From assembly GCF_003390845.1 (NCBI RefSeq), contig NZ_QMEK01000002.1, forward strand, positions 496,001 to 560,000: a stretch of 64,000 nt of DNA. The letters are read 5' to 3'. Shown here piece after piece: positions 1-64,000 of the stretch (within the stretch, counting starts at the first letter, position 1; every line of letters begins with the position of its first letter). This DNA is from Tropicimonas sp. IMCC34043. GTDB taxonomy: Bacteria > Pseudomonadota > Alphaproteobacteria > Rhodobacterales > Rhodobacteraceae. Below the pieces are notes generated by a model that worked only from the letters and a program-made list of their open reading frames with translations, was not told the DNA's origin and ran no database searches. The translations under genes and the position numbers were made by a program.

Positions 1-1128
1 CCCGACTCGACCAATGCCCAGAAGGCATTGTTCGCGGGCATCGAAAGCGTCGAGGTGCCCGATCCGCTGACCGTCGTGGTCACGCTCGCCCGCCCCGATG
101 GTGCGTTCCCGTTCAAGATGGCCTGGGGCGACGCGGTGATCCTGGCGCCCGAGACCGCCGCGCAGGCCGCGACCCATCCCGTCGGCACCGGACCTTTCGT
201 GTTCTCGCGCTGGGCGCAGGGCGACCGGGTCGAGCTTGACCGCAACGACGCCTATTGGGGCACGGAACCGGCGCTGGCCCACGCGAGCTTCCGCTTCATC
301 TCGGATCCGAACGCGGCGATGGCGGCGATGATGTCGGGCGAGATCGACGCCTTTCCGCGCTTTCCCGCCTTCGAGACCCTCGCCGTGTTCGAAAGCAACC
401 CGATGTTCCGCGTCACCGAGGGCTCGACCGAAGGCGAGACGATCCTTGCCATGAACAACGCCCGGCCGCCGCTCGACGACATCCGCGTGCGCGAGGCAAT
501 CGCCCATGCGATCAACCGTCAGGAACTGATCGATGGCGCCATGGGCGGCTATGGCACCCCCATCGGCAGCCATTTTGCCCCGCACAACCCGGATTACGAG
601 GATCTGACGGCGCTGTCTGCCTATGACCCCGAATTGTCGAAGACGCTGCTGGCCGAGGCCGGGCAGAGCGACCTGAAGCTGCGCCTTGCCCTGCCGCCCC
701 CGGTCTATGCCCGCCGCGGCGGCGAGATCGTGGCGGCCGAGCTGCGCGCGGTGGGGATCGAGACCGAGATCACCAACATGGAATGGGCGCAGTGGCTGGA
801 ACAGGTGTTCAAGGGCAAGGATTTCGATCTGACCATCATCAGCCATACCGAACCTGCCGACATCAACATCTATGCCCGGCCGGACTATTACTTTCAGTAT
901 GACAACCCGGCCTTCCGGGATCTGATGGACCGGCTCGACGCCACCAGCGATCCGGCCGAACGCTCGGCTTTGCTGAAGCAGGCGCAGGAAACTATCGCGA
1001 AGGACTACGTCAACGGCTTCCTGTTTCAGCTTCCCCGGGTCTCGGTCGCCAAGGCCGGGCTGGAAGGTCTGTGGGTCGACGAACCGACCCAGGCCAACGA
1101 CCTGACCGGGGCGCACTGGGCCGACTAG
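1..1128 (+). CDS. ABC transporter substrate-binding protein, peptide/nickel family 5 (5' end outside window)
   Basis: The reading frame is open from the first base and ends at TAG, so this is the C-terminal 375 residues of a larger protein. The segment near residues 60-85 (PVGTGPFVFSRW, then DRNDAYWG) is the conserved core of family 5 extracytoplasmic solute-binding proteins (DppA/OppA/NikA type). The C-terminal lobe with a YYFQYDNPAFRDLMDRLD segment also fits. The role would be periplasmic capture of a peptide, nickel complex or similar ligand for an ABC importer whose permeases presumably lie upstream. The ligand cannot be deduced. A GC-rich hairpin follows, and the next gene is convergent, so this is probably the last gene of its operon. 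Confidence 0.9.
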   Translation, partial: PDSTNAQKALFAGIESVEVPDPLTVVVTLARPDGAFPFKMAWGDAVILAPETAAQAATHPVGTGPFVFSRWAQGDRVELDRNDAYWGTEPALAHASFRFISDPNAAMAAMMSGEIDAFPRFPAFETLAVFESNPMFRVTEGSTEGETILAMNNARPPLDDIRVREAIAHAINRQELIDGAMGGYGTPIGSHFAPHNPDYEDLTALSAYDPELSKTLLAEAGQSDLKLRLALPPPVYARRGGEIVAAELRAVGIETEITNMEWAQWLEQVFKGKDFDLTIISHTEPADINIYARPDYYFQYDNPAFRDLMDRLDATSDPAERSALLKQAQETIAKDYVNGFLFQLPRVSVAKAGLEGLWVDEPTQANDLTGAHWAD

Positions 1129-1160
1129 GCGCAGGCCGGGAGGTCGAGGAGGATAGGGTC

Positions 1161-1188
1161 GGCCCCTCGCGCCGGATGCGCGGGGGCC
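1161..1188. terminator. GC-rich hairpin between convergent genes
   Basis: Arms GGCCCCTCGCGC and GCGCGGGGGCC pair with one bulged base around the loop CGGAT. The hairpin lies in the 73-bp gap between two convergent genes and could end transcription from both sides. No T-run follows, so it may be only a transcript-end structure. Confidence 0.45.
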
Positions 1189-1201
1189 GGCCCGGTAGCG
1201 G

Positions 1202-2509
1202 TCAGAGGAAGGTCAGCCCGATCGTGATCAGGATGCCGCTGACAAACAGCTGGACCACGCAAAAGCCCATGATGTCCTTGGCGCGCAGCCCGGCAATGCC
1301 AAGCAGCGGCAGCGCCCAGAACGGCTGGATCATGTTGGTCCAGGCATCGCCCCAGGCCACGGCCATCGCCGCACGGGCCTGATCGACGCCAAGTTCTGCG
1401 GCCGCAGGCAGGATCACCGGCGCCTGCACAGCCCATTGCCCGCCACCCGAGGGGACAAAGAAGTTGACGATGCCGGCGCTGAGGAAGGTCCAGAACGGGA
1501 AGCTGCGTTCGGTGGCGAACGAAACCATCCCGTCCGAGATCGAGGCGGCAAGGCCAGATCCGACCATGATGGCCATGATACCGGCATAGAACGGAAACTG
1601 GATCACGATCCCTGCCGCGCCTTTCACGCCCTGCTGCAGGCTCAGCAGCAGATGACGCGGCGAGCCGTGCAGCAGAATCGCGAGCGTCAGGAACAGGAAG
1701 TTGACGACATCGAGCGTCAGCCCGCCGCCTGCCAGGAAATGGGTCACCAGCCAGACCGCGGCGGCAGCGCCGATGATCCAGGACAGGATCGGGCTCATCT
1801 CGATCCGGTCGGAGGGCGTTTCGGGCGCGCCGGCGTCGATGATGTCGTCGTCAAGCTTGGCGCGGTCGACATAGATGCTGTCGGCCGCAGACGGCAGCAT
1901 CATCCGGTTGACCAGCGGCACCGCGATGAACAGCGACGCGACGATGGCAAGGTTGAACGGCGCGAAGATCGTCTGGGAGGTGCCGATCACACCCATCTGG
2001 GCGGCAAAGGGGTGGCCTTCGGTCGCGATCGCGAGCGGAATGGATCCAGCCAGACCGCCGTGCCAGACGAGAAAGCCCGAATACGCCGAGGCGATCAGCA
2101 GCCGGTAGTCGACCTCGATCTTGCGGGCCAGTTCCTTGGCAAACAGCGCGCCGACGATCAGCCCGAAGCCCCAGTTGATCCAGCTTGCACCGAGCGAGAC
2201 CACGGAAACCAGAAGGATCGCGCCTCTCGGCGTCGAGGCATAGCCGGCAAGACGGCTCAGGATGCGGCGGACCAGCGGCGTGCTGGCCATCATGTAGCCG
2301 GCAACCAGAACAAAGACCATCTGCATGGAGAACTGGAGCAGCTTCCAGAATCCGTCTCCCCACATCTGCACCACGGCAAGGGGCGAGGTTCCCTCGAAGA
2401 TCACAGCCGATCCCATGACGACGATGGTCAGGAAAAGGACCAGTACGTAAGGATCGGGCAAGTACCGTTCGACCAGCTGGACGAGCGGTTTTGTCAATGG
2501 AGCGAGCAT
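1202..2509 (-). CDS. atoE: Short-chain fatty acid transporter, AtoE family
   Basis: The 435-residue polytopic membrane protein begins MLAPLTKPLVQLVERYLPDP, a typical N-terminus of the SCFA transporter family. About 10-12 hydrophobic segments follow. Motifs such as SWINWGFGLIVGALFAKELA and the NFFVPSGGGQWAVQ segment near the C-terminus match AtoE. It would import short-chain fatty acids such as acetoacetate or butyrate. The ATG at 2509 was chosen because AGAGAG stands just upstream; the frame stays open for 42 more codons, but that extension is polar and unlike the family. The gene stands alone, convergent with the ABC binding protein. Confidence 0.85.
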   Translation of the reverse strand: MLAPLTKPLVQLVERYLPDPYVLVLFLTIVVMGSAVIFEGTSPLAVVQMWGDGFWKLLQFSMQMVFVLVAGYMMASTPLVRRILSRLAGYASTPRGAILLVSVVSLGASWINWGFGLIVGALFAKELARKIEVDYRLLIASAYSGFLVWHGGLAGSIPLAIATEGHPFAAQMGVIGTSQTIFAPFNLAIVASLFIAVPLVNRMMLPSAADSIYVDRAKLDDDIIDAGAPETPSDRIEMSPILSWIIGAAAAVWLVTHFLAGGGLTLDVVNFLFLTLAILLHGSPRHLLLSLQQGVKGAAGIVIQFPFYAGIMAIMVGSGLAASISDGMVSFATERSFPFWTFLSAGIVNFFVPSGGGQWAVQAPVILPAAAELGVDQARAAMAVAWGDAWTNMIQPFWALPLLGIAGLRAKDIMGFCVVQLFVSGILITIGLTFL

Positions 2510-2769
2510 TGTTGTCTCTCTTTCGTTGTCGAGAATCGGCCCGTTGCAAGGACGGGTCTGCGGATCACCCGGCAGGTTCGTTCGGGTAGTCGGCGCGACC
2601 TTTGCATGGCGCTGACTTGCGCGGCAACGGAACACAGAGTCGCGAGGTCTGTGACATGATCGACGTGAAGGGCTGTCGCCGCCAAGGGCGACGACGTGGC
2701 AGGGAGGTGCGAACCGGTCCCGGAAAAATCATTTGAAGACATTGGTTTGGGCCTGATCGGCGGCCATCT

Positions 2770-3561
2770 CTACCGCTTCCGGCGGCCGCCGATCAGGACC
2801 GAGATCAGGAACAGGCAGGTCGCCACGCAAACGATGGTCGGACCCGTCGGCGTGTCAAAGCGGAAGGACGCGGCAAGCCCGCCAAGGGCCGCAAGGCTGC
2901 CAAGCGCGCCCGCCGCGATCGCCATGGACTCGGGCGTGCGTGCAAGGCTGCGTGCGGTGGCTGCCGGGATCACCAGCAGCGCCGCGATCAGCAGCACGCC
3001 GACGACCTTGATCGCCACGGCGACGGTCAGGGCAAGCGCGAGTGTGAGCGCCGCCTGATCGCGCCGCGGGTCAAGCCCGCTGGCAATCGCAAGGTCGGGC
3101 GCCACAGTTCCGGTCAGCAGCGCCGACCAGCGCCACGAGATCAGCGCGATCACCACCCCCGCGCCGGCCCAGATCACCATCAGATCGCTGCGGGTCACGG
3201 CAAGGATGTCACCGAACAGGTATGCCGACAGATCCGATCGCACCCCGGGCAGGAACGAGACCGCAACAAGCCCGAAGGCCAATGCCGAATGGGCCAACAC
3301 GCCGAGAAGCGTGTCGGCCGCAAAACCGCGACCGCCGAGCGAACTGACCGTCACCCCCATGGCCAGTGCCGCCAGCAGAACGCCCGGAAAGGTTGGCACG
3401 TCGAGCGCCAACGCCAGCGCGATCCCCAGCATTGCCGCATGGGCGGTGGCGTCGCCGAAATAGGCCATCCGCCGCCAGACCACGAAACAGCCAAGCGGGG
3501 CGGCCGCAAGCGCCGTGCCGACGCCTGCGAGGGCGGCGCGAAGAAGGAAGTCGTCGAACAT
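2770..3561 (-). CDS. znuB: Zinc ABC transporter permease ZnuB
   Basis: The 263-residue integral membrane protein of the ABC-3 metal permease family begins MFDDFLLRAALAGVGTALAAAPLGCFVVWRRMAYFGDA, with the RMAYFGDATAHAAMLG signature near residues 31-46. It has about 7-8 hydrophobic segments. It forms the membrane channel of the high-affinity zinc importer with ZnuC and ZnuA. Its start overlaps the znuC stop by one base (TGATG), and it is the third gene of the zur-znuC-znuB operon. Zinc rather than manganese is inferred from the adjacent Zur-like regulator. Confidence 0.93.
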   Translation of the reverse strand: MFDDFLLRAALAGVGTALAAAPLGCFVVWRRMAYFGDATAHAAMLGIALALALDVPTFPGVLLAALAMGVTVSSLGGRGFAADTLLGVLAHSALAFGLVAVSFLPGVRSDLSAYLFGDILAVTRSDLMVIWAGAGVVIALISWRWSALLTGTVAPDLAIASGLDPRRDQAALTLALALTVAVAIKVVGVLLIAALLVIPAATARSLARTPESMAIAAGALGSLAALGGLAASFRFDTPTGPTIVCVATCLFLISVLIGGRRKR

Positions 3562-4328
3562 CAGATTGCGTGGTCCTCAACGGGCGCATGTTCCTGCGGA
3601 TGGTCGTGATCGTGCCCGTGGTCGTGGGTGTGGCGGTAGAGCGCCAGCGCACCCTGTGTTCCGGTGCCGAACAGCGCCCGGTATTCGGGGGCCGAGGCCA
3701 CGACCTCGGGCGTGCCCGAACAACAGACATGGCCATTGAGGCAGATCACCCGGTCCGAGGCGCTCATCACCACGTGCAACTCGTGGCTGACCATCAGCAC
3801 CGCACAGCCCATTTCCCGCCGGATCTCTGCGATCCGAAGGTAAAAGGCAGCCGATCCGCGCTGGTCGAGCCCCTGCGTCGGCTCGTCGAGCATCAGGATA
3901 TCCGGGTTTTCAAGCAACGCGCGCGCCAGCAGCACGCGCTGGAACTGGCCACCCGACAGCGCCGACATCTGCCGCTGCGCAAGGTCCGGCAGGCCGGCAT
4001 GGTGCAGCGCATCGGCGATCTGCGCGGCCGGGTGGCGGCGTGGAAGGCCAAGAAACCGGGTCACGGTGATCGGCAGCGTCGGGTCTATGTGCAGCTTCTG
4101 GGGAACATAGCCGATGTGCAGCCCGGGCGCCCGGGTCAGGGTGCCGGAATCGGGCCTGATCGCCCCGATCAACGTGCGCAGCAGGGTCGACTTCCCCGAC
4201 CCGTTGGGGCCGACGATGGTGACGATCTCGCCGCGGCAGATGTCGAGGTCGACGTCGTGCAGCACCTGCAGCGCGCCGTGCCGCACGTTGACGCCGCGCG
4301 CGGACAGGATCGGATCTGTCGATGTCAT
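3561..4328 (-). CDS. znuC: Zinc ABC transporter ATP-binding protein ZnuC
   Basis: The 255-residue ABC ATPase has Walker A GPNGSGKST, signature LSGGQFQRVLLARALL and Walker B ILMLDEPTQGLD, followed by the switch histidine in MVSHELHVV. The C-terminus carries a His/Asp-rich tail (HTHDHGHDHDHPQEH), common in ZnuC proteins and probably metal-binding. It powers zinc import through ZnuB. The start overlaps the zur stop by four bases (ATGA), indicating translational coupling. Confidence 0.95.
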   Translation of the reverse strand: MTSTDPILSARGVNVRHGALQVLHDVDLDICRGEIVTIVGPNGSGKSTLLRTLIGAIRPDSGTLTRAPGLHIGYVPQKLHIDPTLPITVTRFLGLPRRHPAAQIADALHHAGLPDLAQRQMSALSGGQFQRVLLARALLENPDILMLDEPTQGLDQRGSAAFYLRIAEIRREMGCAVLMVSHELHVVMSASDRVICLNGHVCCSGTPEVVASAPEYRALFGTGTQGALALYRHTHDHGHDHDHPQEHAPVEDHAI

Positions 4329-4828
4329 TCGCTGTCGCTTTGCCGGCAGGCGGCGCAGCGGCCTTCGGCCTCGACCAGCACACGCTCGACCTCGAAGCCC
4401 GAGGCAGCGGCGGCCGAGACCAGTTGCGCGCGGGCCGGAAGCGCGACGGTTTCCGCGACCCGGTTGCAGGACCGGCAGATCAGGAAGGCGGGAATGTGAT
4501 CCTCGCCCGGATGATTGCAGGCGACGAAGGCGTTCAGCCGTTCGACCCGGTGGGCAAAGCCGTTGGCGACAAGGAAGTCGAGCGCGCGATAGGCCGCCGG
4601 CGGCTGTGCACCAAGCCCCTCGGCCTGCAGCCGCTCCAGCACCTCGTAGGCGCCCATCGCCCGATGCCGTTCCAGCAGGATCTCGAGCGCCCGCCGCCGC
4701 ACGGGAGTAAAGCGCAACCCTTCATAAAGACAGCGCGCCTCGGCCGCCGCCAACGCGTCCTCGACACAATGGCTATGGTCGTGTCGGGCAAAGCCGACAG
4801 GTTCGGTGGGGTGGCGCTGCGGTTCCAT
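4325..4828 (-). CDS. zur: Fur-family zinc uptake regulator Zur
   Basis: The 167-residue Fur-family repressor has a winged-helix region around LRFTPVRRRALEILLE and a dimerisation domain with paired cysteines CRSCNRV and CAAC for the structural zinc. A His-rich N-terminal segment (HDHSHC) is also present. Placement in one operon with znuCB and divergent from znuA identifies it as Zur rather than Fur. With zinc bound it would repress both directions from the shared promoter. The ATG at 4828 leaves 24 bp to the palindrome in the intergenic gap. Confidence 0.93.
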   Translation of the reverse strand: MEPQRHPTEPVGFARHDHSHCVEDALAAAEARCLYEGLRFTPVRRRALEILLERHRAMGAYEVLERLQAEGLGAQPPAAYRALDFLVANGFAHRVERLNAFVACNHPGEDHIPAFLICRSCNRVAETVALPARAQLVSAAAASGFEVERVLVEAEGRCAACRQSDSE

Positions 4829-4852
4829 CTCGCGTCCATTTTCAACTTGCGG

Positions 4853-4862
4853 TGTTATAACA
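4853..4862. promoter_or_regulatory. Candidate Zur box in the zur/znuA divergent promoter
   Basis: TGTTATAACA is a perfect 10-bp palindrome within an AT-rich patch, in the 77-bp gap between the divergent zur and znuA starts. Its core resembles known alphaproteobacterial Zur operators. It would allow joint zinc-dependent repression of zur-znuCB and znuA. Confidence 0.75.
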
Positions 4863-4905
4863 TATCATTTAGACGGCCCTCAGCAAGATCGAAAGGACCT
4901 TCAGG

Positions 4906-5859
4906 ATGCGACAGTCTATCCCCACACTCGCGCTGACCGCAATGCTGAGCGCGTCGGCTGCGTTTGCCGAGGTGCCCAAGGTGGCAACCGACATCGCGCC
5001 GGTGCAGTCGCTGGCAGCTCAGGTTATGGCCGGGCTTGGGGCGCCGGAGCTGATCCTGCCGCCGGGGGCCTCGCCGCATGGCTATTCCATGCGCCCGTCC
5101 GAAGCGCGGTCGCTGGCCGACGCCGATCTGGTGTTCTGGGTCGGCGAGGCGCTGACCCCCTGGCTGGAAAAGCCGCTGGAAAGCCTTGCCGGCAATGCCG
5201 AGGTGGTGGAACTGGCCGAGGTCCCGGGCGTGACGCAACTGAGCTTTCGCGAGGGCGCGGCCTTTGCACCGCACGATCACGACGCGGAGGAAGAGCACGT
5301 TGGCGATCAAGAGCCGCCAGACGAGGAGGGCCACGCCCATTCCCATCACGGTCTCGATCCGCATATGTGGCTTGACCCTGACAACGCGAAGGCGTGGCTG
5401 ATGGCGATGGCCGAGGCGCTGGCAGCGGCCGATCCCGACAACGCCGCCACTTATCGTGCCAATGCTGCCGCGGCGGTCGAACGGCTTGGCGCCGAGCAGG
5501 CGCAGCTTGCGGCCGAGCTTGCGCCGGTGCAGGGGATGCGCTTCATCCTGTTTCACGACGCGTTCCAGTATTTCGAACATCGCTTTGGGCTGACGGCGGC
5601 GGGCGCGATTTCGCTCGGCGATGCCGTCGACCCCGGCGCTGCACGGGTCACGGCGATCCGCGATCTGGTGCGGGACGAAGACATCGCCTGCGTCGCCGCC
5701 GAACCGCAGTTCAGCCCGGCACTGGTCGCGACCGTGACCGAAGGCACCGGGGCCAAGACCACGGTGCTGGACCCGATCGGGGTCGGCCTGAACCCGGGGC
5801 CCGAGATGTACGGCACGCTGCTGCAGAACCTGGCGCAGGGGTTTCTGGCCTGCCGGTGA
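4906..5859 (+). CDS. znuA: Zinc ABC transporter substrate-binding protein ZnuA
   Basis: The 317-residue protein has a clear Sec signal peptide (MRQSIPTLALTAMLSASAAFA). It is a cluster A-I metal-binding protein with ligand-type histidines in LPPGASPHGYSMRPS, GLDPHMWLD and ILFHDAFQYFE. Between residues about 122 and 146 there is an acidic His-rich loop (HDHDAEEEH through HAHSHHG), the hallmark of zinc-specific ZnuA. It captures periplasmic zinc and delivers it to ZnuBC. It is transcribed divergently from zur under the Zur box. Confidence 0.95.
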   Translation: MRQSIPTLALTAMLSASAAFAEVPKVATDIAPVQSLAAQVMAGLGAPELILPPGASPHGYSMRPSEARSLADADLVFWVGEALTPWLEKPLESLAGNAEVVELAEVPGVTQLSFREGAAFAPHDHDAEEEHVGDQEPPDEEGHAHSHHGLDPHMWLDPDNAKAWLMAMAEALAAADPDNAATYRANAAAAVERLGAEQAQLAAELAPVQGMRFILFHDAFQYFEHRFGLTAAGAISLGDAVDPGAARVTAIRDLVRDEDIACVAAEPQFSPALVATVTEGTGAKTTVLDPIGVGLNPGPEMYGTLLQNLAQGFLACR

Positions 5860-5886
5860 CCGCGCGCGGGATCGGATCACGCCGGG

Positions 5887-5903
5887 CGGGGGCGCTGCCC
5901 CCG
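5887..5903 (+). terminator. Stem-loop after znuA
   Basis: CGGGGGC and GCCCCCG arms enclose a three-base loop, 27 bp after the znuA stop. There is no T-run, so it may protect the transcript end rather than act as a classical terminator. Confidence 0.4.
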
Positions 5904-5908
5904 TCGCG

Positions 5909-5942
5909 GCAATGGCAGGCCCGTCGCAATGGCAGGCCCGTC
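5909..5942. repeat. Two exact tandem copies of a 17-bp unit
   Basis: GCAATGGCAGGCCCGTC occurs twice, back to back, between the znuA hairpin and the stop of the convergent AEC carrier. The second copy ends four bases before that stop, so copy number could affect the 3' untranslated region but not the protein. Confidence 0.85.
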
Positions 5943-5945
5943 GCG

Positions 5946-6881
5946 CTATGGCAGAATTTGCAGCCAGCCCCAGCTGGTCAGGATCGTTGCTGCGGTACCG
6001 ACCAGCACGGCCGAGGCCGCGACGCGTTTGGCCACCCCATACATGTTGGCAAAGACATAGGCATTGACCCCCGGCGCCATCGCCGCGGTGATCACCGCCG
6101 ATCGCAGCGCCGGCTCGGGCAGGGCAAAGGAGCGGCCCAGCAGGTATGTGATTGTCGGATGCAGGATCAACGAGACCGCAACGATGAAGGCGATGGTGCG
6201 CAGATCGCCCTCGGGACGATAATAGTAGAGCACGCCGCCAAGCCCGAACAGCGCCGCAGGCAGCCCCGCCCGACCGATCAGATCGAGCGCATCGGTCAGC
6301 ACCAGCGGCAGCTGTAAACCGGTCAGGTTGACCGCAAGCCCCGACAGCACGCCAAGGATCAGCGCGTTGCGGAACATCGCCCGCAGCACCATGCGCGGCA
6401 GGGTGCGCGCCGAGCTGCCGGTTTCACGCGCGCGCACGATCTCCATCGCGGTGATGCCGAGCGTGTAGCAGAACGGCGAATGGATCGCGATGATGGCATA
6501 GTTCGCGCCAAGCGCATCCGCCCCATAGGCGCGTTCGGTGATCGGCAGGCCGAGCAGAAGCGAGTTCGAGAACAGCCCGCAAAAACCGATGGCGACGCTG
6601 TCCTGCCAGGGCCGCCCGAACACATACCGCGCACCGAACAGCCCGACGAAAAACCCGGTTGTGGCCCCGATATAGAAGCTGGACAGCAGCGGCAGGTTGA
6701 AGTTGCTGCCCAGATCGAGGGTCGAGATGCCGCGAAACAGCAGCGCGGGAATGGCGAAGCTCTGGGTGAACTTCATCAGCCCGTCGACACCATCGCTGCC
6801 GAAAAACTTGCGCCAGACTGCCGCGTATCCAAATCCGATGACCAGGAAGACCGGGAGAATGATGGAAATCAGATCGCCCAT
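5946..6881 (-). CDS. AEC family transporter (auxin efflux carrier type)
   Basis: The 311-residue membrane protein has about ten hydrophobic segments in two five-helix halves, as in the auxin efflux carrier/AEC family (PF03547). It begins MGDLISIILPVFLVIGFGYAAVWR. The proline-containing FSNSLLLGLPITERAYG and the C-terminal MAPGVNAYVFANMYGVA are characteristic. Bacterial members move organic acids such as malate or malonate. The substrate here is unknown. It lies three bases after the metallo-hydrolase stop region, on the same strand, so it may be read through from the tatD operon. Confidence 0.85.
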   Translation of the reverse strand: MGDLISIILPVFLVIGFGYAAVWRKFFGSDGVDGLMKFTQSFAIPALLFRGISTLDLGSNFNLPLLSSFYIGATTGFFVGLFGARYVFGRPWQDSVAIGFCGLFSNSLLLGLPITERAYGADALGANYAIIAIHSPFCYTLGITAMEIVRARETGSSARTLPRMVLRAMFRNALILGVLSGLAVNLTGLQLPLVLTDALDLIGRAGLPAALFGLGGVLYYYRPEGDLRTIAFIVAVSLILHPTITYLLGRSFALPEPALRSAVITAAMAPGVNAYVFANMYGVAKRVAASAVLVGTAATILTSWGWLQILP

Positions 6882-6884
6882 CGA

Positions 6885-7682
6885 TCAGAGGTCGTAGCGG
6901 ATTGTCAGCCCGTCATAGGCCGGTTCGACATGGGCCGGGGTCTCGTCCAGCACGGTCTGATAATCCATGTCGATATGAAGGTTGGTGACATAGGCGCGGC
7001 GCGGCGCGGCCCGCCCGATCCAGCCGAGCGTTCGCGCAAGATGCGCGTGGCTCGGGTGGGGGGCATAGCGCAGCGCGTCGACGATCCAGCAGTCGAGACC
7101 CTCGAGCGCGGGCCAGGCGGTGTCGGGGATCTCGTTGACGTCAGGCATGTAGGCCAGATCGCCGATGCGGAACCCGAGCGCGTCGATGTTGCCATGATGC
7201 ACCCGGATCGGGGTCAGCGTGATCGGGCCGGCCGCGCCGTCGATGGTAAAGGGGCCGTCGATTGTTCGCATGTCGAGGATCGGCGGATAATCCGAGCCCT
7301 CGGGTTGGACAAAGACATAGCCGAAGCTCGAAATCAGCTTGTCCTGGGTCACCGCATCGGCCCAGATCGGCAGCCTGTGGCGCAGGGTGAAGACGATCAT
7401 CCTGAGGTCGTCGATGCCATGGGTGTGGTCGGCGTGCCCGTGGGTATAGGCGACGGCATCGACCACGCCCACGTCGGCGGCCAGCAACTGGTAGCGCAGG
7501 TCGGGCGAGGTGTCGATCAGCACCCGCGTCACCGCCTTGCCATCGATCCGTTCGACCAGCAGCGAACAGCGGTGGCGGGCGTTGCGCGGGTTTTCGGGAT
7601 CGCAGGCGCCCCAGACACGGCCGACCCGCGGCACCCCGCCGGAAGAACCGCAGCCAAGGACGGTGAAGCGAAGTTCGGCCAT
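6885..7682 (-). CDS. MBL-fold metallo-hydrolase (PhnP/RNase Z-like)
   Basis: The 265-residue beta-lactamase-fold hydrolase contains HGHADHTHGIDDLR, the HxHxDH metal-binding motif. It begins MAELRFTVLGCGSSGGVPRVG, typical of this subfamily, which is commonly encoded next to tatD in Rhodobacterales. The start codon overlaps the tatD stop by one base. The substrate is unknown; PhnP-like members hydrolyse cyclic phosphodiesters. Confidence 0.9.
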   Translation of the reverse strand: MAELRFTVLGCGSSGGVPRVGRVWGACDPENPRNARHRCSLLVERIDGKAVTRVLIDTSPDLRYQLLAADVGVVDAVAYTHGHADHTHGIDDLRMIVFTLRHRLPIWADAVTQDKLISSFGYVFVQPEGSDYPPILDMRTIDGPFTIDGAAGPITLTPIRVHHGNIDALGFRIGDLAYMPDVNEIPDTAWPALEGLDCWIVDALRYAPHPSHAHLARTLGWIGRAAPRRAYVTNLHIDMDYQTVLDETPAHVEPAYDGLTIRYDL

Positions 7683-8485
7683 CAAGCAGCCCTTGCCCAG
7701 GCGGCGGCCTTGGAAAACAGGCGGTCGAAATTGGCCGAGGTGCGGGCCGCGAAATCGGCATAATCGAGCCCGAAAAGCTCGGCGCCGACCTTTGCGGTCA
7801 GGGCCGAATAGGCGGGCTCGTTGCGCCGTCCGCGGTGCGGCGGCGGCGCCAGATAGGGCGAGTCCGTCTCGACAAGGATCCGGTCGAGCGGGGCCGCGGC
7901 AAAGATATCGCGCAGGTCTTTCGAGCGCGGGAAGGCCGAGATGCCCGACATCGACAGGTAAAATCCCAGATCGAGCGCCGTCTGCGCCAGGTCCGGCCCC
8001 GAACTGAAGCAATGCAGGACGCAGTCATAGGGCCCGGCTGCGTGTTCCTCGGACAGGATCCGGGCCATGTCGTCGTCGGCGTCGCGGGAATGGATGATCA
8101 GCGGCAGTCCGGTCTGTCGGCAGGCCTCGATATGAACGCGCAGGCTGTCTTGCTGCATCGCCGCACTTTCGACGGTGTAGTGATAGTCGAGCCCGGTTTC
8201 GCCAATGCCGACGAGTTTCGGATGCCGGGCCAGTGCGACCAGTTGCTCGACCGTAGCCATCGGTTCCTCGGCGACGCTCATCGGGTGGGTGCCGGCGGCA
8301 TAGAAGACCGGCGCATGCGCCTCGGCAATGGCGCGGACCCGGGGTTCGTTCTTCAGCTTGGTGCAGATCGTGACCATACGGGTCACCCCGGCGGCGTTGG
8401 CGCGGGCGATCACGTCCGGCAGTTCGCCCTCGAAATCAGGGAAATCCAGATGGCAATGGCTGTCGACGATCTGAGGTTGGGGCAT
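7682..8485 (-). CDS. tatD: TatD family metal-dependent hydrolase
   Basis: The 267-residue TIM-barrel hydrolase has the N-terminal metal motif VDSHCHLDF, the central GETGLDYHY, IIHSRDADDD and HCFSS segments, and the C-terminal ETDSPYLAP. All are TatD family signatures. TatD proteins are 3'-5' exonucleases with roles in DNA repair. It is embedded in the tmk-holB-tatD-MBL operon. Confidence 0.95.
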   Translation of the reverse strand: MPQPQIVDSHCHLDFPDFEGELPDVIARANAAGVTRMVTICTKLKNEPRVRAIAEAHAPVFYAAGTHPMSVAEEPMATVEQLVALARHPKLVGIGETGLDYHYTVESAAMQQDSLRVHIEACRQTGLPLIIHSRDADDDMARILSEEHAAGPYDCVLHCFSSGPDLAQTALDLGFYLSMSGISAFPRSKDLRDIFAAAPLDRILVETDSPYLAPPPHRGRRNEPAYSALTAKVGAELFGLDYADFAARTSANFDRLFSKAAAWARAA

Positions 8486-8502
8486 GGCGGTGGTCCGGAT
8501 GA

Positions 8503-9642
8503 TCAGGCGGGAGCGGTCACGGTGCCGTCGGCGCCCGCATCGAGTCTGAGGATCGTATCGAGCAGCAGCGCGGCGGGGTCAAGGTTGACGGCCATTCCAT
8601 GGCGCAGGCGTGCATCCAGTTCCTGCGACAGGGTTGCCCAGCGGCGGGCAGCCCCCGCGTCGGGGCAGAGCCGTGCCAGCACCGCGGCCTCGCCCGGCGC
8701 AGCCTCGGGCATGGGCGGGCCGGACAGCCCGGCCCGCGCAAGCCGCGACAGGAACAATGCCAGAAGTTCCGCGATCTGATCCATCAGTTCGGACTTTCCA
8801 GGCCCGGCGGCCCGGTTCGCAAAGGCGATGGCCGCGGGGCGGTCGACCCCCGGCGCGGTCGAAAACAGCCTGACGAGATCGGCATAGAGCGCGAGCCCGT
8901 CCGATTGCAGCAGCCGAAACGCCGTGCCGGCCGAACCCGCGGCAAGGGCCGAGACCGGGCCGGTATCGTCCGGCATCGGGGCGCCGGCCTGCGACAGCGC
9001 CGCGGCAAGGTCGTCGGGGGTCAGCGGGGCGCAGCGCAGGACGCGGCAGCGCGAGCGGATCGTCGGCAAAAGGCGCGAGGGCTGATGGCTGATCAGCAGA
9101 AGATGGGCGCGGGCAGGGGGCTCTTCCAGAAGTTTCAGAACCGCGTTCGCGGCACTCGGGTTCATCTCGTCGGCGGCATCGATGATCACCACACGCCGCC
9201 CGCCGTCCGCGGACGACAGCGCGAAAAACCCCTTGAGCCTGCGCGCCTCGTCGACGGTGATTTCCTGACGCAGCCGCTTTGCCTTGGCGTCCCAGGGCCG
9301 GCGCAGCAGGAACAGGCGCGGTTCGGACAGCGCCAGCAACCGCCGCGCGACCGGATCGTCGGGCGGAATGTCGAGGCTGTCGGGGCCCGCGGGTGCCCCG
9401 AAAAGACCCGCACCCTCGTCCACAGGGGTGGCCAGAAGGAACCGCGCCAGCCGCCACGCAAGCGTCGCCTTGCCGATGCCGCGCGGCCCGGTGATCAGCC
9501 AGGCATGGTGGATGCGCTCTGCCCGCACCGCATCGAGAAATCCGGCCTCGGCCGCGGACTGGCCAAAGACCCGCGCCGCGCTGCGCGGGTGCGGGGCGCC
9601 ATCCAGCCGGTCGGGCTCGGGGATGTCGTCTGCGTCGCTCAC
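8503..9642 (-). CDS. holB: DNA polymerase III subunit delta'
   Basis: The 379-residue clamp-loader AAA+ ATPase has a P-loop GPRGIGKATLAWRLA near residue 55, a Walker B-like VVIIDAADEMNPSAANAVLKLLEEPP, and a sensor region with SRCR. It loads the sliding clamp at replication forks. The GTG at 9642 was chosen because it overlaps the tmk stop as GTGA and gives a normal N-terminus. A longer in-frame extension to 9750 lies inside tmk and is Arg-rich, hence not credible. Confidence 0.93.
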   Translation of the reverse strand: MSDADDIPEPDRLDGAPHPRSAARVFGQSAAEAGFLDAVRAERIHHAWLITGPRGIGKATLAWRLARFLLATPVDEGAGLFGAPAGPDSLDIPPDDPVARRLLALSEPRLFLLRRPWDAKAKRLRQEITVDEARRLKGFFALSSADGGRRVVIIDAADEMNPSAANAVLKLLEEPPARAHLLLISHQPSRLLPTIRSRCRVLRCAPLTPDDLAAALSQAGAPMPDDTGPVSALAAGSAGTAFRLLQSDGLALYADLVRLFSTAPGVDRPAAIAFANRAAGPGKSELMDQIAELLALFLSRLARAGLSGPPMPEAAPGEAAVLARLCPDAGAARRWATLSQELDARLRHGMAVNLDPAALLLDTILRLDAGADGTVTAPA

Positions 9643-10310
9643 CGCGCCGCGCCGGGACCAAGGGCGGGTTCGGGCAGCCGGCTGCGGGCCTGCGCCAGAA
9701 CCTCGGCCGCCACGGACTCGGCCGGCCGGTTGCCGTCGATCACGATGCAACGTTCGGGATGGGCGGCGGCGATCTGCAGGAACCCCTCGCGCATCCGGCG
9801 TTGCAGCGTTTCGCCGAAATCCTCGAACCGTTCCTCGGCGGTGCGGCGGCCCTTGGCGCGCGCCAGCCCCTCGGCCGGGTCCATGTCGATCACGAAGGTC
9901 AGGTCGGGTTCGGTGCCGATCATCAGCGCATGCAACTGATCGACCAGATCGCGCAGATCGCCGCGGCTGACGCCCTGATACAGCCGCGTGCTGTCGGCGA
10001 AACGGTCCGATATTACCACCTTGCCAGCGTCCAGCGCCGGCCAGACCCGCTTTTCCAGATGGTCGCGACGGGCGGCGGTGAACAGCAGGATCTCGGTCTC
10101 GGGCGACCAGCGGTCGGGATTGCCCTGCAGAACCAGCGCCCGGATCTCCTCGGCGCCGGGCGATCCGCCGGGCTCGCGGGTCAGCACCACGTCGTGACCC
10201 TGCGCGGTCAGCGCATCGGCCAGCAGCCGGGCCTGGGTCGACTTGCCCGACCCGTCGATCCCTTCGAAGGTGATGAAGCTGCCGCGGCCTTTGGCAGGCG
10301 CCGCCGGCAT
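9639..10310 (-). CDS. tmk: Thymidylate kinase (dTMP kinase)
   Basis: The 223-residue P-loop kinase has FEGIDGSGKSTQARLLA near the N-terminus, the DR-type motif LTREPGGSPGAEEIR and the LID region VISDRFADSTRLYQG. It phosphorylates dTMP to dTDP in dTTP synthesis. It is coupled to holB by a four-base overlap and to the upstream carboxypeptidase gene by a one-base overlap. Confidence 0.96.
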   Translation of the reverse strand: MPAAPAKGRGSFITFEGIDGSGKSTQARLLADALTAQGHDVVLTREPGGSPGAEEIRALVLQGNPDRWSPETEILLFTAARRDHLEKRVWPALDAGKVVISDRFADSTRLYQGVSRGDLRDLVDQLHALMIGTEPDLTFVIDMDPAEGLARAKGRRTAEERFEDFGETLQRRMREGFLQIAAAHPERCIVIDGNRPAESVAAEVLAQARSRLPEPALGPGAAR

Positions 10311-11464
10311 CAGAGCCCCGCCGCCTGGCCTGTTACCTCGGCAAGCAGGGTCATGGCGGCGGTGCGTACCCGCGGCAGGAACCCGCCCTTGGCGACCGCG
10401 GTCGCAGCCGTCAGCGGCAGTTCCTGACGCTCGAGGTCGGGCAGGTCGACGATCAGCGTGCCGATCTGCTGGCCTTCGGCAATGGGGGCGCGCAGCGGCG
10501 TCTCATAGGTGATCTCGGCCTCGATCCCGCCGCGCACGACGGCCGGCACCAGCAGCGAGATATCCTCGGGCGCGATCATGGCCACGCTGCGCTGCGAGCC
10601 CATCCAGACCGGCACTTCGGCCAGCCGCGTGCCCTTGGTCACCACGGTCTTCTGGACGAACTGGCGGAACGCCCAGTTGACGACGCTTTCGGCCTCTTCG
10701 GCGCGGGCGGCATCGTCGGGCAGGCCCGAGATCACGAAGATGATCCGCCGGTCGCCCTGCACCGCCGAGCCGACAAGGCCATAGCCCGCCTGCGAGGTAT
10801 GTCCGGTCTTCAGCCCGTCGGCGCCGATCCCGAGGTGGAGCAGAGGATTGCGGTTATTGTGGTTCGAGGGCACGCGGCCGTCGAAGGCGAAGGTCTTGAT
10901 CGAGAAATAGTGATAATACTCCGGGAATTCCTCGATCATCCGCCGCGCCAGCAGCCCGAGGTCCTCCATGCTCATCTTCTGGTTCGGGTCGGGCCAGCCG
11001 CTGGCATTGGCAAACGAGGAATTGCGCAGCCCGATGGCCTTTGCACGCTCGTTCATCAGCTTGGCAAAGCCTTCCTCGGTGCCGGCGAGGCCCTCGGCCA
11101 CCACGACGCAGGCGTCGTTGCCGGACTGCACGATGATCCCCTGGATCAGTTCCTCGACCGTCGGGCGGTCCTTTGTGGTCAGGAACATCGACGATCCGCC
11201 CATGCTGACCGCCTTGGCCGAGACCGAAAACCGGGTGTCAAGCGTCACGCGACCGTCGCGCAGTGCCTCGAACAGCATGTCGAGCGTCATCAGCTTCGAC
11301 ATCGAGGCCGGCGGCAGCGGGGTCTGGGCATTCTTCGACAGCAGCACGGTGCCGGTGGTCTCGTCATAGACCCAGGCGGCGGTGGCCCTGGTTTCGAAGG
11401 CGGCTTGCGCCGGAACGACGAACCCGAGGGCCAGAATCAGGATGAGGGAAAACAAGCGCATCAT
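10310..11464 (-). CDS. D-alanyl-D-alanine carboxypeptidase (penicillin-binding protein, S11 family)
   Basis: The 384-residue serine peptidase has a signal peptide (MMRLFSLILILALGFVVPAQA), the catalytic SxxK as SMSK near residue 54, SGN in QSGNDACVV, and KTG in DGLKTGHTSQAGYG. A C-terminal beta domain (PBP5_C type) follows. It trims the pentapeptide stem of periplasmic peptidoglycan. It heads the tmk-holB operon. The dacC/dacA paralogue assignment cannot be settled from sequence alone. Confidence 0.93.
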   Translation of the reverse strand: MMRLFSLILILALGFVVPAQAAFETRATAAWVYDETTGTVLLSKNAQTPLPPASMSKLMTLDMLFEALRDGRVTLDTRFSVSAKAVSMGGSSMFLTTKDRPTVEELIQGIIVQSGNDACVVVAEGLAGTEEGFAKLMNERAKAIGLRNSSFANASGWPDPNQKMSMEDLGLLARRMIEEFPEYYHYFSIKTFAFDGRVPSNHNNRNPLLHLGIGADGLKTGHTSQAGYGLVGSAVQGDRRIIFVISGLPDDAARAEEAESVVNWAFRQFVQKTVVTKGTRLAEVPVWMGSQRSVAMIAPEDISLLVPAVVRGGIEAEITYETPLRAPIAEGQQIGTLIVDLPDLERQELPLTAATAVAKGGFLPRVRTAAMTLLAEVTGQAAGL

Positions 11465-11638
11465 GGCCGAAGTCCTAGCGTGCGGATCCGTCGGGGTACA
11501 GTGGATCGGGATGTCAGAGGCAGCGGTCCCCTTTGTCGGCAGCTTAGCCGTGGCGGCGCCCGGGGAAAAGAGCCAGACGACGTCCGCGCAGCATGGGTTC
11601 CAGAATCACCACAACCGGTCTATGCGACGTCTCCGGTC

Positions 11639-11728
11639 GGAGGCGTGGCAGAGCGGTTGAATGCACCGGTCTTGAAAACCGGCGTACGTGAAAGCGTACC
11701 GTGGGTTCGAATCCCACCGCCTCCGCCA
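11639..11728 (+). tRNA. tRNA-Ser (anticodon UGA)
   Basis: The 90-nt sequence, including encoded CCA, folds as a class II tRNA. The acceptor stem GGAGGCG pairs with CGCCTCC, the anticodon stem CCGGT/ACCGG encloses CTTGAAA with TGA at 11673-11675, a long variable arm (GTACG-TGAAAG-CGTAC) follows, and the T-arm is GTGGGTTCGAATCCCAC. It decodes UCA. The DNA directly downstream is accessory in character, so the 3' end is a plausible integration site. Confidence 0.97.
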
Positions 11729-11864
11729 TCATCTCAATCTATAACCATGATATTGCATAAAAAAATCCCTTTGGGGCGAATTTATTCCCCCACTACTTCC
11801 CCCAATGCGTTCTGGAAGGCCCCGGAATTTGTCGGAACAAGCTGGCCGGAACGGCCTGCTGCGT

Positions 11865-12269
11865 TCAGCGATAAGCCCGCCTCCATCCTGCGGTCACGGC
11901 TTCCGATTCGGAGCAGAACCACCGCTCTCCCTTCTCGGTCGAGATGCGGGTGCGGTCGTAGCGGTTATGGTCGCGGGGTTCACAGACCAGCTTCCTTGCG
12001 GCCATGAGGCCTGTCAGTGTCTGGCCAGCCCATCGGCCGCAGGCCCCGGGTGAGCCGTCCGCGCGCTTGCAGACCTGTTCCTTCTCGGGCGCGTCGATGC
12101 CATGGAGCCGGATCCGCGTGTCCGCGATGTCGAGTGTGTCGCCGTCGATCACGCGAGCGCTGCCCGACACGGCACCGAAGCTCCAGTCTTGATGAGGTGT
12201 TCCAGATGGGGGTGGGACGCTGCATCCGATCACGATCGCCGCGGGCAGAAGGGAGAAGGATCGTGCCAT
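11865..12269 (-). CDS. Thermonuclease-like (SNase) lipoprotein, probably C-terminally truncated
   Basis: A lipoprotein-type signal (MARSFSLLPAAIVIGCSVPP, with VIGC as lipobox) is followed by the staphylococcal nuclease core: ARVIDGDTLDIADTRIRLHGIDAPE, containing the Asp and Arg of the active site, then KRADGSPGACGRWAGQTL and VCEPRDHNRYDR. After RYDR the sequence departs from the family and stops within 25 residues. The usual second half (LV..GWA.AYRRY and onward) is reduced to GWRRAYR. The gene may be a decaying copy. The start at 12269 gives the signal sequence; an upstream ATG at 12305 adds 12 residues. Confidence 0.65.
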   Translation of the reverse strand: MARSFSLLPAAIVIGCSVPPPSGTPHQDWSFGAVSGSARVIDGDTLDIADTRIRLHGIDAPEKEQVCKRADGSPGACGRWAGQTLTGLMAARKLVCEPRDHNRYDRTRISTEKGERWFCSESEAVTAGWRRAYR

Positions 12270-12305
12270 GCCGCCGATAGGCCATCCGGGACGGGGTGAA
12301 GGCAA

Positions 12306-12695
12306 GTCCTAAACCGGTCTGGCAACAGGCGGCAAGTAGGACGCCCGAGGCCACAGAATTGGACGCTCTTGGCGTCAGAAAATGATCCGGATTGCCACAA
12401 CGATGGACGCCCGGGTGCCAGACAGGGACTTCGTACAGACAGCAGGGAAGGTTCGCTTGGGGCCCATATTTGCCCCTGCCGGGCTGCGCGTTTGCTGCGA
12501 GTGCAATCGGCTGGCGTCAGCCCCTTGCGACATTCGTACTCGTTGCAGCATGAAGCGGGGTGTCGACCCGATGAGCGGGAACCGGTCTTTCGTTTCGCGT
12601 AGCGTGAAGGTCGGCTTTGGGCCGAGAGCGACGGCGCACCTGGGGCAACGACGCGTGTGCCTCCTGCTGCGCCGCCGCATGACCGCTTCGAGCCC
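12306..12695. other. 390-bp non-coding stretch, degenerate
   Basis: No credible gene was found. The segment around 12600-12635 (GGCTTTGGGCCGAGAGCGACGG) resembles stretches at 13320-13360 and 15510-15560. It appears to be one member of a diverged intergenic sequence family within this accessory block. Confidence 0.5.
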
Positions 12696-13106
12696 TTAGT
12701 GCCCAGTTCCGCTACGGTTGGAATGAGAGAATTCGATAAGATCCCAGCGGTTTCCCCAGGGGTCTTTCCAGACCGCGACCCGCCCGTAAGGTTCATCGCG
12801 GGGAGGGGATTCGAACTCGACACCCTCGGATTTGAGACGCTGGTAGTCGCTCGCAAAATCTTCTGTCTCGAGAAACAACCAGACACGCCCGCCGCCTTGT
12901 TCTCCGATAGATGCAGTTTGGCGATCACCTACGGCTCGGGCGAGCAAAATTTCGGTCTCGCCACCGGGAGGCGCGATTCTCACCCAGCGTTTGCCATTTC
13001 CGAGGTCGGTATCCTCCCGGCACTCGAAGCCGATGCGATGGAAAAAATCGAGTGCTGGATCGTAGTCCGGGACCAGAAGCGAAAACAGAGCAATACGCGC
13101 GGGCAT
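12696..13106 (-). CDS. VOC family protein (glyoxalase/dioxygenase superfamily)
   Basis: The 136-residue protein has two betaalphabetabetabeta modules: LFSLLVPDYDPALDFFHRIGF at the N-terminus, and FASDYQRLKSEGVEFESPPRDEP then VAVWKDPWGNRWDLIEF at the C-terminus. The PWGN.W.L.EF ending is typical of the vicinal oxygen chelate fold. The metal ligand near the C-terminus is the Glu in LIEF. It could be a glyoxalase, fosfomycin-type or other small-molecule detoxifying protein. The substrate is unknown. It is a single gene within accessory DNA. Confidence 0.8.
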   Translation of the reverse strand: MPARIALFSLLVPDYDPALDFFHRIGFECREDTDLGNGKRWVRIAPPGGETEILLARAVGDRQTASIGEQGGGRVWLFLETEDFASDYQRLKSEGVEFESPPRDEPYGRVAVWKDPWGNRWDLIEFSHSNRSGTGH

Positions 13107-13440
13107 AATGCGGTCTCTCGAGTGATTTGTTGTCGTTGCTCAAGTGAATCATATGATCGTCCAGAATGACATAGCTTGGTCGGCAGAGGCATTTGGGGAG
13201 CGTCCACTTCGTCCCGCACTGTGGACCTCAGGGTCCCGGGCTATGCTGCGCGGTGCCATGAAAGTCCGGTATGGGGAAGCTGCGTTGCGGCAATGGCGAT
13301 CTTGGCGAGTGGCAACTATGCGCCGGAAGCGACGTCCGCTGATGCCTGCCAGGTGGCTGACCCGCAGCGACGCCGCATGTCAGCTTGGAGCCCATTTCTA
13401 CGGAGCTTCAGCAACGCGGCGAATGACCGCTCCGGAGAGT
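13107..13440. other. 334-bp non-coding stretch, degenerate
   Basis: No gene is supported. Within 13228-13445 there are short blocks (GAAAGTCCG; GCGACGTCCGCTGATGCC then GCCAGGTG) that recur with changes in the stretch at 15400-15570. Confidence 0.5.
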
Positions 13441-13872
13441 TCAGAGCAATCGCGCTCCTGGCCCTTCTTTTGCCAGATGATCGTCTTCGTTGACCAGCGG
13501 GCAGCGTTTCACGCTGAGACAACCGCATCCGATGCACATCGCCATCTTGTCGCGCAGTGCCGTCAGGGCGTTGATCCGGCGCGTAAGATCGTCGTGCCAG
13601 GCCTCGGAAATCCGCGCCCAGTCTTTCGTGTCAGGCACAGAGTGTGTGGGTTGGCTGGAGAGGGCTTCAGCGATTTCGGAAAGCGGCACTCCCGCACTTT
13701 GGGCGACCTTGATCACCGTCACCCGTCGCAGGACCTCACGGCGATAGACACGGTGGTTCGCGCTGTTCCGCACAGAGGCGATCAGCCCCTTCCGCTCGTA
13801 GAAATGCAGCGTCGATACCGGCAAACCGCTTCGTTTCGCGACCTGACCAACCGACAAATAGATTGTTGCCAT
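13441..13872 (-). CDS. soxR: Redox-sensitive MerR-family activator SoxR
   Basis: The 143-residue protein has an N-terminal MerR helix-turn-helix (LSVGQVAKRSGLPVSTLHFYERKGLI), a dimerisation helix, and the [2Fe-2S] motif C113-x2-C116-x-C118-x5-C124 (CIGCGCLSVKRC). That spacing is diagnostic of SoxR. Oxidation of the cluster by redox-cycling compounds would activate transcription. The start at 13872 matches the family N-terminus; the frame is open for 61 more codons, but these overlap the divergent MFS gene. The likely target is the divergent transporter, through the SoxR box between them. Confidence 0.95.
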   Translation of the reverse strand: MATIYLSVGQVAKRSGLPVSTLHFYERKGLIASVRNSANHRVYRREVLRRVTVIKVAQSAGVPLSEIAEALSSQPTHSVPDTKDWARISEAWHDDLTRRINALTALRDKMAMCIGCGCLSVKRCPLVNEDDHLAKEGPGARLL

Positions 13873-13884
13873 GAAAAACTCCTT

Positions 13885-13906
13885 GACCTCAACCAATGTT
13901 GAGGTC
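13885..13906. promoter_or_regulatory. SoxR box
   Basis: A perfect inverted repeat has arms GACCTCAAC and GTTGAGGTC around a 4-bp spacer. Its core CCTCAA-N6-TTGAGG matches the classical SoxR operator. TTGACC at 13883 could be the -35 element of the transporter promoter; the -10 is weak, as in many MerR-type promoters. It lies 12 bp from the soxR start and 29 bp from the MFS start. Confidence 0.88.
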
Positions 13907-13935
13907 GCAGGCATAGGGCTGTCAAGGAGATCACG

Positions 13936-15384
13936 ATGGCCGATACCAACCCAGATCCGGATTTCAGGAAAGACGCATTCGTCTCGTGGCGTGAATTCCT
14001 GGGCAGCGCCTACATGCCAGCTCTGGCCGTTGTTTGCCTCTCTGTCTGGTTGCACGCGGCGGATTCACTGATCGTGGCAACGATGCTCCCTTCGATTGTG
14101 GCTGAGATTGGCGGGGCTGGTCTGGTCGGCTGGTCGGTTTCGCTTTACGAAATTGCGTCTGTCGTTGCCGGTGCCGCAAGTGCCCTTTTGACGATGCGCT
14201 ACGGGCTTCGCGCGCCCATGTGCCTTGCGGCGCTTGTCTTCGGATTGGGATGTTTTCTGAGTGCGTTTGCACCGACCATGCTTCTCCTTCTGGCGAGCAG
14301 GGTCTTTCAGGGTCTGGGTGGCGGCGGTCTGGTTGCCATGGGTTTTGTGGCCGTCGGCGTCATCTTTCCCCGGCGCTACACCGCACGGGCCATGGCCGCT
14401 GTTTCGACCTTCTGGGGCGTGTCGGCGTTCCTCGGGCCGCTGATCGGCGGCTTTTTTGTCGAGTTTGCAACCTGGCGGTGGGGCTTTGCATTTTTCGGCG
14501 GGCAGGCCATCGTCCTCGCCCTCTGGATTGTGCTGCGCCCGGATCACGCACCATCCGATGCCAGTTCCAGAACTGTCTTCCCTTGGAGGCGTCTGGCATT
14601 GCTCTGTCTGGCTGTGCTTCTGGTCTCCTATGGGGGCGTGGAGATCGAACCGGTGCAGACCACGCTATGCGTTCTTTCCGGGGTCGCCTGCCTGGTCCTG
14701 TTCCTTCGCCAGGACCATCACGCCCAGAACGACCGCTTGCTTCCATTAAGACCGTTTGACTTCACCAAACCGACCGGATCGGCCCTGCTGATGATCCTGT
14801 CGCTATCTATTGCCACGATTGCCATCACCGCATTCGGCCCTCTTCTCGTCGTCGCGATCCACAATGCATCCGCCCTGACGGCCGGATACATTGTCGCCTG
14901 CTCCTCAATCGGCTGGACCGTGATGGCGGTGCTCGTAAGCGGATCGCCTGAAAGGCTGGACCGTCTGATGATCGCAATCGGGATGGCGCTCGTGGCGGCG
15001 AGCATCGCCGGGTTTCTCTACGCCGTTCCTAACGGGCCGGTTTGGCTCATCGCCGTGTTTGCAGCGCTGGAAGGCGGAGGGTTCGGGATGGCATGGACAT
15101 TCATCCTCAGAGTAACCACCGCCCTTTCCGCTCCGCAAGAAGTGCAGCGTATTTCCGGTGCGATCTCGACCATTCAGCGCCTCGGCTATGCCCTGGGTGC
15201 TGCGTATATCGGGATCGTCGCGAATGCGGCTGGTTTCGCAACGATGGATACAGCGGCTCAAACGGCGGAAACAGCTCGATGGATATTTGCTGCCTGTCTA
15301 CCCTTTGCCCTCCTCGGTCTTCTATCCATGGTGACGCTTGTTCGGAGTGAGCTGCGTAACGGCAGTGGAGCCTTACATGGCTAA
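13936..15384 (+). CDS. MFS transporter, probable SoxR-regulated drug efflux pump
   Basis: The 482-residue membrane protein is predicted to have 12-14 hydrophobic helices, with features of drug:H+ antiporter MFS members: ADSLIVATMLPSIVAEIGG in helix 1 and the LLASRVFQGLGGGGLVAMGF motif in the first half. The start has AGGAG seven bases upstream. Divergence from soxR across a SoxR box suggests induction by redox-active compounds and export of them. The substrate is not known. Confidence 0.88.
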   Translation: MADTNPDPDFRKDAFVSWREFLGSAYMPALAVVCLSVWLHAADSLIVATMLPSIVAEIGGAGLVGWSVSLYEIASVVAGAASALLTMRYGLRAPMCLAALVFGLGCFLSAFAPTMLLLLASRVFQGLGGGGLVAMGFVAVGVIFPRRYTARAMAAVSTFWGVSAFLGPLIGGFFVEFATWRWGFAFFGGQAIVLALWIVLRPDHAPSDASSRTVFPWRRLALLCLAVLLVSYGGVEIEPVQTTLCVLSGVACLVLFLRQDHHAQNDRLLPLRPFDFTKPTGSALLMILSLSIATIAITAFGPLLVVAIHNASALTAGYIVACSSIGWTVMAVLVSGSPERLDRLMIAIGMALVAASIAGFLYAVPNGPVWLIAVFAALEGGGFGMAWTFILRVTTALSAPQEVQRISGAISTIQRLGYALGAAYIGIVANAAGFATMDTAAQTAETARWIFAACLPFALLGLLSMVTLVRSELRNGSGALHG

Positions 15385-15655
15385 AGCAGACCTTGGCGCG
15401 GGCGCAGCGAAAGTCCGTTCCGTCCGCAAAGTGTGAGTTCGAAGCTGCCTCGATCTCGCGACCGCTGCGAACGGCCGGTTCGGCGGGCCGCGCTGCGGCA
15501 TCCGGAGAAGCGGTGAACGGCGGCTGTGGACCGGGAGCGACGGACGCTGCTGTCCGCCAGGTGTACGGCTCGCTGCTCTGCCGCAAGCCCGCTCGGAGTC
15601 CAAATTGCTTGATGCTGCAGCGCAGACTCGCTTGGCTCCCAAGGAAGAAGCCGTT
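15385..15655. other. 271-bp non-coding stretch, degenerate
   Basis: No gene is supported. The block near 15512-15570 (GGCTGTGGACCGGGAGCGACGG, shortly followed by GCCAGGTG) resembles parts of the stretches after 12300 and after 13107. It lies between the convergent MFS and AraC genes. Confidence 0.5.
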
Positions 15656-16507
15656 TCACCGCATGGCATTTGGGGTGTAGCCGAACACCGCCCGAAATCG
15701 ACGGATCATATGTGTCTGCGATGAGAAGCCACACAGCACCGCCACATCACGTGCCTTCTGTCCATCCGCGAGCAGATCGCGGGCGCGCTCCACGCGTTGG
15801 CGCAAGACCCATTCGTAGGGCGATGTCCCATAGCTGACGGTGAAGGCGCGCGAGAACTGGCGGGAGCTCAGGCCGCTGACCTCCGCAAGGTCGCGGACGG
15901 TGATCCGGTTGGCGAGAGATGTCTCGACGGTGTCCTCCACCGCACGCCTTTGCGCGCCTGTCAGGCCGCCGTTGGGGGCCCTGAAATCGCTGGTCACATG
16001 CTCGATCACGAGCGCGCGCGCCAGCAAGGTCATCAGGGCATGATCCAGAACGTTGCCCTGGTCGGGGTCCGCCCAATCCAGCACGAGAAGAAACCGCTGG
16101 CAAAGCTCTCGCAACGCTGGATCGCAGCCGAACAGGACCCGCGCGGGCGTCGTCGCGGTGCTGCCGGTCGCGAAGCTCAGGTGGCGGTCCCTGAAATAGA
16201 CGTCCAGCCATCTGACGTAGCCCTCGTTGTTCCAGGCAAAGCAGTCGCCGGCGCGCAGGGTGCAGATCGCTCCGGGAGAGCCCGCAGAATTCGGGCGGAT
16301 TGCGGTGCGGGTCACCTCGCGGACTTGGCTTCCGCCTCGCAGATAGAGGCTGAACGTATGGTGGTCCGCCGCGCGATAGTGGACCTCGCCCTTGCGCTGC
16401 TCCCAGACCGCCAACCCGATGCCCATGGCCGTGACATGGGAGCGGAGGAGGCTTGCCCGAGACCGGAGCGCCCGCGCCACGTCAAAATCGAATATCTCCG
16501 GGGCCAT
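15656..16507 (-). CDS. AraC family transcriptional regulator
   Basis: The 283-residue protein has an N-terminal cupin-like sensing region (RGGSQVREVTR..., then CTLRAGDCFAWNNEGYVRWLDVYF) and a C-terminal AraC double helix-turn-helix (residues about 190-283). Its second helix region is GFSSQTHMIRRFRAVFGYTPNAMR. The start at 16507 has GGAG four bases upstream; the frame is open 34 codons further. It is divergent from the coupled small ORF and CynX-like transporter, which are probable targets. The inducer is unknown. Confidence 0.88.
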   Translation of the reverse strand: MAPEIFDFDVARALRSRASLLRSHVTAMGIGLAVWEQRKGEVHYRAADHHTFSLYLRGGSQVREVTRTAIRPNSAGSPGAICTLRAGDCFAWNNEGYVRWLDVYFRDRHLSFATGSTATTPARVLFGCDPALRELCQRFLLVLDWADPDQGNVLDHALMTLLARALVIEHVTSDFRAPNGGLTGAQRRAVEDTVETSLANRITVRDLAEVSGLSSRQFSRAFTVSYGTSPYEWVLRQRVERARDLLADGQKARDVAVLCGFSSQTHMIRRFRAVFGYTPNAMR

Positions 16508-16626
16508 GTCGCTCCGTTCTGAACATTGTGGCAGGATCGTATCAGATACGGCCTGATTAGGCGAGATGCGGCGTCCTCGGTTCGGTAGAACACGCCTCGG
16601 GATCACCAAAAATCGAGACCGTAGTC

Positions 16627-16752
16627 ATGCCGCTCAACCCCGCTTCCGTCCTCGCGAAAAGAGGGCTCGAGACACCCTTCAACGCCCTGCCGTTCACCGC
16701 AGGCGAAGACGTCGCAAGCCTCTCCTGCAACTTCCTGGACGCGGCGCGATGA
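16627..16752 (+). CDS. Small ORF (41 aa) coupled to the downstream MFS gene
   Basis: ATG to TGA encodes MPLNPASVLAKRGLETPFNA followed by 21 more residues, ending FLDAAR. Its stop overlaps the start of the transporter gene as ATGA, the arrangement of translationally coupled genes. No family is recognised. It could be a short structural protein, a leader peptide, or the remnant of a longer gene. The Shine-Dalgarno sequence is weak (GAGACC). The ATGA junction is the main support. Confidence 0.4.
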   Translation: MPLNPASVLAKRGLETPFNALPFTAGEDVASLSCNFLDAAR

Positions 16753-17948
16753 CGGTGGTGAAGGGTTACTCCGCCTGGTCTGCACGGCAGATTGCCATTC
16801 TTTGCCTCCTCTGGGCCACTGGGTTGTTTCTCCGAATACCGGTGCTCGCGGTTTCGCCGCTGGCTGGTCGGATCGCGGAGGATCTGAAGCTGTCGACCAC
16901 CGGCGCGGGCGCCCTGACCATCGTTCCGGTGGTGGTTCTCGCGTTGGCGGCGCCGCTTGCAGTATGGGCCATTGCGCAGATCGGGCCTGCCCGGACGATT
17001 GCAGTCGGTCTCCTACTCAGTGCCGCGCTGTCGGCCTCTCGCGGATGGACCTCGTCGGCGGTGGTGCTGTTCGCTGCCACCATTGGCATGGGGATCGGAA
17101 TCGCGATGTTCCAGACGGCCCTGCCGAGCGCCGTCCGGGGGTGGCTTCCCGCGCAGGCGGCCATGGGAAGCGCGGTTTATCTGAACGGGATGATGGTTGG
17201 CGAGCTTCTCGGGGCCGGGGCAACCTTGCCCGTCATCATGCCCCTGGCGGGGCAGGACTGGCGCATGGCCCTGGCGCTCTGGGCGATGCCTGCCGCGGTG
17301 ATCGCGGTGCTCATCCTGCTTGCCCGGGAGAAGGCCAAGCCCGGCGGGACCAGGCCAGTCTCGCCGGACTGGTCGGATGGCCGGACATGGGAGCTTGGTC
17401 TCTGGCTGGCCGGGTCGATTGCCGTCTTCTTTAGCATCAACGCCTACATGGACGTGGCCCTTTCTGCGCGAGGGAACGCCGCGTGGCTCGGTGCCCTGAT
17501 CGTTGCCTATAATGCCACGGCGTTGCTGGCGTCTCTGGCCATGCTCTGGTGGAAGGCGGCTTGGATCGGTCGCCGCGGCCCGGTCGTCATGACCGGCATC
17601 GCCGCTGCTGCCGGTATGATCGGTTTTGGCTTCGTGCCCGGTCCGGTCGGCTATCTCTGCGCCCTCGTCGCCGGCTTCGCCGCATCACTGCAACTCATCC
17701 TGATCATGTCGCTGCCGCCAGTCGTGACCGAAGAGTCGAATGTCGCGCGCCTGACGGGCGGGATCACCTTCGTGGGCTACCTCGTCGGATTCGCATTGCC
17801 GCTCCTCGGTGGCTTGCTCTCAGATGCCGCTGGCGGTGTCGGGATGATTTTCATACCGACAGCCGTTTTCATTCTCGCTCTCACCGGGGTCGGTCGCAAA
17901 AGCGGCGGATACGCGGAGTGCTCGTCCCACATCGGGGGCAAAGTATAG
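16749..17948 (+). CDS. MFS transporter, CynX/NimT-like
   Basis: The 399-residue protein has 12 hydrophobic segments. It opens with ARQIAILCLLWATGLFLRIPVLAVSPLAGRIAEDLKLSTTGAGALT, resembling cyanate/nitroimidazole-type MFS carriers. A motif-like AVWAIAQIGPART lies between helices 2 and 3. The ATG at 16749 is favoured over an upstream in-frame ATG at 16566 because the intervening 61 residues are Arg-rich and out of character. It is probably under control of the divergent AraC regulator. The substrate is unknown. Confidence 0.82.
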   Translation: MTVVKGYSAWSARQIAILCLLWATGLFLRIPVLAVSPLAGRIAEDLKLSTTGAGALTIVPVVVLALAAPLAVWAIAQIGPARTIAVGLLLSAALSASRGWTSSAVVLFAATIGMGIGIAMFQTALPSAVRGWLPAQAAMGSAVYLNGMMVGELLGAGATLPVIMPLAGQDWRMALALWAMPAAVIAVLILLAREKAKPGGTRPVSPDWSDGRTWELGLWLAGSIAVFFSINAYMDVALSARGNAAWLGALIVAYNATALLASLAMLWWKAAWIGRRGPVVMTGIAAAAGMIGFGFVPGPVGYLCALVAGFAASLQLILIMSLPPVVTEESNVARLTGGITFVGYLVGFALPLLGGLLSDAAGGVGMIFIPTAVFILALTGVGRKSGGYAECSSHIGGKV

Positions 17949-18003
17949 GAGGCCGTAAGATCGAGCCGTCCCGTCCGCGGCAATGTAGACTATGTGCGTC
18001 CAG

Positions 18004-18315
18004 CCGTACGGCAGCTTCGCCGCGATAGATGCGGTTCATCAGCACCCTGTAGAGATATCCCTTGTCGACCAACGTGCCCTGCTTGTTGCGCAGCGCTCTG
18101 CGGCGCAGTTCGCGGGCCAGCACGGTCGCTGATCCGACCTCGACGAACCGTTCGAAGATGCCCCGCATGGCGGCAGCCTCGTCCTCGTTCACCACGAGCT
18201 TGCGGTCCTTCACATCGTACCCGAGCGGGACGTAGCCGCCCATCCACATGCCCTTCATGCGGTAGGCGCGGACCTTGTCGCGGATGCTCTCGGCTGCGAC
18301 CTCACGCTCGAACCT
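18004..18315 (-). pseudogene. Serine site-specific recombinase remnant
   Basis: About 105 codons on the minus strand match the middle of large serine recombinases: FEREVAAESIRDKV, MKGMWMGGYVPLGYDVKDRK, NEDEAAAMRGIFERFVEVGS and GYLYRVLMNRIYRGE. This covers the end of the resolvase domain and the Recombinase domain. The catalytic N-terminal serine region and the C-terminal zinc-ribbon and coiled-coil are absent. It sits at the right edge of the accessory block that starts at tRNA-Ser and is likely debris of an integrated element. Confidence 0.85.
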
Positions 18316-18577
18316 CCCCTTTCTCTTGTCGCCTTGGGTCGAATGTCCGACTTCGACGCCTCGCATCCGACGGATTCCGAAATCCGCAGACGTCGACCAT
18401 CCGTCATGGCCGCATCTGGGCAAGACTCCGCCAAACCGGCAGGCGGTCGCGGTCGTATCGACGCCGGAGCGTCACCGGTTCCATCGGGCCAGACAGGTTT
18501 CAGACAGCTACGTCGGTTATTTCTTCTCGAAATTGTCGATCGCAGGGGGCGGTCGAATCAGATTGGGAGGAAGTCTG

Positions 18578-19858
18578 ATGGAGGTAACCGGAATGCTGAC
18601 CGGCGCGAAGCTGCTTGGTCATGTCGGGTTTCCCACGACCGAAGTACTGGGGCCGGACGCAACCGAGGATGAAATCCAGAACCTGATCGACCGGCACAAG
18701 CTGATCTTCATCAAGCCGCTCTTTCGCGGCGGCGTCGGCAAGAAGGGCAAGGCCGGGCTGATCGGCAAGGCCAGCGACCTCAAGACGGCACTGGCCGAGA
18801 AGGAACGGCTCTATTTTGCCGAGCACCGTCATGGCAATGTGATCGCCAAGGCAAATGGCATTACGTTCGAGGCCGGGGTACCGGCAGAGCACGAGGTCTA
18901 TTTCGCGATCACCGATGACAGCCGGTTCCGCGCACCGACGATGACGCTGACCCACCGGGGCGGCGTCGACATCGAGGAACTGGAGAAGCACGAAATCGCC
19001 TCGGTTCCCTTCGATGCGCTGACAGGTCTCAAGGCTTTTGTCGTCGCCAATGCGCTGACGGACATCAACGCGCCGCGCGAGATCATCTCGCCTCTGGTCC
19101 AGCATCTGCCGAAGCTCTGGGAGCTGATGCACCACTACGGCATGACGACGCTGGAGTTGAACCCGATCCGGATGCGTCCGGGGCGCGACGGTCGCCTGAC
19201 ACCGGTGGCGTGCGATTTCAAATGCGGGTTCGACCGTGACGACGCCCGCGTGGCGCGTCTTGGTCTTCCGGACTATCTCTTTGCCTCCGACATCTCGGCC
19301 TTCGAGCAGGAGGTGAACAGGCTGCGGACCCATCAGGGTCAGTCCGACGTGTTTGTCATCAACGACAAGGGCACGATCCTTGCCCCGACCTTCGGCGGCG
19401 GCGCCAACAGCCTCGTCACCGAAGTCCTGGGCGACGCGGCGATCATCTCGTCGGATTTCGGCGGCAACCCGCCCTACGAAAAGATGAAGGCGGTGGCGTC
19501 GATCTGCTACCGGCATTTCCTGGCCCAGACGAACGTGCTGTTCATCATCGGCGGCAAGTCCAACAACACCGACATTCTGGAAACCTTCAGGGGAATGGGC
19601 GACGCCCTGCGCGAGCATTTCTCGGCGCATGGGCCGACGCCGCTTTATGTCGTCGTCGGACGGGGCGGGCCCAACCTCGTGCGGGGCATGGGCAACCTTG
19701 CCGATACGCTCGACAGCCTCGGCCTGCCCTACCGGTTCTTCGGGTTCGACAGCGCCATTTCCGAGGTCGTCAATTACGCCAAGAAGGTCGACCTGTGGAT
19801 GCGCGACGGCGGCAGGGCCGAGATCGCGCGACATCTCGGCATCACCGAAGCGGCCTGA
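18578..19858 (+). CDS. ATP-citrate lyase-like subunit with ATP-grasp and citrate-binding domains
   Basis: The 426-residue protein resembles the small ATP-grasp subunit of ATP-citrate lyase/citryl-CoA synthetase (succinyl-CoA synthetase beta superfamily). The N-terminal ATP-grasp part includes KLIFIKPLFRGGVGKKGKAG and LELNPIRM. The C-terminal half has GGGANSLVTEVLGD, the SSDFGGNPPYEKMKAV segment, LFIIGGKSNNTDILETFRGM and VVVGRGGPN, as in the ACL citrate-binding domain. The start has GGGAGG seven bases upstream. It is 12 bp from the next gene, which carries the CoA-ligase and citrate-synthase-like parts, so the two would form one enzyme. Citrate is the expected substrate, but a related tricarboxylate is possible. 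Confidence 0.8.
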   Translation: MEVTGMLTGAKLLGHVGFPTTEVLGPDATEDEIQNLIDRHKLIFIKPLFRGGVGKKGKAGLIGKASDLKTALAEKERLYFAEHRHGNVIAKANGITFEAGVPAEHEVYFAITDDSRFRAPTMTLTHRGGVDIEELEKHEIASVPFDALTGLKAFVVANALTDINAPREIISPLVQHLPKLWELMHHYGMTTLELNPIRMRPGRDGRLTPVACDFKCGFDRDDARVARLGLPDYLFASDISAFEQEVNRLRTHQGQSDVFVINDKGTILAPTFGGGANSLVTEVLGDAAIISSDFGGNPPYEKMKAVASICYRHFLAQTNVLFIIGGKSNNTDILETFRGMGDALREHFSAHGPTPLYVVVGRGGPNLVRGMGNLADTLDSLGLPYRFFGFDSAISEVVNYAKKVDLWMRDGGRAEIARHLGITEAA

Positions 19859-19870
19859 GGGAGAGAGATC

Positions 19871-22582
19871 ATGCATCGCCAAGGAATCGAGAATTTCCCC
19901 TATTATCTGGGGCTGAACTCGCTCGATCAGATCGCCACGCGCGAGGATCGGGTCTGTGTTCTGAACATCCTGGGGGGCGAATCCCGTCAGGTGACGCCCA
20001 CCAGCCATGCGTTTTCGGGCGGAAACGTGGTGTTCGGCACCTCGCCGGGCCGCGCCGGGCAGAAGCTGAAAACGCCGGTCGGTGACATTCCGGTCTTCAA
20101 CAACGTGCGCGAGGGCGTGAATGCCGGCCACGCCTTCAATGTCGGCGTCGTCTACCTGCCGCCGACCAGCGTGCGCGACGGGGTGGCGGAGCTGATCCGG
20201 GTCAATCCCAAGCTGACCAAGATCGTGATCATCACCGAAAAGATCTCCGTGCACGATGCCCGCGAGGTTCGTGCAATGGGGCAGGCCAACGGTATCGACA
20301 TCATCGGCGGCAACTGCCTTGGCGTGGCCGACAGCTGGAACCGGATCCGGATCGGCGGTGCGCTCGGCGGCGATCGACCGGAGGAATCCCTGCTGAAAGG
20401 GTCGGTGTCGATCTTCTCGAATTCCGGCGGTTTCACGACCACCATCGCGCAGTATCTGTCGACCGAGGGCTGGGGCACCACCACGCTGATTTCTTCGGGC
20501 AAGGACGTCTATATCCATTATGCGGCGCGCGATTTCGCCCATGCCCTGCAGAACGATGCCCGGACCAAGGCCGCCGTGCTCTATGTCGAACCCGGCGGCT
20601 ATTACGAACACGGCGTCACGTTCGGCAAGCCGACGGTCGCCTGTGTCGTCGGGCGCTGGAAGTCCAAACTGACGCGTGCCGTCGGTCATGCGGGTGCGAT
20701 GGCCGGGTCTGGCGATTCTGCCGAGGACAAGGAAAACTGGTTCCTCGAGGCTTTCGGGGTCGACCGCGCCTTCACGCCCGACGATCCGGTCGTGTCAGCC
20801 AAGGGCGCGCTCGTGACCAACATCGCGGACATTCCGGCGGCGCTGACGGCGGTGATGAAGCTGAATGGCGTGGCGCCCGACTTCGCATCGACGGGAAGTC
20901 TGGCGCTGAAGCCGTGGATCGCCAACGATCAGGGGCTGAGGCTGCCGGAAGACCTGGCGATGCCGGTTGTCGAGGCGCCGGAGCCCTACAACGCGCAGAT
21001 CGCGAAGCTCAGCGAACAGGTCGGCGCGGTTATCGCGCGCCAGACCATGAAGGACAAATCCGGCGCCTCGGTGATGGATCCCAATACCCAGGTCACCAGC
21101 GTTCACGGGCATTCGGTACTCGACATGGCATTGGAGCCGCTCGAGGCGATTTTCGCGCTGCCCCTGGTGCATGAAATTGCGACCGCGAACGACCGGGCAA
21201 TGCTCGATGTCGCCGTCGCCGCCGAGGTGAACCTGGTCGGCGATCCGATCCTCGTGGCGACCGATGCGGCACGGGAGGCCGGCAATTCACCCAATACGGT
21301 GATGGCGGCCGCCGCGGCGATCGTCGGGCCGAACCGGGTCCGGCGGGCGCTCGACTGCGCCAGCGCCTTGATCGGGCTCTTTGCGCAGTCGGGGTTGAAG
21401 GACGGCCGGGATGAAGGCTTCGACTTCTCCAACATCCGCATCGACGACGAGACCCGCGCGCTTTTTCTCGCGACCGAGGCGGAAGCCGACGACCCCCGGC
21501 CGGAAGCGATGCTCGCCGCGATCACGGCGCGGGGCGGCAAGTCGGTTTTCCTGAAGTTTCTCGGAACGCTCGGCGGCCGGCTGTCGCGCGACGCAATCCT
21601 GGCCGCGATCTCGACGACGATCGCCTGGGGCCCGCTGATGCGCAAGCGCATATCGCGGCTGACGGCCGAGACGCTGCCCTGGTATCTGCGGCTCTACGGC
21701 GTGATGGTCGGGGCGACGATCCCTGGCGAACACCATCAGCACGGTTCTCTCTACGGCATCCCGCGCGAGGATCGCTTCGGCAAGTGGACCATGGCGGACA
21801 TCTGCTATCTGGCGATGACGGGCAAGAAGCCGTCGAAGGAAGAGACTCTGCCACTGCAGATCCTGATCGGGCTGCTGATTTCCAACGGCCCGGGCTCGAT
21901 CTCGGCGCAGGGCGCCAAGGGGGCGGTGGCCGCGGACGGCCCGCAGACACCGGAACGGGTGCAGATCAACAAGGCGATGATGGGCTTTCTGACCCACTCC
22001 GGCTACAGCCACGGCGGCAACGGGTTCGAGGGGATGGCCTTCCTGCTCGACCAGTTCAAGGATGCCGAACTGCACGACCCGACCGACCAGAACCACGGGC
22101 TTGACCTCAAGACCATGGCCCGCGATTTCGCGCTCAACTACAAGCGCGAGAAGGCGAAAGCGAAGGAGCTTGGCGCCGAGGTCCGCGCCCTTCCGGGCAT
22201 TCATCACCCGGTCTTCAGGGGAAAGGCCGAAAATTTCGACCCGCGCGAGCGGTTTGTCGCGGCGTTCATGGAAAAGCGTGGCGATTACAACGTCTTCCAC
22301 GAATACTACCGCGAAGTCGTCCGCGCCCTCTTCGACGTCGGGGCCAGCCGCTATGTCTTCTGCGTCAACGTCGACGCTATCATTGCGGCACTGCTGCTGG
22401 CGCTTCTGTGGAAGGATTACAAGTCGGGCGCGCTGACGACACGACATCTGGAGAACGCGGCTTTCACCGTGTTCCTGTTCGGGCGGATGATCGGATCGGC
22501 AGCCGAGATCGACGATCATCTCAATCGCGGCCGCAACATGGACACGCGCACGCCCGCCTCCGAGTGTCATTTCGTGGCGTGA
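19871..22582 (+). CDS. ATP-citrate lyase-like large subunit: CoA-ligase domains fused to a citrate synthase-like domain
   Basis: The 903-residue protein has an N-terminal CoA-binding Rossmann domain, then a succinyl-CoA-synthetase alpha-type ligase domain with the phosphohistidine motif GHAGAMAG (H273). From about residue 620 a citrate synthase-like domain follows. That domain keeps the three catalytic positions: a His in YSHGGNGFEG (H714), a His in PGIHHPVFRG (H778/779) and an Asp in VNVDA (D835). This layout is that of the ATP-citrate lyase large subunit, which cleaves citrate plus CoA and ATP to acetyl-CoA and oxaloacetate. It is larger than the usual bacterial AclA (about 610 residues) because an extra region of some 250 residues lies between the ligase and synthase parts. 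Its clustering with tricarballylate and aconitate genes points to catabolic use. Confidence 0.82.
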   Translation: MHRQGIENFPYYLGLNSLDQIATREDRVCVLNILGGESRQVTPTSHAFSGGNVVFGTSPGRAGQKLKTPVGDIPVFNNVREGVNAGHAFNVGVVYLPPTSVRDGVAELIRVNPKLTKIVIITEKISVHDAREVRAMGQANGIDIIGGNCLGVADSWNRIRIGGALGGDRPEESLLKGSVSIFSNSGGFTTTIAQYLSTEGWGTTTLISSGKDVYIHYAARDFAHALQNDARTKAAVLYVEPGGYYEHGVTFGKPTVACVVGRWKSKLTRAVGHAGAMAGSGDSAEDKENWFLEAFGVDRAFTPDDPVVSAKGALVTNIADIPAALTAVMKLNGVAPDFASTGSLALKPWIANDQGLRLPEDLAMPVVEAPEPYNAQIAKLSEQVGAVIARQTMKDKSGASVMDPNTQVTSVHGHSVLDMALEPLEAIFALPLVHEIATANDRAMLDVAVAAEVNLVGDPILVATDAAREAGNSPNTVMAAAAAIVGPNRVRRALDCASALIGLFAQSGLKDGRDEGFDFSNIRIDDETRALFLATEAEADDPRPEAMLAAITARGGKSVFLKFLGTLGGRLSRDAILAAISTTIAWGPLMRKRISRLTAETLPWYLRLYGVMVGATIPGEHHQHGSLYGIPREDRFGKWTMADICYLAMTGKKPSKEETLPLQILIGLLISNGPGSISAQGAKGAVAADGPQTPERVQINKAMMGFLTHSGYSHGGNGFEGMAFLLDQFKDAELHDPTDQNHGLDLKTMARDFALNYKREKAKAKELGAEVRALPGIHHPVFRGKAENFDPRERFVAAFMEKRGDYNVFHEYYREVVRALFDVGASRYVFCVNVDAIIAALLLALLWKDYKSGALTTRHLENAAFTVFLFGRMIGSAAEIDDHLNRGRNMDTRTPASECHFVA

Positions 22583-22584
22583 CC

Positions 22585-22980
22585 ATGGGGGAGTATCACG
22601 AGCCCCCCAAGGATCAGCCGTCGATCCGCACGATCGCCATGCCGGCCGACACCAACCCTGCCGGTGATATCTTCGGGGGCTGGCTGATGTCCCAGATGGA
22701 CCTGGCGGCGGGGAATCTCGCCGCCCGGGTTGCCGGGGGCCGCAGCGCAACCATCGCCGTCGATGCCATGAAGTTCCACCGGCCGGTAAAGGTGGGGGAC
22801 GAAGTCACGCTCTTTGCCAATCTGGTGAAGGTCGGCCGCACGTCCATGCACATTCACGTCGAGGCCTGGCGCCGCCATCGCTTCGGGGAGCGTTCGGAAC
22901 GGGTGACCGAGGCGACGTTCATCTTCGTGGCACTGGACGCAGAGGGTCGACCGAGGGAACTGCCGGTCAACCGCCCTTGA
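22585..22980 (+). CDS. Acyl-CoA thioesterase, YciA-like hotdog protein
   Basis: The 131-residue hotdog-fold thioesterase begins MGEYHEPPKDQPSIRTIAMP and contains NPAGDIFGGWLMSQMDLAAG, with the conserved Asn and Asp of the YciA/acyl-CoA hydrolase family, and VGDEVTLFANLVKVGRTSM. It hydrolyses short to medium acyl-CoAs. It follows the lyase large-subunit gene by two bases, so it is probably co-translated. It may release CoA from a pathway intermediate or act as a safety valve. Confidence 0.88.
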   Translation: MGEYHEPPKDQPSIRTIAMPADTNPAGDIFGGWLMSQMDLAAGNLAARVAGGRSATIAVDAMKFHRPVKVGDEVTLFANLVKVGRTSMHIHVEAWRRHRFGERSERVTEATFIFVALDAEGRPRELPVNRP

Positions 22981-23007
22981 GTAGGGCGGGTCATGAATTT
23001 CGCCGGG

Positions 23008-24087
23008 TCACGCCGATGGCGGCAAATCTCGCAAGCCTTCAGCCACGGCCTGGGCGAAGCCACGTGTATCAAGGTTTCCGCCCAGGTCCCTGGTTCGCGT
23101 GGACGGGTTGGCGATCGTCGTGTCGAGCGCATGCAGGATCGCTCGACCGGCATGCGCCAGATCCGCGCGCCGACGGTTTGCACCCAGCCATTCCAGAAGC
23201 ATGCCGCTCGATCCGATCAACGACGCGGGGTTGGCGATGCCTTTGCCGGCAATGTCCGGCGCCGAGCCGTGCTGGGCCTGGGCCATCGCCATACCGTCGC
23301 CGGCGTTGAGTGACGCGGCGAGCCCGAGACTTCCCGACAGCTCTGACGCGAGGTCCGACAGGATATCGCCGAACATATTGGTCGTGCAGACCACGTCGAA
23401 CGCCTCCGGACGCCGGACAAGGTGCGCACAGGCCGCGTCGACGATGAGTTCGTCATACACGACCTCGGGGTGCCGCGCTGCGACCTCCCGGCAGCAGGAC
23501 AGGAACAGCCCGTCCGTCACCTTGAGCACGTTCTGCTTGTGCACCGCAGTCACCTTCTTGCGACGCTGCATCGCCCCGGCGAAGGCCGCTTCCGCGATCC
23601 GCATCGACGCGTGGCGGGTGATGCGCCGCATGGCCAACGCCACATCGGCCGTGACCTGCAGCTCGCCCGAGCCGGTGTGCATGCAGCGATCCGCGTAGAA
23701 ACCCTCGGTGTTCTCCCGGTAGATCACCAGATCGAACGCGGCACCGGTGGCCGATTTCAATCCCTTGCGCGTCGCCGCCGGCCGGATATTCGCATAGAGA
23801 TCGAGGCGCTTGCGCAGCTCGCCCGAAGGGTTGAGCCCGCCCTCTTCACGGGCCGGATAGTCCAGGTGCGAGACAGGCCCGAGGATCAGGGCATCGGCCT
23901 CCCTGGCCTGGGCAAAGGCGGCGTCGGGAAGGGTCGAGCCTTGGTTCCGCAAGGCGGCAAAGCCGATCTCGATCTCGGAGAAGGCGAAACCGAGGTCGAA
24001 GTGGCGGTCGGCGGCGTCCAGAACCAACCGGGTCGCAGCGGAAATCTCGGGCCCGATTCCGTCTCCGGGCATGAAGGCGACTTTCAT
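23008..24087 (-). CDS. Isocitrate/isopropylmalate dehydrogenase family protein
   Basis: The 359-residue beta-decarboxylating dehydrogenase begins MKVAFMPGDGIGPEI. It has the substrate loop IYRENTEGFYADR, the KQNVLKVTDGLF segment, the metal site TTNMFGDILSDLASEL and the cofactor region HGSAPDIAGKGIANP. The IYRENTEG pattern is closer to NAD-isocitrate and homoisocitrate dehydrogenases than to LeuB. It would oxidatively decarboxylate a 2-hydroxy-3-carboxy acid such as isocitrate or a homologue. It is the last gene of the GntR-tcuA-tcuB operon. Confidence 0.88.
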   Translation of the reverse strand: MKVAFMPGDGIGPEISAATRLVLDAADRHFDLGFAFSEIEIGFAALRNQGSTLPDAAFAQAREADALILGPVSHLDYPAREEGGLNPSGELRKRLDLYANIRPAATRKGLKSATGAAFDLVIYRENTEGFYADRCMHTGSGELQVTADVALAMRRITRHASMRIAEAAFAGAMQRRKKVTAVHKQNVLKVTDGLFLSCCREVAARHPEVVYDELIVDAACAHLVRRPEAFDVVCTTNMFGDILSDLASELSGSLGLAASLNAGDGMAMAQAQHGSAPDIAGKGIANPASLIGSSGMLLEWLGANRRRADLAHAGRAILHALDTTIANPSTRTRDLGGNLDTRGFAQAVAEGLRDLPPSA

Positions 24088-24127
24088 GAAGCGTCTCGCT
24101 GTTCAGGTTTGCAGAGGCGGGCGCGGC

Positions 24128-25192
24128 CTAGGCGCGGCGCTTCTGCTCTTCGACTATGAGGGTCGCAAAGCGGTAGAACCCGTGGATCATCTTGGTGAAG
24201 GGCAGAAGCAGGAAGAAGGCCACGATGCATCCGAGGTGGATCGCCAGCAGGCTCGGAACCGCAGCGGTGCCGGTTGCGGCGTAGAGCGCAAGTCCGGTGG
24301 CGCCGGTGGCACCCAGCAGCAGGACAAACGCCATCTCGCCGCCCCAGACACGCGCCGCACCGAGCGCCGGATCGGCCTGGGTCTTGAGCCACGCAAGGCC
24401 CGCGCAGCCGACGGTCAGCAGGATGCCGCCCGGTACGCCCAACAGTTTCGGCAGGCTGAACAGCCCATAGGGCGCGGGGATGGCAAAGGCATAGTGCAGG
24501 ATGGTTCCCGACACCGTTGCCGCGAAGCACAGCAGGAAGCCGTACATCACCGCCTGGTGGAACCAGCGCCGCCGGTCGGAATATCGGTCTTCCTTTTCGA
24601 AGTTGCAGCCCTGGCCCTGACCGCCATTGAGGTTTTTCATCCGCGCCGCCGAGGCGCCGGCGGCCAAAACGTCCCGCCAGCGAAGTCTCTCGCCCCCGAT
24701 CTCGCGCCAATAGGCACGAAGACTGACCGCAACCGAGGCGAGCGGCAGAAGAAATGCGGGCAGGAACAGCGCGAGGATCGTCCCGTGTGCAAGATAGGCG
24801 TAGAAACCGCTCCCGCTCTCGGGACGGAAGGCTTGAAGCAACCCGAAGAGAAGCACGAAACCCGCCAGCAGAGCCGCCGCAATGGCAACGCCGCTTTCAT
24901 TGAACAGCCGGGCCAGCGGGCGCGGCCAGGCATGACGCTCCCAGCTTTCCTGCCGCACCTCGGCGAGGGCGGCGGGGAAGTTCAGCGCGAACTCGTGCGG
25001 CTCGGTGTATTGGCAGGAATAATAGCAGCCCCGGCAGTTGTGGCAGAGGTTCGCGAGATGCGTTATATCGCCATCGGCGAAGACCTTGCTGCGGGTAAGC
25101 GCTGGAAAGACCGAACAGAAGCCCTCGCAATAGCGGCAAGCGTTGCAGATTTCGGTCTGGCGGCGGGCTTCCGCGATGAGCTCAGTTGACAT
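24128..25192 (-). CDS. tcuB: Tricarballylate utilisation protein TcuB (Fe-S/membrane electron-transfer protein)
   Basis: The 354-residue protein has two four-cysteine clusters near the N-terminus, C16-x2-C19-x2-C22-x3-C26 and C50-x2-C53-x2-C56-x3-C60. About six membrane helices with histidines follow, matching TcuB/CitB. It reoxidises the flavin of TcuA and passes electrons to the membrane quinone pool. Its start overlaps the tcuA stop by 11 bases, so the two products are made together. Confidence 0.93.
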   Translation of the reverse strand: MSTELIAEARRQTEICNACRYCEGFCSVFPALTRSKVFADGDITHLANLCHNCRGCYYSCQYTEPHEFALNFPAALAEVRQESWERHAWPRPLARLFNESGVAIAAALLAGFVLLFGLLQAFRPESGSGFYAYLAHGTILALFLPAFLLPLASVAVSLRAYWREIGGERLRWRDVLAAGASAARMKNLNGGQGQGCNFEKEDRYSDRRRWFHQAVMYGFLLCFAATVSGTILHYAFAIPAPYGLFSLPKLLGVPGGILLTVGCAGLAWLKTQADPALGAARVWGGEMAFVLLLGATGATGLALYAATGTAAVPSLLAIHLGCIVAFFLLLPFTKMIHGFYRFATLIVEEQKRRA

Positions 25193-26579
25193 GGGCTGCG
25201 GCCTCCCGGCCCGCGATGCGTCCGAAGACTGTTCCTATGGTCATGCCGAATCCGGCGAGATAGCCTTGGCCGAGGATCGAGCCTGCCATGATCTCGCCCG
25301 CCGCCCAGAGGTTGCGGACCGGGCCTTGGGCGGTATGCACCTGCGCCCGGTCCGAGACCTTCAGGCCCAGATAGGTGAAGGTGACGCCGGGGCGAAGCTG
25401 GTAGCCGTAGTAGGGCGGCGTATCGAGCGGCCGCGCCCAGTTGGTCTTGGCCGGGGCAAGTCCCTCGGTCGCGAGCCCGTCAAGCTCGGTTGGATGAAAC
25501 CGGCCCGGACGGCAGGCGGCGTTGAACTCGGCGACGGTCGCGGCCAGCCTGGCGCCGTCGAGGCCCATCTGGGTGCCCAGTTCCTCGATGGTGTCGGCGC
25601 GGTTCGGCGGAAAGACCGAGGGCATGAAAAGGTCGATGGACTTGGCGTCGATGATGGCATAGCCGACCTGATCGGGCTGCCCCGCGACCAGCCGGCCCCA
25701 GATCGCATAGCGCTTGGGCCAGACATCCTCGCCCTCGTCATAGAACCGCTCGGCATCGCGGTTGACGACAATGGAGAATGGCACGCAGTCGAGCCGGGTA
25801 ACGATGCCGCCGTCGAATTTCGGCGCCCGCCCGTCGATGGCGACGGCGTGGCACTGGGTCGGGTCGCCGACGCTTTCGCAGCCCTGGTCGAGCATGTCGC
25901 GCAGCACCACGCCTCGGTTGTAGGGCGTGCCCCGTATCAGGAAGTTCGCCGCCGCCGGGCCCCAGGCACGGGTCAGCCATTCGAGGTTCGACTGGAACCC
26001 GCCCGAGGCGAGAACCGCCGCCCGCGCCTCGATACGCACGGTTTCACCACCGATCCGGGCCTTCAGATACCTGAAGCTGTCGCCCTCGAGATGCACATGG
26101 GTCACTTCAGCGTCGTAGGCGACCGTGACGCCCAGATCTTCGGCGGTGTTGTAATAGGCGTTCACCAGTGCCTTGCCGCCGCCGAGGAAGAAGGCATTGG
26201 TACGCGACAGCGACAACGTGCCGGACAGCGAGGGCTGGAACCGCACGCCATGCGCCTCCATCCACGGCAGGCATTCCTCGGAAGACCGGATCGCGAGACG
26301 CGCCAGCGGCTCGTCGGTCTTGCCCTTGGTGACAAGCATGAGGTCGTCGAAATATTCGTCCTCCCCATAGCTGTTCGTCAGCACCGAAAGCGGACCCTGG
26401 TGCATGCATCGGAAGTTGCGCGTATGGCGGCTGTTGCCGCCGCGATAGGGTTTGGGCGCCGATTCGAGGATCAGGACACGCGCGCCGGTTTCAGCGGCAG
26501 TGATCGCGGCGCAAAGGGCGGCATTGCCGCCGCCGACGACGACGATGTCCCAGGGGCCGTTCAGGTATGCCGATGTCAT
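25182..26579 (-). CDS. tcuA: FAD-dependent tricarballylate dehydrogenase TcuA
   Basis: The 465-residue flavoprotein of the fumarate reductase/succinate dehydrogenase FAD family has VVVGGGNAALCAAITAAE near the N-terminus and the ARAAVLASGGFQSN and AAGEIMAGSILGQGYLAGFGMTIG motifs. Its length and partner TcuB identify the tricarballylate dehydrogenase, which converts tricarballylate to cis-aconitate. It lies 15 bases after the GntR gene on the same strand. Confidence 0.93.
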   Translation of the reverse strand: MTSAYLNGPWDIVVVGGGNAALCAAITAAETGARVLILESAPKPYRGGNSRHTRNFRCMHQGPLSVLTNSYGEDEYFDDLMLVTKGKTDEPLARLAIRSSEECLPWMEAHGVRFQPSLSGTLSLSRTNAFFLGGGKALVNAYYNTAEDLGVTVAYDAEVTHVHLEGDSFRYLKARIGGETVRIEARAAVLASGGFQSNLEWLTRAWGPAAANFLIRGTPYNRGVVLRDMLDQGCESVGDPTQCHAVAIDGRAPKFDGGIVTRLDCVPFSIVVNRDAERFYDEGEDVWPKRYAIWGRLVAGQPDQVGYAIIDAKSIDLFMPSVFPPNRADTIEELGTQMGLDGARLAATVAEFNAACRPGRFHPTELDGLATEGLAPAKTNWARPLDTPPYYGYQLRPGVTFTYLGLKVSDRAQVHTAQGPVRNLWAAGEIMAGSILGQGYLAGFGMTIGTVFGRIAGREAAAHVN

Positions 26580-26594
26580 GGGTCTCTCCGTTCC

Positions 26595-27269
26595 CTAGCT
26601 TGCGTCGATGGGGCGTTCGCGGCAGCGTAATACTTTGAGCCGGACCCGGTGCGCCGCCTCGATATGCGCGCGCATCAGGGCCTCGGCCCGGGGTCCGTCG
26701 CCGTCCTTGAGCGCGCCCAGCACATCGGCGTGCTCCTTGACGGCCTGACTTGCCCGGTCCGCCTCTACCAGCGTCGACGGCCCGATGATGAGCAGCGCCT
26801 TCTGCAGCGCGTTGACCGACTTGACCAGGTAGCGATTCTTGGCCGCGTCGAGCAGTGTCATGTGGAACTGGCGGTTGAGCAGATAGGCCGCACCCGCATC
26901 CTGCGCCATGGCAAGCTCGTCATTCAGCGCGACCAGCTCGTCGAGCTCCAGATCGGATGCGGCCCGGGCGGCAAGGCGGGCGGCGGTGCCCTCCAGCACG
27001 GCCCGCATTTCGTAGAGCTCCATCACCTCCGAGTAATCCAGCACCCGGATCGTGGCACCCTGGCGCGGTACATGGGCGACGATGCCATCGGCCTCCAGCA
27101 GCCGGATCGCCTCGCGCACAGGCGTTCGGCTGATCCCGAACCGCTCCGCCAGCTCGGTCTCGCGCAGCCGCGCGCCCGGAAGCAGATCGCCACGGCTGAT
27201 CTCTTCCAGCAGGCGGCGATAGGCGCTGTTGCCCTGCGGGCCATCCTCGAAGTCGGTTGGGTCAGTCAC
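26595..27269 (-). CDS. GntR family regulator (FadR/FCD subgroup)
   Basis: The 224-residue regulator has an N-terminal winged helix (AYRRLLEEISRGDLLPGARLRETELAERFGISRTPVREAIRLLEADG) and a C-terminal FCD ligand-binding domain. The domain's metal-binding residues lie around NRQFHMTLLDAAKN and KEHADVLGALKDGD. The start is taken as GTG at 27269, in line with the family N-terminus; there is no suitable ATG, and the frame runs open upstream through the AbrB gene. It heads the tcu operon and is divergent from the AbrB carrier, so it probably controls both. A tricarboxylate effector is likely. Confidence 0.87.
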   Translation of the reverse strand: MTDPTDFEDGPQGNSAYRRLLEEISRGDLLPGARLRETELAERFGISRTPVREAIRLLEADGIVAHVPRQGATIRVLDYSEVMELYEMRAVLEGTAARLAARAASDLELDELVALNDELAMAQDAGAAYLLNRQFHMTLLDAAKNRYLVKSVNALQKALLIIGPSTLVEADRASQAVKEHADVLGALKDGDGPRAEALMRAHIEAAHRVRLKVLRCRERPIDAS

Positions 27270-27291
27270 TCGAAACACCTGTTGTCGGATT

Positions 27292-27307
27292 GTATCCAAC
27301 CGGATAC
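27292..27307. promoter_or_regulatory. Candidate GntR operator
   Basis: GTATCC-AACC-GGATAC is a perfect inverted repeat with 6-bp arms, 22 bp from the GntR start and 36 bp before the AbrB-carrier start. It is the only strong dyad in this gap and suits control of both directions. Confidence 0.65.
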
Positions 27308-27342
27308 GATAGGATTCAATAAACGTCAAGGAAGGAATCAGC

Positions 27343-28386
27343 ATGACCCCGCTCCAGCGACTTCCGCCACGTATCCTGACCGTGATGATTGCGGCGTTGG
27401 GTGTGGCAACCTTCGCGATTGCGGGCTTGCCTCTGCCCTTTCTGTTCGGGCCGATGGCCGCCTGCCTGATCGCCGCGCTGTTCGGCGCGCCTCTGAAGGG
27501 ACTGGGCCAGATCTCGGTCGCGGCGCGGACGATCCTTGGCGTCGCCGTCGGCGCGTCGATAACCCCGGACCTCTTGCACCAGGTGCCCCTCATGGCGGCC
27601 TCGGTGGCGCTGATCCCGGTCTATATCGCCCTGATCGCCCTCATCGGCGTCCCGTTCTTCAACCGCTTATGCGGCTTCGATCCAGTGACCTCGTTCTATG
27701 CCGCGATGCCGGGCGGATTGCAGGACATGGTCATCTTCGGCGAGGCAGCGGGGGCCAATGTGCGCACGCTGTCGTTGGTCCATGCCACCCGGATCCTGAT
27801 CATCGTCACCGTCGCGCCCATCGTGCTGACCCAGTTCTACGGCGTGTCCCTGACCAAGCCGATCGGCGCCCCGGCGGCGGCGATCCCGCTGAAGGAACTG
27901 GCGCTGATGGCGGTCGCGGCGCTCGTCGGCTGGAAGGGCGGCGAGCGCATCGGGCTCTTCGGCGCCTCGATCCTCGGGCCGATGATGGTGGCGGCGGCGT
28001 TCTCGCTCGCCGGGTGGATCCACATGCGCCCGCCGAAAGAGGCGATCCTGATGGCGCAGTTCTTCATCGGCATGGCGATCGGGGTCTTCTATGTGGGCGT
28101 GACCCTGCGCGAGCTTCGGCAGGTCGTGGTGTCCGGCGTCGCCTTCGTCCTGATCCTGGCAGCGCTCGCCGCGGCCTTTACCGAGATCGTCACGCTTGCC
28201 GGCTTCGCGGGTCCGGTCGAGGCGTTCCTGTCCTATGCGCCCGGCGGGCAGGCCGAGATGACGGTGCTTGCCATCGTCACGGGCGCGGACCTCGGCTTTG
28301 TCATCACCCACCACCTGACCCGAATCGTCCTGGTCATCGCCGGCGCGCCGATAGCCGCACGACTGCTCGGGGTGCGGAAGCGTTAG
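27343..28386 (+). CDS. AbrB family membrane transporter (PF05145)
   Basis: The 347-residue protein has about ten hydrophobic helices in two repeats. It shows the duplicated membrane signature of the AbrB/AmoA-like family: GLPLPFLFGPMAACLIAALFG with AMPGGLQDMVIFGEAAGA in the first half, and GASILGPMMVAAAFSLAG with YAPGGQAEMTVLAIVTGADLGFVITHHL in the second. Members are poorly characterised and often sit beside carboxylate catabolic genes. Here it is divergent from the GntR-tcu operon, so it may carry a pathway acid in or out. It overlaps the convergent dehydrogenase gene by four bases. Confidence 0.82.
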   Translation: MTPLQRLPPRILTVMIAALGVATFAIAGLPLPFLFGPMAACLIAALFGAPLKGLGQISVAARTILGVAVGASITPDLLHQVPLMAASVALIPVYIALIALIGVPFFNRLCGFDPVTSFYAAMPGGLQDMVIFGEAAGANVRTLSLVHATRILIIVTVAPIVLTQFYGVSLTKPIGAPAAAIPLKELALMAVAALVGWKGGERIGLFGASILGPMMVAAAFSLAGWIHMRPPKEAILMAQFFIGMAIGVFYVGVTLRELRQVVVSGVAFVLILAALAAAFTEIVTLAGFAGPVEAFLSYAPGGQAEMTVLAIVTGADLGFVITHHLTRIVLVIAGAPIAARLLGVRKR

Positions 28387-29357
28387 CCCTTCCAGACCTC
28401 GGGATTGATCATGTGAACGGGTGCGCCTGCCGCGTAGGCATTGATCTGGTCGTAGATGTCGGCGAACTGGAGATCCAGTTCGTCCTCGGTCACATAGCCT
28501 ATGTGGGGTGTGGCGATGACGTTGGGATGCGAGGCAAGCGGGTCGTCCGGATCCGTGAGCGGTTCGGTGTCGAACACGTCCAAGGCGGCCATGCCGGGGC
28601 GTCCGGCGTTCAACGCTTCCACAAGCGCGCCAGGCTGGACGAGGCCCGCCCGCGAGGTATTCACGAAGACCGACCCGGGCGCCATCGCCGCGAAATCGGC
28701 AGGCGTGATAATCCCGCGTGTCACCGGTTTCAGGCGGACATGCAGGCTGACCACGTCGCACGCGGCAAAGAACGCCTCGCGGCTTTCGGCGACGCGCTCG
28801 CCATCCGCCGAGGCCCGGGCGCGTCCGTCTTCGGACGCCCACCACAGCACTTCCATTCCGAACGCTCGCGCATACCCCGCGACCGCCCGGGCGATGCGAC
28901 CATAGCCGTAAAGCCCGAGCATACGCCCCCGCAGCGACTTGCCGACGCCCATCTGCCAGCGCCCTGCGCGCAAGCTGGCCATTTGCTGCGGAATCTGGCG
29001 CATGGCCGCAAGGATCAGCCCCCAGGTCAGTTCGGCGGCGCCATGGGAGGGTGTGTCGGAGTGCATGTTGGAGCACAGCAGCACGCCGTTCGCGGTGCAG
29101 GCCGGAACATCGACGTGCGGGTAGACGCTGCGCTGCGAGACGAGCCGCAGCTTCGGCAGGTTTTCCAGCAGCCCGGCGGTGACCGGCGTGCGCTCGCGGA
29201 AAAGGACCAGAACCTCAGCCTCCTGCAGCCGTTCGGACAGCACGTCTTCGTCAACGACATGGTCGGTCCAGATCGTCACATCATGTCCGTCGAGCCGCGC
29301 GAAGGAGGGCAAGCCGCGCAGCGTATCGAACCAGTCGTCGAGAATATGAACCTTCAT
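28383..29357 (-). CDS. D-2-hydroxyacid dehydrogenase family protein
   Basis: The 324-residue NAD(P)-dependent dehydrogenase has a Rossmann core LGLYGYGRIARAVAGYARAFGMEV, the catalytic-region motifs FVNTSRAGLVQPGALVEAL and ALDVFDTEPL, and the C-terminal catalytic His in TPHIGYVTEDELD. It would interconvert a 2-oxo acid and a D-2-hydroxy acid. It is the last gene of the tctC-tctAB-prpF operon. The actual substrate is unknown. Confidence 0.9.
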   Translation of the reverse strand: MKVHILDDWFDTLRGLPSFARLDGHDVTIWTDHVVDEDVLSERLQEAEVLVLFRERTPVTAGLLENLPKLRLVSQRSVYPHVDVPACTANGVLLCSNMHSDTPSHGAAELTWGLILAAMRQIPQQMASLRAGRWQMGVGKSLRGRMLGLYGYGRIARAVAGYARAFGMEVLWWASEDGRARASADGERVAESREAFFAACDVVSLHVRLKPVTRGIITPADFAAMAPGSVFVNTSRAGLVQPGALVEALNAGRPGMAALDVFDTEPLTDPDDPLASHPNVIATPHIGYVTEDELDLQFADIYDQINAYAAGAPVHMINPEVWKG

Positions 29358-29570
29358 TTACGGCTGTCGGGGTGTCGGCACATGGGGGTCCGCGTCCAGC
29401 GCCTGCAGCGCGGCATTGACCCTGTTGCGCTGTGCAAGCAGGTGGTTGAACTGAGCGTCACACCCGGCAATCGGTGTCGGATACCCCGAGATTTCGTCCG
29501 CAATCTGTCGTCCGGCCGCCTTAAGCTCGGCTTTGGCCAGCGCGATGAAATCGGAAATGTCTGGTGTCAT
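29358..29570 (-). CDS. Small hypothetical protein (70 aa)
   Basis: The ORF begins MTPDISDFIALAKAELKAAG, with AGGAGG six bases before the ATG at 29570, a strong ribosome-binding site. The product is soluble and helical by eye, rich in Ala, Gln and Asp. It sits between prpF and the hydroxyacid dehydrogenase on the same strand, one base from the latter's start. Family unknown; it could be a small accessory subunit. Confidence 0.65.
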   Translation of the reverse strand: MTPDISDFIALAKAELKAAGRQIADEISGYPTPIAGCDAQFNHLLAQRNRVNAALQALDADPHVPTPRQP

Positions 29571-29624
29571 TTTGCGCCTCCTAATTGTATTTGACGGCAT
29601 AGATGTCGATGAACCCGTCGCGAC

Positions 29625-30716
29625 CTAAAGCCCTTTCCAGATGCTCCCCGGCACGAATACCTCGCCACGCGCAAGCAATCTGGCGGTGCGCAGCAATCCG
29701 GCGGATCGCAGCTGAAAGCCGTCCGCGCCGTTCTCATAATCGACCGTCACGTCGATCGTGCCGGAGGGATGTTCGATAACCACCAGCGCCGGAACGCCTT
29801 CGGGCGGTGTGAACAGACCTTCCGCGACCGTCCCCGGCGTCAGGACGCAGGAGGCGAGGCATTGCGACCCCGTCACGGCCATCGTCGGATGGCAACTCTT
29901 GGGCATGAAGTAGCGCGCCGCAATCGTCCCCCCTTCCCGGGGTTCGGCCAGCAGCCCGAACTTCGGCGTCACCGAGCCTGAGACGTCCCCCATGCCCATC
30001 CGCTTGCCCGCTTCGATCCGGATGGGCTCCATCCGCGCATAGAAATCGCGGTTGGCGTCAATCTCGGCGGCGGTCTCATGACCGGTCAGGCCAAAATCGG
30101 CAGCACGGGCGATCACCATCGGCATGGCGACATCCATGCAGGTGACCTCGATTCCGTCGATCTCGTCGCGGACCGAGCCGGTCGGCAGCAAGGCGCCGGT
30201 GCTTGAGCCCACGACATCCATGAAGTTCAGATAGATCGGGGCCGCCGTTCCAGGGACGCCGTCGATCGCGGCGGACCCGTCGTAGCGGACCTTGCCGCCG
30301 GGCGTCTCCACCACGGCCTCGATCCGGGCGCCGGTGTTCACCGACAGCACCCGGATATGCGTCCTGTCGCCGGCGGCTTCGACCAGTCCCATCTCCAGCG
30401 CGGCGGGGCCGACGCCGGACAGGATGTTGCCGCAGGTCGGCTTGAAGTCCACCGTCCGGTCCTCGACCGAGACCTGCGCGAAGAAGTAGTCCACATCCGC
30501 GTCCGGATCGGTGGAGCGCGACAGCATTGCGACCTTGGTCGTCACTGCCGCCCCGCCGCCGATGCCATCTATATTGAGCGGATGGCCGGAGCCGATAACC
30601 GCCAGCAACACCTTGGCCAGCGTCTCGTGGTCTTCGGGCAGATCGGCGCGTTTGAAGTAAGGCCCGCGCGACGTACCGCCGCGCAGGAAGTGGAAAGGGA
30701 TTGCAGTCTGTGTCAT
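29625..30716 (-). CDS. PrpF family isomerase (4-oxalomesaconate tautomerase/aconitate isomerase-like)
   Basis: The 363-residue protein begins MTQTAIPFHFLRGGTSRGPYF, the diagnostic PrpF start (RGGTSRG). It has the NIDGIGGGAAVTTKVAML and PTCGNILSGVGPAALE motifs (C95) and the SCHPTMAVTGSQCLA segment of the diaminopimelate-epimerase-like fold. PrpF proteins isomerise tricarboxylates such as trans-aconitate or 2-methylaconitate. With tcuA and the Tct transporter, aconitate isomerisation is the most likely role. The start at 30716 is preferred to one 12 codons upstream, which would overlap the tctAB gene. Confidence 0.88.
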   Translation of the reverse strand: MTQTAIPFHFLRGGTSRGPYFKRADLPEDHETLAKVLLAVIGSGHPLNIDGIGGGAAVTTKVAMLSRSTDPDADVDYFFAQVSVEDRTVDFKPTCGNILSGVGPAALEMGLVEAAGDRTHIRVLSVNTGARIEAVVETPGGKVRYDGSAAIDGVPGTAAPIYLNFMDVVGSSTGALLPTGSVRDEIDGIEVTCMDVAMPMVIARAADFGLTGHETAAEIDANRDFYARMEPIRIEAGKRMGMGDVSGSVTPKFGLLAEPREGGTIAARYFMPKSCHPTMAVTGSQCLASCVLTPGTVAEGLFTPPEGVPALVVIEHPSGTIDVTVDYENGADGFQLRSAGLLRTARLLARGEVFVPGSIWKGL

Positions 30717-30726
30717 CGCATTGCCC

Positions 30727-32706
30727 TCAGCGGATCGGCCAGGGCAGATCATAGGCGCTCTGCAGCCAGCCGGACGGGAAGTTCAGGCTCAGCATGTAGG
30801 CCAGGCCCAGGATGAAGCCTGCCGCACAGGCCGTCATCACCACCGTCGTCCTCCAGGACGCCTTTGCGCGCAGCTGCAGGAAGGCGATGAAGAAGACGAT
30901 CATTGCGATGTAGAAGCCGACCAGGGACGTCGCTGCAACCAGCGCGGCGATCCAGGCGGGACCCGTCCAGAACCAGCTGTTTCCTTCGCTTCCGACGTGA
31001 TCGCCGACGATCTCGTAGTCGAAGAAGGCCGGATGGTCCTCATGGCCGTGCCACAGGTGGATCAAAAGGATAGCGCCGAACAGCACGCCCACGACGGCGA
31101 CACCGAGCGGGAACACCGAGCCGAGGAAGGAGTGTTGCGACGCATCCCAGAGAGCCAGGCCAAAGAAGACGACTGTCGCGATGCCAAAGGCGATCTGGAT
31201 GTCTCGGCTCGCGTGCGAGGTCACGACGGCATCACCCGTGGGGCCAGTGTCGTCGACCCGGTTCTTCAGGCCGAAGTAGATCGATATCAGCGTCATGGCA
31301 CCGATGATCAGCACGCCCGGCCGGATCAGGAAGCCCCAGCCGTTGAACTGCAGCGCCTGGTAGAAGAAGGTCTCGGCCTGCGGGGCGAGGACGAAACCGA
31401 TGAGCAGCGCGGGACGCGGCCAGCCGAAGCGCTTCATCAGGATACCGACGAGGCCGACGGCCAGCAGCGCCACCAGGTCCGCGAGATCGCGGGTGGCCTG
31501 GAAGGCGGCGAAGCAGATCAGCGCGATCATGCAGGGCGCCAGCAGCTGGAACGGAATCGCGGTCAGCCGCGAGATCGGCCTGGCCAGCGCCAGACAGATG
31601 CCCGCGCCCATGATGTTGGCCAGCGCCAGCGACCATATGATCGAATAGGTGACATTGAGGTCCGGGCCGACCATCGACGGGCCCGGCTCGATCCCGATCA
31701 GGACCATGCCGCCAAGGAACACAGCCATGGAACCGGAACCGGGAATGCCGAAGAGCATCGTCGGCAGCAGCGCACCACCCTGCATCGCGTTGTTGGCGCT
31801 CTCCGGCGCGACGACGCCGCGCGGATCGCCCTTGCCGAACTGCGACGTGTCCTTTGCCGTTTGCACTGCATGTCCATAGGCGATCCAGTCGACGACCGAG
31901 CCTCCGAGGCCGGGGATCGCACCGATCATGCAGCCGAAGCCCGAACAGCGGATCGACAGGAAGATGTTGCTCCACCAGTCGCGCAGGCCCAGCAGCCAGC
32001 CGGACCCGAGCACGTTGCCCTCGGCGATGGTGCTGTTCTTGCGCAGAAGATCCGAGATCTCCGGAATGGCGAACAGTCCCAGGCCGATGATGACCAGAGG
32101 GATGCCGTCATAGAGATATTCGCTGTTGAAGATCATGCGGAATTCGCCGGTTGCGGGGGCCGCACCGATCGAGCCGATCAGCAAGCCGACAGCACAGGCA
32201 GCAAGGCCTTTGGGCAGGCTGCGACCGGCAAGGACCGCGACCATCGACAGACCGAAAAGCGCGAGCATGAACAGCTCGGCCGAGCCGAACATAAGGATCA
32301 GCGGCCGCGCGATCAGCACGAAGCCGGTGAGGATGATCGCCCCGACGATGCCGCCGAAGAGCGACGAGATGAACGCGGCCGAAAGGGCCCGCGCGGCCTG
32401 GCCCTGCTTGGCCATCGGAAAGCCGTCGAGCACGGTGGCCTGGCTGGCGCTCGATCCGGGTATCCCCATCAGGACGGACGAGAAGGTGTCGGAGGTCGGG
32501 ATCACGGCGACCAGCCCGATGAGCATCCCCAGCGCCGAGACCGGCTCCATGCCGTAGAGGAAGGGAACCAGCAGCGAGAGACCGGCAATTCCGCCCAGAC
32601 CGGGGATGACCCCGATGATCAGGCCGACGGAAACCCCGAGCAGCATGTAGGCCATGTGTTGAAACGTGAAGAGGGTGACGAGCGCAGTTAGTAAGGTGTC
32701 CATCAT
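30727..32706 (-). CDS. Tripartite tricarboxylate transporter, TctA-TctB fusion
   Basis: The 659-residue membrane protein has residues 1 to about 490 of TctA type: GVIPGLGGIAGLSLLVPFLYGM, MGIPGSSASQATVLDGFPMAKQGQAARAL, then a second GAIPGLGGSVVDWIAYGHA and LFGIPGSGSMAVFLGGM. After a linker (about 490-520) four further hydrophobic helices form a TctB-like domain. Separate tctA and tctB genes are the rule, so this is a fusion. It would import tri- or dicarboxylates with TctC using an ion gradient. It lies between tctC and prpF. Confidence 0.9.
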   Translation of the reverse strand: MMDTLLTALVTLFTFQHMAYMLLGVSVGLIIGVIPGLGGIAGLSLLVPFLYGMEPVSALGMLIGLVAVIPTSDTFSSVLMGIPGSSASQATVLDGFPMAKQGQAARALSAAFISSLFGGIVGAIILTGFVLIARPLILMFGSAELFMLALFGLSMVAVLAGRSLPKGLAACAVGLLIGSIGAAPATGEFRMIFNSEYLYDGIPLVIIGLGLFAIPEISDLLRKNSTIAEGNVLGSGWLLGLRDWWSNIFLSIRCSGFGCMIGAIPGLGGSVVDWIAYGHAVQTAKDTSQFGKGDPRGVVAPESANNAMQGGALLPTMLFGIPGSGSMAVFLGGMVLIGIEPGPSMVGPDLNVTYSIIWSLALANIMGAGICLALARPISRLTAIPFQLLAPCMIALICFAAFQATRDLADLVALLAVGLVGILMKRFGWPRPALLIGFVLAPQAETFFYQALQFNGWGFLIRPGVLIIGAMTLISIYFGLKNRVDDTGPTGDAVVTSHASRDIQIAFGIATVVFFGLALWDASQHSFLGSVFPLGVAVVGVLFGAILLIHLWHGHEDHPAFFDYEIVGDHVGSEGNSWFWTGPAWIAALVAATSLVGFYIAMIVFFIAFLQLRAKASWRTTVVMTACAAGFILGLAYMLSLNFPSGWLQSAYDLPWPIR

Positions 32707-32777
32707 GTCGGGATCCTCCGACCCGGCGCAGCAATGCTCCGAGCGATGTGAACGGTGGCAGTGGAAGGCTGGGTTTG

Positions 32778-32809
32778 GGCGGCCCGCTCGCGCGTCGCGG
32801 CGCGCCGCC
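32778..32809 (-). promoter_or_regulatory. Intercistronic stem-loop between tctC and tctAB
   Basis: GGCGGC and GCCGCC arms are 20 bases apart in the 139-bp gap, and the enclosed sequence is itself rich in CGCG self-complementary blocks. Such hairpins after binding-protein genes often protect the upstream mRNA and lower expression of the membrane component. Confidence 0.4.
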
Positions 32810-32845
32810 TTGATCTCGTTGGCCTATCGGCGGATCTGTGGCGGC

Positions 32846-33958
32846 CTAGTCGCCTTCACCCAGCTTGACGCCGTAGTCGGCCGCCAGCGTGTCCACAACC
32901 TGTTTGCGCAGTTCAGGGGTGATCGTCGTGCCCTTCTGGAAGAGCGTGTCGGCGGCCGGACCGGTCACCTGCTCGTATGTGCCGAGCACGGATTCCTTGT
33001 TGTCCTGATACACCGGGTCCGCCTTCATCGCCTCGAAAGCCGCCTGATAGGCGTCGACGATCTCCTGCGGCGTGCCCTTGGGCAGGAACACCATCTTCTG
33101 CGCCGGGAATCCCGCCGTGAAGAACGCGAAGTAGGCATCGTATTCCGGACCTTCGGGCGCCTTGCCGGTCACCATCTCGTAGGCTTCGCCGAAATGGGGA
33201 AGGTCGGGGAACGTCGGGTCGCGCACCAGATTGCCGTCCGCGTCCAGAGCACCCCAGCTGAACAGCGGGACCGCGGTACCGGCTTCGACCAGGGGCTCCA
33301 CGTTCTTGATGTAGGCGGAAGAGGTCTGGTAGTCGATGTTGGTTTCGCCGCGCTCAAACGCGAGGCGACCATCGCCGCGACCCTTGAAGCCGAAGACGTG
33401 CTGCACGTCGAGGCCCATCAACTTGAAGCCAAGCAGCGGAACGAGATCGAGCGAAGTTGCGCCCTGGCTTGCATAGATCAGTTTCTGACCGGCCAGCTTG
33501 GCGATTTCGTCCGGGTTCGTCACCCCGGTCGAGGGCGACGTATAGACGACTCCGCCGGTCGGCGAGGCCATCGCGATCTCCCAGTCGGCATAGTCGTAGC
33601 GCACGCGCGGGTCGCCCAGAAGATAGGGGAACTGCGTGGAGCCGGACGTGCCGAGGATGGTCAGCCCATCGGGCTTGGCGCGCGCGGCAAAGAGGTTGCT
33701 GCCCTTGGTCGAACCGCCCCCGGGCTCGTTCACGACAACCACGGTCGGCTCGCCGGGAAGATATTTGCTCAGGAGCGGCGCGTTGAACCGCGCCCAGGTG
33801 TCCGACCCGCCGCCGGCGGAGAACGGAATGATCCATTCGATGGTCTTGCCCTCGAACGACACTTCGGCAGCGGCCGGGCCGGCAAGCCCGAACGCCGCCG
33901 CCGCTCCCAGAGCCAGACCGATGGCGCCCCGTCGCGTGGTCGTGAATAGTTCTGTCAT
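32846..33958 (-). CDS. Tripartite tricarboxylate transporter substrate-binding protein TctC
   Basis: The 370-residue periplasmic protein has a twin-arginine-like signal (TTTRRGAIGLALGAAAAFGLAGPAAA). The Bug/TctC fold follows, with EWIIPFSAGGGSDTWARF, VVVNEPGGGSTKGSNLFAARAKPDG and the C-terminal PKGTPQEIVDAYQAAFEAM. It captures the carboxylate for TctAB. It heads the operon and is divergent from the two-component pair that probably regulates it. Confidence 0.92.
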   Translation of the reverse strand: MTELFTTTRRGAIGLALGAAAAFGLAGPAAAEVSFEGKTIEWIIPFSAGGGSDTWARFNAPLLSKYLPGEPTVVVVNEPGGGSTKGSNLFAARAKPDGLTILGTSGSTQFPYLLGDPRVRYDYADWEIAMASPTGGVVYTSPSTGVTNPDEIAKLAGQKLIYASQGATSLDLVPLLGFKLMGLDVQHVFGFKGRGDGRLAFERGETNIDYQTSSAYIKNVEPLVEAGTAVPLFSWGALDADGNLVRDPTFPDLPHFGEAYEMVTGKAPEGPEYDAYFAFFTAGFPAQKMVFLPKGTPQEIVDAYQAAFEAMKADPVYQDNKESVLGTYEQVTGPAADTLFQKGTTITPELRKQVVDTLAADYGVKLGEGD

Positions 33959-34055
33959 GTGGGTTCCTCCCCTCGCCTATTTCATTTCCGGAGGTGCGGG
34001 CCATCCGTCGTCAGAAACGATCTCTTTTGCCCGGCTCCTCCCAGACACCAGCCTT

Positions 34056-34075
34056 CCGAGAGGCTTCTCTCTCGG
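34056..34075. promoter_or_regulatory. Inverted repeat in the tctC/response-regulator gap
   Basis: CCGAGAG-GCTTCT-CTCTCGG is a perfect 7-bp-arm dyad 97 bp upstream of the tctC start and 60 bp upstream of the response-regulator start. It could be an operator or a transcript hairpin. Confidence 0.45.
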
Positions 34076-34107
34076 GCGACTTGATGCGAGGCACCATAAT
34101 AGCGCAT

Positions 34108-34125
34108 CCTGTCGAAAACCTGTCG
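34108..34125 (+). promoter_or_regulatory. Candidate OmpR-type direct-repeat site
   Basis: CCTGTCG-AAAA-CCTGTCG is an exact direct repeat with an 11-bp period, the usual spacing for OmpR/PhoB-type tandem binding. It ends 10 bp before the response-regulator start, so binding there would be autoregulatory. Confidence 0.5.
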
Positions 34126-34135
34126 GAACAAATAT

Positions 34136-34807
34136 ATGCGGATCGTCCTGATCGAGGACAACGAGAGACTGGCCAAGGGAATCGAGAATTCCCTTCGCGA
34201 TCAAGGTCATGCTGTCGACTGGCTCTCGGACGGCGCCGAAGCGAGCCGGTTTCTCGAAGCCGAGGGCGCGGACATTGCCATCATCGACGTCAACCTCCCC
34301 GGCCTCAGCGGTTTTGAGATGGTGCGCGCGCTGCGCAAACGTGGCAGCACGATCCCCGTGATTATGCTCACGGCCCGCGCCGAACTCGATGACCGGGTGG
34401 AAGGGCTGGATTCGGGCGCCGATGACTACCTCGTCAAACCCTTTGAAATGGCTGAGCTTACCGCGCGGATCAGGGCGCTGTCCCGGCGCAGGTCGGATAT
34501 CCAGACGGGTGCACAGGATGTCGGCCAATTGCGCTTCGACCGTATCGCGCGAACCGTGACTGGTCCGGACGGCGCGGTCGATTTGCCTCGGCGCGAGCTT
34601 GCCCTGTTTGAATGCCTCGTGGAACACAGTGGCCGGATAGTGTCGAAGGACCGCATTTCCGACACGCTTTACGGGGTGGGATCCGAGGTAGAGGCAAATG
34701 CCGTCGAACTGCTGGTATCGAGATTGCGGCGCAAGCTGACCGGCACAGGTGTCACGATCCGCACGGCGCGCGGATTGGGATACCTTCTCGACGATGGCGC
34801 CAAATGA
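34136..34807 (+). CDS. tctD: Response regulator, OmpR family (TctD-like)
   Basis: The 223-residue protein has a receiver domain with acidic pocket E7-D8, phosphoacceptor D51 (IIDVNLPG), T/S in MLTARAELDD, and K in DDYLVKPFE. An OmpR winged helix follows (LPRRELALFECLVEHSGRIVSKDRISDTLYG, then EANAVELLVSRLRRKL and GLGYLLDD). Position next to tctC and the kinase indicates control of tricarboxylate uptake. Its stop overlaps the kinase start (ATGA). Confidence 0.9.
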   Translation: MRIVLIEDNERLAKGIENSLRDQGHAVDWLSDGAEASRFLEAEGADIAIIDVNLPGLSGFEMVRALRKRGSTIPVIMLTARAELDDRVEGLDSGADDYLVKPFEMAELTARIRALSRRRSDIQTGAQDVGQLRFDRIARTVTGPDGAVDLPRRELALFECLVEHSGRIVSKDRISDTLYGVGSEVEANAVELLVSRLRRKLTGTGVTIRTARGLGYLLDDGAK

Positions 34808-36192
34808 ACGGCTGGTCACTGCGCAACCGACTGTTCGTCCTGATTATCATGCCCTTGGTCGTCATCGCGGGCTTCGCCGCCGTGGCGCGCTATGTAATGG
34901 CCGAACGCACCTCGCAGCGTCTCTACGACAATACATTGCTGGCGGTCGCACTGACGATTTCCCGCGACGTTGTCCTCAGTGAGGGCGATCTGCTCACCGA
35001 ACAGTTGCTCGATGCCCTGACAAACGCACTCGGTGACCCGGTCTACTACCGCATTGAAGGACCGGAGGGACGCTTCGTCACCGGCTACTCCGATCAGCCG
35101 CCTCGGCCCGATGGGGCCAAAGTGAAGTCCGGCGTCCCGTTCTTCTATTACGCGAAAAGTCTCGGCGAATCCGTGCGCGTGGTCACGTTGCGCGAGTTCA
35201 TCGCCGAACCGCAGTTCGGTGGCTGGGTCACAGTTGACGTCTGGCAGACCGTCAAACAGCGCAAGGCGCTGAGCCTGGAGCTTCTGGTGCAGTCGATCAT
35301 CCTGATGACCTTGGTTGTTGCCGCTGCGGCGCTCCTCGTCTGGTTCGGGATCAATCTTGGGCTCAGGCCGCTCTTGCAACTGCGAGAGGCCGTCGCCGAG
35401 CGGTCGCCCGATGATCTGCGCCCCATCAGGCGGGTGGTTCCAAAGGAGGTACGGAGCCTCGTTGCGGCAATGAACTCGCTGTTCGGCCGGTTGTCGGATG
35501 CCTTCGCGGTGCGCGACGCCTTTATCTCCGACGCGGCTCACCAATTGCGCAATCCGATCGCCGCTATACAGGCGCAGGCCGAAGCGGTCACGACCGCGCC
35601 GAGCGAGGGGGAGCTTCGCAGCCGTGCGGCGGAGCTTGCCGAAACGGCGAGGCGGACCGGCCGGCTGACGCAGCAGCTTCTATCGATGGAAAAGGCACGC
35701 GGGCGCGCGCCCGCGAGCAATTGGCAGGCCGTCGATATCCAGGCGCTGGCCGAAGATCAGGCGAGGCGCTTTGCGGAACGGGTACTGCGGCGCGACATTT
35801 CCGTTTCCTTCAAGGTCTCTGGAGACAGGCGCAGGATTTCGGCCGATCCGGTCATGTTGTCGGAGGCAATCGAGAACCTGCTGGACAACGCCAGCCGCTA
35901 TGGTTGCCCGGATGGAGGTGAGGTTGGACTGGAGTTGGAATTCAGCGACACTGACGTGGTCATCCGCGTGGTGGATACGGGACAGGGATTTCCCGAAGAG
36001 GTGCGTGACCGGGTTTTCGACCGGTTCTTTCGAGTGGGCGAAGATGCGTCGGGGGGCTGCGGGCTTGGCTTGGCGATCGTCAGAAAAGTGGCGGAGGCTC
36101 ATGGCGGGTCAGCCCGTGTTGCCGAGGCCACCAGCGGCGGGGCGGTCGAAATTCGCGTTCCTGCCGGCAATCATAGAAGCAAGGCGGACTGA
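34804..36192 (+). CDS. tctE: Sensor histidine kinase (TctE-like)
   Basis: The 462-residue kinase has a membrane helix at 8-28, a periplasmic sensor region of about 130 residues, and a second helix near 160-185. HAMP-like and dimerisation parts follow, with the phosphoacceptor H246 in SDAAHQLRNP, then the ATPase domain with N (ENLLDNASRYG), G1 (VVDTGQGFP) and G2 (GGCGLGLAIVRKV). The AAHQLR box and the N-terminal sensing part fit TctE, which responds to tricarboxylates. The ATG at 34804 overlaps the regulator stop. Confidence 0.9.
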   Translation: MNGWSLRNRLFVLIIMPLVVIAGFAAVARYVMAERTSQRLYDNTLLAVALTISRDVVLSEGDLLTEQLLDALTNALGDPVYYRIEGPEGRFVTGYSDQPPRPDGAKVKSGVPFFYYAKSLGESVRVVTLREFIAEPQFGGWVTVDVWQTVKQRKALSLELLVQSIILMTLVVAAAALLVWFGINLGLRPLLQLREAVAERSPDDLRPIRRVVPKEVRSLVAAMNSLFGRLSDAFAVRDAFISDAAHQLRNPIAAIQAQAEAVTTAPSEGELRSRAAELAETARRTGRLTQQLLSMEKARGRAPASNWQAVDIQALAEDQARRFAERVLRRDISVSFKVSGDRRRISADPVMLSEAIENLLDNASRYGCPDGGEVGLELEFSDTDVVIRVVDTGQGFPEEVRDRVFDRFFRVGEDASGGCGLGLAIVRKVAEAHGGSARVAEATSGGAVEIRVPAGNHRSKAD

Positions 36193-36232
36193 GGCGCTCC
36201 GGAACAAGGAACTCCAGTCGGCCGCCACAGGA

Positions 36233-36802
36233 TAGGGTCAGATACATTCGGTCCGAGGGGACCGAGAGCTCTCGTTGTCTGGGTGCTGCCGGCCGGAGCG
36301 GTGCAGGGCCAGCAGCCGCAGAAGGATCGCCAGGACGAGGGCGCCCGATCGGGTGAGCCAAAGGTGCATGAACCCCAAACCGCACGCCGTTACCGACGCC
36401 CTGGGCCATCCGATCCGGATCGTCATGTCCACCGGCCAGGTCGGCGACGGCATCGAGTCGGCGGCACTGCAGGCCATTCGCCGAAGGCGAGGTTGATGGC
36501 TGCGATGACCGAGGTGCGCTTGTAGAGACGGCTGATCAGGTGGAACAGCGGCTGGCCACCGGATCGCGCGAAGGGCAGATAGGCGCCTGAATATCCGGTC
36601 GCAAGCAGCGCAAGGCGACAGCGAAATACGACAAGCGCCGTCACAAACGGCGCAGTGGTATCGAGATCATTCTTGGCAGGCTCAAGGATTGGCGACGTGG
36701 TGCCACGCGATGCGACCTCGGCCCCAAGGTCTTTCTCTCGGCAAGCGCACGCGCCGCAACGGTCATGTTCTGGCTATGAAACAAGAACGGGTCCTGACCC
36801 TA
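36233..36802. mobile_element. Degraded IS5-family element interrupted by an IS21 fragment
   Basis: The ends carry an inverted repeat, TAGGGTCAG at 36233-36241 and CTGACCCTA at 36794-36802. On the plus strand 36368-36455 encodes MNPKPHAVTDALGHPIRIVM followed by STGQVGD, the start of the DDE part of IS5-type transposases. 36600-36779 encodes AKYDKRRHKRR, IEIILGRLKDWRR, CDLGPKVFLSA and a terminal ATVMFWL, the end of the same transposase. Between them lies an IstB fragment on the opposite strand. No part is functional. Confidence 0.8.
36465..36585 (-). pseudogene. IS21-family IstB helper ATPase fragment
   Basis: About 38 codons read YLPFARSGGQPLFHLISRLY followed by KRTSVIAAINLAFGEWPAV. This is the segment between Walker B and sensor regions of IstB. 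It lies inside the IS5-type remnant, showing at least two successive insertion events. Confidence 0.85.
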
Positions 36803-36891
36803 GACAAAACTTTCCGACAGAACCCTCGGGTTTACCGAGACGCCCGCAAAGATGGCCGCGGTGTGCTGGGAGGGCCGTTCAGCCCATTGGG

Positions 36892-37521
36892 TCAGTCAAG
36901 GGGTTGAGTCTGACTGTCCGGGCGCGCGATGTTGAAGCGATCCATCGTTCTGCAATAGATGCCCGCGCCTCCCATGCGTGCAATGGGGGTATGCGCGTCA
37001 AGGTCAATTGTGGCCGTACTTGGGTCGATCATCAGCTCATCGTGAATGTAAAGAGACAGGATCTCCCCCAGAACGATCTTTTGTTGCGTGCGCGTCGATA
37101 TGGTTTGCATCAACTGGCATTCCAACCGGACGGGGGAGTGCGCAATGCCTGGAACCCCATTGGTGGCGGCAGGGCAAAGCGCAACCGCGGCCATGTCCGC
37201 CTCGCTCTCGGCATAGGGCAGATCCGTCGCGGTTTGGTTCATCAGCGAAGCCAGCTCTTCGGTCACCAGGTTTACCGTAAAGCGCCCGGTTTCCGTGATG
37301 TTGCGAACCGTGTCCTTGAGGGCTTTTTCGGGATGTTCGAGGATTCCAAGCGCAACCACCGCAGGGTCATGGCCCATCACATTGAAGAAACTATAGGGGG
37401 CAAGGTTGATGATGCCACTGGGGGAATGGGTGGAGACCCATGCGATCGGGCGCGGCACCACGAGGGAAGACAGGAGTTTGTATCGCTTCCGCGCCTCCAG
37501 GGACATCATATCGTATTGCAT
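36892..37521 (-). CDS. Flavin reductase family protein (FMN-binding split barrel)
   Basis: The 209-residue protein begins MQYDMMSLEARKRYKLLSSL. VVPRPIAWVSTHSPSGIINLAPYSFFNVMGHDPAVVALG then gives the signature of the DIM6/NTAB flavin reductase-like FMN-binding family. HPEKALKDTVRNITETGRFTVNLV and SPVRLECQLMQTI support this. Members supply or hold reduced flavin for monooxygenases, or act themselves on aromatic acids. It is the last gene of the nitrilase-TRAP operon. Confidence 0.87.
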   Translation of the reverse strand: MQYDMMSLEARKRYKLLSSLVVPRPIAWVSTHSPSGIINLAPYSFFNVMGHDPAVVALGILEHPEKALKDTVRNITETGRFTVNLVTEELASLMNQTATDLPYAESEADMAAVALCPAATNGVPGIAHSPVRLECQLMQTISTRTQQKIVLGEILSLYIHDELMIDPSTATIDLDAHTPIARMGGAGIYCRTMDRFNIARPDSQTQPLD

Positions 37522-37578
37522 TGAAAACTCTCTATAAACATGGCTGCCCTGCCATATGAATGACAGGGCAGCGCGATA

Positions 37579-38607
37579 TTATTGCGTTGTTGTGCGCTCT
37601 GCTGCGGCAAGCAGGACCGCGAGCATTTCGGCATTTTTGGGGTCTTCGTTCAAAAGCTCAAGAACGGCCTCCCGCATCTCGGAGAGCAGGGCGTCGCGCT
37701 CTTCTGTCGGAAGGTAGTAGACGGTGCCGCCCATCTCTTCCCAGGTTTTGTAGGCATTGGCCTGGTCTTCCAAAACGTAGTCGTAAAGCTCCGGCTCCAA
37801 AGCTGTGGCTTCTTCGCGCAGCATCGCTTGCAGGTCTTCTGGCAAAGTGTCCCACCAGATCTTGCTGACCAACATGACTTCGCCCATCACACCGTCTTCG
37901 GTGGCGGTGATATTGTCGACGATGTCGTAGAGTTTGAGAGAGGTGAACGCAGGCGGGGAGCTTTTCATCCCATCCACGGTCCCTTGTTGCAACGCTGTGG
38001 CAACCTCGCTGAAGTCAATCGGAACAGCGGTGGCGCCCATGAGTTCCACGCCTTTGCGCTCGACCTTCGAGGCGAGAACGCGGAGCTTCTTGCCTTTGAA
38101 TGCCTCAAGCGTATCGCCCTCAAAGGCGGTCGCAAAGGCCGTGTTGCCGTAGATATATATGCCGAGACCAACGAGGCCCTTGTCGGTGCCGAGGTCGAGG
38201 AATGTTTCGCGAAAGGTCGGGTCGCTGAACACCCGTTGGGCGTGGCGGGCGTCTTCAAAAATGGCGGGAAGGTCGGTGACCTGATAGCGCGAGTCCACGC
38301 CAACGAGATAGGCGGCAGGCCCCGTGTAGAACTCGACCGTCCCAAATTGCAGACCCTCGATCATCCGGGCGTTCGACCCAAGCTGTGCGGCGGGGTAGAG
38401 CTCGGTCTTGATCCGGCCATCGGACCGTTCCTCGACCCGTGCGGCAAAGCGCTTGATGGCTTCGGTTTGCACATCGTTCACCGTGGCCGTGGCAAGCTTC
38501 ATCGTGAACTCTTGTGCAAGGGCAGGGCTGCCGCCGAGGGTGGCGAGCAAGAGGCACGCGCTTGCGACCTTGATCATACTGCGTCGGTTGGGGGGCAAAA
38601 TTGACAT
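37579..38607 (-). CDS. dctP: TRAP transporter substrate-binding protein DctP
   Basis: The 342-residue periplasmic protein has a signal peptide (MIKVASACLLLATLGGSPALAQ after ten leading residues). DctP motifs include the TELYPAAQLGSNARMIEGLQFGTVEF segment and KGKKLRV. FSEVATALQQGTVDGMKSSPPAFTSLKLYDIV matches the ligand-binding region. The ligand is probably a carboxylate. It follows the dctM gene, an unusual order, as dctP more often comes first. Confidence 0.92.
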   Translation of the reverse strand: MSILPPNRRSMIKVASACLLLATLGGSPALAQEFTMKLATATVNDVQTEAIKRFAARVEERSDGRIKTELYPAAQLGSNARMIEGLQFGTVEFYTGPAAYLVGVDSRYQVTDLPAIFEDARHAQRVFSDPTFRETFLDLGTDKGLVGLGIYIYGNTAFATAFEGDTLEAFKGKKLRVLASKVERKGVELMGATAVPIDFSEVATALQQGTVDGMKSSPPAFTSLKLYDIVDNITATEDGVMGEVMLVSKIWWDTLPEDLQAMLREEATALEPELYDYVLEDQANAYKTWEEMGGTVYYLPTEERDALLSEMREAVLELLNEDPKNAEMLAVLLAAAERTTTQ

Positions 38608-38654
38608 AGGAGAGCTCCATTCATGTTGAAGTTCGGGAGGGAGGGGGTGTCGGT

Positions 38655-39929
38655 TCAAAACAATGTTTGGGGGAGGGAGATCGCCGGCACATAGGTGATC
38701 AGAAGCAGCGCCAGCGTTTGCAGGATGATAAAGGGCACCAACCCGGCGCTGATGCGCGAAATCGGAACGCCAAACAGGGCATGCGAGGTGAAGATGTTCA
38801 GGCCGAAGGGCGGTGTGAACATGCCAATGCTCAGGTTCACGGCCATGATGACGCCAAAGTGGACAAGGTTCACATCAAGATGCGTGACCACGGGCACCAG
38901 CATCGGCGTCAGAAGAACAATCGCGGAGACCGGGTCCATCAGACAGCCGACGATCAGCAAGAACACGTTGATGGTCAGCAAAACCACCCAGGGTTCGCTC
39001 GATGCGGCTTCGACAGAATTGACGAGCGTTTGTGGAACGCCACTGGTCGTGAGAACCCATGAAAACACCCCAGAGGCCGCGACGACGAGCAAGATTTGCG
39101 CGGTAAGATGGGCAGAGCTGAGCACGACGCTCCAGATTTCCCGCCAGGTGATTTCGCGATAAAAGAACCGCGCGACCAAGACCCCGTAGAGGCCCGCCAC
39201 GCCCGCAGATTCCGTCGGTGAAAATATGCCGGAATAGATGCCGCCAAGGATCACCACAGGCGTGCCAAGCGCCGGCAGGGCTGCAAGAAGGAGCGAAAAC
39301 GCCTCGCCTTTTTGCGGTTTGCCGGCGGTGGACGGGGTCATCTTGCGCGACACCCAAAGGATATATCCGGCAATCACAAGCCCGAGCAGCAAAGCGGGCA
39401 AGATCCCAGCGGCAAAGAGCGCGGTGACGGATTGCTCCGAGGAGGCCGCATAGAGGATCATCAGGATGCTTGGCGGCATGACACTGGCGATGCCACCCGC
39501 AGAGGTGATGAGGCCAAGCGAAAACTTCTCGCTGTAACCGCCTTCGCGCAGGCTTGGGTACATCAGCCGACCGATGGCTGCGACGGTGGCAGGGCTTGAC
39601 CCGGAGACCGCGCCGAAGAACTCGCTGGCACCGATGGCAGTCATGGGTCGGGCAGATTTCAAACCGCCGCAGAGCATCAGGATGCAATCGACGATGCGGC
39701 GCGAAACGCCGCCGCGCGACATGATTTCACCTGCGAAGATAAAGAACGGCACGGAGAGCAAAGCGAATTTATCAAGACCTCCGAACATGATTTGCGGCAC
39801 CATCGTGGCGGGCACGCTCATCTGCGTCATGATCGCGACGCTCGCGGTGGTGAGCAGGACCAGATAGATTGGCAAACCTATGATCAGCAAAAGCAGCGGC
39901 AAGCCGCCGAGGATAGCAATGAGCGTCAT
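38655..39929 (-). CDS. dctM: TRAP transporter large permease DctM
   Basis: The 424-residue membrane protein has about 12 helices and typical DctM motifs: KFALLSVPFFIFAGEIMSRGGVSRRIVD, GAVSGSSPATVAAIGRLMYPSL, SAGGIASVMPPSILMILY, IFSPTESAGVAGLYG and FTPPFGLNIF. It is the ion-coupled transport subunit. Its start overlaps the dctQ stop by four bases. Confidence 0.94.
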   Translation of the reverse strand: MTLIAILGGLPLLLLIIGLPIYLVLLTTASVAIMTQMSVPATMVPQIMFGGLDKFALLSVPFFIFAGEIMSRGGVSRRIVDCILMLCGGLKSARPMTAIGASEFFGAVSGSSPATVAAIGRLMYPSLREGGYSEKFSLGLITSAGGIASVMPPSILMILYAASSEQSVTALFAAGILPALLLGLVIAGYILWVSRKMTPSTAGKPQKGEAFSLLLAALPALGTPVVILGGIYSGIFSPTESAGVAGLYGVLVARFFYREITWREIWSVVLSSAHLTAQILLVVAASGVFSWVLTTSGVPQTLVNSVEAASSEPWVVLLTINVFLLIVGCLMDPVSAIVLLTPMLVPVVTHLDVNLVHFGVIMAVNLSIGMFTPPFGLNIFTSHALFGVPISRISAGLVPFIILQTLALLLITYVPAISLPQTLF

Positions 39930-40453
39930 TTGGAGCCTGCCAGTGCGTCTTGAACCTCGATGGGGTCGGAGGTGTTAAGGAGATTGTCTGAGACGAGAAG
40001 CGAGAGGCTGCGCGTCATGCCGCCAAGGCACGCCAAGACGAAGGCTGCGAGGATCGAGCCATTGACATATTGCTTGGGAATTTCGGCCACATTGGTCACT
40101 TGTGAAAAGCGGGCGACCAGTTCGACAACGAGGTAGGCGTTGTAGGCGAAATATCCGCACAGGGCCGTGCCAGCGACGGCAAGGCCAAACGCGACCCATC
40201 GCTGTGCAGAGCGCGGCAGCAGCGGTTTGATGATTTCAGCGGACAGATTTTCCCCCCGCAAGGTCAGCCGATATGACATCAGGCAGACCGACCAGATGAT
40301 CAGCAGGGTTGTAACCTCCTCGGCCCAGAAAATCGGACTGTGAAACAGGTACCGCCCCGCAACATTGGCGGCGTTGATCAGCAGGGCCGCGGCGAATGCG
40401 ACCCCCGATAGCAGGTCGAGCGTTTGGGTCATAAAGGTGGACAGGCGCTGCAT
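39926..40453 (-). CDS. dctQ: TRAP transporter small permease DctQ
   Basis: The 175-residue protein has four hydrophobic helices with the family pattern NAANVAGRYLFHSPIFWAEEVTTLLIIWSVCLMSYRL. It is a partner of DctM. It follows the nitrilase gene after a 74-bp gap. Confidence 0.9.
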   Translation of the reverse strand: MQRLSTFMTQTLDLLSGVAFAAALLINAANVAGRYLFHSPIFWAEEVTTLLIIWSVCLMSYRLTLRGENLSAEIIKPLLPRSAQRWVAFGLAVAGTALCGYFAYNAYLVVELVARFSQVTNVAEIPKQYVNGSILAAFVLACLGGMTRSLSLLVSDNLLNTSDPIEVQDALAGSK

Positions 40454-40527
40454 CGGCGAATCCTTTATCGGGTGCGAGGGCGGGTGACGTGTCGGTGTGG
40501 GGAGGGCTGCGCCATCGTCGCGGCCCC

Positions 40528-41460
40528 TTACCCATCCGCTCTGGAATAGGTGACCGGCGCCCGGGCGGTCGTATTCACCCGCAACTCAAAAACGTCCGGG
40601 CGGGCGTAGTGCCCGGCGGCGTCAAAATCGAGCTTGGCCCGCGTCACGGCGTCAAGATCGATCTCCGCGACCAGGATGCCTTCTTCGTCAAACAGCGGTC
40701 CGGCAAGGACATTGCCCAATGGGTCAATGATCACGCTGCCGCCCCGCATCATGATGCGTTCGGGGTCGGTGCGGTTGAACGCATAATCTTCCGGAAAGTC
40801 TTTTTCCCAAAGCACCTGGCAGCTTGAAAACACAAACGTGCGCCCTTCGAGGGCGATGTGTTTCATCGTCGCCTGCCAGCTGTCCCGATCATCGGCGGTC
40901 GGGGCGCAATACAGGTTGATGCCCTGACCATACATGGCCATGCGCATCATTGGCATGTAGTTTTCCCAGCAGATCACAGCGCCGAGTTTGCCGATGTCCG
41001 TATCGAACGTGGGCAGGGTGGAGCCATCGCCAAACCCCCAGACCAGACGCTCTGCGCCGGTCGGCATCAGCTTGCGATGCTTGCCCAAAAGCTTCCCGTC
41101 GGGACCAAGGAAGACGACCGTACAATACAGGGTGCCCGCATCGCGTTCGATGACCCCCATGACGAGGTGAAGCCCGGCTGCGGCCGCCGCTTGCCCCAAA
41201 CGATCCGTCTCGGCGCCAGGGATTTCAATGGCACTGTCCGCATAGCGACGGAACTCTTCACGGCCCGCAGGAGTGCGCACACCGACAGAGATGTCGTAGG
41301 TCTGCTCTTTGGGGTAGGCCGAAATATACGCTTCGGGGAAAACGGCAAGGTGACAGCCCTGCGCCCCGGCCTGGGCGATCAGTGCCTCCGCTTTGGCGAG
41401 ACTTGCCTCGATATCGAATGGCACGGCCCCTGCCTGAATCACTGCCGCTTTGAAACTCAT
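40528..41460 (-). CDS. Nitrilase/carbon-nitrogen hydrolase family protein
   Basis: The 310-residue protein has the Glu-Lys-Cys catalytic triad: E43 in AVFPEAYIS, K130 in GKHRKLMPT and C164 in GAVICWENYMP. The CWENYMP context and the length are those of true nitrilases (aliphatic or arylaceto type), which hydrolyse R-CN to R-COOH plus ammonia, rather than of amidases. It heads an operon with a TRAP importer and a flavin reductase-like protein, suggesting catabolism of an imported nitrile or of a related acid. The substrate is unknown. Confidence 0.9.
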   Translation of the reverse strand: MSFKAAVIQAGAVPFDIEASLAKAEALIAQAGAQGCHLAVFPEAYISAYPKEQTYDISVGVRTPAGREEFRRYADSAIEIPGAETDRLGQAAAAAGLHLVMGVIERDAGTLYCTVVFLGPDGKLLGKHRKLMPTGAERLVWGFGDGSTLPTFDTDIGKLGAVICWENYMPMMRMAMYGQGINLYCAPTADDRDSWQATMKHIALEGRTFVFSSCQVLWEKDFPEDYAFNRTDPERIMMRGGSVIIDPLGNVLAGPLFDEEGILVAEIDLDAVTRAKLDFDAAGHYARPDVFELRVNTTARAPVTYSRADG

Positions 41461-41635
41461 CGGTCACCTCTGGTTAGTCGACTGGTTTAGACACGCATGT
41501 TCTGTGGCAATTTCGAGGCACTATGTCAAATATGGGCGAAAAATTCGATGATATCCCGGAATACCGTCTAAATTTTAGCCGAAAGTTGATGATTATGCTT
41601 ACGTGTTGTGCGATATCTTTTGGATCGCGAAGGGC

Positions 41636-41688
41636 TGTCGACCAGAATCGACACCTTGCGCGTGGTAGCGTGTCGAGTGCTTTCGACA
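41636..41688. promoter_or_regulatory. Two tandem dyad operators, TGTCGA-N6-TCGACA
   Basis: Perfect dyads occur at 41636-41653 (spacer CCAGAA) and 41671-41688 (spacer GTGCTT), with centres 35 bp apart. They lie in the 297-bp gap between the nitrilase operon and the divergent TrmB-type regulator, 69 bp before the regulator start. The same arms with different spacers argue for a protein-binding site, most likely for the adjacent regulator. The rest of the gap is AT-rich and shows no gene. Confidence 0.7.
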
Positions 41689-41757
41689 GGCAAGATTCGC
41701 TTGTGTGCGATGGGAAGCCGTAATATTTTATGGGCTTAGCGGTCCGGGGAGTGCCTG

Positions 41758-42504
41758 ATGTACGACTTTCAAAGCAAACTGTCGAAGTTGGGCATTAGTG
41801 GCACGCTCTACAGGTTGTATGTGGCCGCGATCGAGTTGGGTGAAGCGCCGATCTCCGATGTTGCGACGCGGGCGGGCCTGGTGCGCACCACGGCATATGA
41901 CGCGCTTTCCCGTTTGGAGGAGGAGGGTCTCGTTGCCATCGTGAAGAGCGGCAACAAGCGCATCGTCGTCGCCGAAGATCCATCTGTATTGCTGGAGCGG
42001 ATCGAAGCCCGCAAGCAGATGCTCAACGAGGTCATGCCGGAATTGCGCTCGCTCTACAATCGCGCGAAAGGCAAACCTCGCATTCGGTATTACGAAGGGC
42101 GCGCCGGTATTCTAATCGCGCTTAAAGACACATTGACCATCAAAGGGGCGCATCCGACATTGATGGGGATATTGTCCATGGATGAGCTGCGCGATGTTCC
42201 GGGACTTGAGGAAATGGAGCAATTTATCGCCTCTCGGATAGAGAAGGGGATTTGGCTGCGGGTGATCAGGTCGCGCACAAAGGATGTGGCCTCGATTTGG
42301 CCATCGGATTCAAGCGATCTGCGCCATCTCCGCTTCGCCCCTGAGAATGTCCTCCTGTCGATGACGACATTCATCTATGACGACAAGGTTTGCCTGATCT
42401 CGTCCATGCGTGAAAACTATGGAATGATCATTGAAAGTGTGGAGTTCGCAGCAATGCAGCGGCAGTTGTTTGAAGCCTTGTGGATGACGTCTTCAGAGTC
42501 CTGA
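41758..42504 (+). CDS. TrmB family transcriptional regulator
   Basis: The 248-residue protein begins MYDFQSKLSKLGISGTLYRL and has the TrmB-type winged helix (LYVAAIELGEAPISDVATRAGLVRTTAYDALSRLEEEGLV). A helical linker follows, then a C-terminal effector domain with IRYYEGRAGILIALKDTL, as in TrmB-like proteins with a PLD-like sensor fold. It is divergent from the nitrilase-TRAP operon and is the probable regulator of it. Confidence 0.85.
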   Translation: MYDFQSKLSKLGISGTLYRLYVAAIELGEAPISDVATRAGLVRTTAYDALSRLEEEGLVAIVKSGNKRIVVAEDPSVLLERIEARKQMLNEVMPELRSLYNRAKGKPRIRYYEGRAGILIALKDTLTIKGAHPTLMGILSMDELRDVPGLEEMEQFIASRIEKGIWLRVIRSRTKDVASIWPSDSSDLRHLRFAPENVLLSMTTFIYDDKVCLISSMRENYGMIIESVEFAAMQRQLFEALWMTSSES

Positions 42505-42588
42505 TGTTCGTCTCGTGCCTGCCTGTGGCGTTGTCGCGCAAGTCCATTGGGGATTCATCTCGTGAATTCCCCATGCCAGCGACCGGGC

Positions 42589-42813
42589 ATGAGCCGACCT
42601 GCGAAGACGACGTACAAGACCGCCAACTGGCAAAGCTCCAATCGGGCTCTGAGGCAGCGGGGGTCGCTGACTGTCCGGTTCGATCCCTCGATGCCGTGGG
42701 AAGCCGCGTCCGCACGGCACGGCGGCCAGCGGGCCTGTAGCGACGCGGCAATCCTGGCCCGCCTGACCCTCAAGGTTCTGCCGGGGCTGCCGCTCCGCCG
42801 AGGCGTGATATGA
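42589..42813 (+). pseudogene. IS5-family transposase N-terminal fragment
   Basis: The frame begins MSRPAKTTYKTANWQSSNRA. LRQRGSLTVRFDPSMPWEAA, then ACSDAAILARLTLKVLPGLPLR, match the N-terminal region of IS5-type transposases. It stops at TGA before the DDE domain, and no remaining C-terminal part is seen in the 525-bp gap (42505-43029). Near 42549-42572 an imperfect inverted repeat (GGGGATTCA / TGAATTCCCC) may be an IS end. The rest of the gap holds nothing recognisable. Confidence 0.8.
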
Positions 42814-43029
42814 CGGGTCATCGTGCGATAAGCGCGCGCAAAGGGCTTTCGGGAGAAACCCTCCCGCCCTGCAGAGCAGACGGCACACTCGACATCACGG
42901 GCCGGCACCTTCTCCGGGCCCCATGAAGCTGCCACAAAAGCTATCGCCGCCGCCATCGCCTGTGTTTCCCGTCACTCTCCCCAAAAAGCTGCGACGACTT
43001 TCGGGGGGCGTCCGTGCTCCGTTCCGCCC

Positions 43030-43809
43030 TCACGCGGTGGGAACGGTGCCTCCGTCGATCACATACTCCGTCCCGGTGATGCTTCCGGCTCGTTCGGATG
43101 CGAGGAATGCGATGAGGTTGGCGATCTCGGCAGGCGTCGAGGGGCGGCCGAGCGGGATGCCCCCGAGGCTCTGCATGATGATCTTCTTGCCGCCCTCCAG
43201 GTCGGTGCCCGCTTCCGTCGCGAGCCTTTCTGCCAACCGGATCGACGCTTCGGTCTCGATCCAGCCCGGCGACACGCGCACGACGCGTACGCCTTTCGGG
43301 GCGACTTCCTTCGAGAGGCTCTTGCTGTAGACTGAAAGTGCCGCCTTGGCGGCGGCATAGGCGGTGGTCGCCTCGGGCAAGGGCAGGAGACGCTGGATCG
43401 ATGTGACGTGAACCACCACGCCGGAGCCCTGGGCCACCATGCCGGGCAGCAGCACCCGGTCGAGGCGAACGGCCGGAAACAGGTTGATGTCCAATTCGGC
43501 CTGCCACTCCGACTCGCCCAGGGCGGCAAAGCCTCCGGCGGGCGCGGAAGAGCCGCCCAGCATGTGTACCAGGATGTCGACCCCGCCCAGCCGGTCGCGC
43601 ACAGCATCCGCCACCGTTTCGACGCCCTCCAGGGTCGTCAGGTCGGCGGCGACGAAGGTTTCCTCGCGCAAGCCTGCAGGACGTTTGCGCGCCGTCGTCA
43701 GAATTGTCGCGCCCAGCTCCTCGAACAGGGCGACGGTTGCCGCGCCTGCCCCCTGAGTGCCGGCCGTGACGAGGGCGCGTTTCCCCGCAAGCGTCAGGAA
43801 CGGAGTCAT
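43030..43809 (-). CDS. Short-chain dehydrogenase/reductase (SDR) family oxidoreductase
   Basis: The 259-residue Rossmann protein has the nucleotide motif VTAGTQGAG (residues 14-22), catalytic S137, Y151 and K155 (YAAAK), the SPGWIETE segment, and a terminal [14 protein letters not shown]. The substrate is unknown. It overlaps the SnoaL-like gene start by four bases and is divergent, as a pair, from a LysR regulator. Confidence 0.92.
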
Positions 43810-44120
43810 GCGCCGATCCTCAGGTCGCGGATCCGGTCGCCCTCGAGGCCGAAGGCGAAGTGCAGGACCGCCGGGCTGCCGGGGAAGTCGCCGGTAACGC
43901 GCGCCCGGACGACCGCGGTGCCATCCGTTTCCCTCAGCTCCAGTGGCTCGGCGGTGTGGTTGTATTTCGCCTTCGCGGCCAGCCACCAGGCGCGGATCGC
44001 CGCGATCCCGCGATGCGTCTCGCCCTCGTCCCGAACTTCGGAGTCGGGGGCGAAGGCTGCGGCGAGGGCGGCGTCGTCTCGTGCCGAGAAATAGGCCGCG
44101 ACAGGGGGGGGAAGGGTCAT
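43806..44120 (-). CDS. SnoaL/NTF2-like protein
   Basis: The 104-residue protein begins [20 protein letters not shown]. It contains [24 protein letters not shown], the usual core of the nuclear-transport-factor-2/SnoaL-like fold, and ends in a beta-rich segment ([19 protein letters not shown]). It could be a small isomerase, a hydrolase or a ligand-binding protein. It is coupled with the SDR by an ATGA overlap. The start at 44120 is the one that fits the fold. Confidence 0.82.
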
Positions 44121-44219
44121 CTTGATGCTCCTTGAGGTTGTTCCGGGAAGATAGGCCTCGACTGTTGTCCGCATAACCGGGATAATTTTGGATGAAATGA
44201 TGACAGAAGCAGGATAATC

Positions 44220-45119
44220 ATGGATGCCGGACTGAAGGCGCTGGACGCCGTCCTGACCATTGCGCGGCGCGGCACGTTTCGCGCGGCGGCGGTCGATCTG
44301 GGCATGTCGACCACCGCACTGTCGCATGCGGTCGGGCGGCTCGAGACGAGCCTCGGAGTGCGGCTCTTCAACCGGACCACGCGCAGCGTGTCCCTGACCG
44401 ACGCGGGGCGCGACTTCGTGGCGCGCGTCGGTCCCGCGATGTTCGAGATCCGTGCGGCGATGGACGACGCCAGATCGCAGCGCGAGACCCCGGCGGGGCT
44501 GTTGCGGATCAATGCCTCTGTGCAGGCAGGCCGTCAGGTGGCGCCGCTCGTGCTGGAGTTCCTGCGCCGCTATCCGGACATGCAGGTCGATCTGGTAACC
44601 GAGGGACAGCTCGTGGACATCGTGGCCGAGGGCTTTGACCTCGGGATTCGGACCGCCGATCTGGTGCCGCGCGACATGATCGCGTTACCGCTGGGCTTGC
44701 CGCATCGCCACGTCGTGGCGGCCTCGCCCGGTTGGCTCGAAAGCCACCATGCGCCGACGTCACCGGCCGACCTCGACCCCGGGCAGTGCCTTCGCGTGCG
44801 GCTGCCGAACGGCGTGCTGCTGCGGTGGCCCCTCGAGAAGGATGGCAACCGGGTTCTGTTCGAGGCGAAGGGTCGGGTGACCCTAGACGAGCCGGGCATC
44901 GCCCGCAGCGCCATTCTGGCGGGGGCCGGGATCGGCTATTTCATCGAAACCGACGTGGCCGACGATCTCTCGGCCGGACGCATGATCCGGCTACTGGAGG
45001 ACTGGACCCCGCCGCGCCCCGGCTTCAGCCTGTACTACCCCGGCCGGCGCAACCCGTCTGCCGGGTTCGCGGCCTTCCTGTCCCTCGTGCGCGAGAGTGC
45101 CGGGCGCGCGCGGGTGTAG
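44220..45119 (+). CDS. LysR family transcriptional regulator
   Basis: The 299-residue LysR regulator has an N-terminal winged helix ([44 protein letters not shown]) and a C-terminal periplasmic-binding-protein-like effector domain ([32 protein letters not shown]). Divergent from the SnoaL-SDR pair with a 99-bp gap, it most likely regulates those genes. Confidence 0.93.
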
Positions 45120-45133
45120 TCGCGCAGGCGTGA

Positions 45134-45274
45134 CCTCTCAACATCGCGTCCCCGCCGGCGTCTCGCGAAGAAGCGATGGCCCATGCGATGGAAGGGCTGA
45201 CGGCCGCCATCGGGAGCGCGTCGCCGCAGGCCGTGGCCGATGCCATCGGCCCCAACGTCACGTTCGCGAAATGA
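45134..45274 (+). pseudogene. Orphan C-terminal coding fragment (46 codons)
   Basis: After an in-frame stop, the sequence reads a protein-like stretch including SREEAMAHAMEGLTAAIGSA and PQAVADAIGPNVTFAK before TGA. It has normal codon bias but no start context, so it looks like the tail of a deleted gene. The family was not recognised. Confidence 0.35.
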
Positions 45275-45308
45275 ACGCTGCACTGCCTGAACCCGGGCTA
45301 GGCAGCAT

Positions 45309-46301
45309 TCAGCCCGCGATGCCGAACTGCTGGCGATAGGCGGCAGGCGGCAGGCCCGTCAGTTTCTGAAAGAGTTTGCGGAACGCTGCGGGGTCGGAAT
45401 AGCCCACGTCCCAGGCAATTCGGTCGACCGGTGTCAGCGAACGCTCCAGCGCTTCGCGTGCCTTGGCGATGCGGACCTGTTGGAGGTATTCCACCGGCGT
45501 GAACCCCGTCGCCGCGCTGAACCGGCGCAAATAGGTGCGGGGGGTCATGCCCGCCTGATCGGCAAGATCGGCCACCCCTCGCAGCGTCGCGGCATGGGCG
45601 TGGATCCGATGCTGGCTGGCCCGGATCGCATCGTCGCCATGGTCAAAGCGCGGAACGAACTGCGCAAAGGGCCGCTGGCTGTGCCGGGGTGGCTCGATCA
45701 GCAGAAAGCGCGCGGTGGCCAGCATCGTGGACGGCCCAAGCAGCCGGCCGACCAGGGTTAGGCCAAGATCGGCCCAGGCGAGGATGCCGCCCGCGGTCAC
45801 GATGTCGCCGTCCTCCAGAACCATGTGCTCGTCGGCCAGGTGCACTTTGGGGAAGCGTTGCGCCAGTTGGCTGGCAAAGGCCCAGTGCGTGGTCGCGCGG
45901 CGGCCGTCGATCAGCCCGGTTTCCGCGAGCACGAAGGCCCCCGCACAGACCGAACAGAGCGTTGCCCCGGCGGTATGCCGGTCGCGCAGAAAGGCAGCCT
46001 CGACGGGCGCAGGCGCCATGCGCTCGGGCATAACGATGCTGGGCGGAGCGATCACATGTGTCAACCGATGGTCCGTGCCAGGATGGCTGTCCCAGACGCA
46101 AATGACCCCCTCGTCGTCAGCCTGCCAATGTGAGACCCGAAAGCCGCGCTTGTCCTCCCCCGTCCAGTCTTCGGCGATCCGGAACAGGTCGGTCAGCCCG
46201 TGAATCGCGGCCAGAGCGCAGCCCGGATAGATCAGAAGGCCGATATCGGCCACGAGGTCCGTTTTCTGTGCCATTGTCCGATAGGCCTCGATTATTGGCA
46301 T
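45309..46301 (-). CDS. GlxA family transcriptional regulator (DJ-1/PfpI domain plus AraC helix-turn-helix)
   Basis: The 330-residue protein has an N-terminal DJ-1/PfpI-like domain with the nucleophile-elbow cysteine in CSVCAGAFVLAETGLIDGRRATTHW. A C-terminal AraC-type DNA-binding domain (GVADLADQAGMTPRTYLRRFSAATGFTPVEYLQQVRI, ending DPAAFRKLFQKLTGLPPAAYR) follows. This is the GlxA/FtrA architecture. The start is uncertain: ATG at 46301 or 46274; 46301 lies inside an inverted repeat that may be its own operator. It is divergent from the alpha/beta hydrolase gene. Confidence 0.88.
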   Translation of the reverse strand: MPIIEAYRTMAQKTDLVADIGLLIYPGCALAAIHGLTDLFRIAEDWTGEDKRGFRVSHWQADDEGVICVWDSHPGTDHRLTHVIAPPSIVMPERMAPAPVEAAFLRDRHTAGATLCSVCAGAFVLAETGLIDGRRATTHWAFASQLAQRFPKVHLADEHMVLEDGDIVTAGGILAWADLGLTLVGRLLGPSTMLATARFLLIEPPRHSQRPFAQFVPRFDHGDDAIRASQHRIHAHAATLRGVADLADQAGMTPRTYLRRFSAATGFTPVEYLQQVRIAKAREALERSLTPVDRIAWDVGYSDPAAFRKLFQKLTGLPPAAYRQQFGIAG

Positions 46302-46333
46302 TTCCGCCACGTCCTTTCCTGCCAATCAGGACG
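46294..46333. promoter_or_regulatory. Overlapping inverted repeats in the GlxA-like/hydrolase promoter
   Basis: Two dyads overlap: ATTGGCA-N19-TGCCAAT (46294-46326) and CGTCCT-N12-AGGACG (46310-46333). Both have perfect arms and lie between the divergent starts, 34 bp before the hydrolase ATG. They are candidate binding sites for the adjacent regulator. Confidence 0.5.
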
Positions 46334-46366
46334 TAACTTGTCCATACTGAAACGAAAGGCGCTGCA

Positions 46367-47305
46367 ATGAACCCGACGCTCACCAGACGGACGCTGATTG
46401 CCACCGGGGCCGCTGCGGCCGCCCTGCTTATCCTGAGCCGTACCTCTAACGCAAACACTGAGAGAGACCTGATCATGGCTACATTCACGACTGCCGACGG
46501 AACGAACATCTTTTACAAGGACTGGGGTCCCCGCGATGCGCAGCCCATTGTCTTCCACCACGGCTGGCCGCTTTCGAGCGACGACTGGGACACCCAGATG
46601 CTCTACTTCCTCGAGCAGGGCTACCGCGTCGTCGCCCATGACCGCCGCGGCCACGGCCGGTCCGACCAGACCGACACTGGCAACGAGATGGACACATACG
46701 CCCAGGACGTGGTTGAGCTAGCCCGCACGCTGGACCTGAAGAACGCGATCCATATCGGCCATTCGACCGGCGGGGGCGAGGTTGCCCGCTATGCCGCGCG
46801 CGCCGAGCCCGGACGCCTCGCCAAGGCCGTGCTGATCGGCGCAGTGCCCCCCGTCATGGTGGCCTCCGAGGCAAACCCCGACGGCATCCCGATGGAGGTC
46901 TTCGACGGCTTCCGCGCGTCACTGCTCGCCAACCGGGCGCAGTTCTTCCTCGACATTCCCTCGGGTCCGTTCTTCGGCTTCAACCGCGAAGGCGCCAAGG
47001 TCAGCCAGGGTCAGATCCAGAACTGGTGGCGGCAGGGCATGATGGGTGGGGCCAAAGCGCATTACGACTGCATCAAGGCCTTTTCGGAGACCGACTTCAC
47101 CGAAGACCTGACGGCGATATCCGTCCCGGTCCTGGTGATGCACGGCGAGGATGATCAGATCGTGCCGATCGCGAATTCCGCGCACAAGGCGATCAAACTT
47201 CTGCAGAACGGCACGCTCAAGACCTATCCGGGCCTTTCGCATGCCCCCTTCGCGACACATCCCGACATGGTGAATGCCGACCTTCTGGCATTTTTCAAGG
47301 CCTGA
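46367..47305 (+). CDS. Alpha/beta hydrolase (non-haem chloroperoxidase-like), exported form
   Basis: The 312-residue protein has a catalytic Ser in GHSTGG (S133), an Asp in [10 protein letters not shown] and a His in [22 protein letters not shown] and [11 protein letters not shown] are typical of the cofactor-free haloperoxidase/esterase family. The first 30 residues ([20 protein letters not shown]) look like a twin-arginine signal; an internal ATG at residue 37 gives the usual cytoplasmic length. A strong hairpin follows. Confidence 0.9.
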
Positions 47306-47315
47306 GCCAATGAGA

Positions 47316-47342
47316 CCGGGGGCAGGAAATGCCTGCCCCCGG
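47316..47342 (+). terminator. Strong hairpin after the hydrolase gene
   Basis: An 11-bp perfect stem, CCGGGGGCAGG with CCTGCCCCCGG, closes a 5-base loop 10 bp after the stop. There is no T-run. Confidence 0.55.
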
Positions 47343-47594
47343 CCCGCCCTGCAGTCCAGACTGCAGTGGCGCATCGTTCTTGATCTTGCTGGGAAAAAAA
47401 TCTGATCCGGTATGGTCCGGACCGGGTGACCAGCTGTCTACCGTTCAAAGGTTTTCAATACCGTTGGTTTCGGCAGCGTCGGGTTTCACTCCCATCCCAT
47501 CCGCCGCTATCTGCGTCGCAGCATTAATCAACTAATTGAAAATAAAACATAAAAATTTGTTCTCGCTAAGGCATTCGTCAAACGTCCGCCTGAT

Positions 47595-47909
47595 TTGATG
47601 CACTATGTGCTGCGCAAGCCGCTGCACAAATGCGGGGGAGCGGGCGAATTTGGGGTCACGAAGCGGGGTGGCACGTTCCATCTCAGACGCCGCGTTCCCG
47701 CACGATGCAAGAGCGTCGAGCTGCGTGAAACGGTGTGGATATCCCTGCATACGGATTCGGACTCGGCTGCGAGAAGCAAGGCCGATCGGGCTTGGAGTCA
47801 GAAGATCGAGCCATGGGAGGCACGGCTTTCCAAAGCCAACACCGCCGCTCATCTGCACCAGGAATACCAGCATCCTGTCAGCAACGGCAGGAGGCGCCAC
47901 GCATCGTGA
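47595..47909 (+). pseudogene. Tyrosine integrase N-terminal fragment (DUF6538-like)
   Basis: The frame reads VLRKPLHKCGGAGEFGVTKR, then GTFHLRRRVPARCKSVELRE, VWISLHTDSDSAARSKADRAWSQKIEPWEARL. This is the N-terminal DUF6538-type region of phage-like integrases. The core-binding and catalytic domains are absent. The 290 bp before it, from the hairpin on, are AT-richer than the surroundings and hold no gene. Confidence 0.7.
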
Positions 47910-47920
47910 AAACTTTAAAG

Positions 47921-47950
47921 TTGACACGTGTAAAGAAATAACGCTACACG
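47921..47950 (+). promoter_or_regulatory. Candidate promoter and LacI-type operator of the sugar operon
   Basis: TTGACA at 47921-47926 is a consensus -35, and TACACG 18 bp on is a possible -10. The -35 overlaps TTGACACGTGTAAA (47921-47934), a near-perfect palindrome with the central CG pair typical of LacI-family operators. It abuts a perfect 12-bp palindrome, AACTTTAAAGTT (47911-47922). The operon's own LacI-family regulator is the obvious candidate repressor. Confidence 0.6.
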
Positions 47951-48031
47951 AGGAGCGCGTCGCGGAGGGTGGAGTCGTGACGACACAAAAAAGCCTGCTC
48001 TGCCGAGACACCTGACATCTGGGAGGAAACC

Positions 48032-48922
48032 ATGTCAGTCGCACGTACCCTCAAGACTCTTCTCGCAACCAGCGCACTGGTCCTGGCCGCCGGCGGCGCC
48101 TGGGCCGATGGAATTGGCGCGTCACTTCTGACGCAGCAGCATCCGTTCTATATCGAACTTGCCGGTGCCATGGTCGCCGAAGCCGAAGCCCAGGGCGTTC
48201 CGCTCAAGGTTTCCATCGCCAACCAGGATCTTTCGAAACAACTCGCCGATGTTGAGGACTTCATCGTCAGCGGTGTCGACGTGATCGTGATTTCGCCGGT
48301 CGACAGCGCCGGTGTGCTGCCGATCATCCTGAAAGCCGAGAAAGCCGGGATCAAGGTTGTCACCGTTGACGTGCCCGCCAAGGGTGTCGACGTGACCTCC
48401 TATATCGGCACCGACAACTATGTCGGCGGCGTCAAGGCGGCCGAGCTGATGGGCAAGGAACTTGGTGGCAAGGGCAAGGTCGCGATCATCGACTACCCGA
48501 CCGTGCAATCGGTCGTTGCCCGTATCGACGGGTTCAAGAAAGGCCTCGAATCCTTCCCGGACATCGAGATCGTTGCCCAGCAGACCGGGATCACCCGCGC
48601 CGAAGCCCTGGCCGTTGCCCAGAACATGCTGCAGGCCAATCCCGATATCACCGGTATCTTCGGTTTCGGGGATGATGCCGCTCTGGCCGCGGCCGTCGCG
48701 GTCAAGTCCGCCGGACTCGAAGACCAGGTGAAGGTCATCGGCTTCGACGGGATGGAAGAAGCCCGCAATGCCGTGGACACCAACCCCGTCATGGTCGGTG
48801 TCATCCAGCAGTTCCCGGCCCAGATGGGCAAGGAGGCCGTCGACACCGCCATCAAGATCATGGCCGGTGAAGAGGTTCCGGCCGAGCAGCCGATCGCACC
48901 TGGCGTCTACACGGGATCGTAA
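48032..48922 (+). CDS. Sugar ABC transporter substrate-binding protein (RbsB-like)
   Basis: The 296-residue protein has a signal peptide (MSVARTLKTLLATSALVLAAGGAWA) and a ribose-type periplasmic-binding fold: ANQDLSKQLADVEDFIVSGVDVIVISPVDSAGVLPIILKAEKAGIKVV, TDNYVGGVKAAELMG and GFDGMEEARNAVDTNP. GGGAGG precedes the start. It belongs to a CUT2 importer for a monosaccharide or polyol, and is followed by an intercistronic hairpin. Confidence 0.93.
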   Translation: MSVARTLKTLLATSALVLAAGGAWADGIGASLLTQQHPFYIELAGAMVAEAEAQGVPLKVSIANQDLSKQLADVEDFIVSGVDVIVISPVDSAGVLPIILKAEKAGIKVVTVDVPAKGVDVTSYIGTDNYVGGVKAAELMGKELGGKGKVAIIDYPTVQSVVARIDGFKKGLESFPDIEIVAQQTGITRAEALAVAQNMLQANPDITGIFGFGDDAALAAAVAVKSAGLEDQVKVIGFDGMEEARNAVDTNPVMVGVIQQFPAQMGKEAVDTAIKIMAGEEVPAEQPIAPGVYTGS

Positions 48923-48936
48923 AAACTCCCGTCCCG

Positions 48937-48995
48937 CCGCATCGCCACGCACCGCCGTTCCCCCCCCCCTCGGCGGCCCGTGTGAGGCGATGCGG
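48937..48995 (+). promoter_or_regulatory. Intercistronic stem-loop between binding-protein and ATPase genes
   Basis: Perfect outer arms CCGCATCGCC and GGCGATGCGG enclose inner arms CCGCCG and CGGCGG, with a run of ten C in the loop. This type of structure stabilises the binding-protein mRNA and allows its excess over the membrane parts. Confidence 0.65.
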
Positions 48996-49027
48996 CCCCT
49001 TATTCCATTCCCTCGGAGATCTTGGTC

Positions 49028-50542
49028 TTGGCACAGAACGATTCCGACATCGTGCTGACGCTTTCCGGTGTCTGCAAAAGCTTTGGACCGGTTCAGGCCC
49101 TGAAAAGCATGGACCTGACCGTCCGCAGTGGAAGGGTTCACACGCTTCTGGGCGAGAACGGTGCGGGTAAATCGACGTTGATGAAGATCCTTTCGGGGAT
49201 CTATCCGGCGACAGGAGGCAGCATCGAACTGGCTGGAAAGCCCTATGCGCCGCAGACGCCGCTGGAAGCCGCCGAAAACGGACTGGCGATCGTTTTTCAG
49301 GAGCTGAGCCTGTGCAACAACCTGACGGTTGCCGAAAACATCCTGGCGATGCGCGAACCGTCGCGGGCCGGATTCATCAGTGACCGAAAGCTATTCCAGA
49401 CCGCCGAGGCGCTGGTGCGCGATCTGGGTCTGCCAATCGACGTGCGGGCGCGGGTCATCGACCTGTCTATGGCGCAACGCCAGCTCGTCGAGATCGCAAA
49501 AGGCCTCAGTCACGACGCCCGGATCGTCATTCTGGATGAGCCGACCTCCTCGCTGACCGGCGCTGAATCCGAGATCCTGTTCCAGATCATCGGCCGCCTC
49601 ACGCGCGAGGGAAAGGCGGTGATCTATATCTCGCACCGCATGGAAGAGATCATGCGCCTGTCCGACGACATCACGGTGATGCGCGACGGCGAATATGTGA
49701 CCACCGTCGAACGTGGCGATGCGACCGTCGAGCAACTGATCGCATTGATGGTCGGGCGCCAGATGAACGAAATCTATCCGCCACGCGAAAGCGAAGCGCC
49801 GGGCGAGGCAGTGGCGCCTGTCCTTGTCGCCGAAGGTCTTTCCCGGCCGGGCGAATTCGAAGACGTCTCGTTTACGGTGCGCCCGGGCGAGATCCTCGGC
49901 TTCTTCGGGCTCGTGGGGTCCGGCCGGTCGGAAGTGATGAACGCGCTCTTTGGCATGACGGCGGCCGAGGGGCGTGTGGTTCTGGACGGCAAGGCGGTCA
50001 CGATTTCATCGCCCGCCGAAGCCATCGGCCACGGCATGGCGTTTCTGACCGAGAACCGCGGCGAACAGGGCCTCGTCCGGTCGCATTCGCTGCGTGCCAA
50101 CGTCACCATGGCGGCGCTGCAGGATTTCACGACGCGCGGGGGCTTCCTGAAATCCCGCAAGGAAACGACGGAGGCGCAGCAGGCGATCGAGCGTCTGGCA
50201 ATTCGCGCAAACTCCATCGAGACCCGCGCCGGGACGCTTTCGGGGGGTAACCAGCAAAAGGTCGTGGTCGCCAAGTGGCTGGCTACCAACCCGCGGGTTC
50301 TGATCCTGGACGAGCCGACCCGCGGTGTCGACGTCGGCGCAAAATTCGAAATCTACCGCATCATTCGCCGACTTGCCGCGCAGGGTACTGCGATCGTCAT
50401 GGTTTCCTCGGAAATGCCCGAAATCCTCGGGATGTCGGACCGGGTCGTGATCATGTCGGAGGGTCGGGTCGGTGCCACAAAGGAAAGTGCCGGTCTGACG
50501 CCAGAGCGCGTGATGGCATATGCAACGGGACAACATAAATGA
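49028..50542 (+). CDS. Sugar ABC transporter ATP-binding protein (RbsA-like)
   Basis: The protein of about 504 residues has two ABC domains: the first with GENGAGKST and VILDEPTSSLTGAE, the second with the degenerate Walker A GLVGSGRSE, LSGGNQQKVVVAKWLA and LILDEPTRGVDVGAK. No ATG is near. TTG at 49028 (nine bases after GGAG) is preferred to TTG at 49022. It powers sugar import. Its stop overlaps the permease start as ATGA. Confidence 0.92.
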   Translation: MAQNDSDIVLTLSGVCKSFGPVQALKSMDLTVRSGRVHTLLGENGAGKSTLMKILSGIYPATGGSIELAGKPYAPQTPLEAAENGLAIVFQELSLCNNLTVAENILAMREPSRAGFISDRKLFQTAEALVRDLGLPIDVRARVIDLSMAQRQLVEIAKGLSHDARIVILDEPTSSLTGAESEILFQIIGRLTREGKAVIYISHRMEEIMRLSDDITVMRDGEYVTTVERGDATVEQLIALMVGRQMNEIYPPRESEAPGEAVAPVLVAEGLSRPGEFEDVSFTVRPGEILGFFGLVGSGRSEVMNALFGMTAAEGRVVLDGKAVTISSPAEAIGHGMAFLTENRGEQGLVRSHSLRANVTMAALQDFTTRGGFLKSRKETTEAQQAIERLAIRANSIETRAGTLSGGNQQKVVVAKWLATNPRVLILDEPTRGVDVGAKFEIYRIIRRLAAQGTAIVMVSSEMPEILGMSDRVVIMSEGRVGATKESAGLTPERVMAYATGQHK

Positions 50543-51510
50543 ACCAGACTGCCGATATCGCGGCCCGCCGCGTTCAGCTCAGAAGTTTCATGCGCCAGTA
50601 CGCCGGCATCTTTCTGTCGCTGGTGATCCTGTGTGTCATCTTTTCCTTCGCCAATCCGCGCTTCATGTCGGTGGCGAACCTTACCAATATCCTCCAGCAG
50701 GTGTCGGTGATCGCCATCGCGGCATTCGGGATGACCTGGGTCATTCTGCTGGGCGAGATCGACCTGTCCATCGGGTCGATCATTGCGGTTGCGGGAATGG
50801 TCGGCGCCCAGGTGATCGGGCTTGGCTGGGGGTTCGTACCGGCGCTGCTGCTGACGCTGGGCTCGGGGGCGCTCATGGGGCTGATCAACGGTGCGCTGAC
50901 AGCCAAGCTGCTGCTGCCAAGCTTCATCGTCACCGTCGCCACCATGAGCATCTATCGCGGTCTGGTCAGTCTGCCGACCAACGGCGCCCCGGAAATGATC
51001 ATGGACCCGTCCTGGACGGCGATCGGCGGCGAGAGCTTCCTTGGTATTCCGATCATCATCTGGATCGTGTTCGTGCTTTTCGTGGCCAATCACATCCTGC
51101 TGTCGCGCACCACCTTCGGGCGCCGAACCTATCTGACCGGCGGCAACCGCGAGGCGGCGCTCTACTCGGGCATCAACGTCGACCGGATCAAGATGATCGT
51201 CTTCATGATCTCCGGGACCATGGCGGCCGTGTCGGGCGTCCTGCTGTCGTCGCGGCTCTATTCCGCCCAGACGAATGCCGGCTTGAGCTATGAACTCGAT
51301 GCGATTGCCGCGGCTGTTCTGGGCGGCACCAGCCTTGCCGGTGGCGTCGGGACCATGATCGGCACACTGCTTGGCGCCCTTATCATCGGGGCGCTGAACA
51401 ATGGCATGAACATGCTTTCGGTGCCATATTTCTATCAGCTGATCGTAAAAGGGCTGGTCATCATCATCGCCGTCTATCTCGATGTGCGCTCCAAGCAGAG
51501 GCGGGCCTGA
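50539..51510 (+). CDS. Sugar ABC transporter permease (RbsC-like)
   Basis: The 323-residue membrane protein has about ten helices and the CUT2 permease pattern: GEIDLSIGSIIAVAGMVGA, GALMGLINGALTAKLLLPSFIVTVATMSIYRGL and YTGG-like YLTGGNREAALYSGINVDRIK. AAVLGGTSLAGGVGTMIGTLLGALIIGALNNGMNM is the conserved C-terminal part. It is coupled to the ATPase gene. Confidence 0.94.
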   Translation: MNQTADIAARRVQLRSFMRQYAGIFLSLVILCVIFSFANPRFMSVANLTNILQQVSVIAIAAFGMTWVILLGEIDLSIGSIIAVAGMVGAQVIGLGWGFVPALLLTLGSGALMGLINGALTAKLLLPSFIVTVATMSIYRGLVSLPTNGAPEMIMDPSWTAIGGESFLGIPIIIWIVFVLFVANHILLSRTTFGRRTYLTGGNREAALYSGINVDRIKMIVFMISGTMAAVSGVLLSSRLYSAQTNAGLSYELDAIAAAVLGGTSLAGGVGTMIGTLLGALIIGALNNGMNMLSVPYFYQLIVKGLVIIIAVYLDVRSKQRRA

Positions 51511-51513
51511 GCC

Positions 51514-52458
51514 ATGGTCAAGAAGGTTCTGACGGTCGGCGAGATACTGGTCGAGATCGTCGCCACGACCAGGGGCGACGGGTTTCTCGAGCCGCAACCG
51601 CTGGTCGGCCCGTTCCCCTCGGGCGCCCCGGCGATCTTCATCGATCAGGTGGGAAAGCTCGGGACGCCCGCTGCCATTGTCTCGCGGGTCGGTGCAGACG
51701 ATTTCGGCGCCCTCAATATCGAACGGCTGACGGCTGACGGGGTCGATGTATCGGGCGTCGAGGTTGCGACCGGCGAAACGACCGGCAGCGCCTTTGTGCG
51801 ATACCGCAACGACGGCAGCCGGAAGTTCGTGTTCAACATCGCCCACAGCGCCTGCGGGACTGTGCCGATCACCCCTGCCGCCGACGCGCTTTTCGATTCT
51901 TGCGACCATCTGCACATCATGGGCACCGCGCTGTCCTCGCCGGGGCTGAAGGACACGGCCCTTGCGGCGCTGGCGCGGATCAAGGCGCGCGGCGGCACGC
52001 TGTCCTTCGATCCGAACCTCCGGCCCGAGATCCTCGGGACGCCGGGTCTTCGCGCGGCGCTCGACGAGGTCCTGGCGCAGACCGACTTGTTTCTGCCCTC
52101 GGGCGAGGAACTGTTCCTGTTCACCGACGCCAGCGAGCCGGACGCGGCGGCAGACGAACTGCTTGGCCGCGGGATCGGCGAGATCGTGATCAAGAACGGC
52201 AGTCGCGGCGCGCGATACGTCAGCGCCGGCAGGAAACTGGATGTCGCGGCCCTTTCTGTCGAGGAACTGGACCCGACCGGCGCTGGCGACAGCTTCGGCG
52301 GCACATTCGTCAGCTTCTGGCTTTCCGGTGCCGATCCCGAAGCAGCGCTGCACTATGCCAACGCCGCAGGCGCGCGCGCGGTCACGGTGCTCGGACCGAT
52401 GGAGGGCACCTCGACGCGGGCAGAACTCGACGCCTTGTGCCGCAGAACGGAAGGATGA
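51514..52458 (+). CDS. PfkB family carbohydrate kinase
   Basis: The 314-residue ribokinase-fold enzyme has the C-terminal anion-hole motif DPTGAGDSFGGTFVSFWLSG (catalytic Asp in GAGD) and an N-terminal substrate region GPFPSGAPAIFIDQVGKLG. It phosphorylates the imported sugar or a sugar phosphate. Beside a GatZ-type aldolase subunit, a ketohexose or tagatose-6-phosphate kinase role is plausible. It is four bases downstream of the permease gene. Confidence 0.9.
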   Translation: MVKKVLTVGEILVEIVATTRGDGFLEPQPLVGPFPSGAPAIFIDQVGKLGTPAAIVSRVGADDFGALNIERLTADGVDVSGVEVATGETTGSAFVRYRNDGSRKFVFNIAHSACGTVPITPAADALFDSCDHLHIMGTALSSPGLKDTALAALARIKARGGTLSFDPNLRPEILGTPGLRAALDEVLAQTDLFLPSGEELFLFTDASEPDAAADELLGRGIGEIVIKNGSRGARYVSAGRKLDVAALSVEELDPTGAGDSFGGTFVSFWLSGADPEAALHYANAAGARAVTVLGPMEGTSTRAELDALCRRTEG

Positions 52459-53742
52459 ATGATGATGGTCAATCCCCTGCATGACATTGCCACATGGCGC
52501 GGCCGCACCGGCCCGTCGGGCATTCCCTCGGTCTGTTCCGCCCATCCGATGGTGCTGGAGGCCGCAATGCGGGCCACATTGCCGACGCCGCTGCCCCTGC
52601 TGATCGAGGCGACCTGCAATCAGGTCAACCAGGACGGCGGCTACACCGGCATGACCCCATCGGATTTTCGCGCCTTTGCCGAGGTCGTTGCCGAGAGGGT
52701 CGGGTTTCCGAAGGACCGGATGATCCTTGGCGGCGACCATCTTGGACCCAATCCGTGGAAGTCGCTTCCGGCGGAACAGGCGATGGCCAAGGCCGAGGTC
52801 ATGATCCGCGCCTTTGCCGCCGCAGGCTTCACCAAGCTGCACCTCGATTGCTCGATGGGATGCGCGGGCGAAGCGCCGGCGCTGGACGATACCCAGACCG
52901 CCGCACGTGCGGCGCGCCTTGCCGCGGTGGCCGAGGCCGCGCTGCCGGGGGGCGATACGCCAAAGCCCGTCTATATCATCGGGACAGAAGTGCCGATCCC
53001 CGGTGGCGCGATGGAGGAGATCGAGGCGCTGGAACTGACCGCACCCGACGCGGCGCTGGAGACGATCCGTGTCCACAGGGCCGCCTTTGCGGCGTCGGGT
53101 CTTTCGGATGCTTTCGACCGTGTGGTCGGCGTCGTGGTGCAGCCCGGCGTCGAATTCGGCAATCACAACGTGGTGGATTACGTCTCCGCCGCTGCGCAGG
53201 GCCTGAGCAAGGTCCTCGATGATGTCCCCGGCATCATATTCGAGGCGCATTCGACCGATTACCAGACCCGCGAGGCGCTGACCGCGCTGGTCCGCGACGG
53301 GTTTTCCATCCTGAAGGTCGGGCCGGGGCTGACGTTTCGCATGCGCGAGGCGCTCTATGGGCTCGACGCGATCGCGGAGGAGTTGTTTCCCGGCGTCCGC
53401 TCCGTCACGCTGCGTCAGGCCATGGAACAGGTGATGCTGGCGGATCCCGCGAACTGGGACAGATATTACGAGGGAACCGAGGCCGAACGCGCGCTGCAGC
53501 GGCACTTCTCCTACAGCGACCGCATCCGCTATTACTGGCCTGATCCGCGGGCGACCGGGGCTGCAAATGACCTGTTGTCGCTGCTGGACGGCGTGGTTCT
53601 GCCCGAGACGCTGATCGGGCAATATCTTGGCGCGCGTTACCAAAGCGTTCGAACCGGGACGCAACCCGCACAGGCGCGGGAACTGGTGCTTGCCGCGGTC
53701 GAGTCCCTGATGCAGGACTATATAGCGGCCTGTGTCGCATAG
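52459..53742 (+). CDS. GatZ/KbaZ-like D-tagatose-1,6-bisphosphate aldolase subunit
   Basis: The protein of about 427 residues, the normal GatZ/KbaZ length, contains IPSVCSAHPMVLEAAM, EATCNQVNQDGGYTGMTP, ILGGDHLGPNPWK, KLHLDCSMGCAGEAPALDD, GTEVPIPGG and FEAHSTDYQTREALTALVRDGFSILKVGPGLTF. In E. coli this subunit assists KbaY/GatY. No GatY/KbaY gene is in the window, so it may be the aldolase itself, as proposed for some alphaproteobacterial pathways. Three consecutive ATG codons at 52459, 52462 and 52465 leave the exact start open. Confidence 0.9.
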   Translation: MMMVNPLHDIATWRGRTGPSGIPSVCSAHPMVLEAAMRATLPTPLPLLIEATCNQVNQDGGYTGMTPSDFRAFAEVVAERVGFPKDRMILGGDHLGPNPWKSLPAEQAMAKAEVMIRAFAAAGFTKLHLDCSMGCAGEAPALDDTQTAARAARLAAVAEAALPGGDTPKPVYIIGTEVPIPGGAMEEIEALELTAPDAALETIRVHRAAFAASGLSDAFDRVVGVVVQPGVEFGNHNVVDYVSAAAQGLSKVLDDVPGIIFEAHSTDYQTREALTALVRDGFSILKVGPGLTFRMREALYGLDAIAEELFPGVRSVTLRQAMEQVMLADPANWDRYYEGTEAERALQRHFSYSDRIRYYWPDPRATGAANDLLSLLDGVVLPETLIGQYLGARYQSVRTGTQPAQARELVLAAVESLMQDYIAACVA

Positions 53743-53781
53743 GGCGAAAGTCATCGCGAAACCGGGAACAGGCAGGACAGA

Positions 53782-54825
53782 TTGAACGACATGGGCGAAA
53801 CACCGGAAATCCGAACGATGGAGGATTTTTCCGCCTTCGTCGGCCTGTCCCGCCCAACGGTCTCGCGCTATTTCAGCGATCCGCAATCGGTGCGGGAAAG
53901 TACCCGCCACCGGATCGAAGCCGCCATCGTCACCTCCGGCTTCCGGCCGAACATGTTTGCCGTCAATCTGAAACGCCGGCAGGCACGAGTCCTTGGCATC
54001 ATCATCCCGAGTTCGACCGATCCGTTCTATATGGCGCTGTCGAGCCGCATCGAGGAGATCGCCGACAAGTCCGGCTATTTCGCCTTCATGCTGTCGTCGA
54101 ACGGCGATCCGGGGATCGAGGCGAGCGCGATCGAAAAGCTTCAGTCGATGAATATCGCGGGCGCCATCGTCGTGCCCTCGGATGTCGGGCAGACCAGCAA
54201 GAACCTTGCCGCGCTGGCGCAGAAGATCCCGGTGATCTATGTCGATACGCCGCCCGACGACACCTCGCCCTTTGTCGGGACCGACAACAATCAAAGCTTC
54301 GGTCTGATCGTCGACTATCTCTGCCGCTCGGGCGAACCGCCCTGCTATCTCGGAATGCCCGAGGTCAATCGCAACGCTGCCGCACGTCGCAATGCCTATC
54401 TGCGGGCGATGGAGAGGGCGGGCGAACGGCCCCACCTGTTGCCGCTGCCCGATAGCCACAGTTGGGAGTTCGAGAAATTCGGTCACGAACAGGCCAAGGC
54501 CCTGATCGCGGCGGGGCTGCCAACCCGCACCATCCTGTGCGCCAACGACCGGATCGCCCTTGGCGCGCAACTTGCGGCCTGGCAGGCGGGCCTGCGGGTG
54601 GGCCTGAGAGAGCACGGCGATCTGAGGATCGCGGGCCATGACGATCATCCACAGTCGCGCTATGCCTGCCCACCCCTGACCACGGTGGCGCAGAACTATG
54701 CCGAGATGGCGGGCCGGGCGATGGCGATGATGATGGAGCGTCTGGGCGATGCGGACGACGGCAACGGGACGGACGGGGAACGGGTGCTTCTGAAAGGCGA
54801 TCTGATGTTGCGCGCGTCTGCGTGA
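53782..54825 (+). CDS. LacI family transcriptional regulator
   Basis: The 347-residue regulator has a LacI helix-turn-helix near the N-terminus (MEDFSAFVGLSRPTVSRYFSDPQSVRESTRHRIEAAIVTSGFRPN). A periplasmic-binding-like effector domain follows (VLGIIIPSSTDPFYMALSSRIEEIA, CANDRIALGAQLAAW, then HPQSRYACPPLTTVAQNYAEMAGRA). The start is TTG at 53782, four bases after AGGA, or ATG at 53791. It is the last gene of the sugar operon and probably represses it. Confidence 0.9.
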   Translation: MNDMGETPEIRTMEDFSAFVGLSRPTVSRYFSDPQSVRESTRHRIEAAIVTSGFRPNMFAVNLKRRQARVLGIIIPSSTDPFYMALSSRIEEIADKSGYFAFMLSSNGDPGIEASAIEKLQSMNIAGAIVVPSDVGQTSKNLAALAQKIPVIYVDTPPDDTSPFVGTDNNQSFGLIVDYLCRSGEPPCYLGMPEVNRNAAARRNAYLRAMERAGERPHLLPLPDSHSWEFEKFGHEQAKALIAAGLPTRTILCANDRIALGAQLAAWQAGLRVGLREHGDLRIAGHDDHPQSRYACPPLTTVAQNYAEMAGRAMAMMMERLGDADDGNGTDGERVLLKGDLMLRASA

Positions 54826-54874
54826 CGGGCGTCCGTCCCCAGGCCCGCGACACGACGCCCGCCGATGCAATGGT

Positions 54875-55852
54875 TCATGCGGATGTCTGCGTCTGGGCCG
54901 CCGCTGCGGCATCGGAGAACAGCGTTCCGACCCCCAGTTCCCGGATGCCACCGTTGTCATCGTGCAGCAGGAACAGGGCGCCGAGCCCGCGGTCTTGCGC
55001 AACCCGCGCGCCCGCCTCGGCACCGAGAACCATCAGCGCGGTCGCCCAGGCATCGGCCTCGGCACAGGTCCGCGCGACCACGGTGACCGAGGCCGGCGAG
55101 GCGACCAGGGGTGCGCCCCGGCGCGGGTTCATCGTGTGCGACAGGCGGCGGCCCTGCACTTCGACCCAGTGGCGGTAGTCGCCCGAGGTCGCAACGGCGG
55201 CGTCTTCCAACGACAGGACCGAATGCGGCGCGCGGCGTTTGGGATCGGGCGATTCCACTGCGATGGTCCAGGGCTGGCCATCGGGCCGCAGCCCCTGCGC
55301 GCGCATCTCGCCGTCGATGCCGACGAGGCCCGCATCGATGCCGGCCACCATCAGCGTTTCGGCCAGCCGGTCGGCGCCATGGCCCTTTGCGATCCCGTTC
55401 AGATCGAGCGCGACCGAGCGCAGCTTGCGCACCCGTCCGGTGGCGGCGTCAAGCTCCAGCGCCTCCTGCGCCGGCCCCCGTGCGGCGTCCATCGCAGAGC
55501 GGATGCGTCCGGGGCTCGCATCCTCTGGGCCAAAACCCCAGGCAGCCACCGCGTCCCCCATGCCGATATCGAAGGCCCCATTCGAGGCCTTCCCGATCTC
55601 GATCCCCAGACGCAGCACCTGCAAAAGCTGGGCGGGCACCGACAGCCAGTCTCCCACAGGCGCCGCGTTCAGGCGCATCAGGTCGCTTTGGGTGTTCCAG
55701 GTCGACATCTGCACATCGACCTCGGTCACCGCCGTCTGAAGTGCGACCTGAACCGGCGCGGGATCGAACCCCTGCGGGGCAAAGAACAGCGCCGACCAAC
55801 GGGTGCCCATGGTAGGCCCGTTCAGCGCGTGGCGCACGAGATCAGTAGACAT
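54875..55852 (-). CDS. apbE: FAD:protein FMN transferase (ApbE family)
   Basis: The 325-residue protein has ApbE motifs: an N-terminal GPTMGTRWSALFF, SNGAFDIGMGDAVAAWGFG, the SVALDLNGIAKGHGADRLAETL core, LVGIDGEMRAQGLRPDG and the C-terminal HTMNPRRGAPL. It attaches FMN to Ser or Thr of exported target proteins, using FAD and Mg2+. It overlaps the PepSY-flavodoxin reductase start region by 11 bases, and the DUF2271 protein, a known class of flavinylation partner, is close by. Confidence 0.93.
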   Translation of the reverse strand: MSTDLVRHALNGPTMGTRWSALFFAPQGFDPAPVQVALQTAVTEVDVQMSTWNTQSDLMRLNAAPVGDWLSVPAQLLQVLRLGIEIGKASNGAFDIGMGDAVAAWGFGPEDASPGRIRSAMDAARGPAQEALELDAATGRVRKLRSVALDLNGIAKGHGADRLAETLMVAGIDAGLVGIDGEMRAQGLRPDGQPWTIAVESPDPKRRAPHSVLSLEDAAVATSGDYRHWVEVQGRRLSHTMNPRRGAPLVASPASVTVVARTCAEADAWATALMVLGAEAGARVAQDRGLGALFLLHDDNGGIRELGVGTLFSDAAAAAQTQTSA

Positions 55853-58049
55853 CTTCCAGATACCGCCCCTCTGCCTTCAAGGTGCCCGTGGACAGCGCCA
55901 TGGGCGCAAGAATGTCGGCAAGCGCATCGGCGACCCCGGCGGCCATGCCGCGCCCGCCGCAGACCATGACACGCGCACCGTCCTCGATCAGCCGGGCGAT
56001 CTCGGCCCGTTCGGCCCGCAGCGCGTCCTGCACATAATGGGGCCTTTCCCCCCGCGAGACCGCCGTGACCAGCCGCGCAAGCTGTCCCTTGTCCTGCCAG
56101 CCCGAGAGGTCGTCGCCATAGAGAAAGTCGCTGTCGGGGTGACGCATGCCGAAGAACAGGTGGATCGGCCGGCGCCGCGAGTTGCCGCGCACGAAGCCTG
56201 CAAGCGGGCCGATACCGGTCCCTGCGCCGATCAGGATCAGCGGGGTGCGGTCGCGGCCCGGCCGGAAGCCCGGGTTGGGGCGGCAGAAGGCCGAGACGGT
56301 ATCGCCCGGTTCGAGCGCCATGAGTTGCCCCGAGCAAAGCCCGCCGGGGTGCTTTTTCACCACGATCTCGACAAAGCCGTCGCGGCGTGCGGATGCCAGC
56401 GAATAGAACCGCGGCAACGAGGAGCCTTCGGGCAGGATGCCCAGAAGGTCGCCCGCCCGGAAACATCCAAGCCCGCGTACCGTCAGGCGACGCCAGAGCG
56501 GCAGTTTCGGAAGCGCAAAGCGCAGGATCGCGGTCGGCGCCTGAACCTCGGCGCCATAGTCGCGGCGCGACACCAGCGTCAGCGCCGTTGTCTGCACCTT
56601 GGCCGGCTGATGCGCCAGTTCCAGATCGATCCCGATTGCCTGCCCAAGCGCGCGGCCCCAGCGGGCAAAGTCCTGCGGCGACTGGCGGTCGACGGTGTCG
56701 AAGGGGACAAGCTCCGCCCAGCCCTTGGCCTCGGCCGCCGCCGAGACCGCCCGTGCAAAGGCGCAGAAGGCCGGAAAGCTGCGGTCGCCGAAGCCAAGCA
56801 CCGCAAGCGGCGCGGCGGGCGCGGTATCAAGCTGCGCCAACTGGTCGAGAAATCCCTTGGCCGAGGCGGGTGCGTCGCCCTCGCCATAAGTGGCGGCCAG
56901 AACGATGATCCTGTCCGCGCGGGCATAGCGGACGGGATCGAAGGCCGACATGGGCGCGACATGGACGCTCTGCCCGGCCTCGGTCAGTGCCTTGTGCAAG
57001 GTGGTGGCAAAGCCCCAGGTGCTGCCACCCTCGCTGCCGACCAGCACGATGGTTCCGGCTTTCGCGGCGGGCTGGTTGCCGCGGATCCGCGGCCGGCTGC
57101 GCCGCCGGGCCCACCACAGCAGCGCCCCGGTCACCGCCATCGTCGGCACGCCAAGCGCCATCAGTCCCAGCACGAGCCCGAGCACCGCGGCGCCCTGACC
57201 TGTGTGCAGCATATAGATCGTCTCGGTCACGCGCGGCCATCCGGCCAGATCGGCCCATTCAAGCAGCGCGCCGTTGCCCTGATCGAGGTATCCGGTGCCG
57301 CGGTCGGTCGTCAGGGTGAAAACGTCGGTCGCGTCACCGGGATAGGGGAAGCTCAGCTCGCGCAGCTCGGCCACCGGGGTCGTCCCCAGCAGATCGAGCG
57401 CGCTCAACGCCACGCCGGTCTCGCCGCTGACCGCGGCCGGAAAGGCGGGTGTAACGGCCTCGTCGGGCAGCAGGCCGAAGGTGGAGGCGGTCATCCACAG
57501 CGCGGTCAGCGAGGACAGCACAAGGCCCAATACCGAGACGCGGGCGATCTCGACATGCAGCCGTCCGGCAAGCGGACCGCGGAGCGGCGCGAACCAGCGC
57601 CGCCAGCCACCCGCACGCCGCGTGACCAGCACCGTACCAGACAGCGCCAGAACGAACATCGCGGCTGCGGCCGCCGCCATCGCGATCCGTCCTGAATCGC
57701 CCAGAAACAGCGAGCGATGCAGTTTGGTCAGCCAGCGCTGGACCTGGCTCGGGTCGGCCGAGGCGACGCCCTGGCCCGTCGCCGGATCGATGACAGCCGC
57801 CCCCGGTGTGCCGTCATCGAACCAGTACGCCGTGATCCGCCCCGAAGGCGCGCGCCGGATCTGTTCGACACCCGGATAGACCCCTTGGATGCGCGTGGCG
57901 AGGTCCGCCACGCTCAGCCCGGTTTCGGCCTGTGGGGCCAGAATGCGCTCTGCCGCCGGAAACACCGACAGCACGGCCCCGCTGAGCGCGAGCACGATGA
58001 GCAGAGCCATGGCAAGAAGACCCGGCCAACGATGGAGCATGCGGATCAT
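55842..58049 (-). CDS. PepSY-flavodoxin-FAD/NADPH reductase fusion (sulfite reductase flavoprotein-like)
   Basis: In the 735-residue protein the N-terminal third is a PepSY_TM membrane domain with helices near 10-30, 125-145, 170-195 and 300-325, and His residues in MLHRWPG and LTKLHRS. A flavodoxin domain follows (VLVGSEGGSTWGFA, LAATYGEGDAPASAKGFLDQL, LGFGDRSFPAFC). The last part is an FAD/NADPH reductase with RFYSLAS, GGLCSGQL and IGAGTGIGPLAGFVR. Such proteins carry electrons from cytoplasmic NADPH across the membrane, for example to ferric siderophores. It lies next to apbE. Confidence 0.92.
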   Translation of the reverse strand: MIRMLHRWPGLLAMALLIVLALSGAVLSVFPAAERILAPQAETGLSVADLATRIQGVYPGVEQIRRAPSGRITAYWFDDGTPGAAVIDPATGQGVASADPSQVQRWLTKLHRSLFLGDSGRIAMAAAAAAMFVLALSGTVLVTRRAGGWRRWFAPLRGPLAGRLHVEIARVSVLGLVLSSLTALWMTASTFGLLPDEAVTPAFPAAVSGETGVALSALDLLGTTPVAELRELSFPYPGDATDVFTLTTDRGTGYLDQGNGALLEWADLAGWPRVTETIYMLHTGQGAAVLGLVLGLMALGVPTMAVTGALLWWARRRSRPRIRGNQPAAKAGTIVLVGSEGGSTWGFATTLHKALTEAGQSVHVAPMSAFDPVRYARADRIIVLAATYGEGDAPASAKGFLDQLAQLDTAPAAPLAVLGFGDRSFPAFCAFARAVSAAAEAKGWAELVPFDTVDRQSPQDFARWGRALGQAIGIDLELAHQPAKVQTTALTLVSRRDYGAEVQAPTAILRFALPKLPLWRRLTVRGLGCFRAGDLLGILPEGSSLPRFYSLASARRDGFVEIVVKKHPGGLCSGQLMALEPGDTVSAFCRPNPGFRPGRDRTPLILIGAGTGIGPLAGFVRGNSRRRPIHLFFGMRHPDSDFLYGDDLSGWQDKGQLARLVTAVSRGERPHYVQDALRAERAEIARLIEDGARVMVCGGRGMAAGVADALADILAPMALSTGTLKAEGRYLEDVY

Positions 58050-58064
58050 GACCCTGCTTCCCTC

Positions 58065-58535
58065 TCACATGCCGTAGCTGAAATCGGCGACGTACCTGCG
58101 CCCTTTGACCGGGGTTCCGGCACCCTGCGTCGTCAGCGGCACGGCAACCTCGTTCGGGCTGTCGCGCATGTCCTCGACCGCCGCGTCGATGTGCAGGGTA
58201 TAGCCCGCGTCGAACAGCGCATCCGCCAGATCGAGCGTGATCTCGAGCGTCCGGCCGGCGCCGACGCTGGCGCCGGTGATGCCGTTGATCTGGGAGGTGT
58301 TGCCGCCGGTAAAGCGATACCAGTCGGTCAGGTGCTTGTAGTATTTCGATTTGCCACCGGCCATCCAGAGGCTGCCGGCATAGGCCCCCTGCGGGTCGGT
58401 GACATAAAGCGCCAGATAGGCGCCGTCGCCGCCATAGTTGGTGAGCGTTGTGGTCATCGTGACCGGGCGAGCCGTGGCAATGCCGGGAAGCGTCAGCGCC
58501 GTGGTCAGCGCGAGCATTGCGAAAGTGGATTTCAT
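58065..58535 (-). CDS. DUF2271 domain-containing exported protein
   Basis: The 156-residue protein has a signal peptide (MKSTFAMLALTTALTLPGIATA). DUF2271 features follow: LYVTDPQGAYAGSLWMAGGKSKYYKHLTDWYRF and the glycine-rich NGITGAS at residues 84-90. That segment resembles the Dxx(S/T)GA(S/T) flavinylation motif, with Asn in place of Asp. It is likely a periplasmic FMN carrier or electron acceptor for the adjacent PepSY-flavodoxin reductase. It lies 15 bases upstream of that gene. Confidence 0.85.
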   Translation of the reverse strand: MKSTFAMLALTTALTLPGIATARPVTMTTTLTNYGGDGAYLALYVTDPQGAYAGSLWMAGGKSKYYKHLTDWYRFTGGNTSQINGITGASVGAGRTLEITLDLADALFDAGYTLHIDAAVEDMRDSPNEVAVPLTTQGAGTPVKGRRYVADFSYGM

Positions 58536-58603
58536 GGGCGTACCCCTTCCAAGATATATCTTTAACGTTTGGCGGATGCATTTCCGCCGCTGCATGGCGG
58601 AGT

Positions 58604-58966
58604 TCAGTTCACCTTGACCTGCGGTGGCGCACCGGTGCCGAAAAGCCCGTTCTGCGGCGGCGCGACGGTGCCGGCCGGCGCCGCGTTGCCCGCGCTGCCG
58701 CCGCAATCGTCGTCGTCGTCATCATCGCAATCGTCATCGTCGTCGTCGTCGTGGTCACTGCGGGAAGCCTTGCGGTGGCCGTGATCGTCGTCGTCATGGC
58801 CGTCGACCAGGACGAGGGGCAACGCCGTCTGCCCGTCCTCGAAGATCGCGGCAAAGGGGCGGGGCAGGGCGCCATCGTGGGGCACGCGCGCGGCGCTCCA
58901 AGCGGGCAGCCCGATGGCCGCCGTCAGCGTGGTTGTGGCGAAAAGAACGGTGAGGGTCTTTCTCAT
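58604..58966 (-). CDS. Exported Asp/His-rich protein of unknown function
   Basis: The 120-residue protein has a signal peptide (MRKTLTVLFATTTLTAAIGLPAWSA) and an Asp/His block at residues 57-88: HDDDDHGH, then DHDDDDDDDC and DDDDDDDC, with two cysteines (C80, C88). A Pro/Gly-rich tail follows. The block could bind Ca2+, Fe or other metal ions. The start at 58966 has AGGAGA seven bases upstream. The coding DNA of the block is a run of GAT/GAC codons prone to slippage. A candidate response-regulator site lies upstream, and no family was recognised. Confidence 0.75.
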   Translation of the reverse strand: MRKTLTVLFATTTLTAAIGLPAWSAARVPHDGALPRPFAAIFEDGQTALPLVLVDGHDDDDHGHRKASRSDHDDDDDDDCDDDDDDDCGGSAGNAAPAGTVAPPQNGLFGTGAPPQVKVN

Positions 58967-59043
58967 GGTTGGGTCTCCTGTGGACTGCTGGGATCTATCT
59001 GGGGGGGCCACCTGAGGTCTTCCTGACACCGGGGCGATTCCCG

Positions 59044-59060
59044 CTTCAGCTTGCCGTCAG
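59044..59060 (-). promoter_or_regulatory. Candidate response-regulator site B (Asp/His-rich gene)
   Basis: Read on the minus strand, CTGACGGCAAGCTGAAG is a direct repeat with an 11-bp period, 77 bp before the start codon at 58966. It matches site A at 14 of 17 positions. Confidence 0.65.
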
Positions 59061-59093
59061 GAAGGAAAAGGCCCCGCCGGGACGGGCGGGGCC
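59061..59093 (-). terminator. Rho-independent terminator of the cytochrome b gene
   Basis: GGCCCCGCC and GGCGGGGCC arms enclose a 6-base loop. On the minus strand the hairpin is followed by a T-rich TTTTCCTTCC tract. It is 39 bp after the cytochrome b stop and just before site B. Confidence 0.75.
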
Positions 59094-59132
59094 AGGCAGG
59101 GCCGAAGGGACGGATCGGCCCTGTGGTCGCGA

Positions 59133-59798
59133 TCAGGCGATATCGCCTGCCGCGGGCGCACGCTTGTCGCCGGTGACCATCGCGCGGGCGAGGTTCTCGT
59201 GGTGCCGGAACGAGGCCAGCACCACCCCGCCCACATGCATCGCCACGAGCAGCAGCATCAGGTTGGCCAGAACTTCGTGCGCCTCGTAAAGCGCCCCCCT
59301 GGCGCCCTCGCCGGACCCCTCGCGTTCGCCATCATCATCGGCAAAGGCAGGTGCCACGATCTGCGGCAGGTCGGGCAGCATCGCGACGCGGCTTGGTTCT
59401 TCCATCAGCCATCCGGTCAGGGCGGTGCCCGACAGCGTGATCAGCAGCACTGCGATCATCGCGCCGCCCGTCGGGTTGTGGCCCAGATACCGCCGTTCCT
59501 TGCCGCGCGTCATGTCGCCGAGATAGGCCAGCGTCGTGGCCGGCCCGCGCAGGAACTGCGCAAAGCGCGCATAGCGGCTGCCGACAAGGCCCCAGACGAT
59601 ACGGAAGGCGACGAGGCCCGCGACCGTATAGCCCGCAATCTCGTGAACCGGCTGCAGTTCATCGGCTGTCAGCCACGCGATCGCGAAGGCCGCGACGAGA
59701 CCCCAGTGAAAAATGCGCACGAGCGGGTCCCAGACCCGGACTGTTCGCTGTGCCCCGTCACCCCCCGACACCGCGTCCTGGGTCGCCATATCAGTCAT
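59133..59798 (-). CDS. Cytochrome b561-type (di-haem) membrane protein
   Basis: The 221-residue protein has four main membrane helices and candidate haem ligands H31 (VRIFHWGL), H52 (PVHEIAGY), H174 (YEAHEVLANL) and H188 (AMHVGGV). A GGAMIAVLLITLSGTALTGWLM helix is also present. This is the Ni/Fe-hydrogenase cytochrome b/cytb561 type, which passes electrons between quinone and periplasmic acceptors. A soluble acidic loop of about 30 residues (FADDDGEREG) lies between helices 3 and 4. It is co-transcribed with the PepSY protein, with an 8-bp overlap. Confidence 0.9.
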   Translation of the reverse strand: MTDMATQDAVSGGDGAQRTVRVWDPLVRIFHWGLVAAFAIAWLTADELQPVHEIAGYTVAGLVAFRIVWGLVGSRYARFAQFLRGPATTLAYLGDMTRGKERRYLGHNPTGGAMIAVLLITLSGTALTGWLMEEPSRVAMLPDLPQIVAPAFADDDGEREGSGEGARGALYEAHEVLANLMLLLVAMHVGGVVLASFRHHENLARAMVTGDKRAPAAGDIA

Positions 59799-60120
59799 CG
59801 TTCTTCCATTCCTCTCGATTGCCGCGATGGCGGTTGCGCTCGCCCTCGTATTCGACTTCGATCACCTGAAGCGTCGACGGATGCACCGTCACCTCGATCC
59901 GGCGCCCATCGGCGTCGGTGCCGTCGATCTGATAGCAGCCGTCGTCGATCTTGATCCGGCGCACGACCCAGCCGTTGTCCTCGGCAAGCTGCGCGACCGC
60001 CTCTCGCGGTTGCCAGTCCGCCATCGGCACAAAGCAGTCGTCGTGCCTGGCCGCCGCGGCGACGGGCAGGAGGACGGGCAGGAGGGCGAGAAAGCCAAGA
60101 ATTGTAAGTGTCATTTTCAT
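59791..60120 (-). CDS. Exported PepSY domain protein
   Basis: The 109-residue protein has a signal peptide (MKMTLTILGFLALLPVLLPVAAAA). A single PepSY domain follows (AVAQLAEDNGWVVRRIKIDDGCYQIDGTDADGRRIEVTVHPSTLQVIEVE). Small PepSY proteins of this kind often accompany cytochrome b and two-component genes. It is upstream of the cytochrome b gene and divergent from the regulators. Confidence 0.87.
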   Translation of the reverse strand: MKMTLTILGFLALLPVLLPVAAAARHDDCFVPMADWQPREAVAQLAEDNGWVVRRIKIDDGCYQIDGTDADGRRIEVTVHPSTLQVIEVEYEGERNRHRGNREEWKNDD

Positions 60121-60171
60121 GGGCCAAAGTCCGTTTGTGCGGCCATCTTCAAGCGACTCTGCGACGTGAAG

Positions 60172-60188
60172 CTGACGGGATCCTGAAG
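60172..60188 (+). promoter_or_regulatory. Candidate response-regulator site C (two-component operon)
   Basis: CTGACGGGATCCTGAAG on the plus strand has the same direct-repeat layout, CTGA(C)G-N5-CTGAAG with an 11-bp period, and ends 78 bp before the response-regulator start. Confidence 0.65.
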
Positions 60189-60203
60189 CGCGAGGCGGGC
60201 ATA

Positions 60204-60220
60204 CGTCAGCTTTGCGTCAG
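60204..60220 (-). promoter_or_regulatory. Candidate response-regulator site A (PepSY-cytochrome b operon)
   Basis: On the minus strand CTGACGCAAAGCTGACG is a direct repeat of CTGACG with an 11-bp period, 83 bp before the PepSY protein start. Its repeats are the best preserved of the three sites. Confidence 0.68.
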
Positions 60221-60266
60221 TCCCAGGGGTCATGGAAGGGTCATCGGGGCAAGAACGGGGACAGTC

Positions 60267-60922
<656 letters not shown>

Positions 60923-60926
<4 letters not shown>

Positions 60927-62260
60927 GGTGGCCGCGCAGTCTTCAGGCCCGGCTCGGGCTGACGTTGGGCATCTTCCTGACGGTGCTGTGGATCGCTGCC
61001 GCCTCGGTCACGGGATTGATCCTGCGCCACGAGATCGACGAGGTGTTCGATTCCATGTTGCAGGAAACCGCACAGCGGCTGCTGCCGCTGGCGGTCGTGG
61101 ACATAATCGGTCGCGATGAGGATGGAATAACCCAGCGTCTGGCCGCGATCCGCGAGCATAACGAGTTCTTCACCTATATCGTCCGCGACGCGCAAGGGCG
61201 CGTCCTGCTGCAATCGCATAGTGCCGATCCGGCGGCGTTTCCGCCCTATGACGGACCGGGGTTTCGCCAGACCGGAACGCTGAGGATCTATAACGACGAC
61301 GCGTTGCAGGGCAGTATCCGCATCACCGTCGCCGAGCCGCTGGACCACCGCGCGACGGTGGCGCGCGAGATCCAGATCGGCCTCGGGTTGCCTTTGGTCA
61401 TCGTGATCCCGGTCGCGCTGCTTGCCATCGTGTTCGCGGTGCGGGCGGGGCTTGGGTCGCTGCGCCGCTTTCGCGAAAGGCTTGCGGCGCGCAATGCCCG
61501 CGATCTGTCGCCGATCCCGGCCGAGGACCTGCCGCTCGAAATCGCGCCCATGGCCGCGACCCTGAACGGTCTGCTGGCAAGGCTGAAGGCCGCCTTTGAC
61601 GCCGAGCGCAGCTTTGCCGCCAATGCCGCGCACGAGCTGCGGACCCCGCTTGCCGGGGCCATCGCACAGGTGCAGCGGCTGCGGTCGGAAACGCACGATC
61701 CCGCGGCCGAGGCGCGCGCGGCCGAGATCGAGGCAACGCTGAAACGCCTGACCCGCCTGTCCGAACGCCTGATGCAGCTTGCCCGGGCCGAAGGCGGCCG
61801 GCTGCGGCTGGACCAGATGTCGGACCTGCGGATCGTGGCGCGCATCATCATCGAGGATATGGCGCGCACGACCGCGCCGGGCCGCATCGTGCTGACGCTG
61901 CCCGACCGGCCGGTGATGTCGGATCTCGACCCGGACGCCTTCGGCATCCTGTGCCGGAACCTTGTCGAGAATGCGCTGCGCCACGGGTCCGACGACGCGC
62001 CGATCGAGGTTGCTCTGGCGGAAGACGGATCGTTCACGGTGTCGAACGACGGGCCGGTCGTCGCGCCCGAGGCACTGGCCCGGCTGACCGCGCGCTTTGA
62101 ACGCGCCGGAACCCGGACGGACGGCAGCGGACTTGGTCTCGCCATCGTTGCTGCGATTGCCGAACGCATCGGACGCCCGCTGACCCTGATGTCGCCGCGG
62201 TCAGGATCCACGGCGGGGTTTGAGGCAACCGTCTTGTTGCCGGTCGAAGGCGGGCTGTGA
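60923..62260 (+). CDS. Sensor histidine kinase
   Basis: The 445-residue kinase has membrane helices near residues 11-34 and 154-175 with a periplasmic region of about 120 residues between. A HAMP-like linker, the H-box with H237 in ANAAHELRTPLAG, and an ATPase domain with NLVENALRHGS, a reduced G1 (VSNDGP) and GSGLGLAIVAAI follow. It is the partner of the upstream response regulator. The signal is unknown; the context suggests metal or redox stress. Confidence 0.92.
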
Positions 62261-62565
62261 CCCGGTATGGCACGTCAATCCGGCGTATCGCTGGCTTCGC
62301 TGGGGCCATGGTTTGGAAAGTTCTTCAGGAGTTCACCGATGGCCTTATGGTTATCTCGACCGGGCGTTCTTCCAGCGGGTCTGGCAGGCCACGCTTTCGC
62401 CGTGCCGTCCCGGCGCAGGCGGCAGGCCCGCGCTGCAATGCGTGATCGACGGCCGCCCGCTCTTGTGCGCAGGTGCGCGCGGGTGACGCGAATGTCCCGG
62501 GGAGTCGGACGCCCCGTTCCCGATGAACCTTCGGCCATCGCCTTGGCCGGGTGGAGTTGAGCAGG
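62261..62565. other. 305-bp gap before the P-type ATPase
   Basis: There is no recognisable gene, dyad or copy of the CTGACG repeat. Short open frames on both strands look accidental. Confidence 0.5.
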
Positions 62566-64000
62566 ATGGAACATACAAGTACCGACCGGCTGAAGAGGGC
62601 GCTTCTGGGCATTGCCCTTGCAGGCCTTGTGGCGGGACTCGTCCTATACACGATTGGCAGGGCCGATCTGGCCGGCATCGCCTGGTTCGTCGGGGTGGTC
62701 CCCGTTCTTGTGGCCCTTGCAGTCGAGATCCTGCGCAGCCTCGCGCGCGGGGAGGTCGGGCTCGATATCGTGGCGGCCTTGTCGATGACCGCGGCGCTTG
62801 TTTTTGGCGAGACGCTGGCGGCGGCGGTGGTCGCCGTGATGTATTCGGGCGGGACCTTCCTTGAAAGCTTCGCCGAGGGCCGCGCGCGGCGCGAAATGCA
62901 CGACCTGCTGTCGCGGGTCCCGCGCACCGCAACCCGTCACCGCGATGGCGGTCTCGAGGATGTGCATCTCGATGACATTCAACCGGGCGATCTGCTGCTG
63001 ATCCGACAGGGCGATATCCTGCCGGTGGACGGGCTGATTGTGTCGGACACGGCCTTTCTCGACACCTCGCCGCTGACGGGCGAATCGCTGCCCGCCCGCT
63101 CTCCCCGAGGGGCCGAGGCAATGAGCGGATCGACCAACGCGGGTGAGGCCTTCGATCTGAGGGCGACTCGGCTTGCGAGGGAAAGCACCTATGCCGGGAT
63201 CGTCCGGCTGGTCGAAGAGGCGCAGCGCTCGAAGGCGCCGATGGCGCGGCTGGCCGACCGCTGGTCGCTGGGATTTCTGGCCGTCACGGTCGCCATTGCC
63301 ACGGCTGCCTGGTGGGCGACCGGCGATCCGATCCGGGCGGTTGCGGTGCTGGTGGTGGCAACGCCCTGTCCGCTGATCCTTGCCGTGCCGGTCGCGCTGG
63401 TCGCGGGCCTGTCGCGGGCGGCGCATTTCGGTGTTTTGATCAAGGGCGCCGGACCGCTCGAGGCGATGGCGCGTGTCCGGACCCTGATCCTGGACAAGAC
63501 CGGCACTTTGACCGACGGGCGCCCGCAGATCGTCGCGATCGACAGCCAGGGGGACCTGCCCGAGGACGACATCCTGCGCCTTGCCGGCGCGCTCGATCAG
63601 GCATCGAAACATCCCGTCGCGCAGGCCATCGTGGCGGCCGCAAAGGTGCGGGGCCTTTCGCTTGCCGTGCCCTCGGACGTTGCCGAGATCCCCGGCGAAG
63701 GCGTCGTCGGAACCGTCGAGGGGCGCAAGGTCATCGTGGGTGGCGACGACTTTGTGACCGGCCGCGTCGGGCACAGCGGCGCCGCGCATCCGGCGCGGGA
63801 GGCGGGATCTGTCCTTGTCGCCGTTGCGGTCGACGGTCAGGTGGCAGGGCACCTCGTCATGGCCGATCCGCTGCGGGAAGGCACAGGTGCCATGTTGGCC
63901 GGGCTGCGCCAACAGGGGGTCGAGCGTATCCTGCTGGCCACGGGCGACCGTGCCGAAGTGGCAAATCGCGTGACCGAGGGCCTTGGTTTCGACGGCATTC
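62566..64000 (+). CDS. Heavy-metal-translocating P1B-type ATPase (3' end outside window)
   Basis: 478 residues are visible. There is no N-terminal heavy-metal-associated domain; the protein starts with membrane helices (RALLGIALAGLVAGLVLY). The actuator motif TGES is at 171-174, the metal-site motif TPCP at 266-269 (VVATPCPLILAVP), and the phosphorylation motif DKTGTLT has D310. The HP dipeptide of the nucleotide domain is in ASKHPVAQAI, and the GEGV motif is in IPGEGVVGTV. TPC rather than CPC or SPC places it outside the copper and cobalt classes; Fe/Ni-type P1B-5 is possible. The start has GCAGG close upstream. Confidence 0.92.
   Translation, partial: MEHTSTDRLKRALLGIALAGLVAGLVLYTIGRADLAGIAWFVGVVPVLVALAVEILRSLARGEVGLDIVAALSMTAALVFGETLAAAVVAVMYSGGTFLESFAEGRARREMHDLLSRVPRTATRHRDGGLEDVHLDDIQPGDLLLIRQGDILPVDGLIVSDTAFLDTSPLTGESLPARSPRGAEAMSGSTNAGEAFDLRATRLARESTYAGIVRLVEEAQRSKAPMARLADRWSLGFLAVTVAIATAAWWATGDPIRAVAVLVVATPCPLILAVPVALVAGLSRAAHFGVLIKGAGPLEAMARVRTLILDKTGTLTDGRPQIVAIDSQGDLPEDDILRLAGALDQASKHPVAQAIVAAAKVRGLSLAVPSDVAEIPGEGVVGTVEGRKVIVGGDDFVTGRVGHSGAAHPAREAGSVLVAVAVDGQVAGHLVMADPLREGTGAMLAGLRQQGVERILLATGDRAEVANRVTEGLGFDGI

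Follow-up and report, generated by a model that had tools for sequence, protein, structure and literature searches.

The window, a 64,000-nucleotide stretch of the genome of Tropicimonas sp. IMCC34043, encodes a two-subunit enzyme that is probably a type II ATP citrate lyase (ACL), a citryl-CoA synthetase fused to a citryl-CoA lyase, acting in heterotrophic citrate use. The pair is no new family; it appears to belong with the type II ACL of Magnetococcus and tubeworm symbionts, a little-studied kind of enzyme from bacteria that fix carbon, whose genes are themselves called postulated or putative (PMC6783814, PMC3522073). What is new here is a sister clade that occurs sparsely in alpha-, beta- and gammaproteobacteria, often on plasmids, and is found repeatedly beside Tct tricarboxylate importers. 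Bacterial ATP citrate lyase is usually taken to mark CO2 fixation, an interpretation that would become unsafe with an ACL branch tied to citrate import; such a branch would be a direct bacterial route from citrate to acetyl-CoA.

Domain architecture and family placement

Both open reading frames lie on the forward strand where the initial annotation had placed them, the small subunit at 18578..19858 (426 aa) and the large subunit at 19871..22582 (903 aa), with 12 bp between the genes. The small subunit is of the citryl-CoA synthetase large-subunit type, and its ATP-grasp and citrate-binding domains, both noted earlier, score over cut-off in Pfam (ATP-grasp_2, 50.2 bits, cut-off 29.5; Citrate_bind, 1.1e-13, 51.6 bits, cut-off 26.8). 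The large subunit joins a part resembling the citryl-CoA synthetase small subunit, a degenerate lyase-like part and a citryl-CoA lyase part. The CoA-ligase part (residues 1-330, boundary by eye; 19871..20860, +), with Pfam Succ_CoA_lig and CoA_binding over cut-off at the N-terminus, carries the phosphohistidine H273 (20687-20689), and the citryl-CoA lyase or citrate-synthase-fold part (residues 601-903; 21671..22579, +) carries H714 (22010-22012), H779 (22205-22207) and D835 (22373-22375).

In searches of the C-terminal region, residues 633-894 matched citryl-CoA lyase NF004869 weakly (8e-9, 35.2 bits, cut-off 212), the last 534 residues of the window protein matched 0 Pfam families, PF00285 matched 16 of the 26 members scanned with E-values up to 0.1 (best 1.5e-10), and a search of the C-terminal profile against sequences of solved structures gave one unrelated, chance-level match. 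Alignment of the C-terminal part with citryl-CoA lyases by hhalign reached 96.6% (5.5e-10), with the HGG, GH and NVD motifs aligned, and its predicted model (pLDDT 73.7, pTM 0.76) matched the folds of citrate synthases and of citryl-CoA lyase 6hxp (prob 1.00, TMt 0.66, TMq 0.34). Predicting the full-length structure with 14 close sequences gave a poor model (pLDDT 57.6), whose fold search serves as support only.

The proposed ATP-citrate-lyase-like identity was borne out, with citryl-CoA synthetase as the nearest solved relative of both subunits (small, 6hxq_B, 3.4e-31; large, 6hxq_A, 1.3e-40) and with profile scores for both far above those for type I ACL. Hydrogenobacter CcsA/CcsB and Ccl, which supply the best solved matches for both subunits, have the same three functional modules, whereas in the window pair the ligase small subunit and the lyase are fused in one chain that also holds an extra lyase-like region. 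Type I AclAB (Chlorobium limicola 6hxj) and human ACLY share the module order, the phosphohistidine and the citrate contacts, but type I is a much weaker match for the large subunit (6hxj_B, 6.1e-13; 617 aa versus 903); we rejected type I AclAB since similarity was not highest to AclAB and the large chain has 903 aa, not about 600. Succinyl-CoA synthetase and malate-CoA ligase have the ligase half in common with the window pair, which alone has the citrate-binding and lyase modules, and they were rejected for the small subunit (NCBIfam, 52.9 versus 370 and 25.3 versus 604 bits) and the large (120.9 versus a 336-bit cut-off). Citrate or 2-methylcitrate synthase was rejected as well, the window protein having no Pfam Citrate_synt match over cut-off and a search of its own genome returning a separate citrate synthase alone. 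On these scores the counter-case named in the initial annotation, an ordinary succinyl-CoA synthetase or 2-methylcitrate synthase, is rejected.

The small subunit resembles a citryl-CoA synthetase large subunit with a citrate-binding domain, and the ligase and lyase parts are fused in a large subunit of about 900 aa, as in type II ACL. The postulated enzyme of Magnetococcus marinus MC-1 (Mmc1_3638/3639) likewise pairs a subunit of about 420 aa with one of about 900 aa; identity to the Magnetococcus-like set is 53-57% and 65-72% for the two subunits, and the active-site residues and the extra lyase-like region are common to both. The settings differ, the window pair lying beside Tct, TcuAB and PrpF genes and the Magnetococcus-type genes seemingly between lon and nuo genes.

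From 38 genomes with matches other than the host's own, 20 were taken further, 18 entering the large-subunit counts and 17 the small-subunit counts and the tree. Loci L011 and L015 (cut at contig ends), L013 (both genes broken) and L081 and L088 (cut) were left out of residue counts and tree, and L082 and L020 (small subunit incomplete or missing) out of the tree; alignment A4 includes pieces of L011 and L013. In a phylogeny built from the window clade and 17 Magnetococcus-like rows, the window clade is the sister group to those rows, the two splitting at one branch (SH-aLRT 100; quick search, no bootstrap). The pair appears to stand apart from ordinary AclAB, as had been suggested, but in a branch that is not new and probably joins the postulated type II ACL. 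Peptides of the published type II primers aligned at two columns shared by L090 (1 and 0 mismatches of 7) and the window (3 and 2). The window's own matches are weak alone, since of 1000 shuffled window proteins 182 and 32 match equally well; among five proteins checked, L009 lacked a match to the second peptide.

A second lyase-like region in the large subunit

A surplus of about 250 residues had been reported for the large subunit, and it is real by comparison with Chlorobium chain 6hxj_B. The extra residues, 385-600 (boundaries by eye; 21023..21670, +), appear from profile-profile comparison to be a degenerate second citryl-CoA lyase copy without the motif histidines, and they are best explained in this way rather than as a substrate-changing insert. 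In this first copy the motif His is replaced by R489 and the GH motif is lost; the region is present in both the window clade and the Magnetococcus-like clade.

Its profile matched citryl-CoA lyases at 95.9% (5.1e-9), with a score of 63.4 over 187 columns that far exceeds those of 200 column shuffles (at most 25.8), reversed profiles (12.8-12.9) and 24 unrelated families (at most 21.9). The match persisted when each clade was used singly (48.3 and 51.9), the region matched the C-terminal copy with a score of 60.3, where shuffles gave no more than 23.3 and reversal 19.1, and the helix order read from a predicted model agrees with a lyase copy. All of this argues against an unrelated helical linker domain, which we regard as unlikely, although single-sequence matches to citryl-CoA lyase models are scarce (two models, one member each, n=26, at 0.023 and 0.097 amid other chance-level matches), no match to citrate synthases came from comparing profiles (0.1%), and D574, aligned with the lyase Asp, is kept in 24/24 of the window clade and in just 2/18 Magnetococcus-like proteins.

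If the large subunit holds a dead second lyase copy, as it probably does, two chains could build a four-module lyase core, which in human ACLY is built from four chains (PMC10115795). We put forward tentatively, at a little under an even chance, that type II ACL arose by internal lyase duplication, each chain carrying a dead and a live copy and two chains forming a pseudo-tetrameric core in which two sites work and two are structural (a2b2, not a4b4), and that one of its branches, a mobile one, was adopted by heterotrophs to process imported citrate aerobically, yielding acetyl-CoA, in place of citrate lyase. Counting against the main reading, a type II ACL in heterotrophic citrate use, the lyase-fold domain of human ACLY has been argued to be allosteric and not catalytic (PMC10115795). 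Searches of open-licence literature turned up no title or abstract about a duplicated lyase in type II ACL, or about ACL together with Tct transporters. An in-chain duplication, if true, would add a step to the known history joining citrate lyases and citrate synthase.

Conserved residues and substrate

Among the catalytic residues named in the initial annotation, H273, H714, H779 and D835 show no variation across 42/42 large subunits (24 from the window clade and 18 Magnetococcus-like; rows L006 and L018 are identical). Position 778, proposed together with 779, is H in 19/24 of the window clade and N in the other 5/24 and in 18/18 Magnetococcus-like proteins, and because H778 varies, H779 is the likely catalytic residue. 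N672 is also invariant (42/42), and it aligns with the His of the DHG/EHG motif in 8/9 citryl-CoA-lyase-like rows, which counts against the main reading.

Human ACLY contacts citrate through N346, T348 and R379, which the alignment maps to small-subunit N329, T331 and R362, invariant in 40/40 small subunits. The changed substrate that had been suggested is thus unsupported. At the 19 small-subunit and 31 large-subunit positions checked, the only clean differences between clades are S328, which neighbours the citrate contacts (S in 23/23 of the window clade, A in 17/17 Magnetococcus-like) and H622 (Q in the Magnetococcus-like set). These two differences, a PrpF-type isomerase and a thioesterase nearby, and a gene resembling isopropylmalate or isohomocitrate dehydrogenase (TIGR02088, 312 versus a 409.8-bit cut-off) would fit a close citrate homologue (2-methylcitrate, homocitrate, citramalate) or an alkylated citrate as substrate. 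We consider this distinctly improbable and rejected an altered substrate as the reading: 18/19 checked small-subunit positions are the same in both clades, and Tct with TcuAB suggests citrate, aconitate and tricarballylate.

Gene neighbourhood and metabolic role

Directly behind the large subunit, overlapping its end by 4 bp, is a YciA-like acyl-CoA thioesterase (22579..22980, +), whose best model, YciA, scores below cut-off (128.5 versus 162). The coupling stands as described earlier, but the YciA-like model is uninformative as to the unusual acyl-CoA proposed with it. On the reverse strand follow an isocitrate/isopropylmalate-dehydrogenase-like enzyme (23008..24087; no NCBIfam model over cut-off), the tricarballylate utilisation 4Fe-4S protein TcuB (24128..25192; TIGR02484, 342.9 versus 246.6 bits; NF011607, 360.1 bits, below the 524 cut-off), the FAD tricarballylate dehydrogenase TcuA (25182..26579; NF006130, 686.9 versus 369 bits), whose product is cis-aconitate, and a GntR/FCD regulator (26595..27269). 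An AbrB-family membrane protein (27385..28386, +) precedes a D-2-hydroxyacid dehydrogenase family protein (28383..29357, -), a PrpF family or 4-oxalomesaconate tautomerase-like isomerase (29625..30716, -; NF033377, 486.1 versus 440 bits), TctA fused with TctB, the membrane part of a tripartite tricarboxylate transporter (30727..32706, -; TctA 406.8 bits), and a TctC-type substrate-binding receptor (32846..33958, -; weak, 33.9 bits, cut-off 27). A response regulator (34136-34807) and sensor kinase (34804-36192) at 34136..36192 (+), identified by Pfam domains, are called TctDE-like by their position beside TctC. The TcuA, TcuB, tautomerase and TctA models support the tricarboxylate cluster of the initial annotation. 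The acl pair and its thioesterase point towards the tcu/tct block, in convergent orientation, and so share no transcription unit with it, which counts against the main reading.

Across 15 loci (the window and 14 of 16 others), Tct importer genes lie near the acl pair in 10 (TctC 10, TctA 9), PrpF genes in 7, and a thioesterase lies directly behind the large subunit in 8/15, so that this link is real, yet short of universal. Genes were called with a simple custom caller, and some missed thioesterases were recovered by tblastn, the match in L004 covering 63 of 133 residues. In L004, L008, L014 and L017 the genes prpF-tctC-tctB-tctA-aclS-aclL share a strand, TctA and aclS lying 67-88 bp apart. 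Counting against the main reading, Tct genes were absent from the called gene tables of L003, L009, L010, L013 and L016 (5/15) and from those listed for annotated plasmid loci L069, L070, L071, L073 and L075 (5/7). Plasmid p2 of Gemmobacter fulvus resembles the window module, with the acl pair, thioesterase, TcuB, TcuA, GntR, tautomerase, Tct, regulator and kinase.

Gene anatomy, family, conserved residues, recurrent importer linkage and the lack of an over-cut-off 2-oxoglutarate synthase match are our observations, from which we infer activity, substrate, direction and every flux. Citrate would enter through the Tct transporter or arise from tricarballylate or aconitate via TcuAB, the PrpF-type isomerase and aconitase. 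ATP would phosphorylate H273, the phosphate would pass to citrate held in the small subunit by N329, T331 and R362, CoA would displace it to give citryl-CoA, and the C-terminal module (H714, H779, D835) would cleave this to acetyl-CoA and oxaloacetate. Oxaloacetate could proceed to malate and pyruvate and acetyl-CoA to biosynthesis or storage; in some relatives the pair adjoins genes for thiolase and acetoacetyl-CoA reductase. The thioesterase probably acts as a vent for surplus acyl-CoA.

In fat-making eukaryotes ATP citrate lyase serves in a citrate-malate-pyruvate shuttle, and a comparable shuttle from internal citrate, yielding PHB and reducing power, might be the main role here in place of imported-citrate catabolism. 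In L016, aclL is followed by thioesterase, malic-enzyme-like, thiolase, acetoacetyl-CoA reductase and PDH (E1) genes, L009 has malic-enzyme-like (1062 versus cut-off 1178) and thiolase genes, and a Microvirga locus has phbB, thiolase and Tct genes. We think it improbable as the main role, since malic enzyme and thiolase occur in just 2/15 loci, plus phbB/thiolase in L072, and the Tct linkage is commoner; the two roles are compatible with each other. We give very little credence to a Magnetococcus-like role in CO2 fixation via a reverse Krebs cycle, in which the tricarboxylate genes would be chance neighbours. It would fit the shared family and the pyruvate:acceptor oxidoreductase-like (POR-like) genes of the host, but the companion 2-oxoglutarate:ferredoxin oxidoreductase was not recognised there, with five matches to the 2-oxoglutarate synthase model TIGR03710, none over cut-off, and 70.4 versus a 579-bit cut-off for the alpha model NF007206 on the POR-like set. 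The host has one Citrate_synt match and two RuBisCO_large matches, one within a cluster read as a Calvin-cycle cluster, in keeping with the setting outside the reverse cycle first proposed. The Tct linkage and the patchy occurrence also disfavour this role: the C-terminal profile matched 3/385 genomes of the class and full-length matches occurred in 3/198 of the family, where 28 genomes match, 3 with the whole protein and 25 with the ligase only. The large subunit is easily missed, because all seven annotated plasmid records (7/7) label it merely a hypothetical protein or a CoA-binding protein.

Gene pair and relation to type II ATP citrate lyases

Both subunit genes of the ATP-citrate lyase-like enzyme proposed in the initial annotation were found where claimed, aclS (18578-19858, + strand, 426 aa) being followed after 12 bp by aclL (19871-22582, + strand, 903 aa). 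The ATP-grasp and citrate-binding domains described for the small subunit are likewise present, both above cut-off, and the N-terminus of the large subunit carries CoA-binding and ligase domains, also above cut-off; no NCBIfam model naming a small or a large subunit scored above cut-off. The best solved relatives were subunits of Hydrogenobacter citryl-CoA synthetase (6hxq_B for the small subunit, 3.4e-31; 6hxq_A for the large, 1.3e-40), with ATP citrate lyases ranking behind them (6hxi_A, 5.7e-19, and 6hxj_A, 8.5e-8, for the small subunit; 6hxj_B, 6.1e-13, for the large).

Matches occurred in 39 of 398 genomes in a phylum sample, the host included, and 20 of the 38 others were taken further. 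The 17 with both subunits whole formed one group against 23 sequences of the window's set, on a branch with SH-aLRT 100 in a quick tree search without bootstrap. These Magnetococcus-like proteins share 53-57% identity with the window's large subunit (n=18) and 65-72% with its small subunit (n=17). Two positions separate the sets: small-subunit S328 is S in 23/23 of the window's set vs A in 17/17 Magnetococcus-like sequences, and large-subunit H622 is H in 24/24 vs Q in 18/18. The pair in genome G203, which we take to be Magnetococcus marinus MC-1, is flanked by clpP-clpX-lon and nuo genes by our own reading of the protein sequences; across the 17 gene-called Magnetococcus-like loci the clpP-clpX-lon block was found in eight and the nuo block in seven.

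This family is already known, though barely characterised in the published work consulted: the MC-1 pair has been postulated in print to be a type II ATP citrate lyase (PMC6783814), type II genes have been published for tubeworm symbionts (PMC3522073) and Thioflavicoccus (PMC6315080), and they have been placed close to citryl-CoA synthetase and citryl-CoA lyase (PMC5459899). Published type II primers encode the peptides VAKEEWF and NGFEAIA; the corresponding columns read LAKEEWF and NGFEAIA in the G203 locus (L090), whereas the window has EDKENWF and NGFEGMA. New here are a clade linked to importers and a proposed lyase duplication, on neither of which a paper was found in the open-licence literature searched.

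Large-subunit residues H273, H714, H779 and D835 were unchanged in 42/42 large subunits, as were small-subunit N329, T331 and R362 in 40/40 small subunits. The latter three align with N346, T348 and R379 of human ACLY, its citrate contacts. N672 was also kept in all 42 large subunits; citryl-CoA-lyase-like sequences carry His there in 8/9. Because the lyase-fold domain of human ACLY has been argued to be allosteric (PMC10115795), conserved motif residues alone are no proof of a cleavage site.

Lyase-like regions of the large subunit

For a predicted model of the C-terminal 534 residues (pLDDT 73.7, pTM 0.76), the best 50 of 225 structure matches (best E 7.7e-5) were all citrate synthases, methylcitrate synthases or modules of citryl-CoA lyase. 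The citryl-CoA lyase 6hxp aligned with TMt 0.66 and rmsd 4.9, and the synthases fitted loosely (rmsd 8-15). Profile-profile comparison with citryl-CoA lyases (nine sequences chosen by NF004869, one of them above its cut-off) gave 96.6% and 5.5e-10, and placed H714, H779 and D835 in the columns of the HGG, GH and NVD motifs, respectively; against citrate synthases no more than 40 columns aligned (73.2%).

The extra region (residues 385-600, limits set by eye; 26 aligned sequences) also resembled citryl-CoA lyases (95.9%, 5.1e-9, 190 columns; in a separate comparison 95.8%, score 63.4, 187 columns), as well as the C-terminal copy (95.1%, score 60.3). As controls, 200 column shuffles scored at most 25.8 and 23.3, respectively, and 24 unrelated families at most 21.9; reversed profiles gave 12.8, 12.9 and 19.1. 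Profiles built from a single clade (13 sequences per clade) still matched citryl-CoA lyases (48.3, 90.2%; 51.9, 92.7%). The extra region did not match the citrate synthase profile (0.1%), where citryl-CoA lyases themselves score 99.3%, and single extra-region sequences gave two matches to citryl-CoA lyase models, in 1/26 members each (0.023, 0.097), amid chance-level matches.

Read from the alignment, R489 occupies the column of the HGG histidine and the GH motif is gone. Sequences of the window's set have R at the R489 position in 23/24 cases and S in 1/24; the 18 Magnetococcus-like sequences show E, V, R, M, L or T there, never H. D574, in the column of the NVD aspartate, is D in 24/24 of the window's set vs 2/18 Magnetococcus-like sequences. 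We conclude that both clades probably carry, in the extra region, a second lyase copy that has degenerated and is inactive.

Distribution and importer linkage

A species-genome scan yielded 16 loci at 61-82% identity, from taxa that include Paracoccaceae, Rhizobiaceae, Halomonas, Variovorax and Marinobacterium, and a plasmid scan gave 133 matching records, 19 of which span at least 80% of the query (60-82% identity). Within the window's family 28 of 198 genomes had any match, three with the whole protein and 25 with the ligase part only; the C-terminal profile was present in 3/385 genomes of the class. One locus from the family (L018) is identical to a Pseudothioclava (Paracoccaceae) locus, L006, which makes it probable that the host, too, belongs to Paracoccaceae. 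In one genome of the family, G130, the large subunit occurs once at full length and again as a copy beginning at a contig end, and in a metagenome-assembled genome frame changes break both acl genes (L013, 8680-12666), through decay or assembly error.

Domain searches placed the window's acl pair and a thioesterase gene on the + strand. A - strand block holds an isocitrate-dehydrogenase-like gene, TcuB, TcuA, GntR, a 2-hydroxyacid dehydrogenase, a PrpF-type isomerase, TctAB and TctC, with an AbrB gene on the + strand amid it and regulator and kinase genes on the + strand beyond. Across 15 loci (the window and 14 of the 16 species-genome loci) we found TctC in 10, TctA in nine, a separate TctB in six, and no Tct gene calls in five; PrpF occurred in seven, a response regulator in six, a kinase in five, TcuA and TcuB in three each, and malic enzyme and thiolase in two each. 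The thioesterase lies directly behind the pair in 8/15, and four loci (L004, L008, L014, L017) share the single-strand order prpF-tctC-tctB-tctA-aclS-aclL.

Two of seven annotated plasmid loci (L068, L072) carry Tct genes; an eighth, L074, carries no annotation. Three of the seven, from Burkholderiaceae (L071, L073, L075), list DctA together with an MFS transporter and a binding protein. Aminobacter sp. MSH1 pUSP3 (L069), typed as conjugative, carries an acl pair followed downstream by genes for a CBASS phospholipase and a nucleotidyltransferase. The window itself contains a tRNA-Ser (tga) at 11639-11728 and, shortly before the acl pair, a recombinase-like ORF recognised by eye (17881-18423), between which a mobile-island scar is possible.

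Host metabolism and putative role

The simplest reading of the gene content is that the enzyme would support growth by splitting citrate, either imported or formed from aconitate, into acetyl-CoA and oxaloacetate, and at L009, L016 and L072 its putative role perhaps extends to polymer storage. The host genome encodes one citrate synthase, and no 2-oxoglutarate synthase was found above cut-off. It also holds a POR-like (pyruvate:acceptor oxidoreductase-like) set (L154, C5:234500-243500), whose scores fall short of the curated cut-offs set for its named equivalog models, as well as two RuBisCO_large matches. One of these lies within a cluster read as rbcL, rbcS, cbbX and Calvin-cycle genes; the second, weaker match (242.8 bits; L156, C5:39500-45000) lies away from that cluster and is perhaps a RuBisCO-like protein.
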